Assembly: GCF_907164915.1 (NCBI RefSeq)
Contig: NC_061869.1
Location: forward strand, 22,917,125 to 22,981,124
Source: Impatiens glandulifera
Lineage: Eukaryota; Streptophyta; Magnoliopsida; Ericales; Balsaminaceae
Length of the DNA stretch: 64,000 bases
Direction: 5' to 3'
Below the pieces are notes generated by a model. That model saw nothing but the letters and a program-made list of their open reading frames with translations, was not told the origin of the DNA and searched no databases. Position numbers and translations under genes: made by a program. Positions 1 to 64,000 of the stretch are shown here, in pieces; position 1 is the first letter of the stretch; the number at the start of each line of letters is the position of its first letter.

Positions 1-489
1 CAGTATAAAATGGCCGCATATAAGAGATCTAGTGAAATGGTAAGAAAAATGTGCAGTTACAAAAGACATCCTACCTGCATGTTTGGTCTAGGTTACAAAA
101 ACAATAGATCCCAAAGCCAAAAACACTTAGACATAGTAAGGCTCACAAAGAATGATCTTCCCTTTATAAGTTTCATTAGAAGTTCCTTAACCGCTGAAGA
201 GGAATTGACCGCCTATTATACGGAAGACAAATTAACTTACGTAGGTCCAACTGATTCTGAGAAATGGCTTCACCCTGAGAAAAGGAAAGCCAACCTGTTC
301 AATAAAAGAAAAGTCGACTCACAACCGCATAGGACAAACTAAAGATCATCCCCATACAGGGCCTTCCTAGGAAAACAGAAAGACTCAAAACATAGTGCAA
401 GAAAAGTAGTTAAGACATTGACCACGATAGCTGTCCGGTTTGTCAAAATCTGGATACCCAAGGGACTAATCGCATGTGGACCCAAGTAA
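1..489 (+). pseudogene. Element A gag C-terminal region, partial
   Basis: The reading frame through position 10 matches the C-terminal third of the gag ORF of element B (about 29545-30015), including the spacer ending in GLIACGPK. An in-frame TAA at 340-342 interrupts it. The frame then continues to a second TAA at 487-489, at exactly the place where element B gag stops (30013-30015). The N-terminal nucleocapsid part is outside the window. In relatives this tail joins gag to protease/integrase without a stop, so the shared TAA is notable. No function remains likely for this copy. Confidence 0.8.
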
Positions 490-3400
490 ATGTGGGTACC
501 AAATAGTTGTAAATATGTACATTTTGCAGGATTTAAAGAAACGGCTAGGTAACTCTGAATGGTACTTGGATAGTGGTTGCTCTTGGCATATGACCGGGAA
601 CAACAATCTTTTAACCGACATCAGAATAGAAACCGGTGCACTAATCACCTTCGGTGACAACTCAAAAGGTAGAACTGTGGGCAAGAGTAAGATTGTCCAT
701 GGTAACCTTACAATTGATAATGTACTCTTAGTTGAAAACCTACGTTTTAACTTACTAAGCATTAGTCAAATGTGTGATGCTAGATACACGGTAGAATTTC
801 TTAAACATGCATGCCTAGTTAAGAACTCTCAAGGTACCATACTACTAACCGGAAATAGGTTAGGAAATATCTACAAGGTAGACTGGAAAACTAAAGTAGA
901 ATATCCTATTTGCATGATAGCCAAGACTGACCAAACCTGGCTGTGGCATAAGAGACTAAACCATCTGAACATGAAAACCTTAAATTATATTCGCGGTAAA
1001 AAGTTAGTCGACGGAATTCCTGACATAGTATTTAATAAGGATAAGGTTTGTTCAGCATGTCAAATGGGTAAACAAACTAAGTCAACATTTAAGAGTAAAG
1101 GACACATTCAATCTAACCGATGCTTAGATCTTCTTCACATGGATTTATTTGGACCGATTTAGGTCATCAGCCTAGGAGGTATGCTTTACACTATGGTAGT
1201 TATTGATGATTACTCTAGATATACATGGATAATATTTCTACCATCCAAACGTGAAAGCGCATCAAATTTGATCACACTGCTTAAACGTTTGCAAAATGAA
1301 AAATCAACACGCATTAATAGCATTAGAAGTGATAGAGGTACCGAATTTACCAACAGTACTTTAACCGCATTTCTTGATGAATCCGGTATTAGACACGAGT
1401 TGTCTAGTGCTAGGACTCCTCAACAAAACGGCCTGGCCGAGAGAAGAAACCAAACTCTCAAGGAAGCCGCACGGTCCATGATAGCCGACTCGGGTATTGC
1501 TCAGAAATTTTAGGCTGAGGCTATCAATACTACATGTTATACACAAAACCGGTCTTTAATTAACAAGTTTCATAACAAAACACCTTATGAGGTATATTTT
1601 GATAGAGTTCTCAACCTCAAGTATCTTAAGATTTTCGGTTGTAAATGTTATATTCACATAAATGGTAAAACCTACCTATCTGCTTTTGATGCAAAAACCG
1701 ATACTGGGATCATGTTAGGTTACTCGGTAGTGAGTAAAGCATATAGAGTGTATAACAATAGAACCTTAACCGTGGAGGAATCACTTCATGTTGTTTTCGA
1801 TGAATCGGTTGAAAGTAATACTGCATCATGCTTTGATCTACACAACAGACTGGAAAATAACAATATCCATTCTGATAGTGAAGATGAGATTCCGGTTTTC
1901 AGACGGTTTGTCCATGACCAAATGGGTAATGATGAAACCCAGCCGGATCAAGCTGTCCCACGACAGGAAGCTGACACTTCAGTCCAAACCGAGGAAATCG
2001 GTCGGTCTGACATCCTTGCTCAGCCTACCGATATGTCTAGCCTTGATCAAGTAAACTGTAATTCGGTAGACATCCCTGAACCGAACCTCAAAAGGAACAC
2101 TAAGCATCCTCCTGAGCTAATTATAGGTGACCCTTCAGAACCTGTTCGAACTAGGCGTCAAATTCTTGAGGAATACTTCAATTCCGCCTTTATATCCCAG
2201 ATTGAGCCGAAAAGAGTGGATGAAGCATTGTCAGATCCGGATTGGATCTTGGGAATGCAAGAAGAGTTAAACCAGTTCGAGAGTAATAAAGTCTGATACC
2301 TAGTCCCTAGACCGAAAGATCAACCGGTCATAGGAACAAGATGGGTATTTAGAAATAAACTCAATGAAGACGGTTTGGTCACGAGGAACAAAGCCAAATT
2401 AGTGGCACAAGGTTACAAACAGGAAGAAGGCATTGATTTTAAAGAATCATTTGCCCCTGTAGCTAGGATTGAGGCTATTAGGATTTTTCTAGCTTTTGCT
2501 GCCTTCAAAAATTTTAAGGTTTTCCAAATGGATGTTAAAAGTGCATTTTTGAATGGTGACCTACGTGAAGAGGTATATGTTGAACAACCACCCGGTTTCA
2601 AAAATGCTGAACTACCCAACCATGTATACCGGTTAAACAAAGCTTTATACGGTCTAAAGCAAGCTCTTAGAGCATGGTATGACACACTAACCGCATTTTT
2701 GTTAAAACATGACTTCACCATCAGATCGGTGGATAAAACGTTATTTAAGTTTGAGAAAAAGGAACATATCCTACTTGTTCAAATCTATGTAGATGATATC
2801 ATCTTCGGTTCAACCGATCCTAAGCTATGTGATAAATTCTCAACCCTGATGACTAACAAATTTGAAATGAGTATGATGGGAGAATTAAGTTTCTTCCTAG
2901 GTCTTCAGGTTAAACAACTCGAAGAAGGAACATTCATTAGTCAACCCAAGTACACTAAGGAACTGTTAAAGAAATTTGGGATGGATACATGCTCCTCAGC
3001 GGCTACTCCAATGAGTTCATCGGTCAAATTGGACAAAGATGATGAGGGTCAAGCAGTAGACCTGACCGCTTACCGAGGCATCATCGGCTCTCTTCTATAC
3101 TTGACAGCAAGTAGACCGAATATTCTATTTGCAGTCGGTGTGTGTGGAAGATTCCAGGCCAACCCAAAATAGTCTCACTACACAACCGCAAAGCGAATCT
3201 TGAAATACCTAAAGGGAACACCTGACGTTGGCTTGTGGTATCCAAAGGACTCATCTTTTAACCTAACAAGTTATTCAGATGCAGATTATGCAGGTTGCAA
3301 GGTTGATAGAAAAAGCACCAGCGGATAATGCCAATTCCTAGGTGATCGGCTTGTTTCATGGCACAACAAGAAACAAACATCAGTTGCCACATCAACCGCA

Positions 3401-3730
3401 GAAGCTGAATACCTGGCAGCCGGAAGCTGCTGTTCACAACTTCTTTGGATCCAACAACAACTGAAGGACTTCGGTGTCATAGCCGAAGAATCCCCAATCT
3501 TCTGTGACAACACAAGTGCCATAACAATCACCTACAAACCGGTTTTACACTCTAGAACAAAGCACATTGACATAAGACACCACTTCATTCGGGAACACGT
3601 CATGTTGAAGCATATCCGGCTGGAATACGTATCGACAGATCAACAAGTAGCCAATATCTTTACAAAGCCCCTGCAGGAAGCTAAGTTTTCTCAATTTAGA
3701 CTCACACTCGGTTTAACCGACATTAGTTAG
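490..3730 (+). pseudogene. Element A pol: protease-end, integrase, reverse transcriptase and RNase H, broken
   Basis: From the ATG after the gag stop the frame matches copia pol. Seen in order: the aspartic protease-like motif around LDSGCSWHM (about 568-594); the integrase HHCC region (about 950-1075, CSACQMGK); the integrase core with the D-D-E residues in VIDDYSR, RSDRGTEF and NGLAERRN (1200-1445); reverse transcriptase with the catalytic YVDD at about 2786-2797; and RNase H with SDADYAGC to the final TAG at 3728-3730. A one-base insertion near 520 and stops at 1160-1162, 1511-1513, 2294-2296, about 3170 and about 3327 break it. Most stops fit G-to-A or C-to-T changes of Trp or Gln codons seen in element B. 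This copy cannot make active Pol without repair. Confidence 0.9.
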
Positions 3731-4264
3731 ATCATTCCTAAGGATGCTTAAAAAGGGAAATCGGTTCGGACAGACAAAACCGGTAGTTCCTCCTAAATTG
3801 TAGGATTCCAAATTTCCTAAGGTATCTATGGAAGAACCGCCTGGTCTATCAGTCAAAGTAAACCGACCGGTTACTTAGTGCATGCACCAAATAACCGCAT
3901 CGGGACAAACAACTGATAACTGACCGGTTCGAAAATAGTTTATCTTAGATTATTTGGCCTTCGAACAAAAGTGGAATAATTACCTGCGTTTAAACTTATC
4001 TGTCCTGAAAAATTACCTTTTCAAAGTAAAATGGTTACACCTCAAAAGACGTGAAAATTTGATATCTTTCATGGTCCAGGTCTATGACCAACATCCTAGG
4101 TTGTAGACATACTTATTTCATGCAAAACTCTTTATCCTATGGTTAATAGACATTATTACATGTGACGCATTGGATAATAAGATCCTCTCTCCACTAGTAT
4201 ATAAGTTAAGCAAACCTTAAACAAAACAATCACAAGATATAACTTATTCTCTCACTAGGACAAA
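3731..4264 (+). promoter_or_regulatory. Spacer after pol with TATA box of accessory ORF1 (4198-4205)
   Basis: There is no coding match between the RNase H stop and the next ATG. TATATAAG lies at 4198-4205, 67 bp before the ATG at 4265, followed by a CA-rich leader. Element B has the equivalent TATATAAC at 33724-33731, 68 bp before its ATG. The conserved distance between two diverged copies supports a real promoter. Transcription itself is not shown. Confidence 0.6.
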
Positions 4265-5026
4265 ATGTCTCAGTTTCCAAACATCCTTGAAGTGGACTTC
4301 AAATCTGCTCTAAGTACTGAACACTACGATGTCTTCAAGATGATCAAGTCGCTTGAAGACACTGGTCTCCAACACTTTCTAGATGACAAACATGTCATCT
4401 ATTCTGAATCTGTCCTGGAGTTCTTCTACAATGCCAGGGTTTTTCGTGGAACTCCTCAATTTGACACACATATTCAGTCAAAAGTGGGAGGAATCGTATT
4501 CGACTTTACCAAAAATGACTTTGCAAGATGCTTTGACCTACCAAAGCAAGGGCTGACCGACCTTAATGTACCGGCTGAACTAAAAGCCGAGATCTCCTTA
4601 GCCTTTGCCCGGTCAAATCAGCCAGTTGATGACCACGGTGCCAAGTCACTGTTGAAAGCTGAATACCAGCTTCTCAACGACGTGATCGGTCGAGGCATCA
4701 TGGGAAGGGATGTGACCAACACGTACTGCACCGCTGCCTTCAACATTATGGCCGCTATAACCACTGGCACACCGGTCAACTGGTCAAGGGTGCTGTTCGA
4801 CGTCCTAATCTGGATGATTGGCGTTCGAACAGTAGGTCTTGTTCCTCAACTAAGTTGTCTGCTTCTAGAGCTTGGGGTTCCAACATGTCTGGACGAAGGG
4901 TTGAACCAAGCCCAGGTACTCACTAAGGAAGTCACCGATTCATTTTATGAGCGGTTTGAAAAGGCTTGGAAGAGGAGGAACCGTCACATCCACTCCAACG
5001 GTCACGCCAACTCCAGCGGATATTAA
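4265..5026 (+). CDS. Element A accessory ORF1 (253 aa)
   Basis: This uninterrupted 253-residue ORF starts MSQFPNILEVDF. It has no transmembrane segment or signal peptide that I can see. It aligns with the ORF at 33792-34535 in element B, and more distantly with ORF2 and ORF3 of the same element. Shared landmarks are a V-D-F start, a LEDTGLQHFL-like segment near residue 40, an EFF-N/T-A segment near 60, an F-ARCFDLP-K-G segment near 100, an LLND segment near 140 and a VNWSRVLFD segment near 180. The pattern resembles the plant domain called putative transposon protein (recalled as Pfam PF20167, not checked). It occupies the position of the Sirevirus envelope-like gene but does not look like an envelope protein. 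Function is unknown. Confidence 0.75.
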   Translation: MSQFPNILEVDFKSALSTEHYDVFKMIKSLEDTGLQHFLDDKHVIYSESVLEFFYNARVFRGTPQFDTHIQSKVGGIVFDFTKNDFARCFDLPKQGLTDLNVPAELKAEISLAFARSNQPVDDHGAKSLLKAEYQLLNDVIGRGIMGRDVTNTYCTAAFNIMAAITTGTPVNWSRVLFDVLIWMIGVRTVGLVPQLSCLLLELGVPTCLDEGLNQAQVLTKEVTDSFYERFEKAWKRRNRHIHSNGHANSSGY

Positions 5027-5467
5027 GTCACTCCCTCTTACAACCGGTCATTTTGCTGCACGAACCGGTTGTATCTTTGTTCAACTATCTTATGCTTATT
5101 TCGGCTTGGCTTATGTTATCTTCGGTTTCAATCGGTTACTTTTATTATAACATCCGTCATTAATGAAAAGTAACGTTCAATTAATGAAGTAACTCCCAAC
5201 TACCTGAGTAATTACTATCCAACTAACGTGGTTACTTTTCAACTAGATTCCTACCTCGAGCTCCATAGCCGGTCAAAAGTAACCCCTTCCCAATGCGTTT
5301 TGGAAACATAAATATTCTCTTCCTTAATAAGACAAAACTGATCTTCAACATTAAATAATGATATTTTCCCTCCAAAACCGGATCTATATAAGGAGCCACC
5401 CCCTAATCAACTTAACACATCTCAAAACAAAGTTTCTTGAACTCTCTCTCTTAGCAAAGTTTGAATC
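5027..5467 (+). promoter_or_regulatory. ORF1-ORF2 spacer with TATA box (5385-5392)
   Basis: No coding sequence is supported here. TATATAAG lies at 5385-5392, 83 bp before the ORF2 ATG, with a CT-rich leader (CTCTCTCTC near 5446). Element B has TATATAAG at 34871-34878, 92 bp before its ORF2 ATG. Several short repeats of a TAATGAAAAGTAAC type occur around 5160-5240 in both elements. Confidence 0.6.
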
Positions 5468-6169
5468 ATGCCGAGCCGAACTCTAGGCAACTTCCTAAGC
5501 GTCGATTTCGATTCCTGTATGGAACATTGGGATCTGGAAACCAAAGAACTCATGTTTGAATCTCTCATCGACACCGGTCTTCGTACTTTTCTCGAAGAAT
5601 CCGGTCCCATACTCCTTGAGGATGTCAAGACCTTCTTCAGAAGTGCTTGCATAAGAGGAAACTACATTGTTTCCACGGTGAGAGATCACACCTTCTGGCT
5701 GGATGAAGCCGAGTTTGCTCAAATGTTCAACCTACCCACAGAAGGGTTTTCTGACTTTCCAACACGGATGGGAAGCGACGCAACCGACTACTCGGAAATG
5801 TTCTCTGAAACCGATGTATCGGTGGAGAACTACGGGTTAAAAACCCGCCTTGCTCACCACATCCAACTCCTCCATGGGATTGTTAACCGATCTATCATAT
5901 GTCAATCTCCGAACCAGCGCTACTCTAAGAAAATATTTGACATGATGACCTACATCGTTAGCAATACGCCTATCAATTGGTCATCGGTCATCTTCCAAAA
6001 TCTGAAAACCATGGTGCTGACCAAGAAAGGTCTCGGTTATGCTCCTCACATCAGTCGGCTCATTCTCAAGTACCGTCTAGAATTTGGACCGGGCACACCG
6101 GCATCTCCTTCGAACATTCTTGATATGGATGGGGTGGAAGAAAAACTTTCTAGGGTAGTTATTACATAA
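5468..6169 (+). CDS. Element A accessory ORF2 (233 aa)
   Basis: This uninterrupted 233-residue ORF starts MPSRTLGNFLSVDF. It shares the layout of ORF1: a VDFDS start, a LIDTGLRTFLEE segment near residue 38, an F-LP-T-EG-F segment near 90, a charged middle, a long helix around IQLLHGIVNRSI near 137, and TPINWSSVIF near 172, followed by a GYAPHISRLIL segment. It ends with a short acidic tail. Element B carries the same ORF intact at 34963-35664, so both copies keep it open while pol is broken. No catalytic motif is recognised. Like ORF1 and ORF3 it belongs to the group that resembles the putative plant transposon protein domain. Function is unknown. Confidence 0.75.
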   Translation: MPSRTLGNFLSVDFDSCMEHWDLETKELMFESLIDTGLRTFLEESGPILLEDVKTFFRSACIRGNYIVSTVRDHTFWLDEAEFAQMFNLPTEGFSDFPTRMGSDATDYSEMFSETDVSVENYGLKTRLAHHIQLLHGIVNRSIICQSPNQRYSKKIFDMMTYIVSNTPINWSSVIFQNLKTMVLTKKGLGYAPHISRLILKYRLEFGPGTPASPSNILDMDGVEEKLSRVVIT

Positions 6170-6747
6170 GTTGTATCTTTCTATCTTATGTATGTCTATT
6201 TTTACACCGATCTACTTTTCGGTTTCTATCCTGTACTGTTCCTTCAATAAAAATCTATTTCAGTTTAATAACCGGGTCAAAAACTGCAAAATCGGAACAA
6301 CCATCCAACTAACCGGTCAATACCAATAAATCACTCTGTCTTCACTGAAAAATCTGGTTAAAGTCATAAACCGCATCCTCGCGGTTAATAGATCACATCT
6401 CTTCATAAACGGATTTGAAAAGAGACCGCTTCATTAAAACTGAAATCAAAAGTTCACTCGAAATTTTTGGAGGGAAATTTCCCGCCCAAAAAATCCCGCT
6501 CAAACATCCCGCCTTGATTTACCGCCTTTTTGTTTGCCGCCCTAGGTTTGCCGCCCAATCCACTTGGAGGGAAAATTCCCGCCTAAAGGTGATGGGACGG
6601 TTTGCGGCGGTTGGGTTTCCAAACCGCACCTATAAAAAGGGTCCTTAGCCATTTCATTTCATTCTTACGCGAAACGAGTTTCTCTCTCTAGCTCTCAAAC
6701 TCTCTCAAAGCGGCTTTTCTCTTGCTCTCTCGATTCAATCATCAACA
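6170..6747 (+). promoter_or_regulatory. ORF2-ORF3 spacer with TATA box (6631-6638)
   Basis: The spacer is rich in CCGC and ACCGG motifs (6470-6610). TATAAAAA lies at 6631-6638, 117 bp before the ORF3 ATG, with a CT-rich leader. Element B has TATAAATA at 36060-36067, also exactly 117 bp before its ORF3 ATG. The core promoter and leader are among the best conserved noncoding segments between the two elements. Confidence 0.65.
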
Positions 6748-9376
6748 ATGGGTCGTGATTCCGCATTGTTCAAACATATCATCCAGGTAGACTTTGAAGA
6801 AATCAGACAAAACAGTTCGGCTCCGGCAAAGCAAGTTCTTTCCCGGATTTCCGAGGCCGGTCTCGAATACTTCCTAGGTGGTCCGTTTGTTCTATACAAA
6901 GAAGCGGTTGAAGAGTTCTTTAAAACCGCATCTCTCTCCGGCAGAACAATAACTGCAACCGTCGGCGGTCAACAGTTCGACATAACCGAAGAGTCGGTTG
7001 CAGAAATCCTACGCCTACCAACAGATGGACGCAACATTTCGATGGATCTAGACCGAGAAACCTTCGAGGCGGCTTGCCAGGTTCTCTCGGCAACCGCGGT
7101 TCCTGTAGAAGTCTCCGGAAAGAAATCAACACTGCGACCGGAATACATACCGCTTTGTGACATCTTCACCAAGTCGGTTCAGGCGAGAGGGGGAAATTTC
7201 GACAACCTCACAAAGGCAAAAATCGAGATGCTTGTCGGTTTACTAAACGGCATAAATATTAACTGGGCAAAGGAGGTTTTCAACAACCTAAAAGAAATGG
7301 TGAAACCGAATTCCACCCGGTCATGGGGATACGCCATCCCACTCGGGAAGATCATGCTCCACCACAACATCAACACCGGTAACTGGTGTTCTTCTTTCGT
7401 CAAGCAAAATAATAAGATCCCGCCAATTCCTGGAAAAGAAGAAGCCGGCCCCCGGTTCTACAGGTGGCCGAAGGAAGAAGTCTGATGCTAAGAAACCTGC
7501 TCCGGTAAAGAGCAGATCCGGAAGCAAGAAGGATAAACAACCGATAAAATTCGCGGACCCGCCCTCTAAAACGCGAGATGAGGACGATTCGGCCTTCAGC
7601 TCAGACCAAACTGCTTCAGATAATACCGAAGAAAATCTGTCTGGTAAAGAACAAGGACCGATAGAAGAGGAACAATCGGCCAGTCTTGAACTTGAAGATA
7701 CCGGTGCAGACGACCCTGGGGAGGAAGACGTTCATGTTAACAACGACCAGGAGGTGGCCGAGAATATAGTACGCAGAATCCTAGAGGAAATCGATCTGCA
7801 AGCTCATGAGGCATCTGAAGTATACTGTGAGTGGTTCCGGTACCGGTGCGACAAATTCTTCAAACATATGCTACCGGGCCTAACCACCGGACAAAGATTC
7901 GAAAGGTTGATGGAGATAGAGGAGGACGTCATCAACCTAACAAAAGCCAAGGATCCCAGCGAAGCCTTGGACCGACACGCAATAGTGGAACCGCGTGCTT
8001 GGCTACAAAAGCTAGCCGAACATATTCGAAAACTTACAGAAAGGTATGTTGCGGGAACACCGAAGTCTAAACTACAACTCCTGGTGTTGGAGTTACTTGC
8101 GGTAAAGAAAGGGGAGTTCATCGACGAAGTGGCGCGGCTTGAAGCGGTGCGCAAACAGCAAGATACAACGCACTCTCCAACTCTTGAGACCGGTGATGGT
8201 CAGAACCCAGGCGATAAGTCTCCTCTAGCGGATCAGGCTATCAACGAAACCGACGAAAGGTTAGAGCCTCCTCTCACCGATAATCTTGAATCTGATCAAG
8301 TCTGGGATTCAAAACCGGCCGTCACAAAAGAAAGAGTCAGGTCTCTCATTCAAGAGTTTGTCAACGACGCGGTTAAGCCCTGGAAGAAGAAAGCTAAGAG
8401 GGTCGCGGTTCAAGCATTCAGGATGGCCGAAACAACAAGGGATGATCTTGGGAAGGCGAACGAGCGGATCACGTCGGTCGAAACCAACTACCGTGACGCC
8501 GATTCACTGTACGACGCTCATCTTAACCGTACCATAGCCTTGGAAGATACGACTTCAAAGTTGGTGGATGACTTGGAACGGTTTCAAGAGAAGACCGAGT
8601 AACAGATTACAAAGGTCGATGAGGACTTGGGGCGGTCAAGTACCCAAGTCGGTTCGACACTCGACAGGGTCACAAATCTTGAAGAGAAGAATGTAAGTCT
8701 TGAGGAAAGGAACACCAAGCTTCAGGCCGACCTCAAGGCGGTCACCGAACAGGTGAATGAACTGATACAAGCCAAGCTGGCTGCCGATAAAGCGGTTGAG
8801 GAGGCAAACGCTCAGGCGGCTAAGGAACTTCAAGATGCGCTGGACGAAGAGACGCGGAAGAAGAAGGAGGCACCACGATTGTCTGATGTGGAATTGGCCG
8901 AACGCGTACGAAATGTATCGACCAGAAATCCGACACTTGCAAAGGACATAGCAGCTCAAGAGGCCAAGGATGCAGAGCGGTTCAACGCTGAAAAACAAAG
9001 GTACGACGAATATGCCAAGGCTCACAAGAAGACCAAGGTGGCTCCCTCTTCTTCGGTTCCGGCAACACGAAAGAGGAAAGTTCCCTCAAGGAGGGCTCAA
9101 GTCACCGAGATGCTGGGCAGAATCACCGAGACAGTTGTTGATCCTCCACTAAACCCGGCTTTGCAAACTGAGGATGACTTCGAAGAGGATCTCGAGCCGT
9201 CACCCACAAGACAACGAGTTTTCAATGCGGTTCCAGTCAGCACGGTCGCTCAATCGTTAACTCCTCACCCGGACACCACGGGAGCTGAAGGTCCCTCTTC
9301 AAGGCCGGCTCAATAGGCTAAGAGACAACCAACAGATGACCTGATGAAAAACTTCCTGCCATCCAGATTGAACTAG
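6748..9376 (+). pseudogene. Element A accessory ORF3: domain plus long coiled-coil tail, frameshifted
   Basis: The N-terminal part (6748 to about 7380) repeats the ORF1/ORF2 domain: IIQVDFEEI start, LEYFLGGPFVLY near residue 37, LRLPTDG near 88, ININWAKEVF near 170, then SWGYAIPLGKIM. Around 7400-7490 the frame shifts relative to element B. The tail continues in the other frame through an acidic Ser/Thr-rich stretch, a helical region (7754-8602), a TAA at 8600-8602, and a coiled coil rich in Glu, Lys and Ala (8627-9000). A basic cluster TRKRKVPSRR follows near 9070, then a further stop at 9314-9316 and a final short motif ending at 9376. An unbroken version would be near 870 residues. The basic cluster could be a nuclear localisation signal. 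No enzyme motif is recognised. Confidence 0.7.
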
Positions 9377-9733
9377 GGCTTTCTTTTCTATCTTCACTTA
9401 TGTTTATTTTGGTTTCTACATATATAATATTTTACCCTTTTGCGGTTATTTTTACTTATATATATATATATAGTTATTTTTGGAAAACCGGCCTACATTT
9501 ATATTCTGACTTGATTTTGAATATTTTAATTAAAATAATCAAAAAGGGAGAAATTGATAAGATAAAAGATATAATTTCTCAAAATTTTTCTCAAAATTTT
9601 CCAAAATTTTTCAAATAATCCTCCCAAGTTAGTTTCCAAAAATCCGGCCAAATAAAACTCACAAAACCGGCCTACATTTGCAATCTTACAGGATTTTGAA
9701 TATTTTAAATAAAATAATCAAAAAGGGAGAAAT
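9377..9733 (+). repeat. Element A 3' untranslated region with two polypurine tracts
   Basis: A segment with ACCGGCCTACATTT, a TTTTGAATATTTTAA stretch, AATAATC and then AAAAAGGGAGAAA occurs twice. The first tract is at 9541-9553 and the second at 9720-9732, the latter directly before the LTR start TGTTAG at 9734. Plus-strand DNA synthesis in retroelements is primed at this tract; tandem copies are known from Sireviruses. Confidence 0.75.
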
Positions 9734-10951
9734 TGTTAGATAAAATTAGTCCGGTTAATAGAATTTAACACAAACAAATCTCCTATGCAGGAACAAACAA
9801 AGAACCGGACTGGTCAAAGTACTCAACTAGATTAAGAAGCTCCACCGGTCAAGTTATCAAACCGACCAGAAACATGACCGCACAAAAAAAGACAGGATCG
9901 GTCAAAACTGAAGGCCGGAAACACCAGATAGTCGGTCATCTAGAAGCCAAAGGAATAACCGGAAGCCATCCGGTTAACACAAATAACCGACCAGCATAAG
10001 AAGATACTCCGGGTATCTGTTGAGAATGATACCAAAGGAACAGACTGAACATTGCCATATCCATACAAGTCTGAGGACAGTCTGCAAGCTACAGAAGACA
10101 GTCCTACAAGATCTTTCTACTTCAGGATAAATCAGAAAGACAATCTCCCAAGTACAGACAACTGTCTGACCGACAGTTACCACATTGAGTAAAAGACAAA
10201 CCTAGTCGGTTTGACCTACATACTGGAAGAACAGACCGCCAGGTCTGAAAAGTTGACCGTCAGGTCTGAATCACTGAACCTCTGCTCAACCAATCAAATT
10301 CAAGGAAGTGAAATATGACCGTTGGCACATTTCACCTATAAAAGGAGGAGCTGAAGAGGAGTAAATGTGGGACACAGTGGACAATTAATTTACAAGTGAT
10401 AAGATTGTGTTCTATCTCTAGAAAGCTTAAGTGCTAAGTTGAAGTGTGTATTTACAATTTCGGTTAAAATTGTACGGGTGTTATCGAGCAGGAAATAAGT
10501 CTCGATCGGATTGTGTTTGTATTCCTTAGTGAATATCCTTCTCGCAGTTTCGAGAGGAAGGGGTGACGTAGGAGTTTTATCTCCGAACATCCATAAAAAA
10601 CTGTCTTGTTATTTACTTTCTGCCGGTTCTATATTCTAACCGATCTGTTCTAACCCACTTACACCGCCTTGACCAACTCTACATTACCTAAACCGAATTA
10701 CTAAATTCCAAAACCGACCCAACAATCTCCAAACCGTCTTATCCAAAACCGGTCATGCCTATTTCGTGAGTGTGCTTCTTCAACCTGAAACAAACCTCTT
10801 CCGCGCTTGAACCTGGTTCAAAGGTTTGTGACAGTTTGTGTAGTATTGAAACCCCGGTGTTAATCTCTAACCGGATTAATCACCACCCTTTGAGTGAGAC
10901 GCGCTAACCGGCCCAGACCCCGGTCCCCCAGTCGCGACCTAGATCCTAACA
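9734..10951 (+). repeat. Element A 3' LTR (1218 bp)
   Basis: It begins TGTTAGATAAAATTAG and ends GACCTAGATCCTAACA, the same termini as both LTRs of element B. TATAAAAG lies at 10337-10344, giving a likely U3/R boundary about 30 bp later. The U3 part is dense in ACCGG motifs. It clearly differs from the B LTRs at many positions, so A and B are separate, older and younger insertions of one family. Confidence 0.9.
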
Positions 10952-11745
10952 ATGACCTAGGTTATAAAAAGGTTTTGAGAAGCCGAGATGTGGTATTCCT
11001 TGAAGATCATACTATTGAGAATTTGAAGATGGTGACAAACTTGATGCGCACATGCATGATCTTCCTAGTCTTGAGCTGTCTTATTATGTTGAGGAGACAA
11101 GACCACATGTAGCTTCAGACTCGGCTAATGATGATGATGTTCCTTAGGGTTAAGCTATAGGCCATGGAAATGATACAAAAGTTGATCTTGGTGATAATAT
11201 TGAGGTTGATTTTGAAGTTAAAAAAGAAGTTGGAAATCAACAGAATCAACAAACAAAGATATTTAGGAGGTCTACTAGAAGAAAAGATCAAGTTCTAAGT
11301 ACCCAACTATAGAGTATATCCTTCTAACTAATTGTGGGGAGCATGTATGATATAAGAAGACTCTCGAGAATGCTCACAATGAAGAATGAATAGTTACCAT
11401 GGATGAAGAGATGAAGTCATTGCTGAAAATGAAACATACGAATTAGTGGATAGACCAAATAATAGAAATGTATTACGAAATAAATGGGTGTACAAGATCA
11501 AGCAAGAGAGTGATGATATCAAGCCAATATACAATGTTAGACTGGTTGTCAAAGGTTTTGGTTAGATGCATGCAATCGATTATGATGAGATTTTCTCACC
11601 GGTAGTGAAGATGACTTCCATCTGGGTGGTGTTATGTTTAGTTGCTTGTATGACTCTTGAAGTTGAACAACTTGATGTTAAGACTGCATTTCTCCATAAT
11701 TATTTGGATGAAGATGTTTATATGGAGCACCTTGAAGGTTACAAT
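10952..11745 (+). pseudogene. Old copia reverse-transcriptase fragment flanking element A
   Basis: The translation shows a YKKVLRSRDVVFLED-type segment (10960-11005), then after many breaks a VDRPNNRNVLRNKWVYKIK-type segment (11448-11505), then AIDYDEIFSPVVKMTSI and LDVKTAFLHNYLDEDVYME (11569-11730). This is the start of a copia reverse transcriptase of a lineage different from A, B, C and E. It has several stops and ends near 11745. Element A apparently inserted into or beside it. Not functional. Confidence 0.8.
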
Positions 11746-14047
<2,302 letters not shown>

Positions 14048-15230
14048 AAGGAGAGACATAAACAACATTTTAGCCATTTCCGATTTGCGGTTACTTACCA
14101 CTGAATATGACGAGGCAGAAGCTTCTTATTCTACTTGTACTTTGTGTTTGTTTATGGGGGAACTACAAGCTGTTGGTTTGAGCATTGAATTGTGTATATT
14201 TGTTTGTTAGTAACCAACAAAAAACAAACTGTATGCTTTGAAGATGGATATGATATGGCTTGCATAATCCTAATAATAACAATACATTGGTTTTGACTGT
14301 TTTTTAAGTATTGTCTGATTTGTTTTTTGGATACATTATTTTTACCTTCATTTCTTTATTGTTGAAGGAATGCTAGTTATTAATATCTTAGATGTTTTTA
14401 AAATATTATGTGTATCAAAAAAAGAAGTTAATTCAGCCAATCGTCTTATGCCTGCCGTTAAAGATGTTGCATAAAAACATCTATGTAACCACGATTATTT
14501 GACCAATTATAAATTAATTTGATTATTTTCTCCCAAAGAACTCGTTTAGGGCTTTTTTTTAAAAAAAATTAATTAAATCTAAATTTTGTAAAGACGAATA
14601 AACGGGTTTATATAAAATAGAAAATGCTGACGGAGAAAATGGCATCTTTTAGAAATTCATACCAATCAAAAGAATTATGGGATGACAGTTTTTGTTTCAA
14701 ATCTTTCAAATCTGTAAAATCAGAATTTTGATCAAATCACACATTTGATGTAGCCCATTTGATATCTTCGTATACGAGAATCAACAAATTCGACTCCGCA
14801 TTTAGTCTTGTCTTATCTTAAATATTACAGCATATAAGATAGTGTTATTTGGATTTTAATAAAAAAAAATGAACATATTAAGAGTTTGCTAGAGAATACT
14901 TTGATTTATGATTTGGTTAAAATAAACTATCTATTCATCTTACATTTTTTATTTAAAAAACTTAAGAAAAATCCCAATAATCCAAAATCAAACCAATTCT
15001 AATAAACATAAAAGGTCAAGTAAAATATTACTACCTTAAACCAAAATTATTCTTCATCATCATTTCACATACTCATACAACATCAATTAAGCATAATAAT
15101 ATGGATAGAAACAGATTCCATCCTTTTAAAACAAAAATAAAATAAAATATTTGTCTGGTCCAATCCAGGTAAACATTTAACACATGTAAGTTTGTTCCAC
15201 AAAAACGAATTGTAACGTTAACCTCAAATT
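14048..15230. other. Spacer after the ROP gene
   Basis: 14048 to about 14350 is probably ROP 3' untranslated region. The rest is AT-rich with poly-A and poly-T runs and no supported gene. No terminal inverted repeats or tandem array are apparent. Confidence 0.5.
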
Positions 15231-15366
15231 GAACCGGTCATTTTCGAGCTTTGTTTTGATCTTCAACTAGCTCTTGCACCTCTAGCACCACCTGAAAGGA
15301 ACCGGTCATTTTCGAGCTTTGTTTTGATCTTCAACTAGCTCTTGCACCTCTAGCACCACCTGAAAG
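15231..15366. repeat. Exact 68-bp tandem duplication
   Basis: Two copies (15231-15298 and 15299-15366) starting GAACCGGTCATTTTCGAGC are identical by eye. On the minus strand each copy reads TTTCAG followed by an open stretch (frames VLEVQELVEDQNKARK or GGARGARAS, each ending in a stop), so it could be a duplicated end of a gene fragment. I do not recognise the gene. Confidence 0.85.
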
Positions 15367-15438
15367 GAATTTTAGTTATAAAACACTTTTCCGCCCCTTC
15401 AATTCTATCATTTATACAGGTCAAATAGACAGGAATCA

Positions 15439-15722
15439 ATGTCATCCTTTACAAGTATTGAGAATCACCTGAATCTAAATCCGGATGAGAAATTGTCAAT
15501 GGATTTATTTATTGTTAGGTATCCATCTAGATGTGTTTGGAAACAAAACTTAGTCATTATCAGATTCAGAAATCTATCGACAGTTTTTCTCATATGGTTC
15601 CGGATTCAGATCCAAAAAGTGTTTACGGTGGTTTGCCCATTATTAGCAGTGCACACCTCACCATGAATCATACATATATGGTAATCATTTACCAAACAAA
15701 GATAAATTTGAAAATTTTCTAA
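15439..15722 (+). other. Unidentified open stretch
   Basis: Overlapping short open frames occur here; one (from 15531) includes HMVPDSDPKSVYGGLPIISS, which reads like conserved protein. I do not recognise the family, and there is no supported start or splice structure. It lies beyond the 3' end of the bZIP gene on the opposite strand, so it may be a fragment or chance. Low confidence. Confidence 0.2.
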
Positions 15723-15949
15723 TACAGATTTGTAGATCAAAATCTAGCCAAAAGAACTTGTGATCTCTGATCTATAATCAAATCTAGATTGGATGGAGAT
15801 ACAACCAAAAAACTCCTAATAAGCTCTTAGATGTACAATTATGCACATACATATGTGTGTAGATAGGACCATGTCTAATTATGCACGATATGGCATTTTA
15901 AACTCTTAAAACATGAACTAATCTAGTGGGTAATTGCCAGAAATGGATA

Positions 15950-16747
15950 CTATAAATCAGAAGTTAATAGCACGAGATTTTCACCTTTTCGCTTGCTTGC
16001 AACCGTGATGTTGGTGGGTGCGGGAGCCATCTCTTTGGAGACAACATTCTGATTCCCTAAACACTGCATATTTCCAAATTCACAATTACCAAATCCTTGT
16101 TCATTTAAATCTGTAACTTCTGTACTTTGTCCTTCTCCTCCATCTGGGTGAAGGCAATAAAGCTGATCATCACATTGCTGCAGATTATTACATGGATTCA
16201 TAACATAAGCAGCAGAAGGATTGTTCTGTCCAGAAGCATTTCCAGACTTCTGATAAGGAAAAGATCCAATCTCTCCCTCAATCCTTCCTCGAATATCCAC
16301 GAGCAGACATTTAAGCCTAGCAACTTCAGCTTCTAACGCTGCCTGACCCTGTAACCTTTTCAGCAACTGCTGATTCAAACCTCTCAGTCTTACGACTTCA
16401 TCCTCCAACGATGCAGCACGAGCCTTCTTCTTCTCACGATACTTCCGTACTGCTTCGCGATTACCCAGAGGCCTTTTCTTAGACTTCTTTTCGTCGGATT
16501 CTCCAGTATCGTCAGATCCATTCTTCTCCTCAACTGCTGCGGGGAGAATTTTAGTGTGAACGTGAAAACAAGTGTGGGAATGCGATAAATCAGGACCAGG
16601 AGGGTTGCAAGTGTGAGTATGGGTACAAGCATGAGTGTCCTTGAGAATGTCATCAAAGAAACTATCCATAGAGCAGCTACTTGGTAGATCCCCAATAGAG
16701 TTTGTAAACATTTCTTGGTTTGAGAAATCAAGTTCACCATCATCCAT
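15950..16747 (-). CDS. BZIP19: Group-F bZIP transcription factor of the zinc-deficiency response (265 aa)
   Basis: The frame is open from 16780, but the ATG at 16745-16747 gives the start MDDGELDF typical of the family; the upstream 11 residues are probably leader. A Cys/His-rich segment at residues 39-64 (HACTHTHTC, then HSHTCFHVH) is the zinc-sensor motif of bZIP19/bZIP23. It is followed by an acidic Lys-rich linker, a basic region (about 87-110, with NREAVRKYR) and a leucine zipper from about 114. Known role: when zinc is low these factors bind ZDRE palindromes and switch on ZIP transporters and nicotianamine synthase; zinc binding to the sensor blocks this. The coding part is one exon. 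bZIP19 and bZIP23 cannot be told apart here, and the symbol is for the class. Confidence 0.92.
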   Translation of the reverse strand: MDDGELDFSNQEMFTNSIGDLPSSCSMDSFFDDILKDTHACTHTHTCNPPGPDLSHSHTCFHVHTKILPAAVEEKNGSDDTGESDEKKSKKRPLGNREAVRKYREKKKARAASLEDEVVRLRGLNQQLLKRLQGQAALEAEVARLKCLLVDIRGRIEGEIGSFPYQKSGNASGQNNPSAAYVMNPCNNLQQCDDQLYCLHPDGGEGQSTEVTDLNEQGFGNCEFGNMQCLGNQNVVSKEMAPAPTNITVASKRKGENLVLLTSDL

Positions 16748-17330
16748 CTTGATATTTATATGTAAATCCGAAATCAACACTCAATTAACAGTGATAAATA
16801 ATCTTACAATCCTGATCCACCCTTTGCCTCAATCTGTATTTTTTTAAAGTAGGATATTCAAAACTCACGAAACCCTATGAGAGAAAAACAAAAGGACAAC
16901 ATGGGTGTAAAATAATCAAACAAACAAACAAACAGATGATGTGGAGCCGAGAAATGTAGCGAATTATCAAACCCTAAACCTAGATTTGTACATGCAAAAT
17001 TGTAATGAAAAAAAAAAGAATCAATCAGATGAAAAGACTCACAATGCCTTCTGTTGTCAGTCTTAAGATGAAGAAAACGACAATTGAATCGGTGAATTTG
17101 AGGTTGTGGGTTCGGATTGACGCGAGAATACGAACAGCGGGAAGATGGATGCAGAGTTTGAAAGAGAGAAAGTCTGAGTAGAGATGAGATGAGAGTTTGA
17201 AAGAGAGAAAACCTAGATAATGGTATAGGCAGTTCAACGGATGAAAGGAAACTAGTGGAGAGGAAAAGCGAATATCAAGGAAGAGAACTCCTCCATAGTT
17301 AAAGAGACGACCTTTTTCTCCGTACGATTG
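16748..17330 (-). promoter_or_regulatory. bZIP leader and promoter region
   Basis: The leader probably contains an intron: a donor-like ATTGTGAGT is read on the minus strand near 17040. 17150-17300 is rich in GAGAGA, which reads as CTCTCT on the minus strand, as expected for a plant 5' leader. No clear TATA box is assigned. Confidence 0.35.
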
Positions 17331-17730
17331 TTTTAATATTCACCATCGCCGTTTCTACTGTCAATTCATTTTTAAACACAATTTGCTCCAACTATTATTT
17401 CTTATGTATAAAGATTTGATACAAATGAGAGGTTTTATTAAAAAAAATAAAATAGAAATATGACATAGTTATAATTTTTTAATTTTTTAAATTTAATTCA
17501 TTATTTGCTTATCTAATTATTAAAAAATCGAACAAAACTAATGGGGTAAACGGTTAGGTTTGGTCGATTTATTGATCGAAATATAGATCTAAATCGCTAA
17601 CGTCGGTTTATTATATTTCAAATTGTTGTTTTGTCGGTTTTCTCGGTTCAGTTTGAATGGTTAGAAGACTGGTTTAATCGATTTGATGCATTGACAATTT
17701 TATTAAAATAAATTAAATATAAATATAAAT

Positions 17731-19162
17731 TGTTAGATTAAGTTAAAAGGGGAAAAGGAGGAAATTATTAAATTAAGATTAAAAGAAAAATCGTTAATTA
17801 AGTTTAATTATGAAAAACGTTTAATTGATTAAAATAAACATAGGATAGTTAAAATGAATACACAAAATTTTAATGATGTTTTGATGAATGAATAAAACTA
17901 AGTTCAGCAATATTTTAAATGCGCAATTAAATTCAAAAACTCGCTAGCAGCAGACTAACTCAATCAGCTGAAAAACGCTGGCATCTGAGTTGCCATCAGC
18001 AGAACTGAAGAAGCGCTGACAGCTGAGTTGCCATCAGCAGAGTTGAAGAAGCGCTGACAGCTGAGTTGCCATCAGCAGAGCTGAAGAAGCGCTGAAAGCT
18101 GAGTTGTCATCAGTAGAGCTGAAAAAACGCTGACAGTAGAGTTGTCATCAATAGAGTTCGCCATCAGCTGAAGATGCGTTAATAGCTGAGTTGCCATCAA
18201 TAGAGTTTGCTATCAACTGAAGATGCACCAACAACTCTGTAGCCAACAACTGAGTTTGCTATCAACAGAGTAGCTCATCAGTTGAGTTGCCAGCATCTAA
18301 GTTTGCTATCAGTTGAATGCGCTATCAACAAATCTTGTTATCAGCTGAGTTTCACATCAGCTGAATGCTCATCAACTAAGTCAAGCAACTGAGCACACAT
18401 ATACTGCGATACGACAAAATGTGCAACCACCTCTCTTCTTTGACATGCAAAACAATAAACGAATATTCCACTATTCTGCACACTACAATCCCGTACGCCA
18501 CATACTAACGAATATTTCATTCGTCTGCGCACTATCCCGTACGCTAGGCATACGACGAACGTACCAGCGCCATGTATCAACAAATTAGATTCGACTGTTG
18601 CCATGCAGAAAATATAAAAATGCATTAAAGGACAACGACGAATTCTCTCGGTCATCTCTCGATTCAATAAGCTCTCGATTCTTAGCGATATATGAACATC
18701 ATACGATATACGTTGAGCAATAATCTATTGTATTATTTGATAAACATTTTATTTGTGTAAGTTGAACAAAGAGTCGTCTGTTCAACAAGATAGTGTGACA
18801 GCTAGAAGTTCAAATAGGCAAGTGATAAGACCTGTAATCTGACTGGATTTGTGTAGAGGCTATACAAATCAAAATCTTCTAGTGGAATCCTTCTGGAAAC
18901 AGAAGAAGGGGTGACGTAAGAGTTTTATTTCCGAACATCCCTAAAATCTTGTGTTGTATTTTCATTGCTTCACTCATTCATATATCTATTGCTTCAATTC
19001 CCGCAATCATTTTTTGCACTTGAAATCGTTCAAGAGCTTGCTAAGATTTGTCCAAGAATAGAAACATATTTTCAGTCTTTAACAAGATTAAAATCGCATT
19101 TAAGTGAAAAATAGAACAACAATATTCAACCCCCCCTTCTACTGTTGTCTTTGATCCTAACA
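17731..19162 (+). repeat. Element E 5' LTR, first (duplicated) copy, 1432 bp
   Basis: It starts TGTTAGATTAAG and ends TTGATCCTAACA. It contains the CAGCTG-rich minisatellite in U3 (17990-18370) and a conserved R/U5 part with GAAGGGGTGACGTAAGAG. It is 39 bp longer than the second copy (1393 bp), which matches one unit of the minisatellite. It is followed by a primer-binding-like AGTGATATCAAAGCA. Confidence 0.85.
17990..18370 (+). repeat. U3 minisatellite, about 38-40 bp units with CAGCTG/TCATCAGC
   Basis: Units of the kind GAAGAAGCGCTGACAGCTGA followed by GTTGCCATCAGCAGAGCT repeat with decay downstream. The same array occurs at about 20250-20640 and 46430-46860 in the other LTR copies. Many units contain the palindrome CAGCTG or near variants. 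Confidence 0.8.
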
Positions 19163-19215
19163 AGTGATATCAAAGCAATATTTTCTATTCTTAAGCTACT
19201 GCAGATATCTGAATC

Positions 19216-19735
19216 ATGTCTTATCTAAATAATATTCCAATGTTCTCAAAGGAAGACTATGATGATTGGAAGATCAGAATGCAAGCACATTTGGCGGCAT
19301 AAGATGATGATATGTGGTTTGTCATCACAGATGGTCCCAAAAAAATTCGAAAGGTCAACACAATCACAAATACAACGGAGGGTGCTCCTGAGATGAAGGA
19401 GAAACCCAGATAAGAGTGGACTGCTGAAGACAAGAGGAAGGTCAACCTCGACAACGTGGCCAAAGACATTCTCTACAAAATTTGGACAAGAACATGTTAA
19501 GCAAGATCAAATCATGTTCCACTACCAAAGAAATCTAGAGGGAAGCTGACTCAACTTTGTGAAGGCAACGACCAAACAAAAGAAAACAAGTTGATGGTTG
19601 CCACACGAAAGTTTGAAAGCATCAAGATGCACCCGGGTGAGACCATGACTGAGTTCGATGAAAGAGTTAGCAGAATAGTCATCGAACTCTCAACCTTGAG
19701 AAAGATATATAGCTATAGAGAAGTTGTTATTAAAG
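19216..19735 (+). pseudogene. Truncated gag start in the duplicated block
   Basis: It begins MSYLNNIPMFSKEDYDDWKI-like and follows gag of element E through the TAEDKRK and KENKLMVATRKFESIK-type segments. In-frame stops occur (for example near 19301 and 19411), and it is cut at 19735 by the duplication join. Not functional. Confidence 0.75.
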
Positions 19736-20012
19736 AAATATGACATAGTCCTTAATTTCTTAATTTTTTTAATTTAATTCATTATTTGCTTATCTAATTA
19801 TTAAAAAATCGAACAAAACTAATGGGGTAAACGGTTAGGTTTGGTCAGTTTATTGATCGAAATGTAAATCTAAATCGCTAACGTCAATTTATTATATTTC
19901 AAATTGTTATTTTGTCGGTTTTATCGGTTCGGTTTGAATGGTTAGAAGACCGGTTTAATCAATTTAATCCATTGACAAATTTATTAAAATAAATTAAATA
20001 TAAAATATATTT

Positions 20013-21405
20013 TGTTAGATTTAGTTAAAAAAGGGAAAAAGGGAAATTGTTAAATTAAGATTAAAAGGGAAATCGTTAATTAAGTTGATTATGAAAAACA
20101 TTTAATTGATTAAAATAAATTTAGGATAATTAAAATGAACACACATAGTTTTGATGATGTTTTGATGAATGAATCAAACTAAGTTCAGTAATGTTTTAAA
20201 TGCGCAGGTAAATTCAAAAACTCGTTGGCAGCAGACTAACTCAATCAGTTGAAGAAGCGTTGGCATCTGAGTTGTCATCAGCGAAGCTGAAGAAGCGCTG
20301 GCAGCTGAGTTGCCATCAGCAGAGCTGAAGAAGCGCTGAAAACTGAGTTGTCATTAGTAGAACTGAAGAAGCGCTGACAATAGAGTTGTCATCAATAGAG
20401 TTCGCCATCAGTTGAAGATGCGTTAATAACTGAGTTTCCATCAATAAAGTTTGCTATCAACTGAAGATGCACCAACAACTGAGTAGCCAACAACTGAGTT
20501 CGCTATCAACAGAGTAGCTCATCAGCTGAGTTGCCAACAGAGCTGAGTTTGTTATCAGTTGAGTGCACTATCAACAAATCTTGCTATCAGCTGAGTTCCA
20601 CATCAGCTGAATGCTCATCAACTAAGTCAAGCAACTGAGAACACATATATTGCAATACGACAAAATGTGCAACCACCTCTCTTCTTTGACATGCAAAACG
20701 ATAAACTAATATTCCACTCTTCTTCACACTACAATCCCGTACGCCACGTACTAATTAATATTCCATTCGTCTGTGCACTATCCCGTACGTCAGGCATACA
20801 ACAATGTACCAGCGCCACATATCAACAAATTAGATTCGACCGTTGCCATGCAGAAAATATAAAAATGCATTAAAGGACAACGACGAATTCTCTCGGTCAT
20901 CTCTCGATTCAATAAGCTCTCGATTCTTAGCGATATATGAACATCATACGATATACGTTGAGCAATAATCTATTGTATTATTTGATAAACATTTTATTTG
21001 TGTAAGTTGAACAGAGAGTCGCCTGTTCAACAAAACAATGTGAGAGCTAGGAGTTCAGATAGGCAAGTGATAAGACCTATAAACTGAGTTTTAATTGTGT
21101 AGAGGCTATACAAATCAAAATCTTCTAGTGGAATCCTTCTGGAAACAGTAGAAGGGTGACGTAGGAGTTTTATTTCCGAACATCCTAAAATCTTGTGCTG
21201 TATTTTCATTGCTTCACTCATTCATATATCTACCGCTTTAATTCCCGCAAGCATTTTCCGCACTTGAAACCGTTCAAGAGCTTGCTACGATTTGTCCAAG
21301 AATAGAAATAGATTGTCAGTCTTTAACAAGATTAAAATCGCATTTAAGTGAAAAATAGAACAACAATATTCAACCCCCCTTCTACTGTTGTCTTCGATCC
21401 TAACA
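20013..21405 (+). repeat. Element E 5' LTR, second copy (1393 bp)
   Basis: It is the LTR continuous with the full E internal region. It starts TGTTAGATTTAG and ends TCTTCGATCCTAACA, with the minisatellite at about 20250-20640. It is followed at 21406 by AGTGATATCAAAGC, which matches the initiator tRNA-Met complement (TGGTATCAGAGC) except for two G-to-A changes. Confidence 0.85.
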
Positions 21406-21458
21406 AGTGATATCAAAGCAATATTTTCTATTCTTAAGCTACTGCAGATATCTGAATC

Positions 21459-22861
21459 ATGTCTTACCTAAATAAAATTCTAATATTCTCAAAGGAAGAC
21501 TATGATGACTGTAAGATCAGAATGCAAGTACATTTGGCGGCACAAGATGATGATATGTGGTATGTCATCATAGATGGTCCCATGAAAATTCTAAAGGTCA
21601 ACACAATCATAAATACAACTGAGGGTGCTCCTGAGATGAAGGAGAAACCCAGATAAGAGTGGACTGCTGAAGACAAGAGGAAGGCCAACCTCGACAACGT
21701 GGCCAAAGACATTCTCTACAAAAATTTGGACAAGAACATATTCAGCAAGATCAAATCATGTTCCACTACCAAAGAAATCTGGGGGGAAGATGACTCAACT
21801 TTATGAAGGCAACGACCAAACAAAAGAAAACAAGTTGATGGTTTCCACACAAAAGTTCGAAAGCATCAAGATGCGCCCGAGTGAGACTATGACTGAGTTC
21901 GACGAAAGATTTAGCAGCATAGTCATCGAACTCTCAACCATGAGAAAGATATATAGCTACAGAGAAGTTGTTATTAAAGCTATGAGAGCTTTGCCCAGAG
22001 AATGGGATATCAAAACGATGTCTATGAGGGAATCTAAGGACCTCAACAAGATCGAGCTGTATGATCTTTTTGCCTATTTGAAGGCCTATAAGTTTGAGAT
22101 AAATTCAAGGAATGAGAAGGGAGCCATCCACCTCCATCATAACATAAGCACTAGTGACTGCTAAAGAGCCACCTACTTCGACAACTACTAAGTCTGCTAA
22201 ATAGATCAGCGACGAGGCGATGTCATTATTTGTCAAGAAATTTGGCAAATTCTTGAGGAAAAATCATTCTAACTCTAATCTCAACAAGAATAATTATAAA
22301 AATGAGTCTAATGCTAATTTAAAATACTTTAATTGTGATAGACCAGGTCACTTCATGGCTGACTGTAGATAACTCAGAAGGGACGACAAGAAGCCATTTG
22401 GAAGGAAGTACAAGGACGATCGCAGATCTTTTAGGAACGCGAAGGAACAAAAGACTCTACTGGCTGAGGAAAACCAGAGAAAATGGGCTGAAAGCGACTC
22501 CGATGAAAGATCCTCAAGTGAAAGTGAGGAAGAAATTGTTAAATACTTCATGGTAGATGACAATGAGGTATTTGACTTCACCTCTGAGGAGTACAAGAAA
22601 CTATCAAATCCGTTTAACGAAATAAATTTGAAAAACACATCTAACAATACAAGTTCCTCAACTCAAATGAATGAGCTATCAGTTGAGAATGATAAGTTCA
22701 AAGAAACATTTCAAAGAATAAACTATGTGATTAGTTCATGGACTAAATCTGGAAACGCTGTCAAGAAATTGAATGAGCAGCAAAGTCCCTCCGGACGCAA
22801 ATTCGGTCTGGATTTGTTGAGGGCAATCCAGTTGAGTCTTGCAACAAGTAGAACCCAGTAA
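21459..22861 (+). pseudogene. Element E gag, broken
   Basis: The start MSYLNKILIFSKEDYDD is the gag N-terminus. The 21790-22164 frame carries QLYEGNDQTKENKLM, MTEFDERFSSIV and ALPREWDIKTM, the UBN2-type copia gag core. Near 22330 a zinc-knuckle remnant reads YFNCDRPGHFMADC, with the first cysteine changed to tyrosine. Frameshifts and stops occur at 21654-21656, about 21805 and about 22165-22370. The tail to 22861 is acidic. Gag normally forms the particle shell; this copy cannot. Confidence 0.8.
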
Positions 22862-25800
22862 AAGGCAGACTTAATTTCATAATTTTTGTCAAGGGAAATT
22901 CAACTGATATTCAAACTAATTAAAATGTGATAATTTGACTTTTAAAGATAAAATTAAACATGTTCATCCAACTGACCAAAAGTCAAGTTTGTTGAAGCCT
23001 ACAAACAGGGTAGTCAACTCGTTAGGTAAGCACAAAATTGACAGAAAAAAATCTTCCAAGTCTAAAACATACACACAAAATGGAAGATTAATAAAAATAA
23101 CTCAAGTATGGATCCCCAATGGACTAATTAACTATGGACCCAAAGAAAGATGGGTATCAAAGCTGTCAATGTTTATATGTGCAGCTAAAACATGACAGCA
23201 TCTTGGAAGAGTCCATATGGTACTTGGACTGCGGCTGCTCCAGGCACATGGCAGGCGACAGCCGGCTGCTGATAGAGATATCAAGATACACAGGACCAAA
23301 AATTACTTTTGGTGATAACTCGAAAGGTAAAATCGTGGGTAAGGGTAAGATTGTTCATGGTAATTTTACTATTAATAATGTGTTATTGGTAGAAATCTTG
23401 TACGTGTTACAATTTAATTAGCATAATTCAAATGTGTGATAATGGGTACACAGTAGAATTTCAAAAGCATGCATGTCTTGTTAGAGATCAGCAGGGGAAC
23501 ACCCTGCTAACAAGAATTAGAGTAGGAAATTCATATAAAGTGGTTTCGAAGAATAAAATCTCTAGATCCCGTATGCATGATTGTCAAAAATTATCAAAAC
23601 TAGTTATGGCAGAAAAGACTTAATCACCTAAACTTTAAAACAATTAATAACATTTGTTCAAAAGATCTTGTAACTGTAATTCTTAGACTAAAATTTAATA
23701 AAGACAAAGTCTGCCCATCTTGTCAAATGGCAAACAGATCAAATCAACATTTAAAAACAGAGGGAATATCCAAATTTGAAAGATGTCTGAAATTACTTCA
23801 CATGAACCTGTTTGGTCCAATTCCAGTAACTAGTTTAGGGGAATGAGATATACACTAGTCATAATTGATGACTACTCCAGGTTTACTTGGATAATATTTT
23901 TAGTGTCTAAGGATCAAACTGGTGTTAACTTAATTAAAACTCTTAGAAGACTACAAAATGAAAAATCCTTAAGCATTATAAAAAATAGAAGTGATATAGG
24001 AACAACATTTACAAACAAAAATCTGTCATCTTTTCTTGAGGAATATGGTATTAGACACGAGTTGTCTAGTGTTAAAACTCCACCGCAAAATGACTTTGCT
24101 GAAAGGAGAAACAGAACACTGAAAGAAGCAACTAGATCAATGCTAGCTGAATCTGGGGTGTTTCAAAAACTTTGGGCAAAAGCCATCAATACAGCATGTT
24201 ATACTCAAAACAGATCGATGATTAATAAAAGATATAATAAAATACCTTATGAAATTTGGTATGACAAAGTTCCTAAAATATCATACTTTAGGATATTCAG
24301 TTATAAATGTTTTATTCACAACAATGACAAAACTAATTTTACTGATTTTGATGCCAAAATAGATATTAGCATCATGCTAGGTTATTCTTCAGTTAGAAAA
24401 TCCTATAGAGTTTTTAATAAAAAAACTCTAACGGTTAAAGAATCGACCCATGTTGTATTTGATGATTATGTTGAAAATAACTCTAATGAAATTAATGAAG
24501 TATCTAACAGATTGGAAGCAACTAATCTCTAATCTGATAGTGAAGATGAAGTTCAGGTTAACAGAAACAGACCATCTGATCAGCTAGTTGAAATGGTTGA
24601 TGTTCAACTAGTCAACCAGACTTAAAGTCAACAGATAGTTGATAATCTGGATGTTGCTAGAACTGCTGATTAGACAGTTGACCCTCTAGGACACCGAACT
24701 TTAGATGGAACAGAAACCATCCACCAGAATTAATCATATTAAGTCTCTCTACACCTCTTAGGACCAGAAATCAATTGATTGATCCATATGCTAACTTGAC
24801 TTTCATTTCTCAACTTGAACCTAAGAAAGTTGATGAAGCATTGATTGATCCAGATTGGATCAATGCAAAGCAAGAAGAACTAAACTAATTTGAAAGAAAC
24901 AAAATTTGACATTTTATTCCTAGACCATATAATTTCCCTATTATTGGAACTAGATGAGTATTTAGAAATAAACTAAATGAAGATGGATTAATTATGAAAA
25001 ACAAAGCTAGACTAGTAGCTCAATGATACAGATATGAGGAAAGAATCAACTTCGAGGACTCATTTGCCCATGTAGCTAGGTTAGAAGCTATTAGAATCTT
25101 CTTAGCATATGCTGCCTTTAAAATTTTTAAAGTATATCAAATGGATGTTAAGAGTGTCTTTCTTAATGGCTTACTTAATGAAGATATTTATGTTGAACAA
25201 CCTCTTGGTTTTCAAAATCATACTTTGCCTCATCATGTTTTCAAATTAGATAAAGCATTATATGGACTTGAGCAAGCACCTAGAGCTTGGTATGACACTT
25301 TGTCAAAATTCTTATTTAAGCATGACTTTGTTATTGGCACTATAGATAAAACGCTCTTTAAATTTGTCAAAGACTAACATATTTTACTTGTGCAAATTTA
25401 TGTAGATGACATCATCTTTGGGTCAACTAACCCCAAATTATGTGAAAAGTTTTCTAAGTTGATGCAGGACAAATTTGAGATTAGAACGATGGGTGAGCTA
25501 ACGTTCTTCCTTGGACTTTAAGTTAGGCAACTTGAAACTAGAATATTCATAAATCAAGCTAAGTGCACCAAGGAATTACTGAAGAAATTCGGTATGGAGA
25601 ACTGCTCAACTGCCTCAACTCCCATGAACTCATCGAGCAAACTAGACAAAGATGAAGGCAGTCAAGATGTTGATATAACAGCCTATCGAGGGATCATTAA
25701 CTCCCTACTCTATCTGACAGCTAGCCGACCATCCATCATGTTTGTTGTCGGTGTGTGTGGAAGATTTCTGGCTAATCCTAAACAATCTCATTATATAGCT

Positions 25801-26334
25801 GCTAAACGTATTTTAAAATATCTTAAGGGAACTCAATGTCTTGGACTGTGGTATCCAAATGATTTTAGTTTCAACTTAATTAGTTACTCTGATGCAAACT
25901 ATGAATGTTGTAAGATTGATAGGTAAAACACCAGTGTAACGTGTCAGTTCCTTGATGATCATCCGATCTCATGGTTCAGTAAGAAGCAAGCGTCTATTAC
26001 CACTTCAACAACAGAAGTAAAGTACCTTACTGTTGGCAGCTGCTGTGCTTAGATGTTGTGGCTTCAACAACAACTGAGGGACTTCGGAATACTGATCGAG
26101 ATCTTTTGTGACAACACTAGTGCCATAATAATCGCGTATAATCCGATGTTGCACTCAAGGATGGAGAATATTGACATTCGATACCACTTCATCCGAAACC
26201 ACGTAGCGTAGAAGAACGTCCGGCTGGAATATGTGCCAACCGATCAACAAGTGACTGATATCTTCACGAAGACACTTCCCGAGACTAAGTTTTCTTACTT
26301 TAGAAATATTTTAGTTTTTTTAGATTTAAATTAA
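22862..26334 (+). pseudogene. Element E pol, broken
   Basis: The gag-pol join reads GPKERW (about 23138-23155) with no stop, unlike A and B. Seen next: the protease-like LDCGCSRHMAG (23226-23258), integrase core VIIDDYSR and NDFAERRNRT (23850-24120), a linker region, reverse transcriptase with [11 protein letters not shown] (25138) and YVDDIIFG near 25400, and RNase H to the TAA at 26332-26334. Many stops and frameshifts occur, mostly Trp and Gln codons changed to TGA, TAA or TAG. Confidence 0.85.
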
Positions 26335-27015
26335 TTTAATCATGCATAAACTTAGGGGGGATCTGATGGTCAGCTGATAAGCCAGACATGTTGAAACAGC
26401 TGTCTCTGACTCAGTTGAAAGAAGAGTCGGTTGATGACACTGTACATTAGATGAGGCTATACTTAAATAACTTGTAATTTCAGTAGAGTAGTGACACTTA
26501 GCTGATAGGTCTAATGTTAGCACTGTATATCAGCTAAATACTATGCGCTATTAGTTGAGTACTTTAACTCAGCTGATGAGCAATGTATATCAATTATAAA
26601 TGTGCGTCAACAGAACGCATTTAGTAGAGTATTGACACTCAGCTGAAATACAAGGCACGCATAGTAAGTTAGTTGTTCAAGTGAGTATCAACCGATGACT
26701 CTTCAGCTGAGTGGAACAGCTCTTCGATCTTATTCATAGGATGTCGTACTATATCCCTAAGGACAATTAACGGTTACATTTTTAAAATAAATACTTTTAT
26801 TTTTTCTTTTAAAAATTACATGAAGACACATGGATTTTCATGTTACATAAATGTGTGACCAACATTTCTAAAGGACTCGTATTTTCAATAGCGATTTACA
26901 TTCTCTCTTGCGATTTCATATTCTCTCTTGCAATTTAAAACCATAAATTTATTCATCTTCACTCTAAAACCATAAATATCTTTATATTCATTCTCTGAAA
27001 CCCTAAGAATCTACA
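26335..27015 (+). other. Spacer between pol and the accessory gene of element E
   Basis: 26370-26730 carries scattered CAGCTGA and TCAGCTGATGAG motifs like the LTR minisatellite, but no regular array. 26760-27015 is an AT-rich leader with repeated TTCTCTCTTGCGATTT. A TATA-like AAATAAATAC lies near 26790, weaker than the TATA boxes in A and B. No coding match. Confidence 0.5.
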
Positions 27016-27051
27016 ATGAGATCTTTCTTTCAAAATATCTTGCAGGTAGAC
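27016..27051 (+). pseudogene. Element E accessory gene, first piece (start codon to the B insertion)
   Basis: The ATG at 27016-27018 opens MRSFFQNILQVD, matching the start of accessory ORF1 in B (MSQFPNILQVD). Element B inserted after this piece; the frame resumes after its target duplication at 40376. Together with 40376-40421 and 43629-46036 it forms one ancestral gene. Confidence 0.75.
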
Positions 27052-28206
27052 TGTTAGATAAAATTAGATCGGCTAAATAGAACTTAACAAAAACAAATCT
27101 CTTGTGCAGGAACAGTCAAGTTACTCAACCGGTCAAGCAATCCAACCGAACAAAAACCTGACCGAACAAGAAGACAAGACCGGCCAAATTAGAAGGCCAA
27201 AATCATTGAACATTCGGCCAATCTGAAGTTATGGAAAAACCGGAAGTCATCCGGTTAACATAAACAACCGACCAGTACAAATAGATACTTCGAGTATCTG
27301 TTGAGAATGATACCGAATGGACAGACTTTAGTATTGCCATATTCATACAAGTCTGAAGACAGTATGCAGGATGTAGAAGATCGTCCGACAAGATCTTTCC
27401 ACTCTAGGATAAATCAGAGGCGCAATCCTCCAGGTACAGGCAACTGTCCAACCGACAGTTGCCATATTGAGTAAAAGACAAACCTAGCCGGTTTGACCTA
27501 CACACTGGAAGCCTAGATCGTCAGGTCTGAATCACTGAACCTCTGCTCAACCAATCAGATTCAAGGAAATGAAATGTGACCGTATGCACATTTCACCTAT
27601 AAAAGAAGGAGTTCAAGAGGAATAAATGCAACACCAGAAACAAGTCAAAAACGTTTACCAGTCTTACCAACTACAAGCTCTAAGATTTATTGCAAGTTTA
27701 TTTCTCTATAAGGCTTAGAGCTGAAGTGTTTATTTGAAGAGTGATTACAATTTCGGTTAAAATTGTACGAGTGTTATCGAGCAGAAAATAAGTCTCGATC
27801 GGATTGTGTTTGTGTATTCCTTAGTGAATATCCTTCTCGCGGTTTCGAGAGGAAGGGGTGACGTAGGAGTTTATCTCCGAACATCCATAAAATTCTGCCT
27901 TGCTATTTACTTTCTGTCGGTCTTGTGCTCTAACCGACTCTACCTAAACCGACTTACTGAATCCTAAAACCGACCCAGCAATCCCAAACCGACCTCATCT
28001 AAATCCGGTTCTGTCCGTCCAGTGTGTGTGCTGCTTCAACCTAAAACAAACCACTTCCGCGCTTGAACTCGGTTCAAGGGTTTGTGACAGTTTGTGTAGT
28101 ATTGAAACCCCGGTGTTAATCTCTAACTGGATTAATCACCAACTTTTGAGTGAGACGCGCTAACCGGCCAGACCCCGGTTCCCCATCCGCGACCTAGATC
28201 CTAACA
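27052..28206 (+). repeat. Element B 5' LTR (1155 bp)
   Basis: TATAAAAG lies at 27598-27605, followed by the likely transcription start. There is a single copy of the CAAGTTACTCAACCGGT unit near 27117, where the 3' LTR has three. U5 ends with the GACCCCGGTT and GACCTAGATCCTAACA segment. Confidence 0.95.
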
Positions 28207-28245
28207 ATTGTTTTTAGAGCAGTTAGTTTCAATACTCAAGCAAGC
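28207..28245 (+). promoter_or_regulatory. Element B primer-binding region, degenerate
   Basis: Directly after the LTR the sequence is ATTGTTTTTAGAGCAGTTAG. Related element C has AGTGGTATCAGAGCAGCTAG here, the standard match to the initiator tRNA-Met 3' end. In B the first eleven or so bases are changed while AGAGCAG is kept. The tRNA used, if any, is unclear. Confidence 0.6.
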
Positions 28246-30015
28246 ATGTCGTTTGATAGGCCCCCAATGCTAAAAGGTGACGACTTTGCCAACTGGAAGG
28301 CACGCATGCACTTGCATTTAATCACCATGGATGACGAGATACAGTTCATCCTGACCGAAGGACCGGTAAAGATTGATAAAGACAGAAAGAACTGGACAGC
28401 TGAAGACAGGAGAAGAAACAATCTGGACAACCATGCCAGAAACCGCATCTTTAACGGTTTGGATAGAAATATGTTTTGCAAGGTCCGAGATTACAAAACC
28501 GCAAAGGAAATATGGGTAGCGGTGATTCAAATCCATGAGGGAAATGAAAGAACCAAGGAAAATAAGATAATGGTGGCTACCCAAAAGTTTGAAAACATCA
28601 AGATGAGACCGGGAGAAACAATGAGAGAATACAGTGACCGGTTCACAGATGTGATAGACGAGCTATCAACTCTTGGCAAGAAGTATGACAACAAGGAAGT
28701 CATCATGAAAGCGCTAAGATCTCTTCCAAGTGCATGGGATATAAAGACAATGGTGATGAGTGAATCAAACTGTCTAAGCAAGATGAAGCTACACGATGTA
28801 TTCGAAGATCTTAAGGCATATGAGTTTGAAATGAGATCTAGGACTGAATATGAAGTCTCAGCCTCAACCTCAACCAGAGCATTGGTCACATCCACAGAAC
28901 CGGTTGTCCCTACACCGATCAGAACCGCTGAACAGTTCACCGAGGACGTCATGGCAATGCTTGCACATAAATTTGGCAGATTCATGAAGAGAAGCCAACC
29001 GACAAATAACAACAACTATAACTACAGTGATAAATCTAATATTAGATGTTATAACTACAATTGTTTGGGACATTTCAGGTGGGAATGTAGAAAACCAAGA
29101 CGGGATGACCGGAAACTGGACGATCAGAATCACCGAAATAACTATCAACAAACCGATGAAGGAAGTGAAGTTCAGAAAGCGCTGATAGCCGATGATGGAG
29201 GAAGCTTATGGGCTCACAGTGACAGTGATGATGAACTCACATGCCTCATGGCAAACGAGGAACATATATTCGACTCTCCCTGTGATGAATTTACTAAAGA
29301 TGAGTTATTCAATGCACTAAATGATATGGTAGCAGAATATAAGAACCTATTAACATTAATACCTACCCAACTGAACTTTAGAACCAACCCCATAACACCT
29401 ACCTTGACCGAACCAAAAATCATTCAACCTAATAGAATCCTGCAAACCGAGACAATGCTGGAACTATCCTCTAAGACCAAACAGTTCGAGGAATTAGTCC
29501 AAGAGCTGACCGAAGAGGATGAGGCCCGAATCCAGTATCGAATAGCCGCATGGAAAAGATCCAGTGACATGGTGAACCAGATGTCTAAGTATAAAAGACA
29601 TCCCAAATGCAAATTTGTTGTTGGGTACAAAGACAACGAATCCACCAACCGGAACCATCTGGACAAAATAAAGCTTACAAAAGGCAACCTTCCCTTTGTA
29701 AAGTTTGTTAAGAGCTCTTTAACCGACGATGAGAAACTAAGTGCCTCATATCCGGAAGACGAACTAATCTATGTAAGTCCAACTAGCTCTGAAAAATGGT
29801 TTCACCCTAAGAAAAGGATAGCCAACCGGCCCAAAGGTAAGAAAGCCGAACCACATAGGTTAAACCAAAGGCCACCTCTGAATAAGGCACCTTTAGGAAA
29901 GCAGAAAGACTCCAAACCGAGTGCAGGAAAACTAGTTAGAACCATAATCGAGAAAGTTGTCCGACTTATTAAAGTCTGGATACCTAAAGGACTAATCGCT
30001 TGTGGACCCAAGTAA
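28246..30015 (+). CDS. Element B gag polyprotein (589 aa, open)
   Basis: The frame is open from MSFDRPPMLKGDDFANW to GLIACGPK and the TAA at 30013-30015. The N-terminal half is the copia gag core: the ANWKARMHLHL segment, WTAEDRRRNN near 50, TKENKIMVATQKFENIK near 105, MREYSDRFTDVI near 125 and ALRSLPSAWDIKTM near 150. A zinc knuckle near residue 265 reads CYNYNCLGHFRWEC; the second cysteine of the CCHC pattern is tyrosine, which should impair zinc and RNA binding. The C-terminal third is charged and runs up to the junction with protease/integrase. Gag builds the virus-like particle. The start has good codon context and lies 40 bp after the LTR. Confidence 0.85.
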   Translation: MSFDRPPMLKGDDFANWKARMHLHLITMDDEIQFILTEGPVKIDKDRKNWTAEDRRRNNLDNHARNRIFNGLDRNMFCKVRDYKTAKEIWVAVIQIHEGNERTKENKIMVATQKFENIKMRPGETMREYSDRFTDVIDELSTLGKKYDNKEVIMKALRSLPSAWDIKTMVMSESNCLSKMKLHDVFEDLKAYEFEMRSRTEYEVSASTSTRALVTSTEPVVPTPIRTAEQFTEDVMAMLAHKFGRFMKRSQPTNNNNYNYSDKSNIRCYNYNCLGHFRWECRKPRRDDRKLDDQNHRNNYQQTDEGSEVQKALIADDGGSLWAHSDSDDELTCLMANEEHIFDSPCDEFTKDELFNALNDMVAEYKNLLTLIPTQLNFRTNPITPTLTEPKIIQPNRILQTETMLELSSKTKQFEELVQELTEEDEARIQYRIAAWKRSSDMVNQMSKYKRHPKCKFVVGYKDNESTNRNHLDKIKLTKGNLPFVKFVKSSLTDDEKLSASYPEDELIYVSPTSSEKWFHPKKRIANRPKGKKAEPHRLNQRPPLNKAPLGKQKDSKPSAGKLVRTIIEKVVRLIKVWIPKGLIACGPK

Positions 30016-33000
30016 ATGTGGGTACCAAATAGTTGTAAATATGTATTTTTGAAGGATATGAAGAAACGGCTAGGAAACTCCGAGTGGTACCTGGATAGCG
30101 GTTGTTCCATACACATGATTGGGAACACCAATCTTCTTACCGACATCAGAATAGAAACCGGTGCAATGATCACCTTCGGTGACAACTCAAAAGGTAGAAC
30201 TGTGGGCAAGGGTAAGATTGTCCATGGTAATCTAACAATTGATAATGTACTCTTAGTTGAAAACCTGCATTTTAACCTGTTAAGCATTAGTCAAATGTGT
30301 GATGCTGGATACACTATAGAATTTCTTAAACATGCATGCTTAGTTAAAAATTCTCAAGGTATCATACTACTAACCGGAAATATGTTAAGAAATATATACA
30401 AGGTAGATTGGAAAAATAAAGTAGAATACCCTGTTTGCATGATGGCTAAAACCGATCAAACCTGGGTATGGCATAAAAGGTTGAACCACTTAAACCTGAA
30501 AACTTAAAACTATATTCGCGGTAAAAAGCTAGTTGAAGGAATTCCTACTATAGTATTCAATAAGAATAAGGTCTGTTCAGCATGTCAAATGGGTAAACAA
30601 ACTAAGTCAACCTTCAAGAGTAAAGGACACATTCAATCTAACCAATTCTTAGATCTACTTCACATGGACTTATTTGGACCGATTTGGGTCGTCAGCCTAG
30701 GAGGTATGCTTTATACTATGGTAGTTGTTGATGATTATTCTAGCTATACATGGGTAATATTCTTGGCATCCAAACGTGAAACCGCATCAAATTTGATTAC
30801 ATTGCTTAAACGTTTACAAAATGAAAAATCAACACGCATCAATAACATTAGGAGTGATAGAGGAACCGAATTTACAAATAGTACTCTAAATGCATTCCTT
30901 GATGAATCTGGTATTAGACACGAGTTGTCTAGTGCTAGGACTCCTCAACAGAACGGCCTGACTGAGAGAAGAAACCAAACTCTCAAGGAAGCCGCACGGT
31001 CCATGATAGCCGATTCGGGTATTGCCTAGAAATTCTAGGCTGAGGCTATCAATATTTAATGTCACACACAAAATCGGTCTCTGATTAACAAGTTTCACAA
31101 CAAAACACCGTATGAAGTATACTTTGATAGGATTCCTAACCTTAAGTATCTTAAGATTTTCGGTTGTAAATGTTACATTCACATAAATGGCAAAACCTAC
31201 CTATCTGCTTTTGATGCAAAATCCGATTTTGGGATCATGTTAGGTTACTCAGCAGTCAGTAAAGCTTATAGAGTGTATAACACTATAACTTTAACCGTGG
31301 AGGAATCACTTCATGTCGTTTTCGATGAATCGGTTGAAAACAACACTACATCATCCTTTGATCTACACAACAGATTGCAAAACAACAATATCTACTATGA
31401 TAGTGAAGATGAGATTCCAGTTTTTAGACGGTTTGTCCATGACCAAATGGGTAATGATGAAACCCAGCTGGATCAAGCTATCACACGGCAGGAAGCTGAC
31501 ACCTCGGTTCAAACTAAGGAAATCGGTCGGTCTGACATCCTTGTTTAGCCTACCGATATGTCTAGCCTTGATCAAGTAAACGGTGGCTTGGTAGACACTC
31601 CTGAACCGAACCTCAAAAGGAACACAAATCATCCTCCTGAGCTAATTATAGGTGATCCTTCAGAACCCGTTCGAACTAGGCGACAAATCTTGGAGGAATA
31701 CTTTAATTCCGCTTTTATATCCCAGAATGAGCCGAAAAGAGTGGATGAAGCATTGTCAGATCCAGATTGGATCTTGGGAATGCAAGAAGAATTAAACCAG
31801 TTTAAGAGTAACAAAGTCTGGTACCTAGTCCCTAGACCGAAAGATCAACCGGTCATAGGAACAAGATGGGTATTTAGAAATAAACTCAATAAAGACGGTT
31901 TGGTCACGAGGAACAAAGCCAGATTAGTGGCACATGGATACAAACAGGAAGAAGGCATTGATTTTGAAGAATCATTTGCCCCTATAGCTAGAATTGAAGC
32001 CATTAGGATTTTTCTTGTCTTTGCTGCTTTCAAAAATTTTAAAAATTTTCAAATGGATGTCAAAAGTGCATTTTTGAATGGTGAACTACGTGAAGAAGTA
32101 TATGTTGAACAACCACCTGGTTTCAAAAATGCTGACCTGCCTAATCATGTATACCTCTTAAACAAAGCATTATACGGTTTAAAGCAAGATCTTAGAGCTT
32201 GGTATGATACACTAACCGCATTTTTGTTAAAACATGATTTCACCATCGGTTCGATGGACAAAACACTATTTAAATTTGAGAAAAATGAACATATCCTATT
32301 TGTTCAAATATATGTAGATGATATCATCTTCGGATCAACCGATCCTAAGCTATGTGAAAAATTCTCAACCTTGATGACTAACAAATTTGAGATGAGTATT
32401 ATGGGAGAATTAAGCTTCTTCCTAGGCCTTCAAGTTAAGCAACTCGATGGAGGAACTTTCATCAGTCAACCTAAATACACAAAGGAACTTCTAAAGAAAT
32501 TTGGGATGGATACATGCTCCTCAGCCGCTACCCCAATGAGCTCATCAGTCAAACTGGACAAGGATGATGACGGTCAGGCAGTAGACCTAACAGCTTACCG
32601 AGGAATCATCGGCTCTCTCCTATACCTGATAGTAAGTAGACCGGATATACTATTTGCGGTCAGTGTGTGTGGAAGATTCCAGGCTAATCCAAAACAGTCT
32701 CACTACACAGCCGCAGAGCGAATCTTGAAATACCTAAAGGGAACCCCTAAAGTCGGTCTGTGGTATCCAAAAGACTCGTCCTTCAACCTCACAAGTTACT
32801 CAGATGCAGATTATGCAGGTTGTAAAGTTGACAGAAAAAGTACCAGTGGAACATGCCAATTCCTATGTGATCGGCTTGTTTCATGGCATAGCAAGAAATA
32901 GACATCGGTTGCCACGTCAACCGTAGAAGCTAAATATCTGGCAGCCGGAAGTTGTTGTTCACAACTTCTATGGATCCAACAACAACTGAAGGATTTTGGT

Positions 33001-33267
33001 ATCACAACCGAAGAGTCTCCGATATTCTGTGATAACACAAGTGCCATAGCAATCACTTACAATCCGGTTCTACATTCTAGAACCAAGCACATCGACATAA
33101 GGCATCACTTCATCCGGGAACATGTCATGTTGAAGCATATCCGGCTGGAATACGTATCAACAGAACAACAAGTAGTCGATATCTTCACAAAGCCTCTGCA
33201 GGAAGCTAAGTTTTCTCACTTCAGAAACATACTCGGTTTAACCGATATTAATCATCTTATCTCTTAG
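30016..33267 (+). pseudogene. Element B pol: protease-end, integrase, reverse transcriptase, RNase H, with stops
   Basis: The frame starts MWVPN directly after the gag TAA, in the same frame. Seen: protease-like LDSGCSIHM (30088-30117), the integrase zinc region ending CSACQMGK (30572-30595), integrase core VVDDYSS, RSDRGTEF and NGLTERRN, the reverse transcriptase catalytic YVDD at 32311-32322, and RNase H with SDADYAGC, ending TAG at 33265-33267. Stops occur at 30505-30507, 31027-31029, 31036-31038, about 31546 and 32899-32901. The one at 31036-31038 is also present in element A. The 31558-32901 part, covering all of reverse transcriptase, is one open frame of 447 residues. Confidence 0.9.
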
Positions 33268-33791
33268 AAATGTCTAAAAGGGAAAATCGGTTCGGACAGA
33301 CAAAACCGGTAGTTCTTCCTAAATTGTCGGATTCCAAATTCACCAAGGTACCTATTGAAGAACCGCTTTGTCTATCAGTTAGAGTAAACCGACCAGTTAC
33401 TTAGTGCATGCACCAATTAACCGCATCGGAACGAATGAATGAAAACCGACCGGTTTGGAAATAATGTACTCCGGATTATTTTGCTTTCGAACAAAAGTGG
33501 AATAATTATCTGTGTTTAGACTTATCTGCTCTGAAAAGATTCCTTTTCAAAGAAAAATGGTCATACCTCAAAAGACGTGAAGATATGATATCTTTCACCG
33601 TCCAAGCCTATGACTCACATTCTAGGTTGTAGACATGCTTATTTCATGCAATTTGTTTTATCCTATAGTCAATAGAATACATCAACGGTCACCCACTGGA
33701 TAATACTATCATCCCTCTACTAATATATAACTTAGGCAAATATCAGACAAAATGTTCACAAGTATCAACTTATCCTCTCACTAAGACAAAA
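33268..33791 (+). promoter_or_regulatory. Element B spacer with TATA box of ORF1 (33724-33731)
   Basis: Aligned with 3731-4264 of element A. TATATAAC lies 68 bp before the ORF1 ATG. No coding match. Confidence 0.6.
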
Positions 33792-34535
33792 ATGTCTCAG
33801 TTTCCAAACATTCTTCAAGTTGATTTCGATTCAGCTCAAAGTACAGAGCACTATGAAATCTTCAAAATGATTAAGTCACTTGAAGATACCGGTCTAAAAT
33901 CCTTCCTAGATGATAAACATGTCATCTTTCCAGAAACCGTCCTAGAGTTCTTTTATAACGCCAGGGTTTTCCGTGGTACCCCTCATTTCGACACTCTAAT
34001 TCAATCCAGGGTCGGAGGGACCGTGTTTGATTTTTCGGAAAGTGACTTCGCAAGATGCTTCGATCTTCCGAAGCAAGGGATCACTGATCTGAACGTCCCG
34101 GACGGACTAAAAGCCAAAATCTCCTTGAGCTTCTCTCGGTCAAACCATCCGGTCAGTGACCACGGTGCTAGGTCATCATTGAGAGCTGAATACCAGCTTC
34201 TCAATGATATCATCGGTCGTGGCATCCTAGGTAAGGATGTGACCAACACCTAATGTGCTACAACTTTCAATATGATGACCGCTATCACAACAGATACGCC
34301 GATCAGCTGGGGCAGGGTGTTATTCGATGTCCTAATCTGGATTATCAGCATCCGCCAAACCGGACTTATCCCTCAGGTCAGCTGCCAACTCATGGAACTC
34401 GGTGTTCCACTTTGTTCGGGTGAAGGACTGAATCAGGCCCAGGTCATAACCAAGGAAGTTGCCGACTCATTCTATGAGCGGTTCGAGAAGGCATGGAAGA
34501 GGAAGAACCGACACCTCAACTCCTCCGGCAATTAA
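33792..34535 (+). pseudogene. Element B accessory ORF1, one stop codon
   Basis: It matches the 253-residue ORF1 of element A nearly end to end (MSQFPNILQVDF start, SFYERFEKAWKRKNRH end). A single TAA at 34251-34253 replaces the TAC tyrosine codon of A, after about 153 residues. Everything else is in frame. Domain and unknown function as for the copy in A. Confidence 0.8.
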
Positions 34536-34962
34536 GTCATTCCTTCCTACAACCGGTCATTTTGCTGCACGAACCGACTGTATCGCTATAATCATTTCGG
34601 CTTAGACTACGTTTCTTTTCGGTTTCAACTATGTCCCTTTCGGCTTCCTGTATTTCTCTCTCATTAATGAAAAGTAACTTTCAACTTCCAACTACATGGG
34701 AAATTACACAAACTTAGTTATTTTCTAACTAGATTCTCCACCTCGAGCTCCACAACGGTCAAAAGTAACTCCTTCCTAAGGAGTTTTGGAAACATAAATA
34801 TTCCCTTCATAAATGAGACAAAACTGAATTTCAGCATTAAATGCCCCTATTTTCTCTCCAATCTCAGATCTATATAAGAAACCCAATCTTATCACTTCAA
34901 CATACCTCTAAACAAATTAAAATCCTTTGAACTCTCTCTCTCTCTCGGCAAAATCTGAAAAC
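34536..34962 (+). promoter_or_regulatory. Element B ORF1-ORF2 spacer with TATA box (34871-34878)
   Basis: TATATAAG lies 92 bp before the ORF2 ATG, followed by a CT-rich leader with CTCTCTCTCTCTCTC near 34932. It is aligned with 5027-5467 in A. Confidence 0.6.
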
Positions 34963-35664
34963 ATGTCGAACCGAACACTAAGAAACTATCTGAGCATTGA
35001 TTTCGACTCAGTCCTTCAATTTGATGATCTGGAAACGAAGGAACTTCTCTTCGAGTCCCTCATCGACACCGGCCTTCGTGATTTTCTCGAAGAATCCGGA
35101 CTTATGCTCATTCTAGAAGTACTGGAATTCTTCAACAATGCATCCATGAGTGGCGATCTCATTGTTTCCATGGTGAAAAGGCGCACCGTTTTTCTGAACG
35201 AGAGCGCATTCGCTCAAATGTTTAATCTGCCCACTGAAGGGTTTTCCGATTTCCCATCCTGGGTAGGTAGTGCAGCAGATGACTATGCGCAATTATTCTC
35301 CGGAACCGAAGTATCGGTGGAGAACCACGGTCTGAAGACCCGCCTTGCCCATCACATCCAACTCCTTCACGAGATTGTCAACCGATCCATCATCTGTCAA
35401 TCTCCGAATCGACACTACTCTAGGAGAGTCTTCGACATGATGACCTACATCGTAAGCAACACCCCCATAAATTGGTCATCGGTAATCTTCAAAATCCTGA
35501 GGACTATGGTCGAGACTAAGAGAGGTCTCGGCTACGCCCCCCACATAAGCCGGCTCATTCTTGCACATAGTCCAGATTTTGGACCGGGTACACTAGCGAA
35601 CCTATCAAATGTTCTCGATGAGGAAGGGGTGGAAGACAGGCTTTCTAGAATAGTTATTACATAA
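34963..35664 (+). CDS. Element B accessory ORF2 (233 aa, open)
   Basis: The start at 34963 (MSNRTLRNYLSIDFDS) corresponds to the start in element A; the frame is open 12 codons further up (ATG at 34927), but that stretch is leader sequence in A. It is the same length as in A and uninterrupted. It has the domain landmarks LIDTGLRDFLEE, AQMFNLPTEGFSDF, IQLLHEIVNRSI, TPINWSSVIF and GYAPHISRLIL. Keeping this ORF open in both copies while pol is broken hints at recent constraint or simply youth. Function is unknown. Confidence 0.78.
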   Translation: MSNRTLRNYLSIDFDSVLQFDDLETKELLFESLIDTGLRDFLEESGLMLILEVLEFFNNASMSGDLIVSMVKRRTVFLNESAFAQMFNLPTEGFSDFPSWVGSAADDYAQLFSGTEVSVENHGLKTRLAHHIQLLHEIVNRSIICQSPNRHYSRRVFDMMTYIVSNTPINWSSVIFKILRTMVETKRGLGYAPHISRLILAHSPDFGPGTLANLSNVLDEEGVEDRLSRIVIT

Positions 35665-36176
35665 GTTATAATTCTGTATCTTGTGTATTCTAAACCGATC
35701 AATGTATCGGTTTCTATCATGTTCCTTTTCTTCAAATGATTATCTGAATTTCTAAGCTTGAAAAACCGGGTCAAAAATCGCGCTATTAGAATATTTATCT
35801 AAATGACTAACCGGCTAAAAACGCTAACTACCTCGCTGAAAAACCGGTCAAAATCGCAAACTGCTTGATTATCGGTTACATAACCGACTCACTTAATAAG
35901 CGGTTAAAGAACAACCGCTTCATCGCCGGTTAAATAACCGCATCAAAAGCCCGCTCAAAGTTTCTCGCCCATCACTTGCCGCCCAAAGCATTTTGGAGGG
36001 AAAATTCCCGCCCAATCCTGATGTGACGGTTCGCGGCGGTTGAAATTCCAACCCGCAACTATAAATAGGATCCTTAGCCATTTTCTTTCATTCTCACGCG
36101 AATCGACTTTCTCTCTCTAGTTCTCAAACCTCTCAAAACTTTCAATCCTTCGATCTCTCGATTTATTCAAACTACA
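35665..36176 (+). promoter_or_regulatory. Element B ORF2-ORF3 spacer with TATA box (36060-36067)
   Basis: TATAAATA lies exactly 117 bp before the ORF3 ATG, as in element A. Upstream is rich in ACCGG and CGGTTA motifs (35760-35940). Confidence 0.65.
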
Positions 36177-38831
36177 ATGGGTCGCGAATCTGTGCTGTTC
36201 AACCACATCGTCCAAGTCGACTTCGATGAAGTTCGAGCGAATGGTTCGGCGGAGGCAAAGCGGGTGTTAACCCAGATCTCCGAGTCCGGTCTCGAACATT
36301 TCTTGACTGGGCCATTCGTCTTATATCAGGATGCGGTCAACGAATTCTTTCAAACCGCCATCCTCACCGAAGGGACAATCATCGCAACTATATGCGGACA
36401 ACCGCTCAAACTGACGAAGGAGTCGGTTGCTGAAGTATTGCATCTACCAACCGAGGGGAGCGACTTCTCGGTGGTCACAAACGAGGAAACTTTCCAGGCG
36501 GCTTGTCGGGATCTTTCGGATACGAAGGTTCCTATCGCGGTATCCGGTAAGAAAACCTCACTTAAACCGGAGTTTAGGCCACTATTCGATATTTTCACCA
36601 AATCGATTCAAGCGCGAGGAGGCAACTATGATAGCCTCACCCGAATAAAAATCGAGATGATTGCCGGTTTGGTCAACGACATCAAAATCAACTGGGCGAA
36701 GGTGGTTTTCACAAACCTATGTGAGATGGTGGATCCGACATCCAAACGGTCATGGGGATACGCCATCCCACTCGGTAAACTGATGCGTCACTTCAACATT
36801 AACCGGCCCCGGTTTTTCCTCGCCCCCAACAAAGTTATAAAATCCCATCAATTCATTAAACCAGAGGACAAGCAAGGCAAAAAGAAGGCCTCCGGTTCTA
36901 CAAGCGGCCGAAAGAAGAAACAGACTAAAAAGAAAACGACTCCGGTCAAAGAAAAACCCGGAAGCAAGAGTGATAAGCAACCAACTGGATCGGCTAATCC
37001 GCAGTCCGACACCCTCAACACTGAAAATTCGGCATCCAGCTCTGGCCGAACCGCTTCACAACACACCGGAGAAGATCAGACCGGCAAAAGGAAAGGACCA
37101 ATGGTCGAAGACCAATCGGTCCGACATGATGATGTTGATGCCGGCTCTAACAGACTACAGGAGGAAGATGAATCCACGGATGAACACATCCGGCAAACGG
37201 CCGAGGATCTCGTCAACAGGATCATGGAAGAGATTCATGAGCAGGCTCACGCGGCAACCAACGTCTACTATCAATGGGCCCTGAACCGACATGAAATATT
37301 CTACATCAACATGCTACCGGATCTCACAGTTGACCGGAAATTCGAGAAGCTGGTTGAGATGGAGGCGGAGGTAGTCAACCTCACAAAGGCTCAGAGTGTC
37401 ATGACCGCCCTACGACGAAGTAGGATGGTCGAACCGCATGCTCGGTTACTGGGGCTCAACGAACACATCTGACGTCTCCAAGGAAAGCATATCCCAGGGA
37501 CAGCGGACTCTCAACTTGAGCTCTTGGTGTTGGACGTGCTAGCGGTTAAGGAAAGGGAACTGACCGAGGAGATGTCATAGCTTGAAGCGGAGCCCGAGCA
37601 CCAGAAGACGTCGAACTTCTCCAAATCCCCACCTGAGGATGATGGCGGTCCGAATCCGACCGAAAATGAGCATTTCTCTCCTCCACCGGAACAGGAAATC
37701 AACAGCACCGAACTCAGGACGGGTACACCGCCCACCGACCAGCGAGTCTCTGTTCAAACCGGGGATTCGGTACCGGCTATAACGGAAGATAGGGTAAAGA
37801 ACCTCATCTAGGAATTTGTCAATACCGCGATTCGGCCGTGGCAAAAGAAGATCAAAGAAATCGCGACTACATCCATCGAGATGATTGAGTCGACAAACAA
37901 AGAGCTAAAAAATGCGGTCGACCGGATCACGTCCGTTGAAGACAATTACGGCATGACCGATCAGTTGTACATCGGCTATATTGACAGAACTAAGACATTG
38001 GAGGAGGCAACTAAGAAGCTGGTGACCGACCTCGCTCTTGCCAGCCAAAAGGTCGGTATGACGGAACAATCCCAAGTAACAACCGATCAAAGGCTGAAGA
38101 AGGTTGATGAGGATCTGGCTCAATCCAGTGCCCAAGCCGGCTCTACACTTGAGAGGGTGGTAATGCTTGAGGAAAAGCATGTCAAGACTGAAGCTGAACT
38201 AAAGGCGGTCACAGAACATGTGGCGGAGTTGATAGCGGCAAAACTAGCAGCCGACAAAGTACTCGAGGAGGCAAATGCGCTCGCGGACCAGAAGCTTCAG
38301 GATGCTTTGGACGAGCAAAACTGACTTCAAAAGGTAATGGCGGAGGCAGATGCGAACCTGGACGGACGACTACAGACATTAGAAAACATGGGACCGGCCA
38401 TAGCGGTTCAGCAAAATGAAGATGCGGCTCGTCTAATCAGTCAACAGACTGCATACAATGATTTCGCCGAGGCTCATCACAAGTCCAAAGAGGTTGCTCC
38501 CCCATCCGGTCCGACTACAAGAAAGAGAAAGAATTCTTCTAAGAGGGCAGAGGTTTCAAAGTTATTGGACAGAGTTACTGACACGGTTATCAACCCTCCA
38601 AGCAACCCAGTTTTGCAGGAAAATGTAGATCTCGAGGACGATGGCGTACCGCTGACCAAAAGACCGCGAGGTCTTGACGTAGCTCCAATCAGATCATTTG
38701 CTCCACCGGCTTCTCCTTTCACCGGCACTTCAGGCGGTCAAGGATCCTCATCCAGGCCGATTCCAGCGGTCAAGGGAAAAGCAACTAATGAACAGCTGGA
38801 AAAATTCTTGCCGCCCAGATCGAAGAAATAG
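36177..38831 (+). pseudogene. Element B accessory ORF3: domain plus coiled-coil tail, four stops
   Basis: The first 431 codons are open (36177-37472). They hold the domain (IVQVDFDEV start, LEHFLTGPFVLY, LHLPTEG, KINWAKVVF, SWGYAIPLGKLM) followed by a Lys/Ser-rich stretch (KKKASGSTSGRKKKQTKKK) and an acidic linker. Stops at 37470-37472, 37578-37580, about 37808-37810 and 38322-38324 interrupt the tail. The tail has a coiled coil at 37881-38324, a basic TRKRKNSSKRAE near 38520 and a last motif ending SRPIP...PRSKK at 38831. The first stop is a CGA-to-TGA change. The whole would be about 884 codons. The likely nuclear signals and coiled coils suggest a scaffold or nucleic-acid-associated protein; that is inference. 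Confidence 0.72.
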
Positions 38832-39187
38832 GGGCTTTCTTTACTTATATTTCCTATGTTTACTTTAGTTTAACTTTATATATATCAAGTATTTTTACCT
38901 TAGTATATTTCATATATATATCAAGTATTTTTAGAAACCGGCCTACACTTGCATTCTTACATAGTTTTGAATATTTTAAATAAAATAATCAAAAAAGAAA
39001 AATTGTTAGATAAAATGTAAAAAATTTCAAAAAAAAAAATTCAAAATTTTCCTAAAATTTTTCGAAAAATTCTTCCAAGTCAGTTTCCAAAAATCCGGCC
39101 AAATAAACTTTTAAAAACAATCGGCCTACATTTGCATTCTTACATAGTTTTGAATATTTTAAATAAAATAATCAAAAAGGGAGAAAT
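38832..39187 (+). repeat. Element B 3' untranslated region with two polypurine tracts
   Basis: Tract 1 (about 38991-39003) is followed by TGTTAGATAAAAT at 39004, the first 13 bases of the LTR. Tract 2 (about 39174-39187) directly precedes the true LTR start at 39188. A segment with CGGCCTACATTTGCATTC and TACATAGTTTTGAATATTTTAAATAAAATAATC is repeated before each tract. Confidence 0.75.
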
Positions 39188-40375
39188 TGTTAGATAAAAT
39201 TAGATCGGTTAAATAGAACTTAACAAAAACAAATCTCTTGTGTAGGAACAGTCAAGTTACTAACCGGTCAAGTTACTCAACCGGTCAAGTTACTCAACCG
39301 GTCAAGCAATTCAACCGAACAAAAACCTGACCGAACAAGAAGACAAGACCGGTCAAATCAGAAGGCCAAAATCATTGAACATTCGGCCAATCTGAAGTTA
39401 TGGAAAAACCGGAAGTCATCCGGTTAACATAAACAACCGACCAGTACAAATAGATACTTCGAGTATCTGTTGAGGATGATACCGAAGGGACAGACTTTAG
39501 TATTGCCATATTCATACAAGTCTGAAGACAGTATGCAGGATGCAGAAGATCGTCCGACAAGATCTTTCCACTCCAGGATAAATCAGAGGCGCAATCCTCC
39601 AGGTACAGGCAACTGTCCAACCGACAATTGCCATATTGAGTAAAAGACAAACCTATCCGGTTTGACCTACACACTGGAAGCCTAGACCGTCAGGTCTGAA
39701 TCACTGAACCTCTGCTCAACCAATCAGATTCAAGGAAATGAAATGTGACCGTTGACACATTTCACCTATAAAAGAAGGAGCTCAAGAGGAATAAATGCAA
39801 CACCAGAAACAAGTTAAAAACGTTTACCAGTCTTACCAACTACAAGCTCTAAGATTTATTGCAAGTTTATTTCTCTACAAGGCTTAGACCTGAAGTGTTT
39901 ATATAAAGAGTGATTACAATTTCGGTTAAAATTGTACGAGTGTTATCGAGCAGAAAATAAGTCTCGATCGGATTGTGTTTGTGTATTCCTTAGTGAATAT
40001 CCTTCTCGCGGTTTCGAGAGGAAGGGGTGACGTAGGAGTTTATCTCCGAACATCCATAAAATTCTGCCTTGCTATTTACTTTCTTTCGGTCTTGTGCTCT
40101 AACCGACTCTACCTAAACCGACTTACTGAATCCCAAAACCGACCCAGCAATCCCAAACCGACCTCATCTAAATCTGGTTCTGTCCGTCCAGTGTGTGTGC
40201 TGCTTTAACCTGAAACAAACCACTTCCGCGCTTGAACTCGGTTCAAGGGTTTGTGACAGTTTGTGTAGTATTAAAACCCCGGTGTTAATCTCTAACCGGA
40301 TTAATCACCAACTTTTGAGTGAGACGCGCTAACCGGCCAGACCCTGGTTCCCCATCCGCGACCTAGATCCTAACA
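39188..40375 (+). repeat. Element B 3' LTR (1188 bp)
   Basis: It is nearly identical to the 5' LTR. It is 33 bp longer, mostly because a CAAGTTACTCAACCGGT unit is present three times at about 39250-39305 instead of once. TATAAAAG lies at 39767-39774. Confidence 0.95.
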
Positions 40376-40421
40376 TAGACTTCGAATCTGTCTACGCTTT
40401 AGAGCTTCCTAGGATGGTGGT
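40376..40421 (+). pseudogene. Element E accessory gene, second piece
   Basis: After the TAGAC duplication the frame continues DFESVYALELPRMV up to the insertion of element C at about 40421. It aligns with the EHYDVFKM region of accessory ORF1 in A. It resumes at 43629. Confidence 0.7.
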
Positions 40422-40660
40422 TGTTAGAATTTCCCTCAATTTTTTCAACCGGCCAAATAAATACAACTTCTTTAAAACCGATCAACAATTACAAGTTTTG
40501 AATATTTATTCTAAATAATCAAAAAGGGAGAAATTGTTAAGATATAATTGTTAGAACTTATGAAAAGTTTAATGAATAGATGAAACTAAATTCTAATAAA
40601 TATATAAGTTAAACTGCTAAGTCATATCAAGTATATTATTTGTTTTAATGATAACAAGAA

Positions 40661-40731
40661 CGAGTTGTAGTGTAGTGGTAAGCATTCCTACCTGTCACAC
40701 AAGTGACTAATGATTGAATCTCATTGACAAC
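40661..40731 (+). other. tRNA-Asp(GUC)-like sequence in LTR, plus-strand hairpin arm
   Basis: GTTGTAGTGTAGTGGTAAGC is followed by ATTCCTACCTGTCACACAAG and TGAC. This tracks the plant tRNA-Asp as I recall it, at about 36 of 44 positions through the anticodon arm, with GTC in the anticodon place. The T-arm is AATGA/TCATT around TTGAATC. The B box is altered (GATTGAATC). Not a working tRNA gene: the acceptor stem is poor. Confidence 0.6.
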
Positions 40732-41094
40732 AAATAATATTTAAAGTTTTTGCTATTTCAGGGAAGCTGAGCAAAATACCTAAATTTACCTATAGGCGGA
40801 TCGACTCGGTAGTGGATATCGGTTCGGTAGTTTGACCGCTAGTCCGACTTCGGCTCTATGAAAGATCGGTCAACCGACACTTAATGCCGAAGTTTTTAAT
40901 TAATCGGACATGCTTTTGATCGATCTCCTCTTCAGGAGCATTAAGTGTCGGTTGACCGATCTTGCATAGAGTAGAAGTCGGACTACCGGTCAAACTACAG
41001 AACCGATATCCATTACCGAGCCGATCTCGCCTACAAGTAAATTTCGGTATTTTGCTCAGCTTCCCTAAAATAGCAAGACTTTAAATATTATTTG

Positions 41095-41164
41095 CAGTCG
41101 ATGAGATTCAATCCCTAGTCACCTGTGTGACAGGCATGAATGGTTACCACTGCACTACAACACC
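41095..41164 (-). other. tRNA-Asp-like sequence in LTR, minus-strand hairpin arm
   Basis: Reverse-complement partner of 40661-40731 with its own changes (GTAACCATTCATGCCTGTCAC read on the minus strand in two overlapping parts). The anticodon-place GTC is kept and the B box is decayed. Confidence 0.55.
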
Positions 41165-41290
41165 TTCTTGTTATCATTAAAACAAATAATATACTTGATA
41201 TGACTTAATAGTTTAACTTATATATTTAGTTGAACTTAGTTTCATTTATTCATTAAACTTTTCATAAGTTCTAACAATTATATCTTAATA

Positions 41291-41547
41291 ATTTCTCCTT
41301 TTTTGATTATTTAGAATAAATATTTAAAACTTGTAATTGTTGGTCGGTTTTAAAGAAGTTGTATTTATTTGGCCGGTTGAAAAGGTTGAGAAAAATTCTA
41401 ACAATTTCTCCCTTTTTGATTATTTAGAATAAATATTCAAAACTTGTAATTGTTGGCCAGTTAAAAGAAGTTGTATTTATTTGGCCGGTTGAAAAAGTTG
41501 AGAAAATTCTAACAAGTTTTGTATGGTCTAACAATTTCTCCTTTTTT
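41291..41547 (-). repeat. Three tandem polypurine-tract segments of element C
   Basis: Read on the minus strand, AAAAAGGAGAAAT or AAAAAGGGAGAAAT ends near 41534, 41404 and 41291, so the copies are 113-130 bp apart. Two of the three are followed by TGTTAGA, and the last by TATTAAGATATAATTG, the LTR start with one change. The segments between share ACCGGCCAAATAAATACAAC. Confidence 0.75.
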
Positions 41548-41639
41548 GATTATTTAAAATAAATATTCAAAACCAGGCGGGTTTTATAATTAAATCAGTC
41601 TAGACATTATTTTAATCTAACAATCCTAAAATATTTCTA

Positions 41640-42120
41640 AGGAAAGAAAACTTAGACTCGAGAAGTGGCTTTGTGAGGATGTTAACCACTTCATTCATGT
41701 GATGTGTCCGTCAGCAACCGGCTGTCCGGATGTAATGTTGACTCTTCCAAACTTCTATCTTGATTTACCTACATTCATAGACAATAGAAAATTTGGTCCC
41801 CATTTTTCTTTGGTTCCGTGGCTTATTAGTCCCTTGGTAATCCACACTTTGATTTGTTTGACGGACTTCCCGTTGCGTGTATGTATAATATATCTACCTT
41901 CTGATGATTCTTTAAAGGATGATTTTCGGTAAACATCTCTTGACTTTCTTTCAAGTTTTTCTTTGTCATACAAACTGACGGTCATTCTCTCAGGTTTCAG
42001 CCAGCTTAAAGTTGGCTTTACATAAATCATCTCATCTTTTAAAGTTAAATCATTACAGATTGTAATTTCTTCTTTGAACTTCTCATTCTCAGATGAGATC
42101 TCACTTATTTTATTTTTCAA
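41640..42120 (-). pseudogene. Element C gag-pol joint and RNase H end fragments
   Basis: 42120-41755 (minus) matches the charged gag tail and the joint GLISHGTKEKW; like E it has no stop at the place of the TAA in A and B. Around 41700-41640 (minus) the TKPLLESKFSFLRNIL segment is the end of RNase H. Almost all of pol between them is deleted. Confidence 0.7.
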
Positions 42121-42179
42121 AACATCATTTTCATTGTTTTGAAAAAAAGATCATGTACTTCCATGTTTGAAATCACTTA

Positions 42180-42552
42180 CCTCAATGTCACCGGCCATGA
42201 GACTGGTGACCGCTCCTTCATCACTTTCACTTGATGAGCTGTCACTAGATGACATTTCAAAAAGTTGAGTCAGCTTCTCCCAGGTTTCTTTGGCAGTGGA
42301 TCATGACCTGATTGTTGCGAACATGTTTCTATACAAAACTTTATAGATAGCATATCTAGCTATGTTGTCAAGATTATTCTTCCTTCTTTCCCTAGCTGTC
42401 CATTCGCTTCTTTCTTTCTCGATCTTAATCGGACCGTCTGAGAGAATGAACATCATTTCGTCATTCATGGTGGTCAAGAGCAAGTGAATGCGAATCTTCT
42501 AATTAACGAACTTTTCACTTTCTAGCATTGAAAGTTTCTCGCCGAAAGTCAT
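42180..42552 (-). pseudogene. Element C gag N-terminal fragment
   Basis: It starts MTFGEKLSMLESEKF at 42552, hits a stop, then reads MNDEMMFILSDGPIKI and WTARERRKNNLDN, matching gag of B residues 25-65. It then runs into AKETWEKLTQLFE and an acidic serine-rich segment that belongs further downstream, so the gag middle is deleted. Confidence 0.75.
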
Positions 42553-42590
42553 ACTTGCTTGCTTCGGGTTGCTTGGGTGTTAAGACTAGC

Positions 42591-42604
42591 TGCTCTGATA
42601 CCAC
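42591..42604 (-). promoter_or_regulatory. Element C primer-binding site, initiator tRNA-Met
   Basis: On the minus strand TGGTATCAGAGCAG follows the LTR after two bases. This is the standard complement to the 3' end of plant initiator tRNA-Met and fixes the element's orientation. Confidence 0.85.
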
Positions 42605-42605
42605 T

Positions 42606-43628
42606 TGTTAGGATCAAGATCGCCGATAGGGAACCGGAGTCCGGCTAAAGGAGACTGCTTTAAAAACACACACACCGGTTGACTCTAATTCAGTTAAGAA
42701 TTATCACCGGTCTTAACACCACACAAACTGTCACAAACTCTTAAACCGGGTTCAAGTGCGGAAGTAGTTGGTTTCAGCTTGAAGCAACACACACAGATCG
42801 GTTAAAGAAGAGAGTAGAGAATGACCGGTTAGAATGAAGGGAAACCGGTTCAGTTGGTTCGGTTGGTTTGGTGACCGAAAATAAATGAAGAACACAACAC
42901 ACAAATTTTATGGATATTCAGAGATAAAGCTCTTACGTCACCCATTCTTCTCAAACAATGAGAAGGATATTCACTAAGGAATATTCAATAACACAAAAAA
43001 ACACACGATCGAGTCTTATTTACTGCTCGATGTTCACTTTACAATACTCACACAGTATTGTAATACACTTTTACAAATATGTAAACACACAAAACTTTTC
43101 AGTTTGCTCTTATCACTCAATAACTTTGTAGATTTCTCAAAGTATGTTCGCAAGAGTTAAAGAATCACGCAAAAGTTTTTTTTCTCTCTCTAACTTCGTA
43201 ATCTGATAGCACCTCCTAGAGTGTTTAACTTAGTTCATTTAATTGACCAGAGCTTATTTATGACCGAAGTCACTCCTCATTTAATGCCGAAGTATTTAAT
43301 TAACCTGCCACCTCTTCAGGAGCATTAATTGTCGGTTGACCGATTTTCACTTCAGCCGGACGATCTTGCTGCAGGTAAATTTCAGTATTTTTCTCAGCTT
43401 CCCTAAAATAGCAAAACTTTAAATATTATTTTCAGTCGATGAGATTCGATCATAAGTCACCTGTGTGACAGGCAGAAGTGCTTACCACTGCACTACAACA
43501 CCTTCTTGTTATCATTAAAACAAATAATATACTCGATATGACTTAACAGTTTAACTTATATATTTATTTGAACTTAGTTTCATCTATTCATTAAACTTTT
43601 CATAAGTTCTAACAATTATATCTTAACA
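42606..43628 (-). repeat. Element C 5' LTR (1023 bp) with tRNA-Asp-like sequence at 43435-43504
   Basis: On the minus strand it starts TGTTAAGATATAATTG and ends GATCCTAACA. The tRNA-Asp-like stretch has a matching A box (TAGTGCAGTGG, 43485-43495) and B box (GATCGAATC, 43443-43451) at tRNA-like spacing. The rest has ACCGG motifs and a GTGACGTAAGAGC segment shared with the LTRs of A, B and E. No equally convincing TATA box is assigned. Confidence 0.82.
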
Positions 43629-46036
43629 GTGACAATGTTTCAAACCCTAGAGGCATCTGGCCTAAAGAAGTTTCTCGAAAGAACTAGTAGTGTCCACGAA
43701 GTAGAGGTATGCCAGTTCTTCTCGACAGAGAAGATCGTCGAGGACAACATCCAGTGCTGGGTGAAAGGCACTGGATCACAATTTTCGAAAAGGCGTTCGC
43801 CGAATACTTTGAGCTTCCGACGGAAGGGCTCATAGTGTTCGACCAAATTTCGACAGACTCTATTAAGGAGATGTGTACGGTCTTCTCGGATGTCTCTCAA
43901 CCCATTCCGACTCATTGAAAGAAGAAGTTCATGAAACCTGAATATTGTTTGCTCAACGACATTGTTGCAAAATCCCTTCGAGCGAAGGTAGGGTCCTTCG
44001 ATGCTTACACACATAACCATTTTGAGATAATGGTGGCCATCACCAAAAGAATGATTATCAACTAGTCATCGGTTCTATTCACAACCCTAGTGGTCATGGT
44101 GACGCACCCGAAGAAGCAGCATCCTGGATTTACTATGCAGATCAGTAGGTTGCTCGAGCACTTCGAGATAAACGCAGGGAAGGGAGTGAACGTCCATGCA
44201 TCCAGAATTCTAACCATCAAGACGGTCAGTAACTATATTCTCAGGTTACAAGGGGTGCAGGATTCCAACCTTGAAATATCCACATAACAGTCAAGTGGAC
44301 AGTCCTCAACCCTCTCCCGGCTTCCAACACCAGTAAAGAGAAGGATGTTAAGACTTGATGAATCTGCTGATAGCTCAAGCAACAGAGCTCCTGACACAGC
44401 AGAAGAGTTAGCAAAGATTATTTCTAAGGCCAAGAGGACCCGACTAGAGGAAACCACAACAGAAGAGGTAGCAGCATGCCCTACTACAACTTCTAAGGTA
44501 TCCCCTGTAGTGGGACCTACCGAAACGTCAACTGAACGTCCGGCTGAAGTACCAGCTGATAACCTTGTTGAAGCACCAGCTGCGGCATCAACTAAGGACC
44601 ATGATGCAGGAACTTCACTAGCAATTATTCCATTAATAGATGCCTCTCCAATAGTTACCAAAGCATTAGTTCCAGCTGTTAGAGGTATCATTATAAACGA
44701 ACCAGTCCAGACTATTGAACGACACGCTGAAGTTACAAGTAAAGGAAAAGAAGTTGTGGTCTTTCAATCCAAGGCTCCCTCCATAGAACAACTAAACTAT
44801 GATCAAATAATGGAGGAGATCGAAGAAAAAGTGGAGGAATGGATGAAACTTTTTGACAATTAGAGCAATAGGAGGCTCCACAACAGGTTTCTGATTTCTT
44901 AGTAGTAGATATGATTGATGGGCTAATCTCTCTAGAGAACGCAGTCCTGAAGTGGTCTGCCACTACTAGTATACAAGAGGTCCTCCAAGGAGGGAGTTAG
45001 TTGAAGTTTCCGTTAGAGGAGCTCACATGCACAAAATATTTCTATAGAGGATGGCTAATTACAGGTCATTGGAGAAAACTGTATGGTTGGATGCCAGAAT
45101 TAATGAGAAGCTGAAACAGACCCTGGAAACACTTAACTCGAGATCCATGACAATCAGACATGGTACTGAGTCTTCCGGAACTACTAGGCCACAAGGGGCA
45201 CCAATCAATATATCCATTGCTAATCCTTTGTCCTCCCATTCAATGGAAGTGCCTAACTCCACCCCTCCACCAGAGTCAGCTCTAGTCCAATTAGTGCTTT
45301 CCAGCCAAACTGTTGGGCATCAACGCCAAGCTGCCGAGCATCAACTCCCAACTTCCGAACAACAACCCTCAACAATAGAGCAACACACTTCCCCGGCTGC
45401 ATCAAGTCACTCTGCAACAACAACTAAAATATTCAAAGACAATTGTGCAGAGATTGAGTAGTTCGACTTTTCATCTCCAGCACTGACACAAGTGCCTACT
45501 CCCTGATCCTCTCCATCTCCAAGAGGGCCTATGCCAGTTGTTGACCAGGTGAACAGATTCTTCCCTTACAGATATTGCCAACTATCTCCCCACATCAACA
45601 ATCGACTTCTCATTCAGTAGAGGAGTCATCCTAAAAGACAGTGGATTTTCGTGGCTGTATCCAAGACTCCCTCGCTCCATTGCAACAAAGCATTGCAACT
45701 ATCTTTAGAGAAATGGAATCCCTTAAGGAGCAGGTGTCAGCTGCCTCGACTACATCAGCCCAGGACAAAATCCTTAGCCAAGTCACAAATGGGAGTATTG
45801 AGATTACAATTATCAAAGAATCAATGAGCAGGCTCAAACACATTCTAAACAATTCTCTCGACAATTACAACAGAGAGCTCTCTGCGAAGATCGATACTAT
45901 CGGAATGCAGATTGCCAAAGTAACAAATTTCCTTAACCAAACAAGGGATAATCGACCAGGAGTTGCTGATGTTAAAAAGAGGGAAAGTAGTAGAGTGGGA
46001 AGAGCGGTGAGGGGGAAACCTGAAAGAGGAAGGTAG
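43629..46036 (+). pseudogene. Element E accessory gene, main piece: domain plus long tail
   Basis: It continues the gene begun at 27016. The domain part (43629 to about 44160) has LEASGLKKFLER, VCQFFSTEKIVEDN, AFAEYFELPTEGL (after a frameshift near 43784), YCLLNDIVAKSL and HPGFTMQISRLLEHF, collinear with accessory ORFs of A and B. The tail has a Thr/Ala/Glu-rich stretch (44345-44863), a Gln/Ser/His-rich stretch (45051-45461) and a helical segment (45641-45960) ending in Arg/Lys-rich RAVRGKPERGR. Several stops break it. E has only this one accessory gene, with the long tail, so ORF3 of A and B is its closest counterpart in layout. Confidence 0.75.
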
Positions 46037-46211
46037 TAGAGGAAGAGAAGCCAACTGAAGGTTCAAACAAACTACAAAGGGGGAATAATTAAAAAGGGGG
46101 AAACTTATATTCTGAATATTTTGCTTATTTATGTCTATATATATATATATATATATCTTTAGTTTCCTACTAATCATAACTTAAGTTTAACATCATCAAA
46201 AAGGGAAAAAC
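46037..46211 (+). other. Element E 3' untranslated region and polypurine tract
   Basis: A TATATATATATATATAT run lies at about 46137-46156, and a polypurine tract AAAAAGGGAAAAAC lies just before the LTR start at 46212. Confidence 0.65.
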
Positions 46212-47352
46212 TGTTATAGTAAATTAAAAATGGAAAAGGGGGAAAATATTAAATTAATATTAAAGGAGAAATTGTTAATTAAGTTGAATTATGAAAAACG
46301 TTTTAATTGATAAAAATGAACTTAGGATAATTAAAATGAACCCACATAGTTTGATAAATGAATAAAACTAAGTTAGCAATGTTTTAAATGTGCAGGTAAA
46401 TTCAAAGACTTTGGCAGCAAACTTACTCAATCAGCTAAAGAAGCGCTGACATATGAAGAAGCGCTGACAACTGAGTTACCATCAACAGAGCTGAAGAAGC
46501 ATTGACAGTTGAGTTGCCATCAGTAAAGCTGAAGAAGCGCTGACAGTTGAGTTGCCATCAGTAAAGCTGAAGAAGCGCTGACAACAGAGTTGTCATCAGC
46601 AAAGTTCGTCATCAGCTGAAAATGCACTAACAACTGAGTTGCCATCAACAAAGTTCTATCAGTTGAAGATGTGCCAACAATTGAGTAGTCAACAACTGAG
46701 TTCGTTATCAATAGAGTAACTCATCATCTAAGTTCCCATCAAGTGAATTTTCTATCAACTGAGTGCGCTATCAGCAAAGCTCTCCATCAGTAGAGCTCGC
46801 TATCAACTGAGTTTTACATCAGCTGAATGCTCATCAATTAAGTCAAGCAGCTGAGAACGCATATATTACAATACGACAAAAATGTACAACCACCTATTTG
46901 CTCTAACATGCAAAACGATAAATGAATATTCTACTCTACTACACACTACAATCTTGTATGCCACGCACTAACGAATATTCCTTTTGTTTGCACACTACCC
47001 CGTACGCCAGGCATACGACGAACGTACCAGCGCCACGTATCAACAAATTAGATTTGACTGTTGCCATATAGAAAATATAAAAAGACATCAAAGGAGAACG
47101 ACGAATTCTCTCTATTCTCTCGGTCATCTCTCAATTCAATAAGCTCTCGATTCTTAGCGATATACGGATGTCATACGATATACATTGATCGATAATCTAT
47201 TTTATTATTTGATAAACATTTTACTTGTGTAAGTTGAGCAGAGAGTCGTTTGTTCAACAAGATAGTGTAAGAGATAGGAGTTCAGACAAACAAGTGATAA
47301 GACCTGTAATCTGAGTGAGTTTGTGTAGAGGCTATACAAATCAAAATCTTCT
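46212..47352 (+). repeat. Element E 3' LTR, left part
   Basis: It starts TGTTATAG and carries the CAGCTG minisatellite (46430-46860) and the GCGATATACGGATGTCATACG region. It is interrupted after AAAATCTTCT by the Harbinger; the remainder is at 50841-51113. Confidence 0.85.
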
Positions 47353-48720
47353 GAGGTGTGTTTGGTGAGGGGGAATTGGAATTGGAATTGAAGGGGTCAA
47401 TTCCAATTATGATGTTTGTTTGAAGAATTAAATATAGGAATTGGATTTAGAATTTAAATTCCGATGGAATTATAAACCATGTATTTATTACCTTTTGAAT
47501 TCCGGTCAAATCATGTAAGAATTCTAATTTCAATCAAACGGACCATACCCATTTTCCCCATAACCCATTTCTCTTCACCTCTCTCTCTCCTTCCCCATTT
47601 TCCATTCACCTCCCCATTTTCCACCCGTATCATTTTCCCCAATCTTATTTCCCCCAATCTTCTTTCTCTTCTCTTCTGTAAAAATATCTCATTGGCAGCG
47701 ACGATCTCTCACTGACGGGGCGACGATCTCTCACTGGCTTCAACATCAGGCACCTTTTATATATCTCTTCAATGCCCATTGGAAACACTTTCTATTTTTT
47801 TTTCTGGATCTGAATGCGTTTTGATATTCCTTTTGTTGAGTTTTATTCAATTGAGAATATTAACCTTTCGTCAATACATAAATCATATGAAAATTTGAAG
47901 TAAAAAACTTGTATTGATGATATGAACATACAAATGGATCAGTAGTCAGAAGAAGATGCTGAATAGAAGAAGAACTGATAGGATTCTGATCAGATTTCCA
48001 GATTTCTAAATACAGATTCAAATATTTATTCAAATATTTATAAAATGCGAGCTGCTGACTTCCAAATACATATTCAAATTAGACTTCCAAATACAGATTC
48101 AAATATTTATTCAAATCATATGAAATGCGAGTTGTTGACTGTTGTAAATCCTATCTCCTCGAAAATTTTTCTTACTTATATATAGATTCAAATATTTATT
48201 TAGAAAAAGATATTTGATCCGATCCACGTGTTTTGCAATAGGATTTTAGTGATGTCATGTATTTGTGGAGTAGTAGTAGACCCTTTGTTTTTTGTATGCG
48301 ATGGTTTATGATTATAAAAAAAGATTGTGGCTATTTATGGGGCATATGGTAAGATTAGATTATGTAGATTAGGATAAGTGTTAGTTAGATAAATATGTTT
48401 GTTAGTATCTAGTAAGATTATGGCTATTTATTAGTATTTGAATCATAGTACGTAGGATTAGGAGTCATATGAGGATTATTAGTATTTAATCTCTTTTTTG
48501 AGATAAATCAGGTTATTTGGAGTTAGAATCAAATAGAGGGTAAGTTGGTTGATGATTTGAAACATGAGATAGATTAACACATCCTCAATACCTTTTAGGT
48601 CTCCATATTGCAATTGTGGATTGGTCGCCATTAATTGCAATTGTGAATAAAAACATCATATGATACATATAAACCTTATTTAATTTAATTTATTTTGCAG
48701 AACGTGGTATTTGATTATTA

Positions 48721-50174
48721 ATGGATGATAACAATTTAGTACAAGTAAAAAAAGAAGATTATTTCTTGATGTGATAACTCAAACCAATATTGCAATTGTG
48801 GATTGGTTACAAAACCAACTTATACCAAGAGTTCCACTATATGACACTGAGGAAAATAATGCATTAAGAAAAATATTGTTAAAAAGATTATATGGAGAAA
48901 AAGGCCAGACTTGTTTTGACTTATTACAATTCATAAAACACAGTTTCACTATTTTTATGAATTGTTGCGTGAAGAGGGTTTACACGATAGTAGCAATGTG
49001 ATTGTTGAAGAATCTGTAGCCATGTTCTTACTTGTACTGGGACATGGAGTAAAACTTCGGGTACTTGGAGATATTTATATTCGTTCATTAGAGACAATTA
49101 GTAGGCGCTTTCATGAAGTACTATGATTGGTTCTCAGTTTAAGTAAGAATTTTATAAGATTACCTAAACAAGTTGAGAATGTTGATGAGAATGATCATAA
49201 ATAGATGTGGTTCAAGGTTAGTACCAAAATTAAGTTTGACATATATTTGTAGATTATTTTAGAAATTATATAGTTTGATTTTAAATTTTTTAGGATTGCC
49301 TTGGAGCTTTGGATGGAACACATGTTGAGATGACTATTCCACTTAAGTATCAAGGTAGATGTCGAAATAGGAAACAACAGATAACAACTAATGTTTTGGG
49401 AGTATGTGATAGAAAAAGTTTGAAATTTCTTTATGTTCTTCCTAGATGGGAATGTTCATCATCAAATTTAAAAGTTTTACGAAGTGCATTAGTGAGAGAA
49501 AGGGATCCATTTCTTGTGCTGTATGGTATTGTTTTTTAAATTTTATTTATATTAGTAGCATTAAGAAGATACTAATAAACTTGAATTTTATTTAGGAAAT
49601 TATTATCTAGTTGATGTTGGATATGCAAATACTCCAGGATTTTAAGCGCCTTGTCGATCTACTCGTTATCACCTAAATGAATGGTCGAGTCATGACAATC
49701 GTCCTTCTAACTATAAGGAATTATTTAACCTATGACACTCTTTAGCAAGAAATTCTGTAGAGAGAACATTTGGATTGCTGAAAAAATGATGGACAGTACT
49801 TCGCCAACCATCATTTTTGGTACTAATACACATGTGATTTTTTATAACATAATTATAAGAATTGGTCATATTATTTTTTTGACATAGATACATAAATATT
49901 TGTCTCAATAATTAATTTACTTGAATGTCAGGTTCGTATTATTAATGTTTGTTGTGTTCTTCATAACTACATTCGTGAAATTATAAGTGAATTGGATTAT
50001 CCATTGTTGCATGAGGTTGATTGTGATTTGGCACAACAATCAAATGAAGTATTTGATGTGGACTATCAAGATGTCATAACAAATGTACAAGGTGGTAGTC
50101 AATGGACAAATTTTAGGGATGATATGGCAAGGGAGATGTATAACCAATATCAAGTTAGGAGTGGTAGAACTTAG
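48721..50174 (+). pseudogene. Harbinger (HARBI1-like) transposase remnant
   Basis: Pieces in order: an N-terminal region with VEESVAMFLLVLGHGVKLRV (about 49000-49060), then LGALDGTHVEMTI (49291-49330), NVLGVCDRKSLKFLYV (49392-49440), YYLVDVGYANTPGF (about 49603-49645), NSVERTFGLLKK (about 49752-49788) and RIINVCCVLHNYIRE (about 49935-49980). This is the DDE_Tnp_4 fold, with the catalytic D in ALDGTH and E in ERTFG. AT-rich segments between pieces (49220-49290, 49540-49590, 49830-49930) look like introns. Stops such as the one near 49644 disable it. Confidence 0.85.
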
Positions 50175-50332
50175 TTACATGTTTTTAGTGATTTTATATC
50201 TACTTGAACAGTTTATGTTAAACTAGTATAATTGTGGTGATGTATATCTTCTTTTATCAATATAAAATCTTTGTTGGTGTCTTTTCTAATCAATCTTATA
50301 TTTTCACTTTCTATTTTGAAAAGATAAAGAGA

Positions 50333-50840
50333 ATGAAGACTAAATCATATCTCAAATGGACATCAATGATGGATAATGTGCTAACAAATGTATTGCTTGA
50401 GCAACATAATTTGGGAAATCATCCTCCTAACGGATGGAAATCTGTTGCATATGTTGTTGCGGTTAGTGCATATATTACACAATCAATGTAATGCTAATGT
50501 TAGTAGGGAAAATATACAATCGCGACTTAAGACTTAGGATAAACATTACGCTGTTATAAGTGTTATGCTTGGTACGAGTAGATTTGGATGGGATTGGGAT
50601 AGAAAAGTGGTGAAAGTTGATAGTGAAGAAGTTTGAACAGCTTATGTCAAGGTGTATTAGTTTATGTTGCTTGATTCTTATTTTAAGATAACACTTTTAT
50701 ATTTTTTTTTGTGACTTGTTTTTAGGCACACCCAGATGTGAGTCATTATAGAAGTAAAATTGTTGAGAATTAGAAAGATTTATCAATTATTTGTGGACAA
50801 AATAAAGCTAATGGAAGTGGAGCTGAAACAACTGATGAGG
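50333..50840 (+). pseudogene. Harbinger Myb/SANT-like accessory protein remnant
   Basis: It starts MKTKSYLKWTSMMDNVL and follows the plant Myb/SANT-like transposon protein: GNHPPNGWKSVAY, after a frameshift an NIQSRLKT-like and DKHYAVISVML segment, WDRKVVKVDSEEV, a likely intron, then HPDVSHYRSKIVEN and NKANGSGAETTDE. This protein normally helps the transposase reach nuclear DNA. It is broken by a frameshift near 50490 and several stops. Confidence 0.8.
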
Positions 50841-51113
50841 ACTTCTGAAAACAGAAGAAGTGGTGACGCATGAGTTTTTTTCTCCGAACATCCATAAAAT
50901 CTTGTGTTGTATTTTTATTGCTTCACTCTTTCATATATCTGACGCTTCAAATCCCGCAAACATTTTTCGTACTTAAAACAGTTCAAGAGTTTGTTACGAT
51001 TTGTCCAAAAATAAAAGCAAATTTTCAGTTTTTAACAGGATTAAAATCGCATTCAAGTGGAAAATAGAACAACAGTATTCAACCCCCTTCTACTGTTGTC
51101 GTCGATCCTAACA
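50841..51113 (+). repeat. Element E 3' LTR, right part
   Basis: It runs from ACTTCTGAAAACAGAAGAAG through GTGACGCATGAG to TCGATCCTAACA. Adding it to 46212-47352 restores an LTR of expected length. Confidence 0.85.
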
Positions 51114-51687
51114 CACACATATATATATATATATATATAAACAGATTTTCAGTTTTTAATAGGATTAAAATCGCATTCAAGTGAAAAAAAAAATAAAATT
51201 CGGTAACATAATTTATGAATTACTAGCATAATTTTTAAAACAAAAATATATTATAACTAAGATTTTTTACTAAACATCACACTAAAATTGAATTAATAAT
51301 TATAAAATTAATTTTTTTTTAATAATAATAGTTAATATTTTTGATAATATTAATAAAATTCATAATCTTTTATTATTATTATTAATTTAAATGTGTTAGG
51401 ACATAATAGTAATAATATACTATTTAATATTTATATTTTTTATTTTTTTTATTTAAATATTATTTTTTAAATATTTAATCAGTTTGAACAGTTTTAGTGA
51501 AATGATCAACCGAACTATTATAATCGATATGGTAAAAAGAAATCATTTGAATTCGGTTTATTCGATTCAATTTAATTTGAGTGATTTCCAAAAACTTATA
51601 TTTATTTACCGTTAAATTAGTATCGAAAAAGCGGCGGAATATAATCGATATCATAATTTCTCACTCTCATTTCATTATACCTAATTT
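51114..51687. other. AT-rich spacer with (TA)n and a stray LTR-end copy
   Basis: A CACACATATATATATA run (51114-51138) is followed at 51141-51188 by a second copy of LTR sequence found at about 51017-51064 (GATTTTCAGTTTTTAATAGG and on). After that comes AT-rich DNA with no coding match, up to the PPR ATG. Confidence 0.6.
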
Positions 51688-53358
51688 ATGGCGTCAAAGT
51701 TATGCCGGACAAAACTCCTCCTCCGCCGCCGCCGTTCATTTCCCGGCGACAAAGCTTACTATTGTTCAATCTCAACGGAATCGTCAATCTCCGATGAATC
51801 CTTCATTGCACATCCATCCCATTATCATCTCTCCTCCATCAAATCCAAGGAACAACTACTCAAATCATATACAGTCACTCCCCCAATCAAACCTTGGCCT
51901 CAAAAACTTCATCCTAAACGTCTAATCTACATGATCACCCAGCAACAAAACCTCGACCTTTCTCTCCAAATCTTCGATTACGCAGGTAATTACCATCCAA
52001 ATTATCACCACACTTACGATACCTACCATTCCATCATCCACAAGTTAGGTCGGGCTCGTGCTTTTGAACCAGTTGAAGTCCTTTTGAAAAAACTGCATCA
52101 ATCCGATATCGTTTGTGGTGAAGATCTATTTATTACTGTGATCAGATGCTATGGATTTGCAGGTCGTCCGAAAGATTCGTTTCGTACATTTCTACGTATA
52201 AAAGATTTTGGTGTTCAACATTCGGTTAGGTCATTCAATACGTTGATGAATATTCTAGTTCAAAATAAACAGTTGGAGCTTGTCCATTCTGTGTTCAAGA
52301 ACTGTCATAAGAAATTCGGTATCATACCCAATATCTTTACTTGTAACATTCTGTTGAAAGCATTATGTAAAATGGATGATATTCAAAGAGCGATTCAAGT
52401 CTTGGATGAAATGCCTGGGATGGGTTTGATACCTAATGTTGCTAGCTATACAACTATACTAGGTGGGTTTGTTTTCAGGAAGGATATGGTTAATGCACAG
52501 AAGGTGTTTGATGAAATTCTTGACCGAGGATGGGTTCCTGATACCATTACATACACTGTATTAATGGATGGATATTGCAGACAGGGGAAACTTCTTGAAG
52601 CTGTTAAATTGATGGATGAAATGGATGTGAACCAAGTTCAGATTACCGATGTGACATACGGAGTAATAATCGAAGCGTATTGTAAAGAGAAGAAACCAGT
52701 TGAAGCACTTAAACTTCTTGGCGATATGCTTGAGAAGAAATATATACCAAGTTCTACACTTTGCTGTAAGGTTATTGATGTTTTGTGTAAAGAAGGGAGG
52801 GTTGAAGAAGCTTGTGATCTATGGAAGAAGCTGTTGAGGAAGAATTGCACTCCTGATAATGCAATATCGGCCACACTCATTCATTGGCTTTGTAAGAATG
52901 GGAAGATTTGGGAAGCGAGGAAGATATTCGACGAATTCGATAAAAGTTCAATTCCCTCGGTTTTAACTTATAATTCTCTTATATTTGGATTGTGTGAAGC
53001 AGGTGAGCTTTGTGAAGCTGGGAGATTATGGGATAATATGGTGGAGAAAGGATGTTTGCCTAATTCATTTACTTTTAATGTTTTGATTAATGGTTTTTGT
53101 AAAGTTGGAAGTCCAAAGGAAGGTGTTAGAGTTTTCGAAGAGATGTTGGAGAAAGGTTGCTTGCCGGATAAGTCGACTTATACTATTTTGATCGATGGAT
53201 TTTTCAAATCGGGGTTGGATCTAGAGGCTGTTGATTTGCTTTCGAGAGCGGCTTATTCGAGTGTTGGAGTTGATATAGATTCTTGGACCCTATTTGTGAA
53301 TTTGTTTGTCAAAAATTTTGATGCTACCAACAACATTTTAGATACAATTTTGACATGA
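51688..53358 (+). CDS. P-class pentatricopeptide repeat protein (556 aa), probably mitochondrial
   Basis: Single open exon, usual for plant PPR genes. The N-terminus (MASKLCRTKLLLRRRRS) is Arg/Leu-rich without acids, fitting a mitochondrial (or plastid) transit peptide of about 30-40 residues. About eleven 35-residue repeats run from residue 105 to the end, with the typical TYTVLMDGYCRQGKLLEA, TFNVLINGFCKVG and TYTILIDGFFKSG openings. There is no E, DYW or SMR domain. Known role of the class: sequence-specific binding of organelle RNA for processing, splicing or stabilisation. Pairs of residues 5 and 35 are intact, so it looks functional. Its RNA target and exact orthologue cannot be told. 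Confidence 0.93.
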   Translation: MASKLCRTKLLLRRRRSFPGDKAYYCSISTESSISDESFIAHPSHYHLSSIKSKEQLLKSYTVTPPIKPWPQKLHPKRLIYMITQQQNLDLSLQIFDYAGNYHPNYHHTYDTYHSIIHKLGRARAFEPVEVLLKKLHQSDIVCGEDLFITVIRCYGFAGRPKDSFRTFLRIKDFGVQHSVRSFNTLMNILVQNKQLELVHSVFKNCHKKFGIIPNIFTCNILLKALCKMDDIQRAIQVLDEMPGMGLIPNVASYTTILGGFVFRKDMVNAQKVFDEILDRGWVPDTITYTVLMDGYCRQGKLLEAVKLMDEMDVNQVQITDVTYGVIIEAYCKEKKPVEALKLLGDMLEKKYIPSSTLCCKVIDVLCKEGRVEEACDLWKKLLRKNCTPDNAISATLIHWLCKNGKIWEARKIFDEFDKSSIPSVLTYNSLIFGLCEAGELCEAGRLWDNMVEKGCLPNSFTFNVLINGFCKVGSPKEGVRVFEEMLEKGCLPDKSTYTILIDGFFKSGLDLEAVDLLSRAAYSSVGVDIDSWTLFVNLFVKNFDATNNILDTILT

Positions 53359-53618
53359 TGTATTGAACATTGTTTGTACCATTAGAAGTATTTGTGATAA
53401 CTCTATCTAATCATTTCGATAATATTTGCAAAGATTCAATGTGACATGATGTTCTCTTTGTCGCAGATTCAAATTCATTGAAAATCAGTTTTGGATACTA
53501 TAATATGAATGTTCTCAAATCTTGAATCATCATAATAAACTAGAAAGTGAAAAACTCAGATAGACTTGTCAAGAACCCTAGAGAGTTTCTACTCCAATTA
53601 AAAACCATAATCAATCCA
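53359..53618. other. Convergent 3' ends of the PPR and NicO-type genes
   Basis: About 260 bp lie between two stop codons facing each other. It holds both 3' untranslated regions, with no clear polyadenylation signal chosen. Confidence 0.5.
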
Positions 53619-56600
53619 TCAATATAAACTAAACCCAAAATACTGGCTTACAAGAAGCCCAACCCCAAAAGCGATCGCAATCATCGACGAAGCCCACGTC
53701 AACTTCTCCGTGATCCTTGGCACCCTCTCTTTCAACGCTTCACTACAAGACCCTATAAAAACAGTGTAACTACCCATCGCAATCACCGTCCCAACCAAGA
53801 ACATCCCAAGAAACGCAGCCCCAGCCCAACGCGAAGGCAATGCCAATGCAGGCAACACCATCATAAGCGCATCCGGTTGTAGCCCATGTACAATCCCCGT
53901 CGCAAAAGTTGCAAATCCAATCTTTTTCTTCTTCTTCAATTCCGGTTGATTCCCAAAACCCTCGTAACCGCTAAATTCCGGGACAACAACCGCCTCGGAA
54001 GCCTCACGAATCCCCATAGCACCGATTACGAGGAGAGTTAAACCGACAACTCTAGTTCCCCAAGTTCTAAGGATTTCGATATGGAGTCGATCCTTGAGGA
54101 GTAAGAAGAGTAAGCCAAAGATCACTTGTCCTGCATCATGACCGCAACCCCATAAAGCTCCAACCGCCGCGCTTTCTAGCTTGGACCGGCCTATTGAAAG
54201 TGGAGCCAGAGCGGCTAAGTGGTCTGGACCCGATAGGGTGTGTAAGCAACCGGCCAAGAACCCTGTCCAAGCACTGCTTAGCACCTCTGTACGAAAAAGT
54301 TTGGCGGTTATGGGGCCTCCAGCAGTTGAAAATGCAGCAAGAGCTGGCGATACAATGACTGGATGGATTAGAGTTGTTAAGATAGTTGATAATAGTATAA
54401 TTGTCCCAACAGCAATTGCCTGCAAACAAATCAAACAATGAATTCATAGCGCATGAGACAAAATGTAGATAACTAACGATAACTTATATCATTTAAATGA
54501 ATTTTCTTTTTCAAAAGAAAGGTCAAGAGAATCGATAATGAGTCGTTTAAGTCAAAACAACGACAAAAAGCAAAAGTCACATAAAAGAACAAGAGGATTA
54601 GCATGCTCTGTAACAAAACTACATTTCTACATGTTACAAATAGTTTTTTGTATTTATTTTTATTTTTGGAAGAAACGACGACATGACCCCAACTTCACGA
54701 CTCTTGCCACTTCAACTACGGTTTTTAGACATTACAAACAGTGAAAGTTTATAAAGATGTAGTTGTTTAGAGAATCGTAGTCAAGGCTTACAAAACAACC
54801 CATCTAGGCATTTTTCCCTTGGGAAGAGAGAAGGAAGGGGAAAAGGCCTCAATGTGAGGCCAAAAAGCTTTGAAGGATAAAGGAAATAAAAGAAAGATAT
54901 ATATAAAGTACCCAAAACAACAGGGTCTTATAATACCTTATCTTTATCTCAAAAAAAAAAGAGTACCTTATCTCATTACTCAATTAAAAACATTTACATC
55001 AAATTTTTACACTTTAAAATATTAAAAGTTAAAAGGGTGTCAATTAACCCCAAATAATTCATATTATTTTATCAATTTAAGAAAAGGAAAATACATTCTC
55101 TAAACAAGCTCAAGGTCAAGCAGATTCCATTCGATTCTTTAAAAAAAATATTTAAACGGGTATAGATAAGCTATTACCAAGATAATTATCTCATTAACAA
55201 GTACAATAAAATCACCTAAAGAAATTCAACAATAACAAATAACAATCAAATAAAAGCACCTTATTTCCCAAAATTACACAAATTTAAATAGATGGAATCA
55301 TCAACTCAATCATGCATAAGATGGGTATCAATATCTCCTATGACACATTGCCCACTGAGGCAATCAACGAGAATCATTATCAACTAACTATTTAAATCTA
55401 GATTCTCTATGATCTGATGGAATCGGCTAACTCGAAACAGAAGCCTACTTTATTGAATAAGATATTAGCATTTTAAAGACTTTTAACTTGACCCACTAGT
55501 ACCTTATAAAGGTAATTTACCCACTAACTCATGACTTTACTCGAAGACTAAGTCTTTACTTTTAAGTACAGAAACCGTCCTTTAAGCTAAGATGTATCTG
55601 ACATTTAGTTTAAACCAATGCCATGAGAAGAAGTTCTTCATCTTGATTGCATTTTCTTCCCATTTAGGACACTCATATTAGAATTGTCCTAATTTGTGAC
55701 ACTTGTAACATTCAACTAGAGCCATGTCAAAGGAAGTTATTCCTCTACCCCTGTCTTCAAAACATACAACAGACCGGAGAATATGTTCTTCTTCCTCCCT
55801 GTTGGATCTATTAAACTTTGTTCATGAAATTGCAATAAACTTTGTAACTCATGAAATAATTCAGTTGAGACTATGTACACATAGGTGAACTTGTTAGTCA
55901 ATATGCTCATAATCTTCTCCACAATAGTCCAACCCTTCACCATTACTACTCATTTTAATTGCTACAGACATTACCCTGTCAAAGCAGTCCTATATTTTTA
56001 GCACATAACCCAACCGGCCAGGTATGACAATGGGGTGAATTGCGAGCTCTCTAACCAAACTCGGAGCTCAATTTTCCTTTCTCGGTTTCTCCTATGTCTA
56101 GAATCAAATTCGCAGCCAAGCAGCCTGTTTCTGGGGAATTCAACTTTCAATTTGACCCACTACATTAACTAGGAAATAAACAATAACAGTGAGGGATTTA
56201 ACAAACAATAATTGATTAAAATAATGTTGAAGTAAATCTACCCACTAACTTACAACTTTGATCAAAGACTATAGCATTTATTTTTAACTAACATGATATA
56301 AGCATATTCACTTCAAAAAAAAAACTCAGATGATAAAGTAGATCCAGATCCCAATTCAGGATTTTATTCCAAGAACTAAGGAAGATCAGATAATCAAAAT
56401 TCTGAAGGAAATTCTAAGCATGAATCCTTTTCTCAGTTTCAGTAATGGAAATACATGCATACCACACAAGTATTGACAGAAATTGTACCTTTGGCCGATA
56501 AGAAGACCTTTCTTCAACATGGAGAGCGGGATTTGATCCATCTGGAGAATCTGCATCGAGAGAGGTGATAGGCAACGACGGGTCGAGGAAATTTGTGTCT

Positions 56601-56785
56601 GGTAATCGAGAAACAAGTGTTGGAAAAGACGGAGCATTCTGGGTGCGAGAAATCGAGATGAATCGCCGGAATTGTGGGGAAAATGGCGGTGGACAACCCA
56701 ATTTACCGGTGAGCCGGGGAATGTGATGAGTGCGATTTAACTGGAATCTGGAGAATATGGTATTGGAGTAGATAAGATTCTCCAT
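53619..56785 (-). CDS. Plastid NicO-family membrane protein, two exons (365 aa)
   Basis: Exon 1 is 56785-56489 and exon 2 is 54419-53619 on the minus strand, joined in phase by a GT-AG intron of about 2.07 kb. The N-terminal 99 residues are Ser/Arg/Pro-rich with few acids at first, like a chloroplast transit peptide. Exon 2 opens with a hydrophobic segment (IAVGTIILLSTILTTLI) and has about six to seven membrane segments. His/Asp motifs CLHTLSGPDHLAAL, WGCGHDAGQ and GIVHGLQPDAL are typical of the NicO/high-affinity nickel transport group. Arabidopsis relatives are annotated as plastid-envelope or thylakoid proteins; nickel transport itself is not proven for the plant members. It is convergent with the PPR gene. 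Confidence 0.87.
54420..56488 (-). other. Large intron of the NicO-type gene with a copia gag scrap
   Basis: AT-rich intron. At about 55985-55590 (minus strand) a decayed copia gag tail is visible: SVVCFEDRGRGITSFDMA then VECYKCHKLGQF and YECPKWEENA, a CCHC zinc knuckle with a stop inside. It is a lineage different from A, B, C and E. No other coding sequence is supported. Confidence 0.7.
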
Positions 56786-57289
56786 ACCTTCTGCTCTCTC
56801 TTGTCTCTCTCGTTTCCCTTTCGAATTCTTAGTATGAGGGTTTTTAGCTTGAGATTTTGCAGAGGAGGAGAGAGAAAATGGGATAAAGTTCAAAGTTTTA
56901 TTCTTGATTTTTTCTTCCTTTACCAAACACCAAACCTAACATCACATGATTGGTTACAAATTGCCACGTTCTATAATATTTATATTTAAATTATAGGTCC
57001 ATTTAAAAATTTGTAAAATCATTTAAATCAATATTGATTTCTTAACAAAAGAAAAATATTATCTAACATTTATTTATTTTTGGTTCAAACTTAATTTTAT
57101 TTTTACTTATCTTATTTTTTACTTTTATTATTACTTAAATGATTTATGTTGCGCTTTTAGGGTGTTGGTAGTAATTTGGATTTGCATTGTTATTATATTG
57201 CACTATAAAGAGATATCTTGACTTCTTCTTATGCAAGGCTTTTAAAGAGTTACGGTAGCTTATTCAGAAAGTCTTTGACTCAATTAAAT
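56786..57289. other. NicO-type gene leader and promoter, then AT-rich spacer
   Basis: 56786-56900 has GAGAGAGAAA-type sequence, CT-rich on the minus strand, as in many plant leaders. 56990-57290 is AT-rich and shows no gene. Confidence 0.4.
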
Positions 57290-57868
57290 GACCTATTATT
57301 CATGATTTTCTTAGTGTTTCAGGTTTTTTGGTTATTGTTATTGATTGGATTTTGCAGTGTATCTCAACTCCTCATATTGTAAGCGTTAATGGAGTTCATG
57401 TTGGGTATTTCAAGGGTGAAAACGGAGTAAGACAATGAGATCCTCTCTCTTCTTACATTTTCGTTCTCATCATGGGAATCTTTGAGAGCGTTTTTATAAT
57501 GATCTGAAAGAATCTTCTGTGCATCCATCATCCACAATGTAGGGAGAAAGATATTACACACATTTGTTTTGCGAACAACCTCTTTATTATGGCACATGCT
57601 GATATTGACTCTATTAAAACTATTAAGGAAGTATTAACAATCTTTTCTAGGTGTTACAAGTTTGGTTATTAATGAAGGAAAAAGTCTAGCATTCTACGGT
57701 GGTGTGAAGGAGGAAACAAAAGCTAGTATTTTTGACATTATGGGGATTCAAGATGACACTTTACCGGTTCGTTACTTGGGGATACCATTAGGCTAAGCTG
57801 CTACATATTTCACATTATAGGCCGCTTATCGAGAAAGTCAAGAATTCAATGAATGGTTGAGCAACAAA
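57290..57868 (+). pseudogene. LINE reverse-transcriptase fragment
   Basis: The translation shows VNGVHVGYFKGENGVRQ followed by DPLSSYIFVLIMGIFES (57375-57490). After breaks come FGNNLFIMAHADIDSIKTIK (57568-57628) and IMGIQDDTLPVRYLGIPLG (57735-57795). These are reverse-transcriptase blocks of a plant L1-type non-LTR element; the usual F-ADD motif is degraded. It is truncated on the left, and the CACTA element is inserted on its right. Confidence 0.8.
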
Positions 57869-57887
57869 CACTAGTAGAATAGAGGTC

Positions 57888-58526
57888 TTCTGTAACGACT
57901 ACTAGTAACGGCTCTCGAACGCCCTTACTAATATAATTTATCAGTAACGACTTTCGAAAGCCATTACTGATATAAGAACATCTGTAACGGCGATATAAAC
58001 CGTTACAGATAAGACATCCCTTTAACGTTTCAGTAAGAATATTAGTAACGGTTTTATATGATAACCGTTACTAATAATATATCTGCAACGGTTGAAGAAG
58101 AACCGTTACAGATACTGAACCGTTCCTTTCATGTCTCTATTACTATCTGTAACGATTATTTGTAAAACCGTTACAGATAAGACATAAGTTACCGTTTGAG
58201 GGAAGCATCATCTGTAACGGCTATCTCTCAACACCGTTACTAATAATGTATCTGTAACGGTTGAAAAAAAACCGTTACAAATAGTGAACCGCCTTTTCGT
58301 TTTCTCTTCTAGTATCTGTAACAGTTATTGAGAAAATCGTTACAGATAATGTTTAAATAAAAGTTTTTGAAGAAAGGAAACAATAACGACTTTCATTCAA
58401 CGCTGTTACTAATATACTTTCTGTAACGGTTATTGAGAAAACCGTTACAGAAAGTGAATCGTCTTTTTATTTTTCCTCTTTAGTATCTGTAACGGTTTTG
58501 TCAATAACCGTTACAGATAGTCTGTA
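57888..58526 (+). repeat. CACTA subterminal repeats (TCTGTAACGG hairpins)
   Basis: About ten pairs of TCTGTAACGG and CCGTTACAGA face each other across 8-14 bases, for example ATCTGTAACGG...CCGTTACAGAT around 58488-58520. In CACTA elements such motifs are the binding sites for the TNPA-type protein. Confidence 0.9.
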
Positions 58527-60524
58527 ATAACCCCGCGAACAACTTCCCTCTTTCTTTCCTTTCTTTTCTTTTCTTCCTCCGCGCTTTCTCCTTCTTTCCG
58601 ATCATCTTCCAATCATCCATTGAAATCGCCGCCCGTCTCCTCAAGTCGCCGTCGCCGCCGTTTATTCTTCTTCCGATCATCCGTTTATCACTAGTTGAAG
58701 TCGCCGTCGCCGCCAGGTAAGTTTTCTTTTCTCTATTTTCTTCCTCCGCCGATCGTCTTCTCTCCCTGCCACCCGCCGATCATCGAACCATTCAAGGATC
58801 CATCCGCCCTTTATTCTTCTTCGATCGATCAAGGTAAACTCTCTTCTCCCTCTGCCCTTTTTATTTTGGTTATGTGAAGTCTGCTGATTGAATGTTAAAG
58901 TATATGGTTACAAAGCTTTATCTGTTTTCGATTTTCTTCTTTAGATTGAATGTTGAGCTAGGTTAAGAAGCTTTATCTGTTTTGAATTGTTTATGCATCA
59001 TCATCATCATAGGCTGTTTAGATTTTGTGTTTTCATAGAAGGTTATATGAATTAGATGTTTTTGACTATGGAATTTAGGTCTGATTAGGTTAGAATTTAG
59101 CCAATAACCATATCATATTTGTTAGCTAGGCTAAGGCTGAATATTGTCAATGAGTGTGCGATTGATTGCCCCTGAATTTTGTTGTTAGCTGTTTTGAGAA
59201 AGGAATAATAATATTTATGGCATTAGTTTTTTACTCTTTAGAAGGCAATGTTTATAAGAAAAATACATGTTATGGAGGGGAACCTTCTACTCGATTTTCA
59301 TCATTCACTTCGTTCTTGTTTGTCAGATTTTGCTACTCCAGCCTCTTGTCTCTGCCCCAGGTAGCGAATGATCACTTAATCTGTTTTATTTTTGCTTCTT
59401 ATCCAACTTAATGATTTCATCTCTATCGTTTGCATTCATTCAGCTTAATGTGTTCCTCGCGTTATTTGATTTTGTTTGGAGTTAGAAGTGTATAATTCCT
59501 TAAATCATGCTATTCATTGAGATAACGATGGTAACTATGGCCACAAATTTGCAAGGCATTTTGATAGCTTTCAATTTTGCTACAATGTCAAATTCGATTT
59601 ACATTGATTTGTCTTGAAAGAACCCGCAACAGTCACTAATTCATGATTGATCGGATTTCGTTCTCTTAACGGTTTAATGCTTAATTTGAAATCCTGACTC
59701 CCTTTTGTCTTTGTTTGACATAAATTTGAACTTAATCTGCCTTCTAAGTGAGCTCTGCCGGTGGTAATTGCTGCAAATCTTCAGATTACATCATTTGTAT
59801 ATAAGTCTCCTATCAAATTTATTTTGCCTATAATAAATAAAAACATTTGCCAGTTACACTTGTATAATGCACAACAATCCTATTTACACTTGTATAATGC
59901 ACAACAATAATCCTATTTTGCAACTCTTTTATTAGAAAAGAGGACTGTGTATTCTATTTATAGTTTGGCTGAATAGTTAATTTGAAATAGGACTGTGTGC
60001 ATTATTTCTCAATACTATTTTTCATTCTATTTTGCAGAAAATTCAATTTTCACCGTTTGCCCTTGTATTTCCTATCGCTGCTTGAAGTTTTCCCTTTCAG
60101 ATTCAGGTTAATTCTTATTTACAATCAATGTTATTTGTATGTTAGATTAGTAATATTGAATGCTAAAGTTAGATTGTTATTTGTATGTTAGATTAGTAAT
60201 ATTGAATGCTAAGTAGATTATTGATGTTAGGTTAGTGGATACTTTGTATGTTAGGTTAGAGATAATATTGAATGCTAAGTTAGATTATTTGATGTTAGTA
60301 TTGCATGTTTGGATTATTAAATTAAGTTAGATTATTTGTATGATCAGATTATTGCATGTTTGGATTATTAGATTAATTGTATGTTAGATTATTGGATTGA
60401 TAGATTAAGTTAGATTATTTTTATGTTAGATTATTGCATGTTTGGATTATTAGATTAATAAATGATTTGTATGTTAGGTTATTGATGTTAGATTGTTGGA
60501 TTATTAATTTGTATGTTAGGTTAG
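58527..60524 (+). promoter_or_regulatory. CACTA promoter, leader exons and introns
   Basis: A TTCTTTTCTTTTC-rich and GC-rich leader with GTCGCCGTCGCCGCC (twice, near 58637 and 58700) is followed by donor-like sites CCAG/GTAAGT near 58717 and TCAAG/GTAAAC near 58830. The following 1.6 kb looks like an intron with no coding match. TNPA-like coding sequence is not evident. Confidence 0.5.
60110..60522 (+). repeat. Irregular tandem repeat (TTGTATGTTAGATTA type)
   Basis: Variants of TTTGTATGTTAGATTATTG and TGCATGTTTGGATTATTAGA repeat imperfectly many times up to the transposase ATG. AT-rich slippage-type array; it may include the splice acceptor before the transposase. Confidence 0.7.
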
Positions 60525-63071
60525 ATGAAAATGCCAGACAAAACATGGATGACTATACTTCGTACCGATCCTAAATATAGTGAGGGGGTTGACAAATTCA
60601 TAGAATTTGCTGAAAGGTCTACAGGTAGATCATCGATTGCATGTCCTTGTGTAAGGTGTGCAAATCGAGTATATGAGAATAAGAGTGTGGTTAGATCCCA
60701 TCTAATTGTATACGAAATAAGACAAAATTATGGTTTTTGGTATTTTCACGGTGAAAAGAGATCAATTGGACGTCAACTTGTAAATGTTGTTACCGAGAAT
60801 GTGGATGAAGATGAATCAGATGATGAAATTGAAGACGAACCGATCAATGAACCACCAAATAACGAGACTAATATCATGGAAGACGAACCTGTTGAAGTTT
60901 GTGAGGATCATCTAATGGAAGATATTATTGCTGAGGATCATCTAATGGAAGATATTATTACTGATTTGTACCCTAATGTCAACATTGATAATGAACATCC
61001 GAGTGAAAATGAGCCTTTTGTTGATGATGCTACGTTTTACAAATTGTTGGACGATTCGAAACTACCTTTGTATGAAGGTTCTCGCATTTCCAAATCCTCA
61101 ACTATTCTTAAACTTCTTCACATAAAGAATGTAGGTCAGTGGACAAACACATCATTTGATTTATTGTTGAGTTTATTGAAGGAGGAAATACTGCCAATTC
61201 ATAATCAGCTACCGAATTCGTATTATGAGTGCAAGAAATTCATTAAAGACATGAGTCTATCGTACGAAACAATTGACGCGTGTAAGAATGATTGCATGCT
61301 TTTTCGTAAAGAGGATAAGGATTTGCAGCAATGTAAAGTTTGTGGGCTTTCTAGGTAGAATGTCAATAAATCTAATGGTGCAATTCGAACGAAGGTGAAT
61401 GGTAAGTATATACCCAACAAGTCTCTGCGTTATTTTCCATTAAAACCGAGGTTGCAAAGATTATACATGTGTTCCAAAACTGCTCCACGCATGACTTGGC
61501 ATAAAGATAACAATCCCGAAGATGATGTGGTGAGACATCCTGCTAATTCAATGACATGGAAGACCTTTGATAACTTGTACCCAAATTTCTCAACCGAACC
61601 TCGAAATGTGCGACTTGGTTTGGCTAGTGATGGTTTTCAACCTTTTGCTAGTGGAAAAACATCGTACAACATTTGGCTAGTTATTCTCATCCCTTACAAT
61701 GTCTCTCCTACCACATGTATGGACAAAAACAATTTTCTTCTTTCAATGCTCATTCCAGGACCAAAAAGTCTCGGTGATTGTATTGACGTATTTCTTGAGC
61801 CACTTATTGAATAGTTGACGGAATTGTGGAATACTGGTGTGAAGACATACGATGCAAGTAGAAAATAATACTTTAATTTACGGGCAGCTCTTATGTGGAC
61901 TATTAATGATTTCCCGGCATATGCAAATTTGTCTGGATGGAGTACAAAAGAGAAATTGGCATGTCCGTCTTGTAATCAGAACACCGCGTCTTTGAGGTTA
62001 ACAAACTGCCAAAAGGAGTGTTACATGAATCATCGACGATTCTTCCCGTCTAATCATCGATGGCGCAAAGAGACCGATACGTTTGACGGGAATACTGAGT
62101 ATAGAGGTCCTCCTGTACTATTATCGGGTTCCGAAATTCAATTTCAGGCGCGAGATCTAAAGGAAATTTGTTTGACAAAGTACCTGCCTAAGAAAACGAA
62201 AGTTATACATGAATCCCGAGGTGATAGTTGGAACAAATTCAGTATATTCTTTCAATTGCCTTACTGGAAATCTTTGATGTTGAGACATAATTTGGATGTA
62301 ATGCATATTGAGAAGAATATATGTGATAGTTTGTTGAGAACTTTAATGAATTTCAAAGAAAAGACCAAGGATGGAATTAAAGCAAGGAAAGATTTGGTCA
62401 TAATGAACATAAAATATTCCTTACATCCGGTTGAAGTTGATGGTGTTCTTCGGTGTCCGCCGACCCCCTATGTATTGTCCTCAGAACACAAGAAACGTTT
62501 ATGTCAGTTTTTGAAAGATATTAAAATGCCCGACGGTTTTTGTTCAAATATTGGGGCGTGTGTAAACATGGAGGAGAAAAAAATTTCAGGATTGAAGAGT
62601 CACGATTGTCACATTCTATTACAATATCTCCTTCCACTAGCTACACGTGGCCTACTTCCCGATGATGTGTACGATGCCGTGGTGAATTTAGCAAGGTTCT
62701 TTCGGTTGTTTTGCCAAAAAAGTTTACAACGCGGGCAATTGGAAACATTACATGACGACATTGTCTTGACACTTTGCAAATTGGAGAAGATCTTTCCACC
62801 TTATTTTTTTGATATAATGGTGCATTTGCCAGTTCATTTAGCTTTTGAAGCTTGTCTTGGAGGGCCGGTTCAGTATCGATGGATGTATCCAGTTGAACAA
62901 TATATGAGCACACTCAAGAAATACCTTAAGAATATGAACTTTCCAGAAAGTTCAATCAGCGAGAGTTACCTTTTGAATGAGAGTATGAGCATGTGTGCCC
63001 GATATTTGGACGATCAAGAGTCAGATGATGAATCGATAAATACAAGTACAATGATAAGAAAAATTAAGTAA
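60525..63071 (+). pseudogene. CACTA TNP2-like transposase with three stops
   Basis: Segment 1 (60525-61358) has the N-terminal transposon-associated domain: DKTWM, IEFAERSTGRSSIACPCVRC and YGFWYFHGE. An acidic linker with an exact repeat (EDHLMEDII twice, at 60904-60966) follows. Segment 2 (61395-61814) has RHPANSMTWKTFD, RNVRLGLASDGFQPF and ILIPYNVSPTTCM, the Transposase_21 core. Segment 3 (61893-63071) continues with MWTINDFPAYANLSGWST and a long C-terminal part with MHIEKNICDSLLRTL and MYPVEQYMSTLKKY. Stops occur at 61356-61358, 61812-61814 and about 61867-61869. The last part is open for 392 codons. The C-terminus is cut by the next insertion. Confidence 0.88.
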
Positions 63072-64000
63072 GTTAATTTTCAAACCGGCCACACATTACG
63101 AGTTTGGAATATTTATTCTAAATAATCAAAAATGGAGAAATTGATAGAAAATAATTGTTATAACTTATGAAAAGTTTAATAAATAGATAAAACTAAGTTC
63201 AAATATATATGTTAAACCGCTAAGTTATATCAAGTATATTAATTGGTTTAAATATAACAAGAAGCTGTTGTAGCGTAGTGGTTAACACCTCTGCCTGTCA
63301 CTTGCAAATAATATTTAAAGTTTTGCTATTTCAGGGAAATTGGGATCAAATCTCACTAGCTGCAAATTATATTTAAAGTTTTGCTATTTCAGGGAAATTG
63401 AGCAAAATCCATTGGGTTGGAAATATATATACTGTTCGGTTGTTTGACTTCGGTTTGAAGTAAAAGCAACCGGTTCGGCCAAGAAGTTCAGTCAAACCGG
63501 TTGGTCAACTAGAGTCCAGTTAGGAGATCGGTCAAACCGGTTCGGTCAACCGGTTCGTCCAAGAAGTTCAGTCAACCGGTTGGTCAACTGGAGTTCAGTT
63601 AGGAGATCGGTCAAACGGACATTTAATGAAAGAAGGCTCCGGTCAACCGACACTTAATGCAGCCGCTCCAGTCATATAATGAAAGAAGGCTCCGGTCAAC
63701 CGACACTTAATGCAGCCGCTCCAGTAATAAATGAGCCGCTCAGTCATAAATGTTCCGGTTATTAAATGAGCCGCTCAGTCATAAATATGTTCCGGTCATA
63801 AATGTTCCGGTTTGATTAAATGCTGTCAAGCTCCGGTTATTAAATGAGTAATCCAAATCCAGAAGCAATCTCCAAGCAGCAGGTAGCTGTCAGGCATGCT
63901 TGTCCAAATCCAGAAGCAATCTCTAGGCAGCAGGTAGCTGTCAGGCAGGCAGCCGGCTAAGAGCATGTCTGCCATGTGTCCAAATTGATCTGTCCAAGAG
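63072..64000 (+). repeat. LTR of a C-like retroelement, running off the window
   Basis: 63072-63141 matches the segment before the polypurine tract of element C (AACCGGCCACACATTACG, then AATAATCAAAAATGGAGAAA). The LTR starts at 63142 as TGATAGAAAATAATTG. A tRNA-Asp-like piece, GTTGTAGCGTAGTGGTTAAC followed by CTGCCTGTCAC, is at 63268-63303 but lacks the T-arm. The remainder consists of stacked tandem duplications rich in ACCGGTT. The 3' end is outside the window. Confidence 0.75.
63463..63950 (+). repeat. Stacked tandem duplications in LTR U3
   Basis: At least four different segments each occur twice in a row: one starting GGTTCGGCCAAGAAGTTCAG or its variant GGTTCGTCCAAGAAGTTCAG (63465 and 63552); GAAAGAAGGCTCCGGTCAAC (63628 and 63680); GAGCCGCTCAGTCATAAAT (63733 and 63769); and TCCAAATCCAGAAGCAATCT (63851 and 63903). 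No coding match. Confidence 0.8.

Follow-up and report, generated by a model that had tools for sequence, protein, structure and literature searches.

The Sireviruses (SIRE/Maximus) resemble the family described here in being Ty1/copia elements with long LTRs that contain a TATA box, with one or more sense ORFs between pol and the 3′ LTR, and with PPT-like motifs that recur close to the 3′ LTR. They differ in that the present family has three paralogous ORFs, each with a conserved TATA box ahead of it. The earlier note on this DNA held that Sirevirus env-like genes are thought to be expressed by readthrough or splicing. Both are in the literature, but the account is incomplete, since Peterson-Burch and Voytas (2002, as related in PMC2829016) had put forward an internal promoter as well; the authors of PMC2829016 were unable to identify such a promoter conclusively.

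Gene23 of Grande, a Ty3/gypsy element of maize, is transcribed from its own promoter (PMC7264820). This accessory gene, too, sits downstream of pol and ahead of the 3′ LTR of an LTR retrotransposon, but it is a single antisense gene in a Ty3/gypsy element, whereas the present family has three sense genes in a Ty1/copia element (RVT_2); neither an orientation antisense to gag-pol nor a Ty3/gypsy backbone was found here. The caulimovirus 19S promoter (PMC5902531) is also an internal sense RNA polymerase II promoter with a TATA box; it belongs to a plant reverse-transcribing element, lies in the spacer ahead of a downstream ORF and yields a monocistronic subgenomic RNA. It is, however, one promoter, in a pararetrovirus, and no homology is claimed. 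In foamy viruses (PMC3798896), which are LTR elements as well, accessory genes close to the 3′ end are served by a second, internal sense promoter, although it is a single one, at the 3′ end of env and controlled by Tas. Ty1, also a Ty1/copia element, has an internal sense promoter (Ty1i RNA; PMC8585004), but this lies approximately 800 bp past the main promoter and its product is a truncated Gag, not an accessory gene. Internal promoters as such are known from Grande, Ty1, foamy viruses and caulimoviruses; an LTR element with three sense ones appears to be new.

The element family and its accessory genes

The window, the whole 64 kb stretch of Impatiens glandulifera DNA that was analysed (NC_061869.1, 22,917,125-22,981,124), holds two elements, A and B. 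These are best explained as members of a high-copy, Sirevirus-like Ty1/copia family with three tandem accessory genes located downstream of pol and ahead of the 3′ LTR. LTRs, a TSD, copia-type gag and pol, and integrase-side domains before RT were found. Element B spans 27052-40375, with the TSD TAGAC on either side, and contains Retrotran_gag_2 and RVT_2 domains; in element A, gag_pre-integrs and an SH3 domain precede the RT frame. There were 18,969 first-look genome candidates for ORF1, the best 150 of which were scored.

27052..28206, + strand: 5′ LTR of element B, with its own TATA at 27598
39188..40375, + strand: 3′ LTR of element B; its identity to the 5′ LTR of B is 97.5%
9734..10951, + strand: 3′ LTR of element A, with its own promoter-type TATA (CCTATAAAAG) at 10337
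9541..9556, + strand: polypurine-tract-like motif AAAAAGGGAGAAATTG, upstream copy, element A
9720..9735, + strand: second copy of this motif, adjoining the 3′ LTR of element A

Of 12 loci fetched, 10 had the LTR TATA, used here as a yardstick; two were without a usable match to the region (L049, no match; L053, 28 nt without the TATA). A difference from the Sireviruses lies in the non-canonical PPT octamer. At the exact end of the 5′ LTR (28205-28220, one copy only), 13 of 16 bases match the Sirevirus junction motif CA/ATTGG + TATCAGAGC, taken from PMC2829016. The PPT octamer AGGGGGAG, of which Sireviruses have several copies, 10 bp ahead of the 3′ LTR, has no exact match in the 64 kb window, and none within one mismatch adjoins the 3′ LTR of A or B; the repetition is present, with AAAAAGGGAGAAATTG occurring twice before the 3′ LTR of A. 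CGGT/ACCG motifs are common across the whole element, with no clear enrichment in the spacers, so the repeated CGG-CCG motif, a Sirevirus feature of the LTR and the region upstream of ENV, was rejected as a promoter signature.

4265..5026, + strand: accessory ORF1 of element A, 253 aa, weak Transposase_32 (PF20167) similarity, pooled dN/dS 0.11
5468..6169, + strand: accessory ORF2 of element A, 233 aa, paralogue of ORF1 (33% aa), pooled dN/dS 0.13
6748..7485, + strand: accessory ORF3 of element A, N-terminal Transposase_32-like domain
33792..34535, + strand: accessory ORF1 of element B, in-frame stop at 34251-34253
34963..35664, + strand: accessory ORF2 of element B
36177..37472, + strand: accessory ORF3 of element B

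The PF20167 matches of the three ORFs are weak and below Pfam's cut-off. Judged by their sequences, ORF1, ORF2 and ORF3 are distant paralogues. Purifying selection on ORF1 and ORF2 is clear; pooled dN/dS is 0.36 for ORF3 (median 0.20), and mock frames placed in spacers 2 and 3 give 0.72-0.74. More open stretches in other frames, up to 9316, suggest that the ORF3 gene is broken in element A. Element B is partly decayed, with the stop in its ORF1 and an ATG within the leader of that ORF. The structure prediction for ORF1 (mean pLDDT 52.8) was too poor for a fold search, no relative was found in the PDB up to E 1, and a pattern search of viral_contigs matched 73 stretches with 0 relatives.

Conservation of the TATA boxes

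A TATA box had been reported ahead of each accessory ORF in both elements. All six positions were verified directly in the sequence, and the claimed distances to the ATG (67/68, 83/92 and 117/117 bp in A/B) are exact.

4198..4204, + strand: TATA box 1 (TATATAA) of element A, 67 bp to ATG
5385..5391, + strand: TATA box 2 (TATATAA) of element A, 83 bp to ATG
6631..6637, + strand: TATA box 3 (TATAAAA) of element A, 117 bp to ATG
33724..33730, + strand: TATA box 1 (TATATAA) of element B, 68 bp to ATG
34871..34877, + strand: TATA box 2 (TATATAA) of element B, 92 bp to ATG
36060..36066, + strand: TATA box 3 (TATAAAT) of element B, 117 bp to ATG

These are the sole + strand TATAWAW matches within 3730-7000 and 33261-36300. 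Element A has four on the + strand over 1-9316 (the fourth at base 4) and none on the - strand; more are present in the A/T-rich end of its linker (9421, 9457 and 9465), and B has others outside the spacers. Dinucleotide shuffles of each spacer put the chance of finding a TATAWAW within 40-130 bp upstream of the ATG at 0.095, 0.073 and 0.035 (product 2.4e-4). Conservation across 40 other copies is much stronger evidence than this estimate.

The 40 copies, from the same genome and besides A and B, were picked by ORF1 protein and not by promoter among 149 listed ORF1 places besides A, the first 20 being spread over the ranks and the other 20 mostly from the lowest ranks. All are from the clade nearest A; B is the only distant copy. 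Copies with no homologous flank were left out for promoter 2 (L039) and promoter 3 (L011, L022 and L039), and the same three were left out of a 39-sequence tree of the coding region.

TATA1 is intact in 40/40 copies, TATA2 in 39/39 assessable and TATA3 in 36/37 assessable, and TATA1 and TATA2 have zero changes on the coding tree. The 21 TATA columns have 5 changes, versus 2.03 per column at other A/T spacer columns, and 0 of 200,000 random draws were as low. When gapped windows are penalised, 7 bp windows with no more steps than the TATA number 1/528, 7/435 and 13/514 for spacers 1, 2 and 3, TATA1 being the only zero-change window among the 528. With less strict scoring of 22 sequences the boxes rank lower: 8 bp windows as conserved are 1/526, 111/433 (the eighth base after TATA2 varies G/A) and 29/570 and, by steps, 2/527, 14/434 and 54/571 (L022 is misaligned at promoter 3). 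Fourfold-degenerate sites, with 3.50 steps in ORF1 and 3.84 in ORF2, change faster than every spacer class, therefore the spacers as a whole look constrained.

Across the 40 copies, on the tree and against the A/T control, the TATA boxes are more conserved than the rest of the spacers, which bears out the expectation for other family members. This makes internal RNA polymerase II promoters, one per accessory gene, as the earlier note had inferred, the best explanation and in our judgement a likely one. The TATA-to-ATG distances in the measured copies are 56-69, 81-93 and 102-126 bp for promoters 1, 2 and 3, and each putative promoter has a conserved TATA, a near-constant distance, an ATG-poor leader and then an ORF.

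Leaders, upstream motifs and alternative explanations

The claim that CT-rich leaders are kept holds in part, and the comparison of leaders with spacers is mixed. Leader 1 is only 46% C+T; it evolves more slowly than the distal spacer (1.45 versus 2.33 steps per column), as do the first 52 bp of leader 3 (2.40 versus 3.04), whereas leader 2 is faster (2.43 versus 1.95). Neither leader 2 nor the proximal 130 bp of spacer 3 is slower than the distal spacer and, in 22 sequences, the whole of leader 3 is not slower than its spacer (2.03 versus 1.87). ATGs are scarce in the leaders: counted in the first 20 copies, or 19 in the case of promoter 3, there are 1, 0 and 0 in 858, 1218 and 1774 nt; upstream of the TATA boxes in these copies there are 1.97, 1.77 and 0.77 per 100 nt.

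5364..5376, + strand: conserved block TTTTCCCTCCAAA, whose 3′ end stands 8 bp upstream of TATA2; promoter-3 motif in inverted orientation
6465..6584, + strand: upstream part of promoter 3 in element A, two GGAGGGAAA and four TCCCGC motifs

In the 64 kb window, GGAGGGAAA or its complement occurs four times, all within promoters 2 and 3 of A and promoter 3 of B. It is absent from spacer 2 of B and present in promoter 2 of 33/40 copies. The TCCCGC motifs of promoter 3, which we take to be E2F-like, are present in 37/37 copies. Two islands, 5250-5349 (from 36 to 135 bp upstream of TATA2) and 6550-6699 (surrounding TATA3), show 82-88% identity between A and B, the spacer ahead of them having 60-70% (spacer 2) and 14-59% (spacer 3) identity. 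The 50 bp holding TATA2 have 74% identity; around TATA1 it is 66-72% per 50 bp, below that of distal spacer 1 (mostly 82-94%). Derivation of the spacers from the LTR was rejected (best spacer-LTR blastn match, E 0.59).

If the CT-rich leaders contained 3′ splice sites, subgenomic RNAs could be spliced to these from the 5′ LTR, and the TATA boxes would be incidental or secondary. There is a CT tract 51, 57 and 51 bp after TATA 1, 2 and 3 in A, and a pyrimidine tract with an AG before the ATG is present in 38/40, 37/39 and 25/26 copies, nearly as conserved as the TATA; in A the candidate acceptor AGs are at approximately 4258, 5454 and 6691. For promoter 3, leader counts are from 26 copies, the leader being cut off or deleted elsewhere. 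The env-like RNA of Bagy2 is reported to be spliced (PMC7264820), and splice acceptors are predicted for Bagy2 and Athila (PMC2829016). Splicing is nevertheless unlikely here, leaving unexplained both the invariance of the TATA and the conserved islands up to approximately 80-135 bp upstream of TATA3 and TATA2. In addition, B2 is without an AG after its tract, and just one GTRAG is found in B from 27636 to the start of gag, although gag itself contains donor-like sites at 29773 and 29837.

Likewise, the genomic RNA itself could be the template from which the ORFs are translated, whether by readthrough, by reinitiation or by internal ribosome entry, the spacers being RNA elements, and stop-codon suppression is reported for the SIRE1 env-like gene (as related in PMC2829016). 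This is highly improbable for the present family, in which ORF1 starts 534 nt past the pol stop with approximately 2 ATGs per 100 nt between, and there are three separate spacers of 534, 441 and 578 nt; RNA structure at the ORF1 start was rejected, as the RNA folds no better than shuffles (z 0.58). Just as improbable is that the TATA boxes are ordinary A/T-rich spacer, kept merely by the youth and shared ancestry of the copies. In ORF1 protein, each of the 40 copies shares 87-95% identity with A, but on the same tree spacer columns have 1.65-3.07 and fourfold sites 3.5-3.8 changes, against zero for TATA1 and TATA2, and B keeps all three boxes although its spacers differ from A by 6-86% per 50 bp. 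Within the clade of A, chance A/T-rich sequence is rejected by the tree and the A/T-only control.

Proposed expression and its significance

With internal promoters as the preferred reading, each accessory gene would be served by a TATA-type RNA polymerase II core promoter of its own, located in the preceding spacer, and the LTR promoter would provide the genomic RNA for gag-pol. A transcription start is predicted downstream of each TATA at the usual distance of approximately 30 bp. In A, the CA dinucleotides at +30 to +32 that are candidates for it are not significant, and a start-dinucleotide rule at +28 to +34 (40/40, 39/39 and 19/26) is uninformative, fitting no more than the estimated chance. 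Because the leader would be short and nearly ATG-free, the next ORF would be the first one met by a scanning ribosome. The mRNAs would most likely continue to the poly(A) site of the 3′ LTR as a nested set. Poly(A) signals were rejected as proof of separate 3′ ends: AATAAA follows ORF1 in 0/40 and ORF2 in 20/39 copies, and looser variants follow them in 40/40 and 38/39. We infer initiation, mRNA 3′ ends and separate regulation of the three genes; on sequence grounds, the family probably makes a separate mRNA for each, an arrangement that is uncommon among LTR retrotransposons.

Tentatively, a single env-like gene may have become a three-gene module by joint duplication of gene and promoter, each gene having its own regulated RNA polymerase II promoter and the mRNAs being nested and 3′-coterminal, with promoter 3 under cell-cycle (E2F-like) control and promoters 1 and 2 answering other signals; we consider this possible, at somewhat less than even chances.

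If this reading holds, then, as far as the literature was searched, three sense internal promoters would be without precedent in an LTR retrotransposon, and a promoter would for the first time have been identified for a Sirevirus-like env gene. Three concrete candidate promoters with base-pair coordinates, in an abundant family, make the question of Sirevirus-type env-like expression directly testable. With separate promoters, an LTR element could regulate its accessory proteins apart from gag-pol, by analogy with foamy viruses and caulimoviruses.

Elements A and B and the surrounding window

Two related retrotransposons, A (the reference copy) and B (a diverged copy), are assigned to Ty1/copia based on Pfam domains, gag_pre-integrs and SH3_retrovirus in A and RVT_2 and Retrotran_gag_2 in B. 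Approximately the 3′ four fifths of A is inside the window, its 5′ end being before the window start. B is flanked on both sides by the target-site duplication TAGAC, and its LTR pair is 97.5 % identical. Identity between the two elements is 82.6 % for the 3′ LTR and 94 % over 300 nt for the reverse transcriptase sequence they have in common. In the 654 Mb genome, 18,969 first-look candidates were found for ORF1, of which the best 150 were scored; the family may thus make up a very large part of it. Both elements carry accessory ORFs (ORF1 to ORF3), each preceded by a spacer with a TATA box (TATA1 to TATA3).

Features of the window
6400-6630 in A: TCCCGC cluster upstream of TATA3, also present across family copies L009-L048
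9734-10951: 3′ LTR of element A
15950-16780, minus strand: ORF with bZIP domain
27052-40375: element B, complete, a diverged relative of A
51688-53358, plus strand: ORF with PPR-repeat domain
60525-63071, plus strand: ORF with Transpos_assoc/Transposase_21 domains

The bZIP, PPR-repeat, and Transpos_assoc/Transposase_21 ORFs probably belong to ordinary genes and to a DNA transposon. At 42592-42607, on the minus strand, there is a Sirevirus LTR/PBS junction that is near-canonical (one mismatch), and five AGGGGGAA motifs lie at 46010-47375; these are possibly the relic of another, more typical Sirevirus. There is also a tandem duplication at 17472-22000, with a period of ~2.24-2.28 kb and 92-95 % identity, containing LTR-end/PBS-like sequence at 19162 and 21405.

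The accessory ORFs

The three ORFs are in sense orientation between pol and the 3′ LTR. Based on protein identity (33 % for ORF1/ORF2, 27 % for ORF1/ORF3, and 29 % across ~200 residues for ORF2 of A and ORF3 of B), they are distant paralogues. When the six ORFs of A and B were compared with Pfam, B ORF1 only up to its stop, five weakly matched PF20167 Transposase_32, with E values from 3e-6 to 0.08, none of which reached the cut-off set by Pfam; the sixth, B ORF2, had no match to this domain. Pooled dN/dS against A in the first 20 copies was 0.11 for ORF1 (n=20), a value biased downwards since ORF1 protein was the basis on which copies were picked. For ORF2 it was 0.13 (n=18) and for the start of ORF3 0.36 (median 0.20, n=19), versus 0.72 and 0.74 when spacers 2 and 3 were read as mock frames. 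Therefore at least ORF1 and ORF2 have been maintained as proteins.

Conservation of the TATA boxes

The six TATA boxes (4198, 5385, and 6631 in A; 33724, 34871, and 36060 in B) and all TATA-to-ATG distances match the values in the earlier note, whose observation on these boxes is right. Within bases 1-9316 of A, TATAWAW occurs four times on the plus strand, three of these being TATA1, TATA2, and TATA3, and is absent from the minus strand. Further matches are at 9421, 9457, and 9465, in an A/T-rich stretch before the 3′ LTR of A, and in B at 29590, 36836, and TATATAT runs near 38877-38920.

Forty copies, located by ORF1 protein similarity from 149 places listed besides A, were compared. TATA1 is intact in 40/40, TATA2 in 39/39, and TATA3 in 36/37, having been deleted in one copy (L035). 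Steps per column were counted for 39 sequences on a tree from ORF1 and ORF2 only, giving 0, 0, and 0.71 for TATA1, TATA2, and TATA3, where the TATA3 changes are A/T exchanges that preserve TATAWAW. In this comparison, which the earlier note proposed, the boxes change more slowly than the spacers, values being 2.33, 1.95, and 3.04 for distal spacers 1, 2, and 3 and 1.65, 1.77, and 3.07 for their proximal 130 bp. The leaders give a mixed result: relative to the distal spacers, leader 1 (1.45) and the first 52 bp of leader 3 (2.40) are slower and leader 2 (2.43) is faster. Codon positions 1 and 2 gave 0.92 (ORF1) and 1.21 (ORF2). Across 3731-6690, fourfold-degenerate sites (3.50 in ORF1, 3.84 in ORF2) outpace every spacer class, and the spacers as a whole therefore seem constrained.

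Since A/T positions change less than C/G here, A/T-only columns were taken as the control; these averaged 2.03 steps versus 0.24 for TATA columns. The observed total for the TATA columns was 5; in 200,000 draws of 21 A/T columns no total was as low, the lowest being 7. The three spacers contain 35 7-mers made up solely of A and T, of which three had zero steps, two being TATA1 and TATA2. In earlier tests with 22 sequences, TATA1 ranked as high and TATA2 and TATA3 lower: 111/433 and 29/570 8-bp windows, respectively, were as conserved, or 14/434 and 54/571 when ranked by steps, with L022 misaligned at promoter 3 in the step test. Together, the 40-copy conservation, step tests, and A/T control indicate that the TATA boxes are under selection in this clade. 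For comparison, the TATA box of the LTR itself (CTATAAAAG) was seen in 10/12 3′ LTR loci examined, the other two having no usable match to the region; by this measure, the internal boxes behave like it.

Upstream motifs, leaders, and the route of expression

When A is compared with B, the highest identities are 82-86 % at 5250-5349, 36-135 bp before TATA2 (60-70 % in the preceding spacer; 74 % in the 50 bp containing TATA2), and 82-88 % at 6550-6699 around TATA3 (14-59 % in the preceding spacer). Spacer 1 has no conserved island in this comparison, being mostly 82-94 % identical, down to 66-72 % around TATA1. The conserved run TTTTCCCTCCAAA, ending 8 bp upstream of TATA2, and CTTGGAGGGAAAA, upstream of TATA3, are one motif in opposite orientations. 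Four sites in the 64-kb window match GGAGGGAAA or its complement: one is in promoter 2 of A, two are in promoter 3 of A, and one is in promoter 3 of B, with none in promoter 2 of B; across copies the motif is present in 33/40 for promoter 2 and 36/37 for promoter 3. TCCCGC, an E2F-like core, is in all 37 assessable promoter-3 copies (average 4.7 per copy). It has 13 sites in the whole window, with four in spacer 3 of A versus 0.14 in shuffles, and none in the first two spacers of either element or in the LTR of B.

From TATA+25 to the start codon, in the first 20 copies (19 at promoter 3), leaders 1, 2, and 3 contain 1, 0, and 0 ATGs within 858, 1,218, and 1,774 nt; per 100 nt, spacers upstream of TATA contain 1.97, 1.77, and 0.77. 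For A by itself the lack of ATGs means little because its shuffled leaders are ATG-free in 69, 54, and 41 % of cases; it is the persistence of this scarcity across copies that is informative. In the larger set there are 2 leader ATGs in 40 copies, 0 in 39, and 1 in 26, and the start codon is preserved in 36/40 (ORF1), 39/39 (ORF2), and 22/26 (ORF3). This is consistent with an mRNA that would begin near the TATA box and be scanned by ribosomes to the accessory ORF.

Alternatively, the ORFs could be reached by splicing, with the pyrimidine tract and AG of each leader as 3′ acceptor. This arrangement is kept in 38/40, 37/39, and 25/26 copies for leaders 1, 2, and 3. B has it before ORF1 and ORF3 and lacks it in the leader of ORF2. 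The evidence is ambiguous, since CT-rich leaders are frequent in plant promoters, and splicing alone explains neither the TATA boxes nor the conserved islands upstream. Internal promoters and splicing may be combined in a mixed design.

According to PMC2829016, expression of the Sirevirus env from an internal promoter is a possibility raised by Peterson-Burch and Voytas (2002), and none has been conclusively identified. Passages of PMC7264820 describe an antisense promoter of its own for Grande gene23 and a spliced env-like RNA for Bagy2, and a passage of PMC6317226 reports that 74 % of SIRE elements carry extra ORFs in sense orientation, which fall into 19 groups that resemble one another little or not at all. 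Among the matches listed, as titles and abstract openings with most subscription journals outside their scope, there was no paper on an LTR retrotransposon that has more than one internal promoter in sense orientation. For the family described here, it is likely that a selected TATA-type promoter, as predicted from sequence, precedes each of three paralogous accessory genes, and the uneven spread of GGAGGGAAA and TCCCGC over these promoters suggests that the three genes may be under different control.
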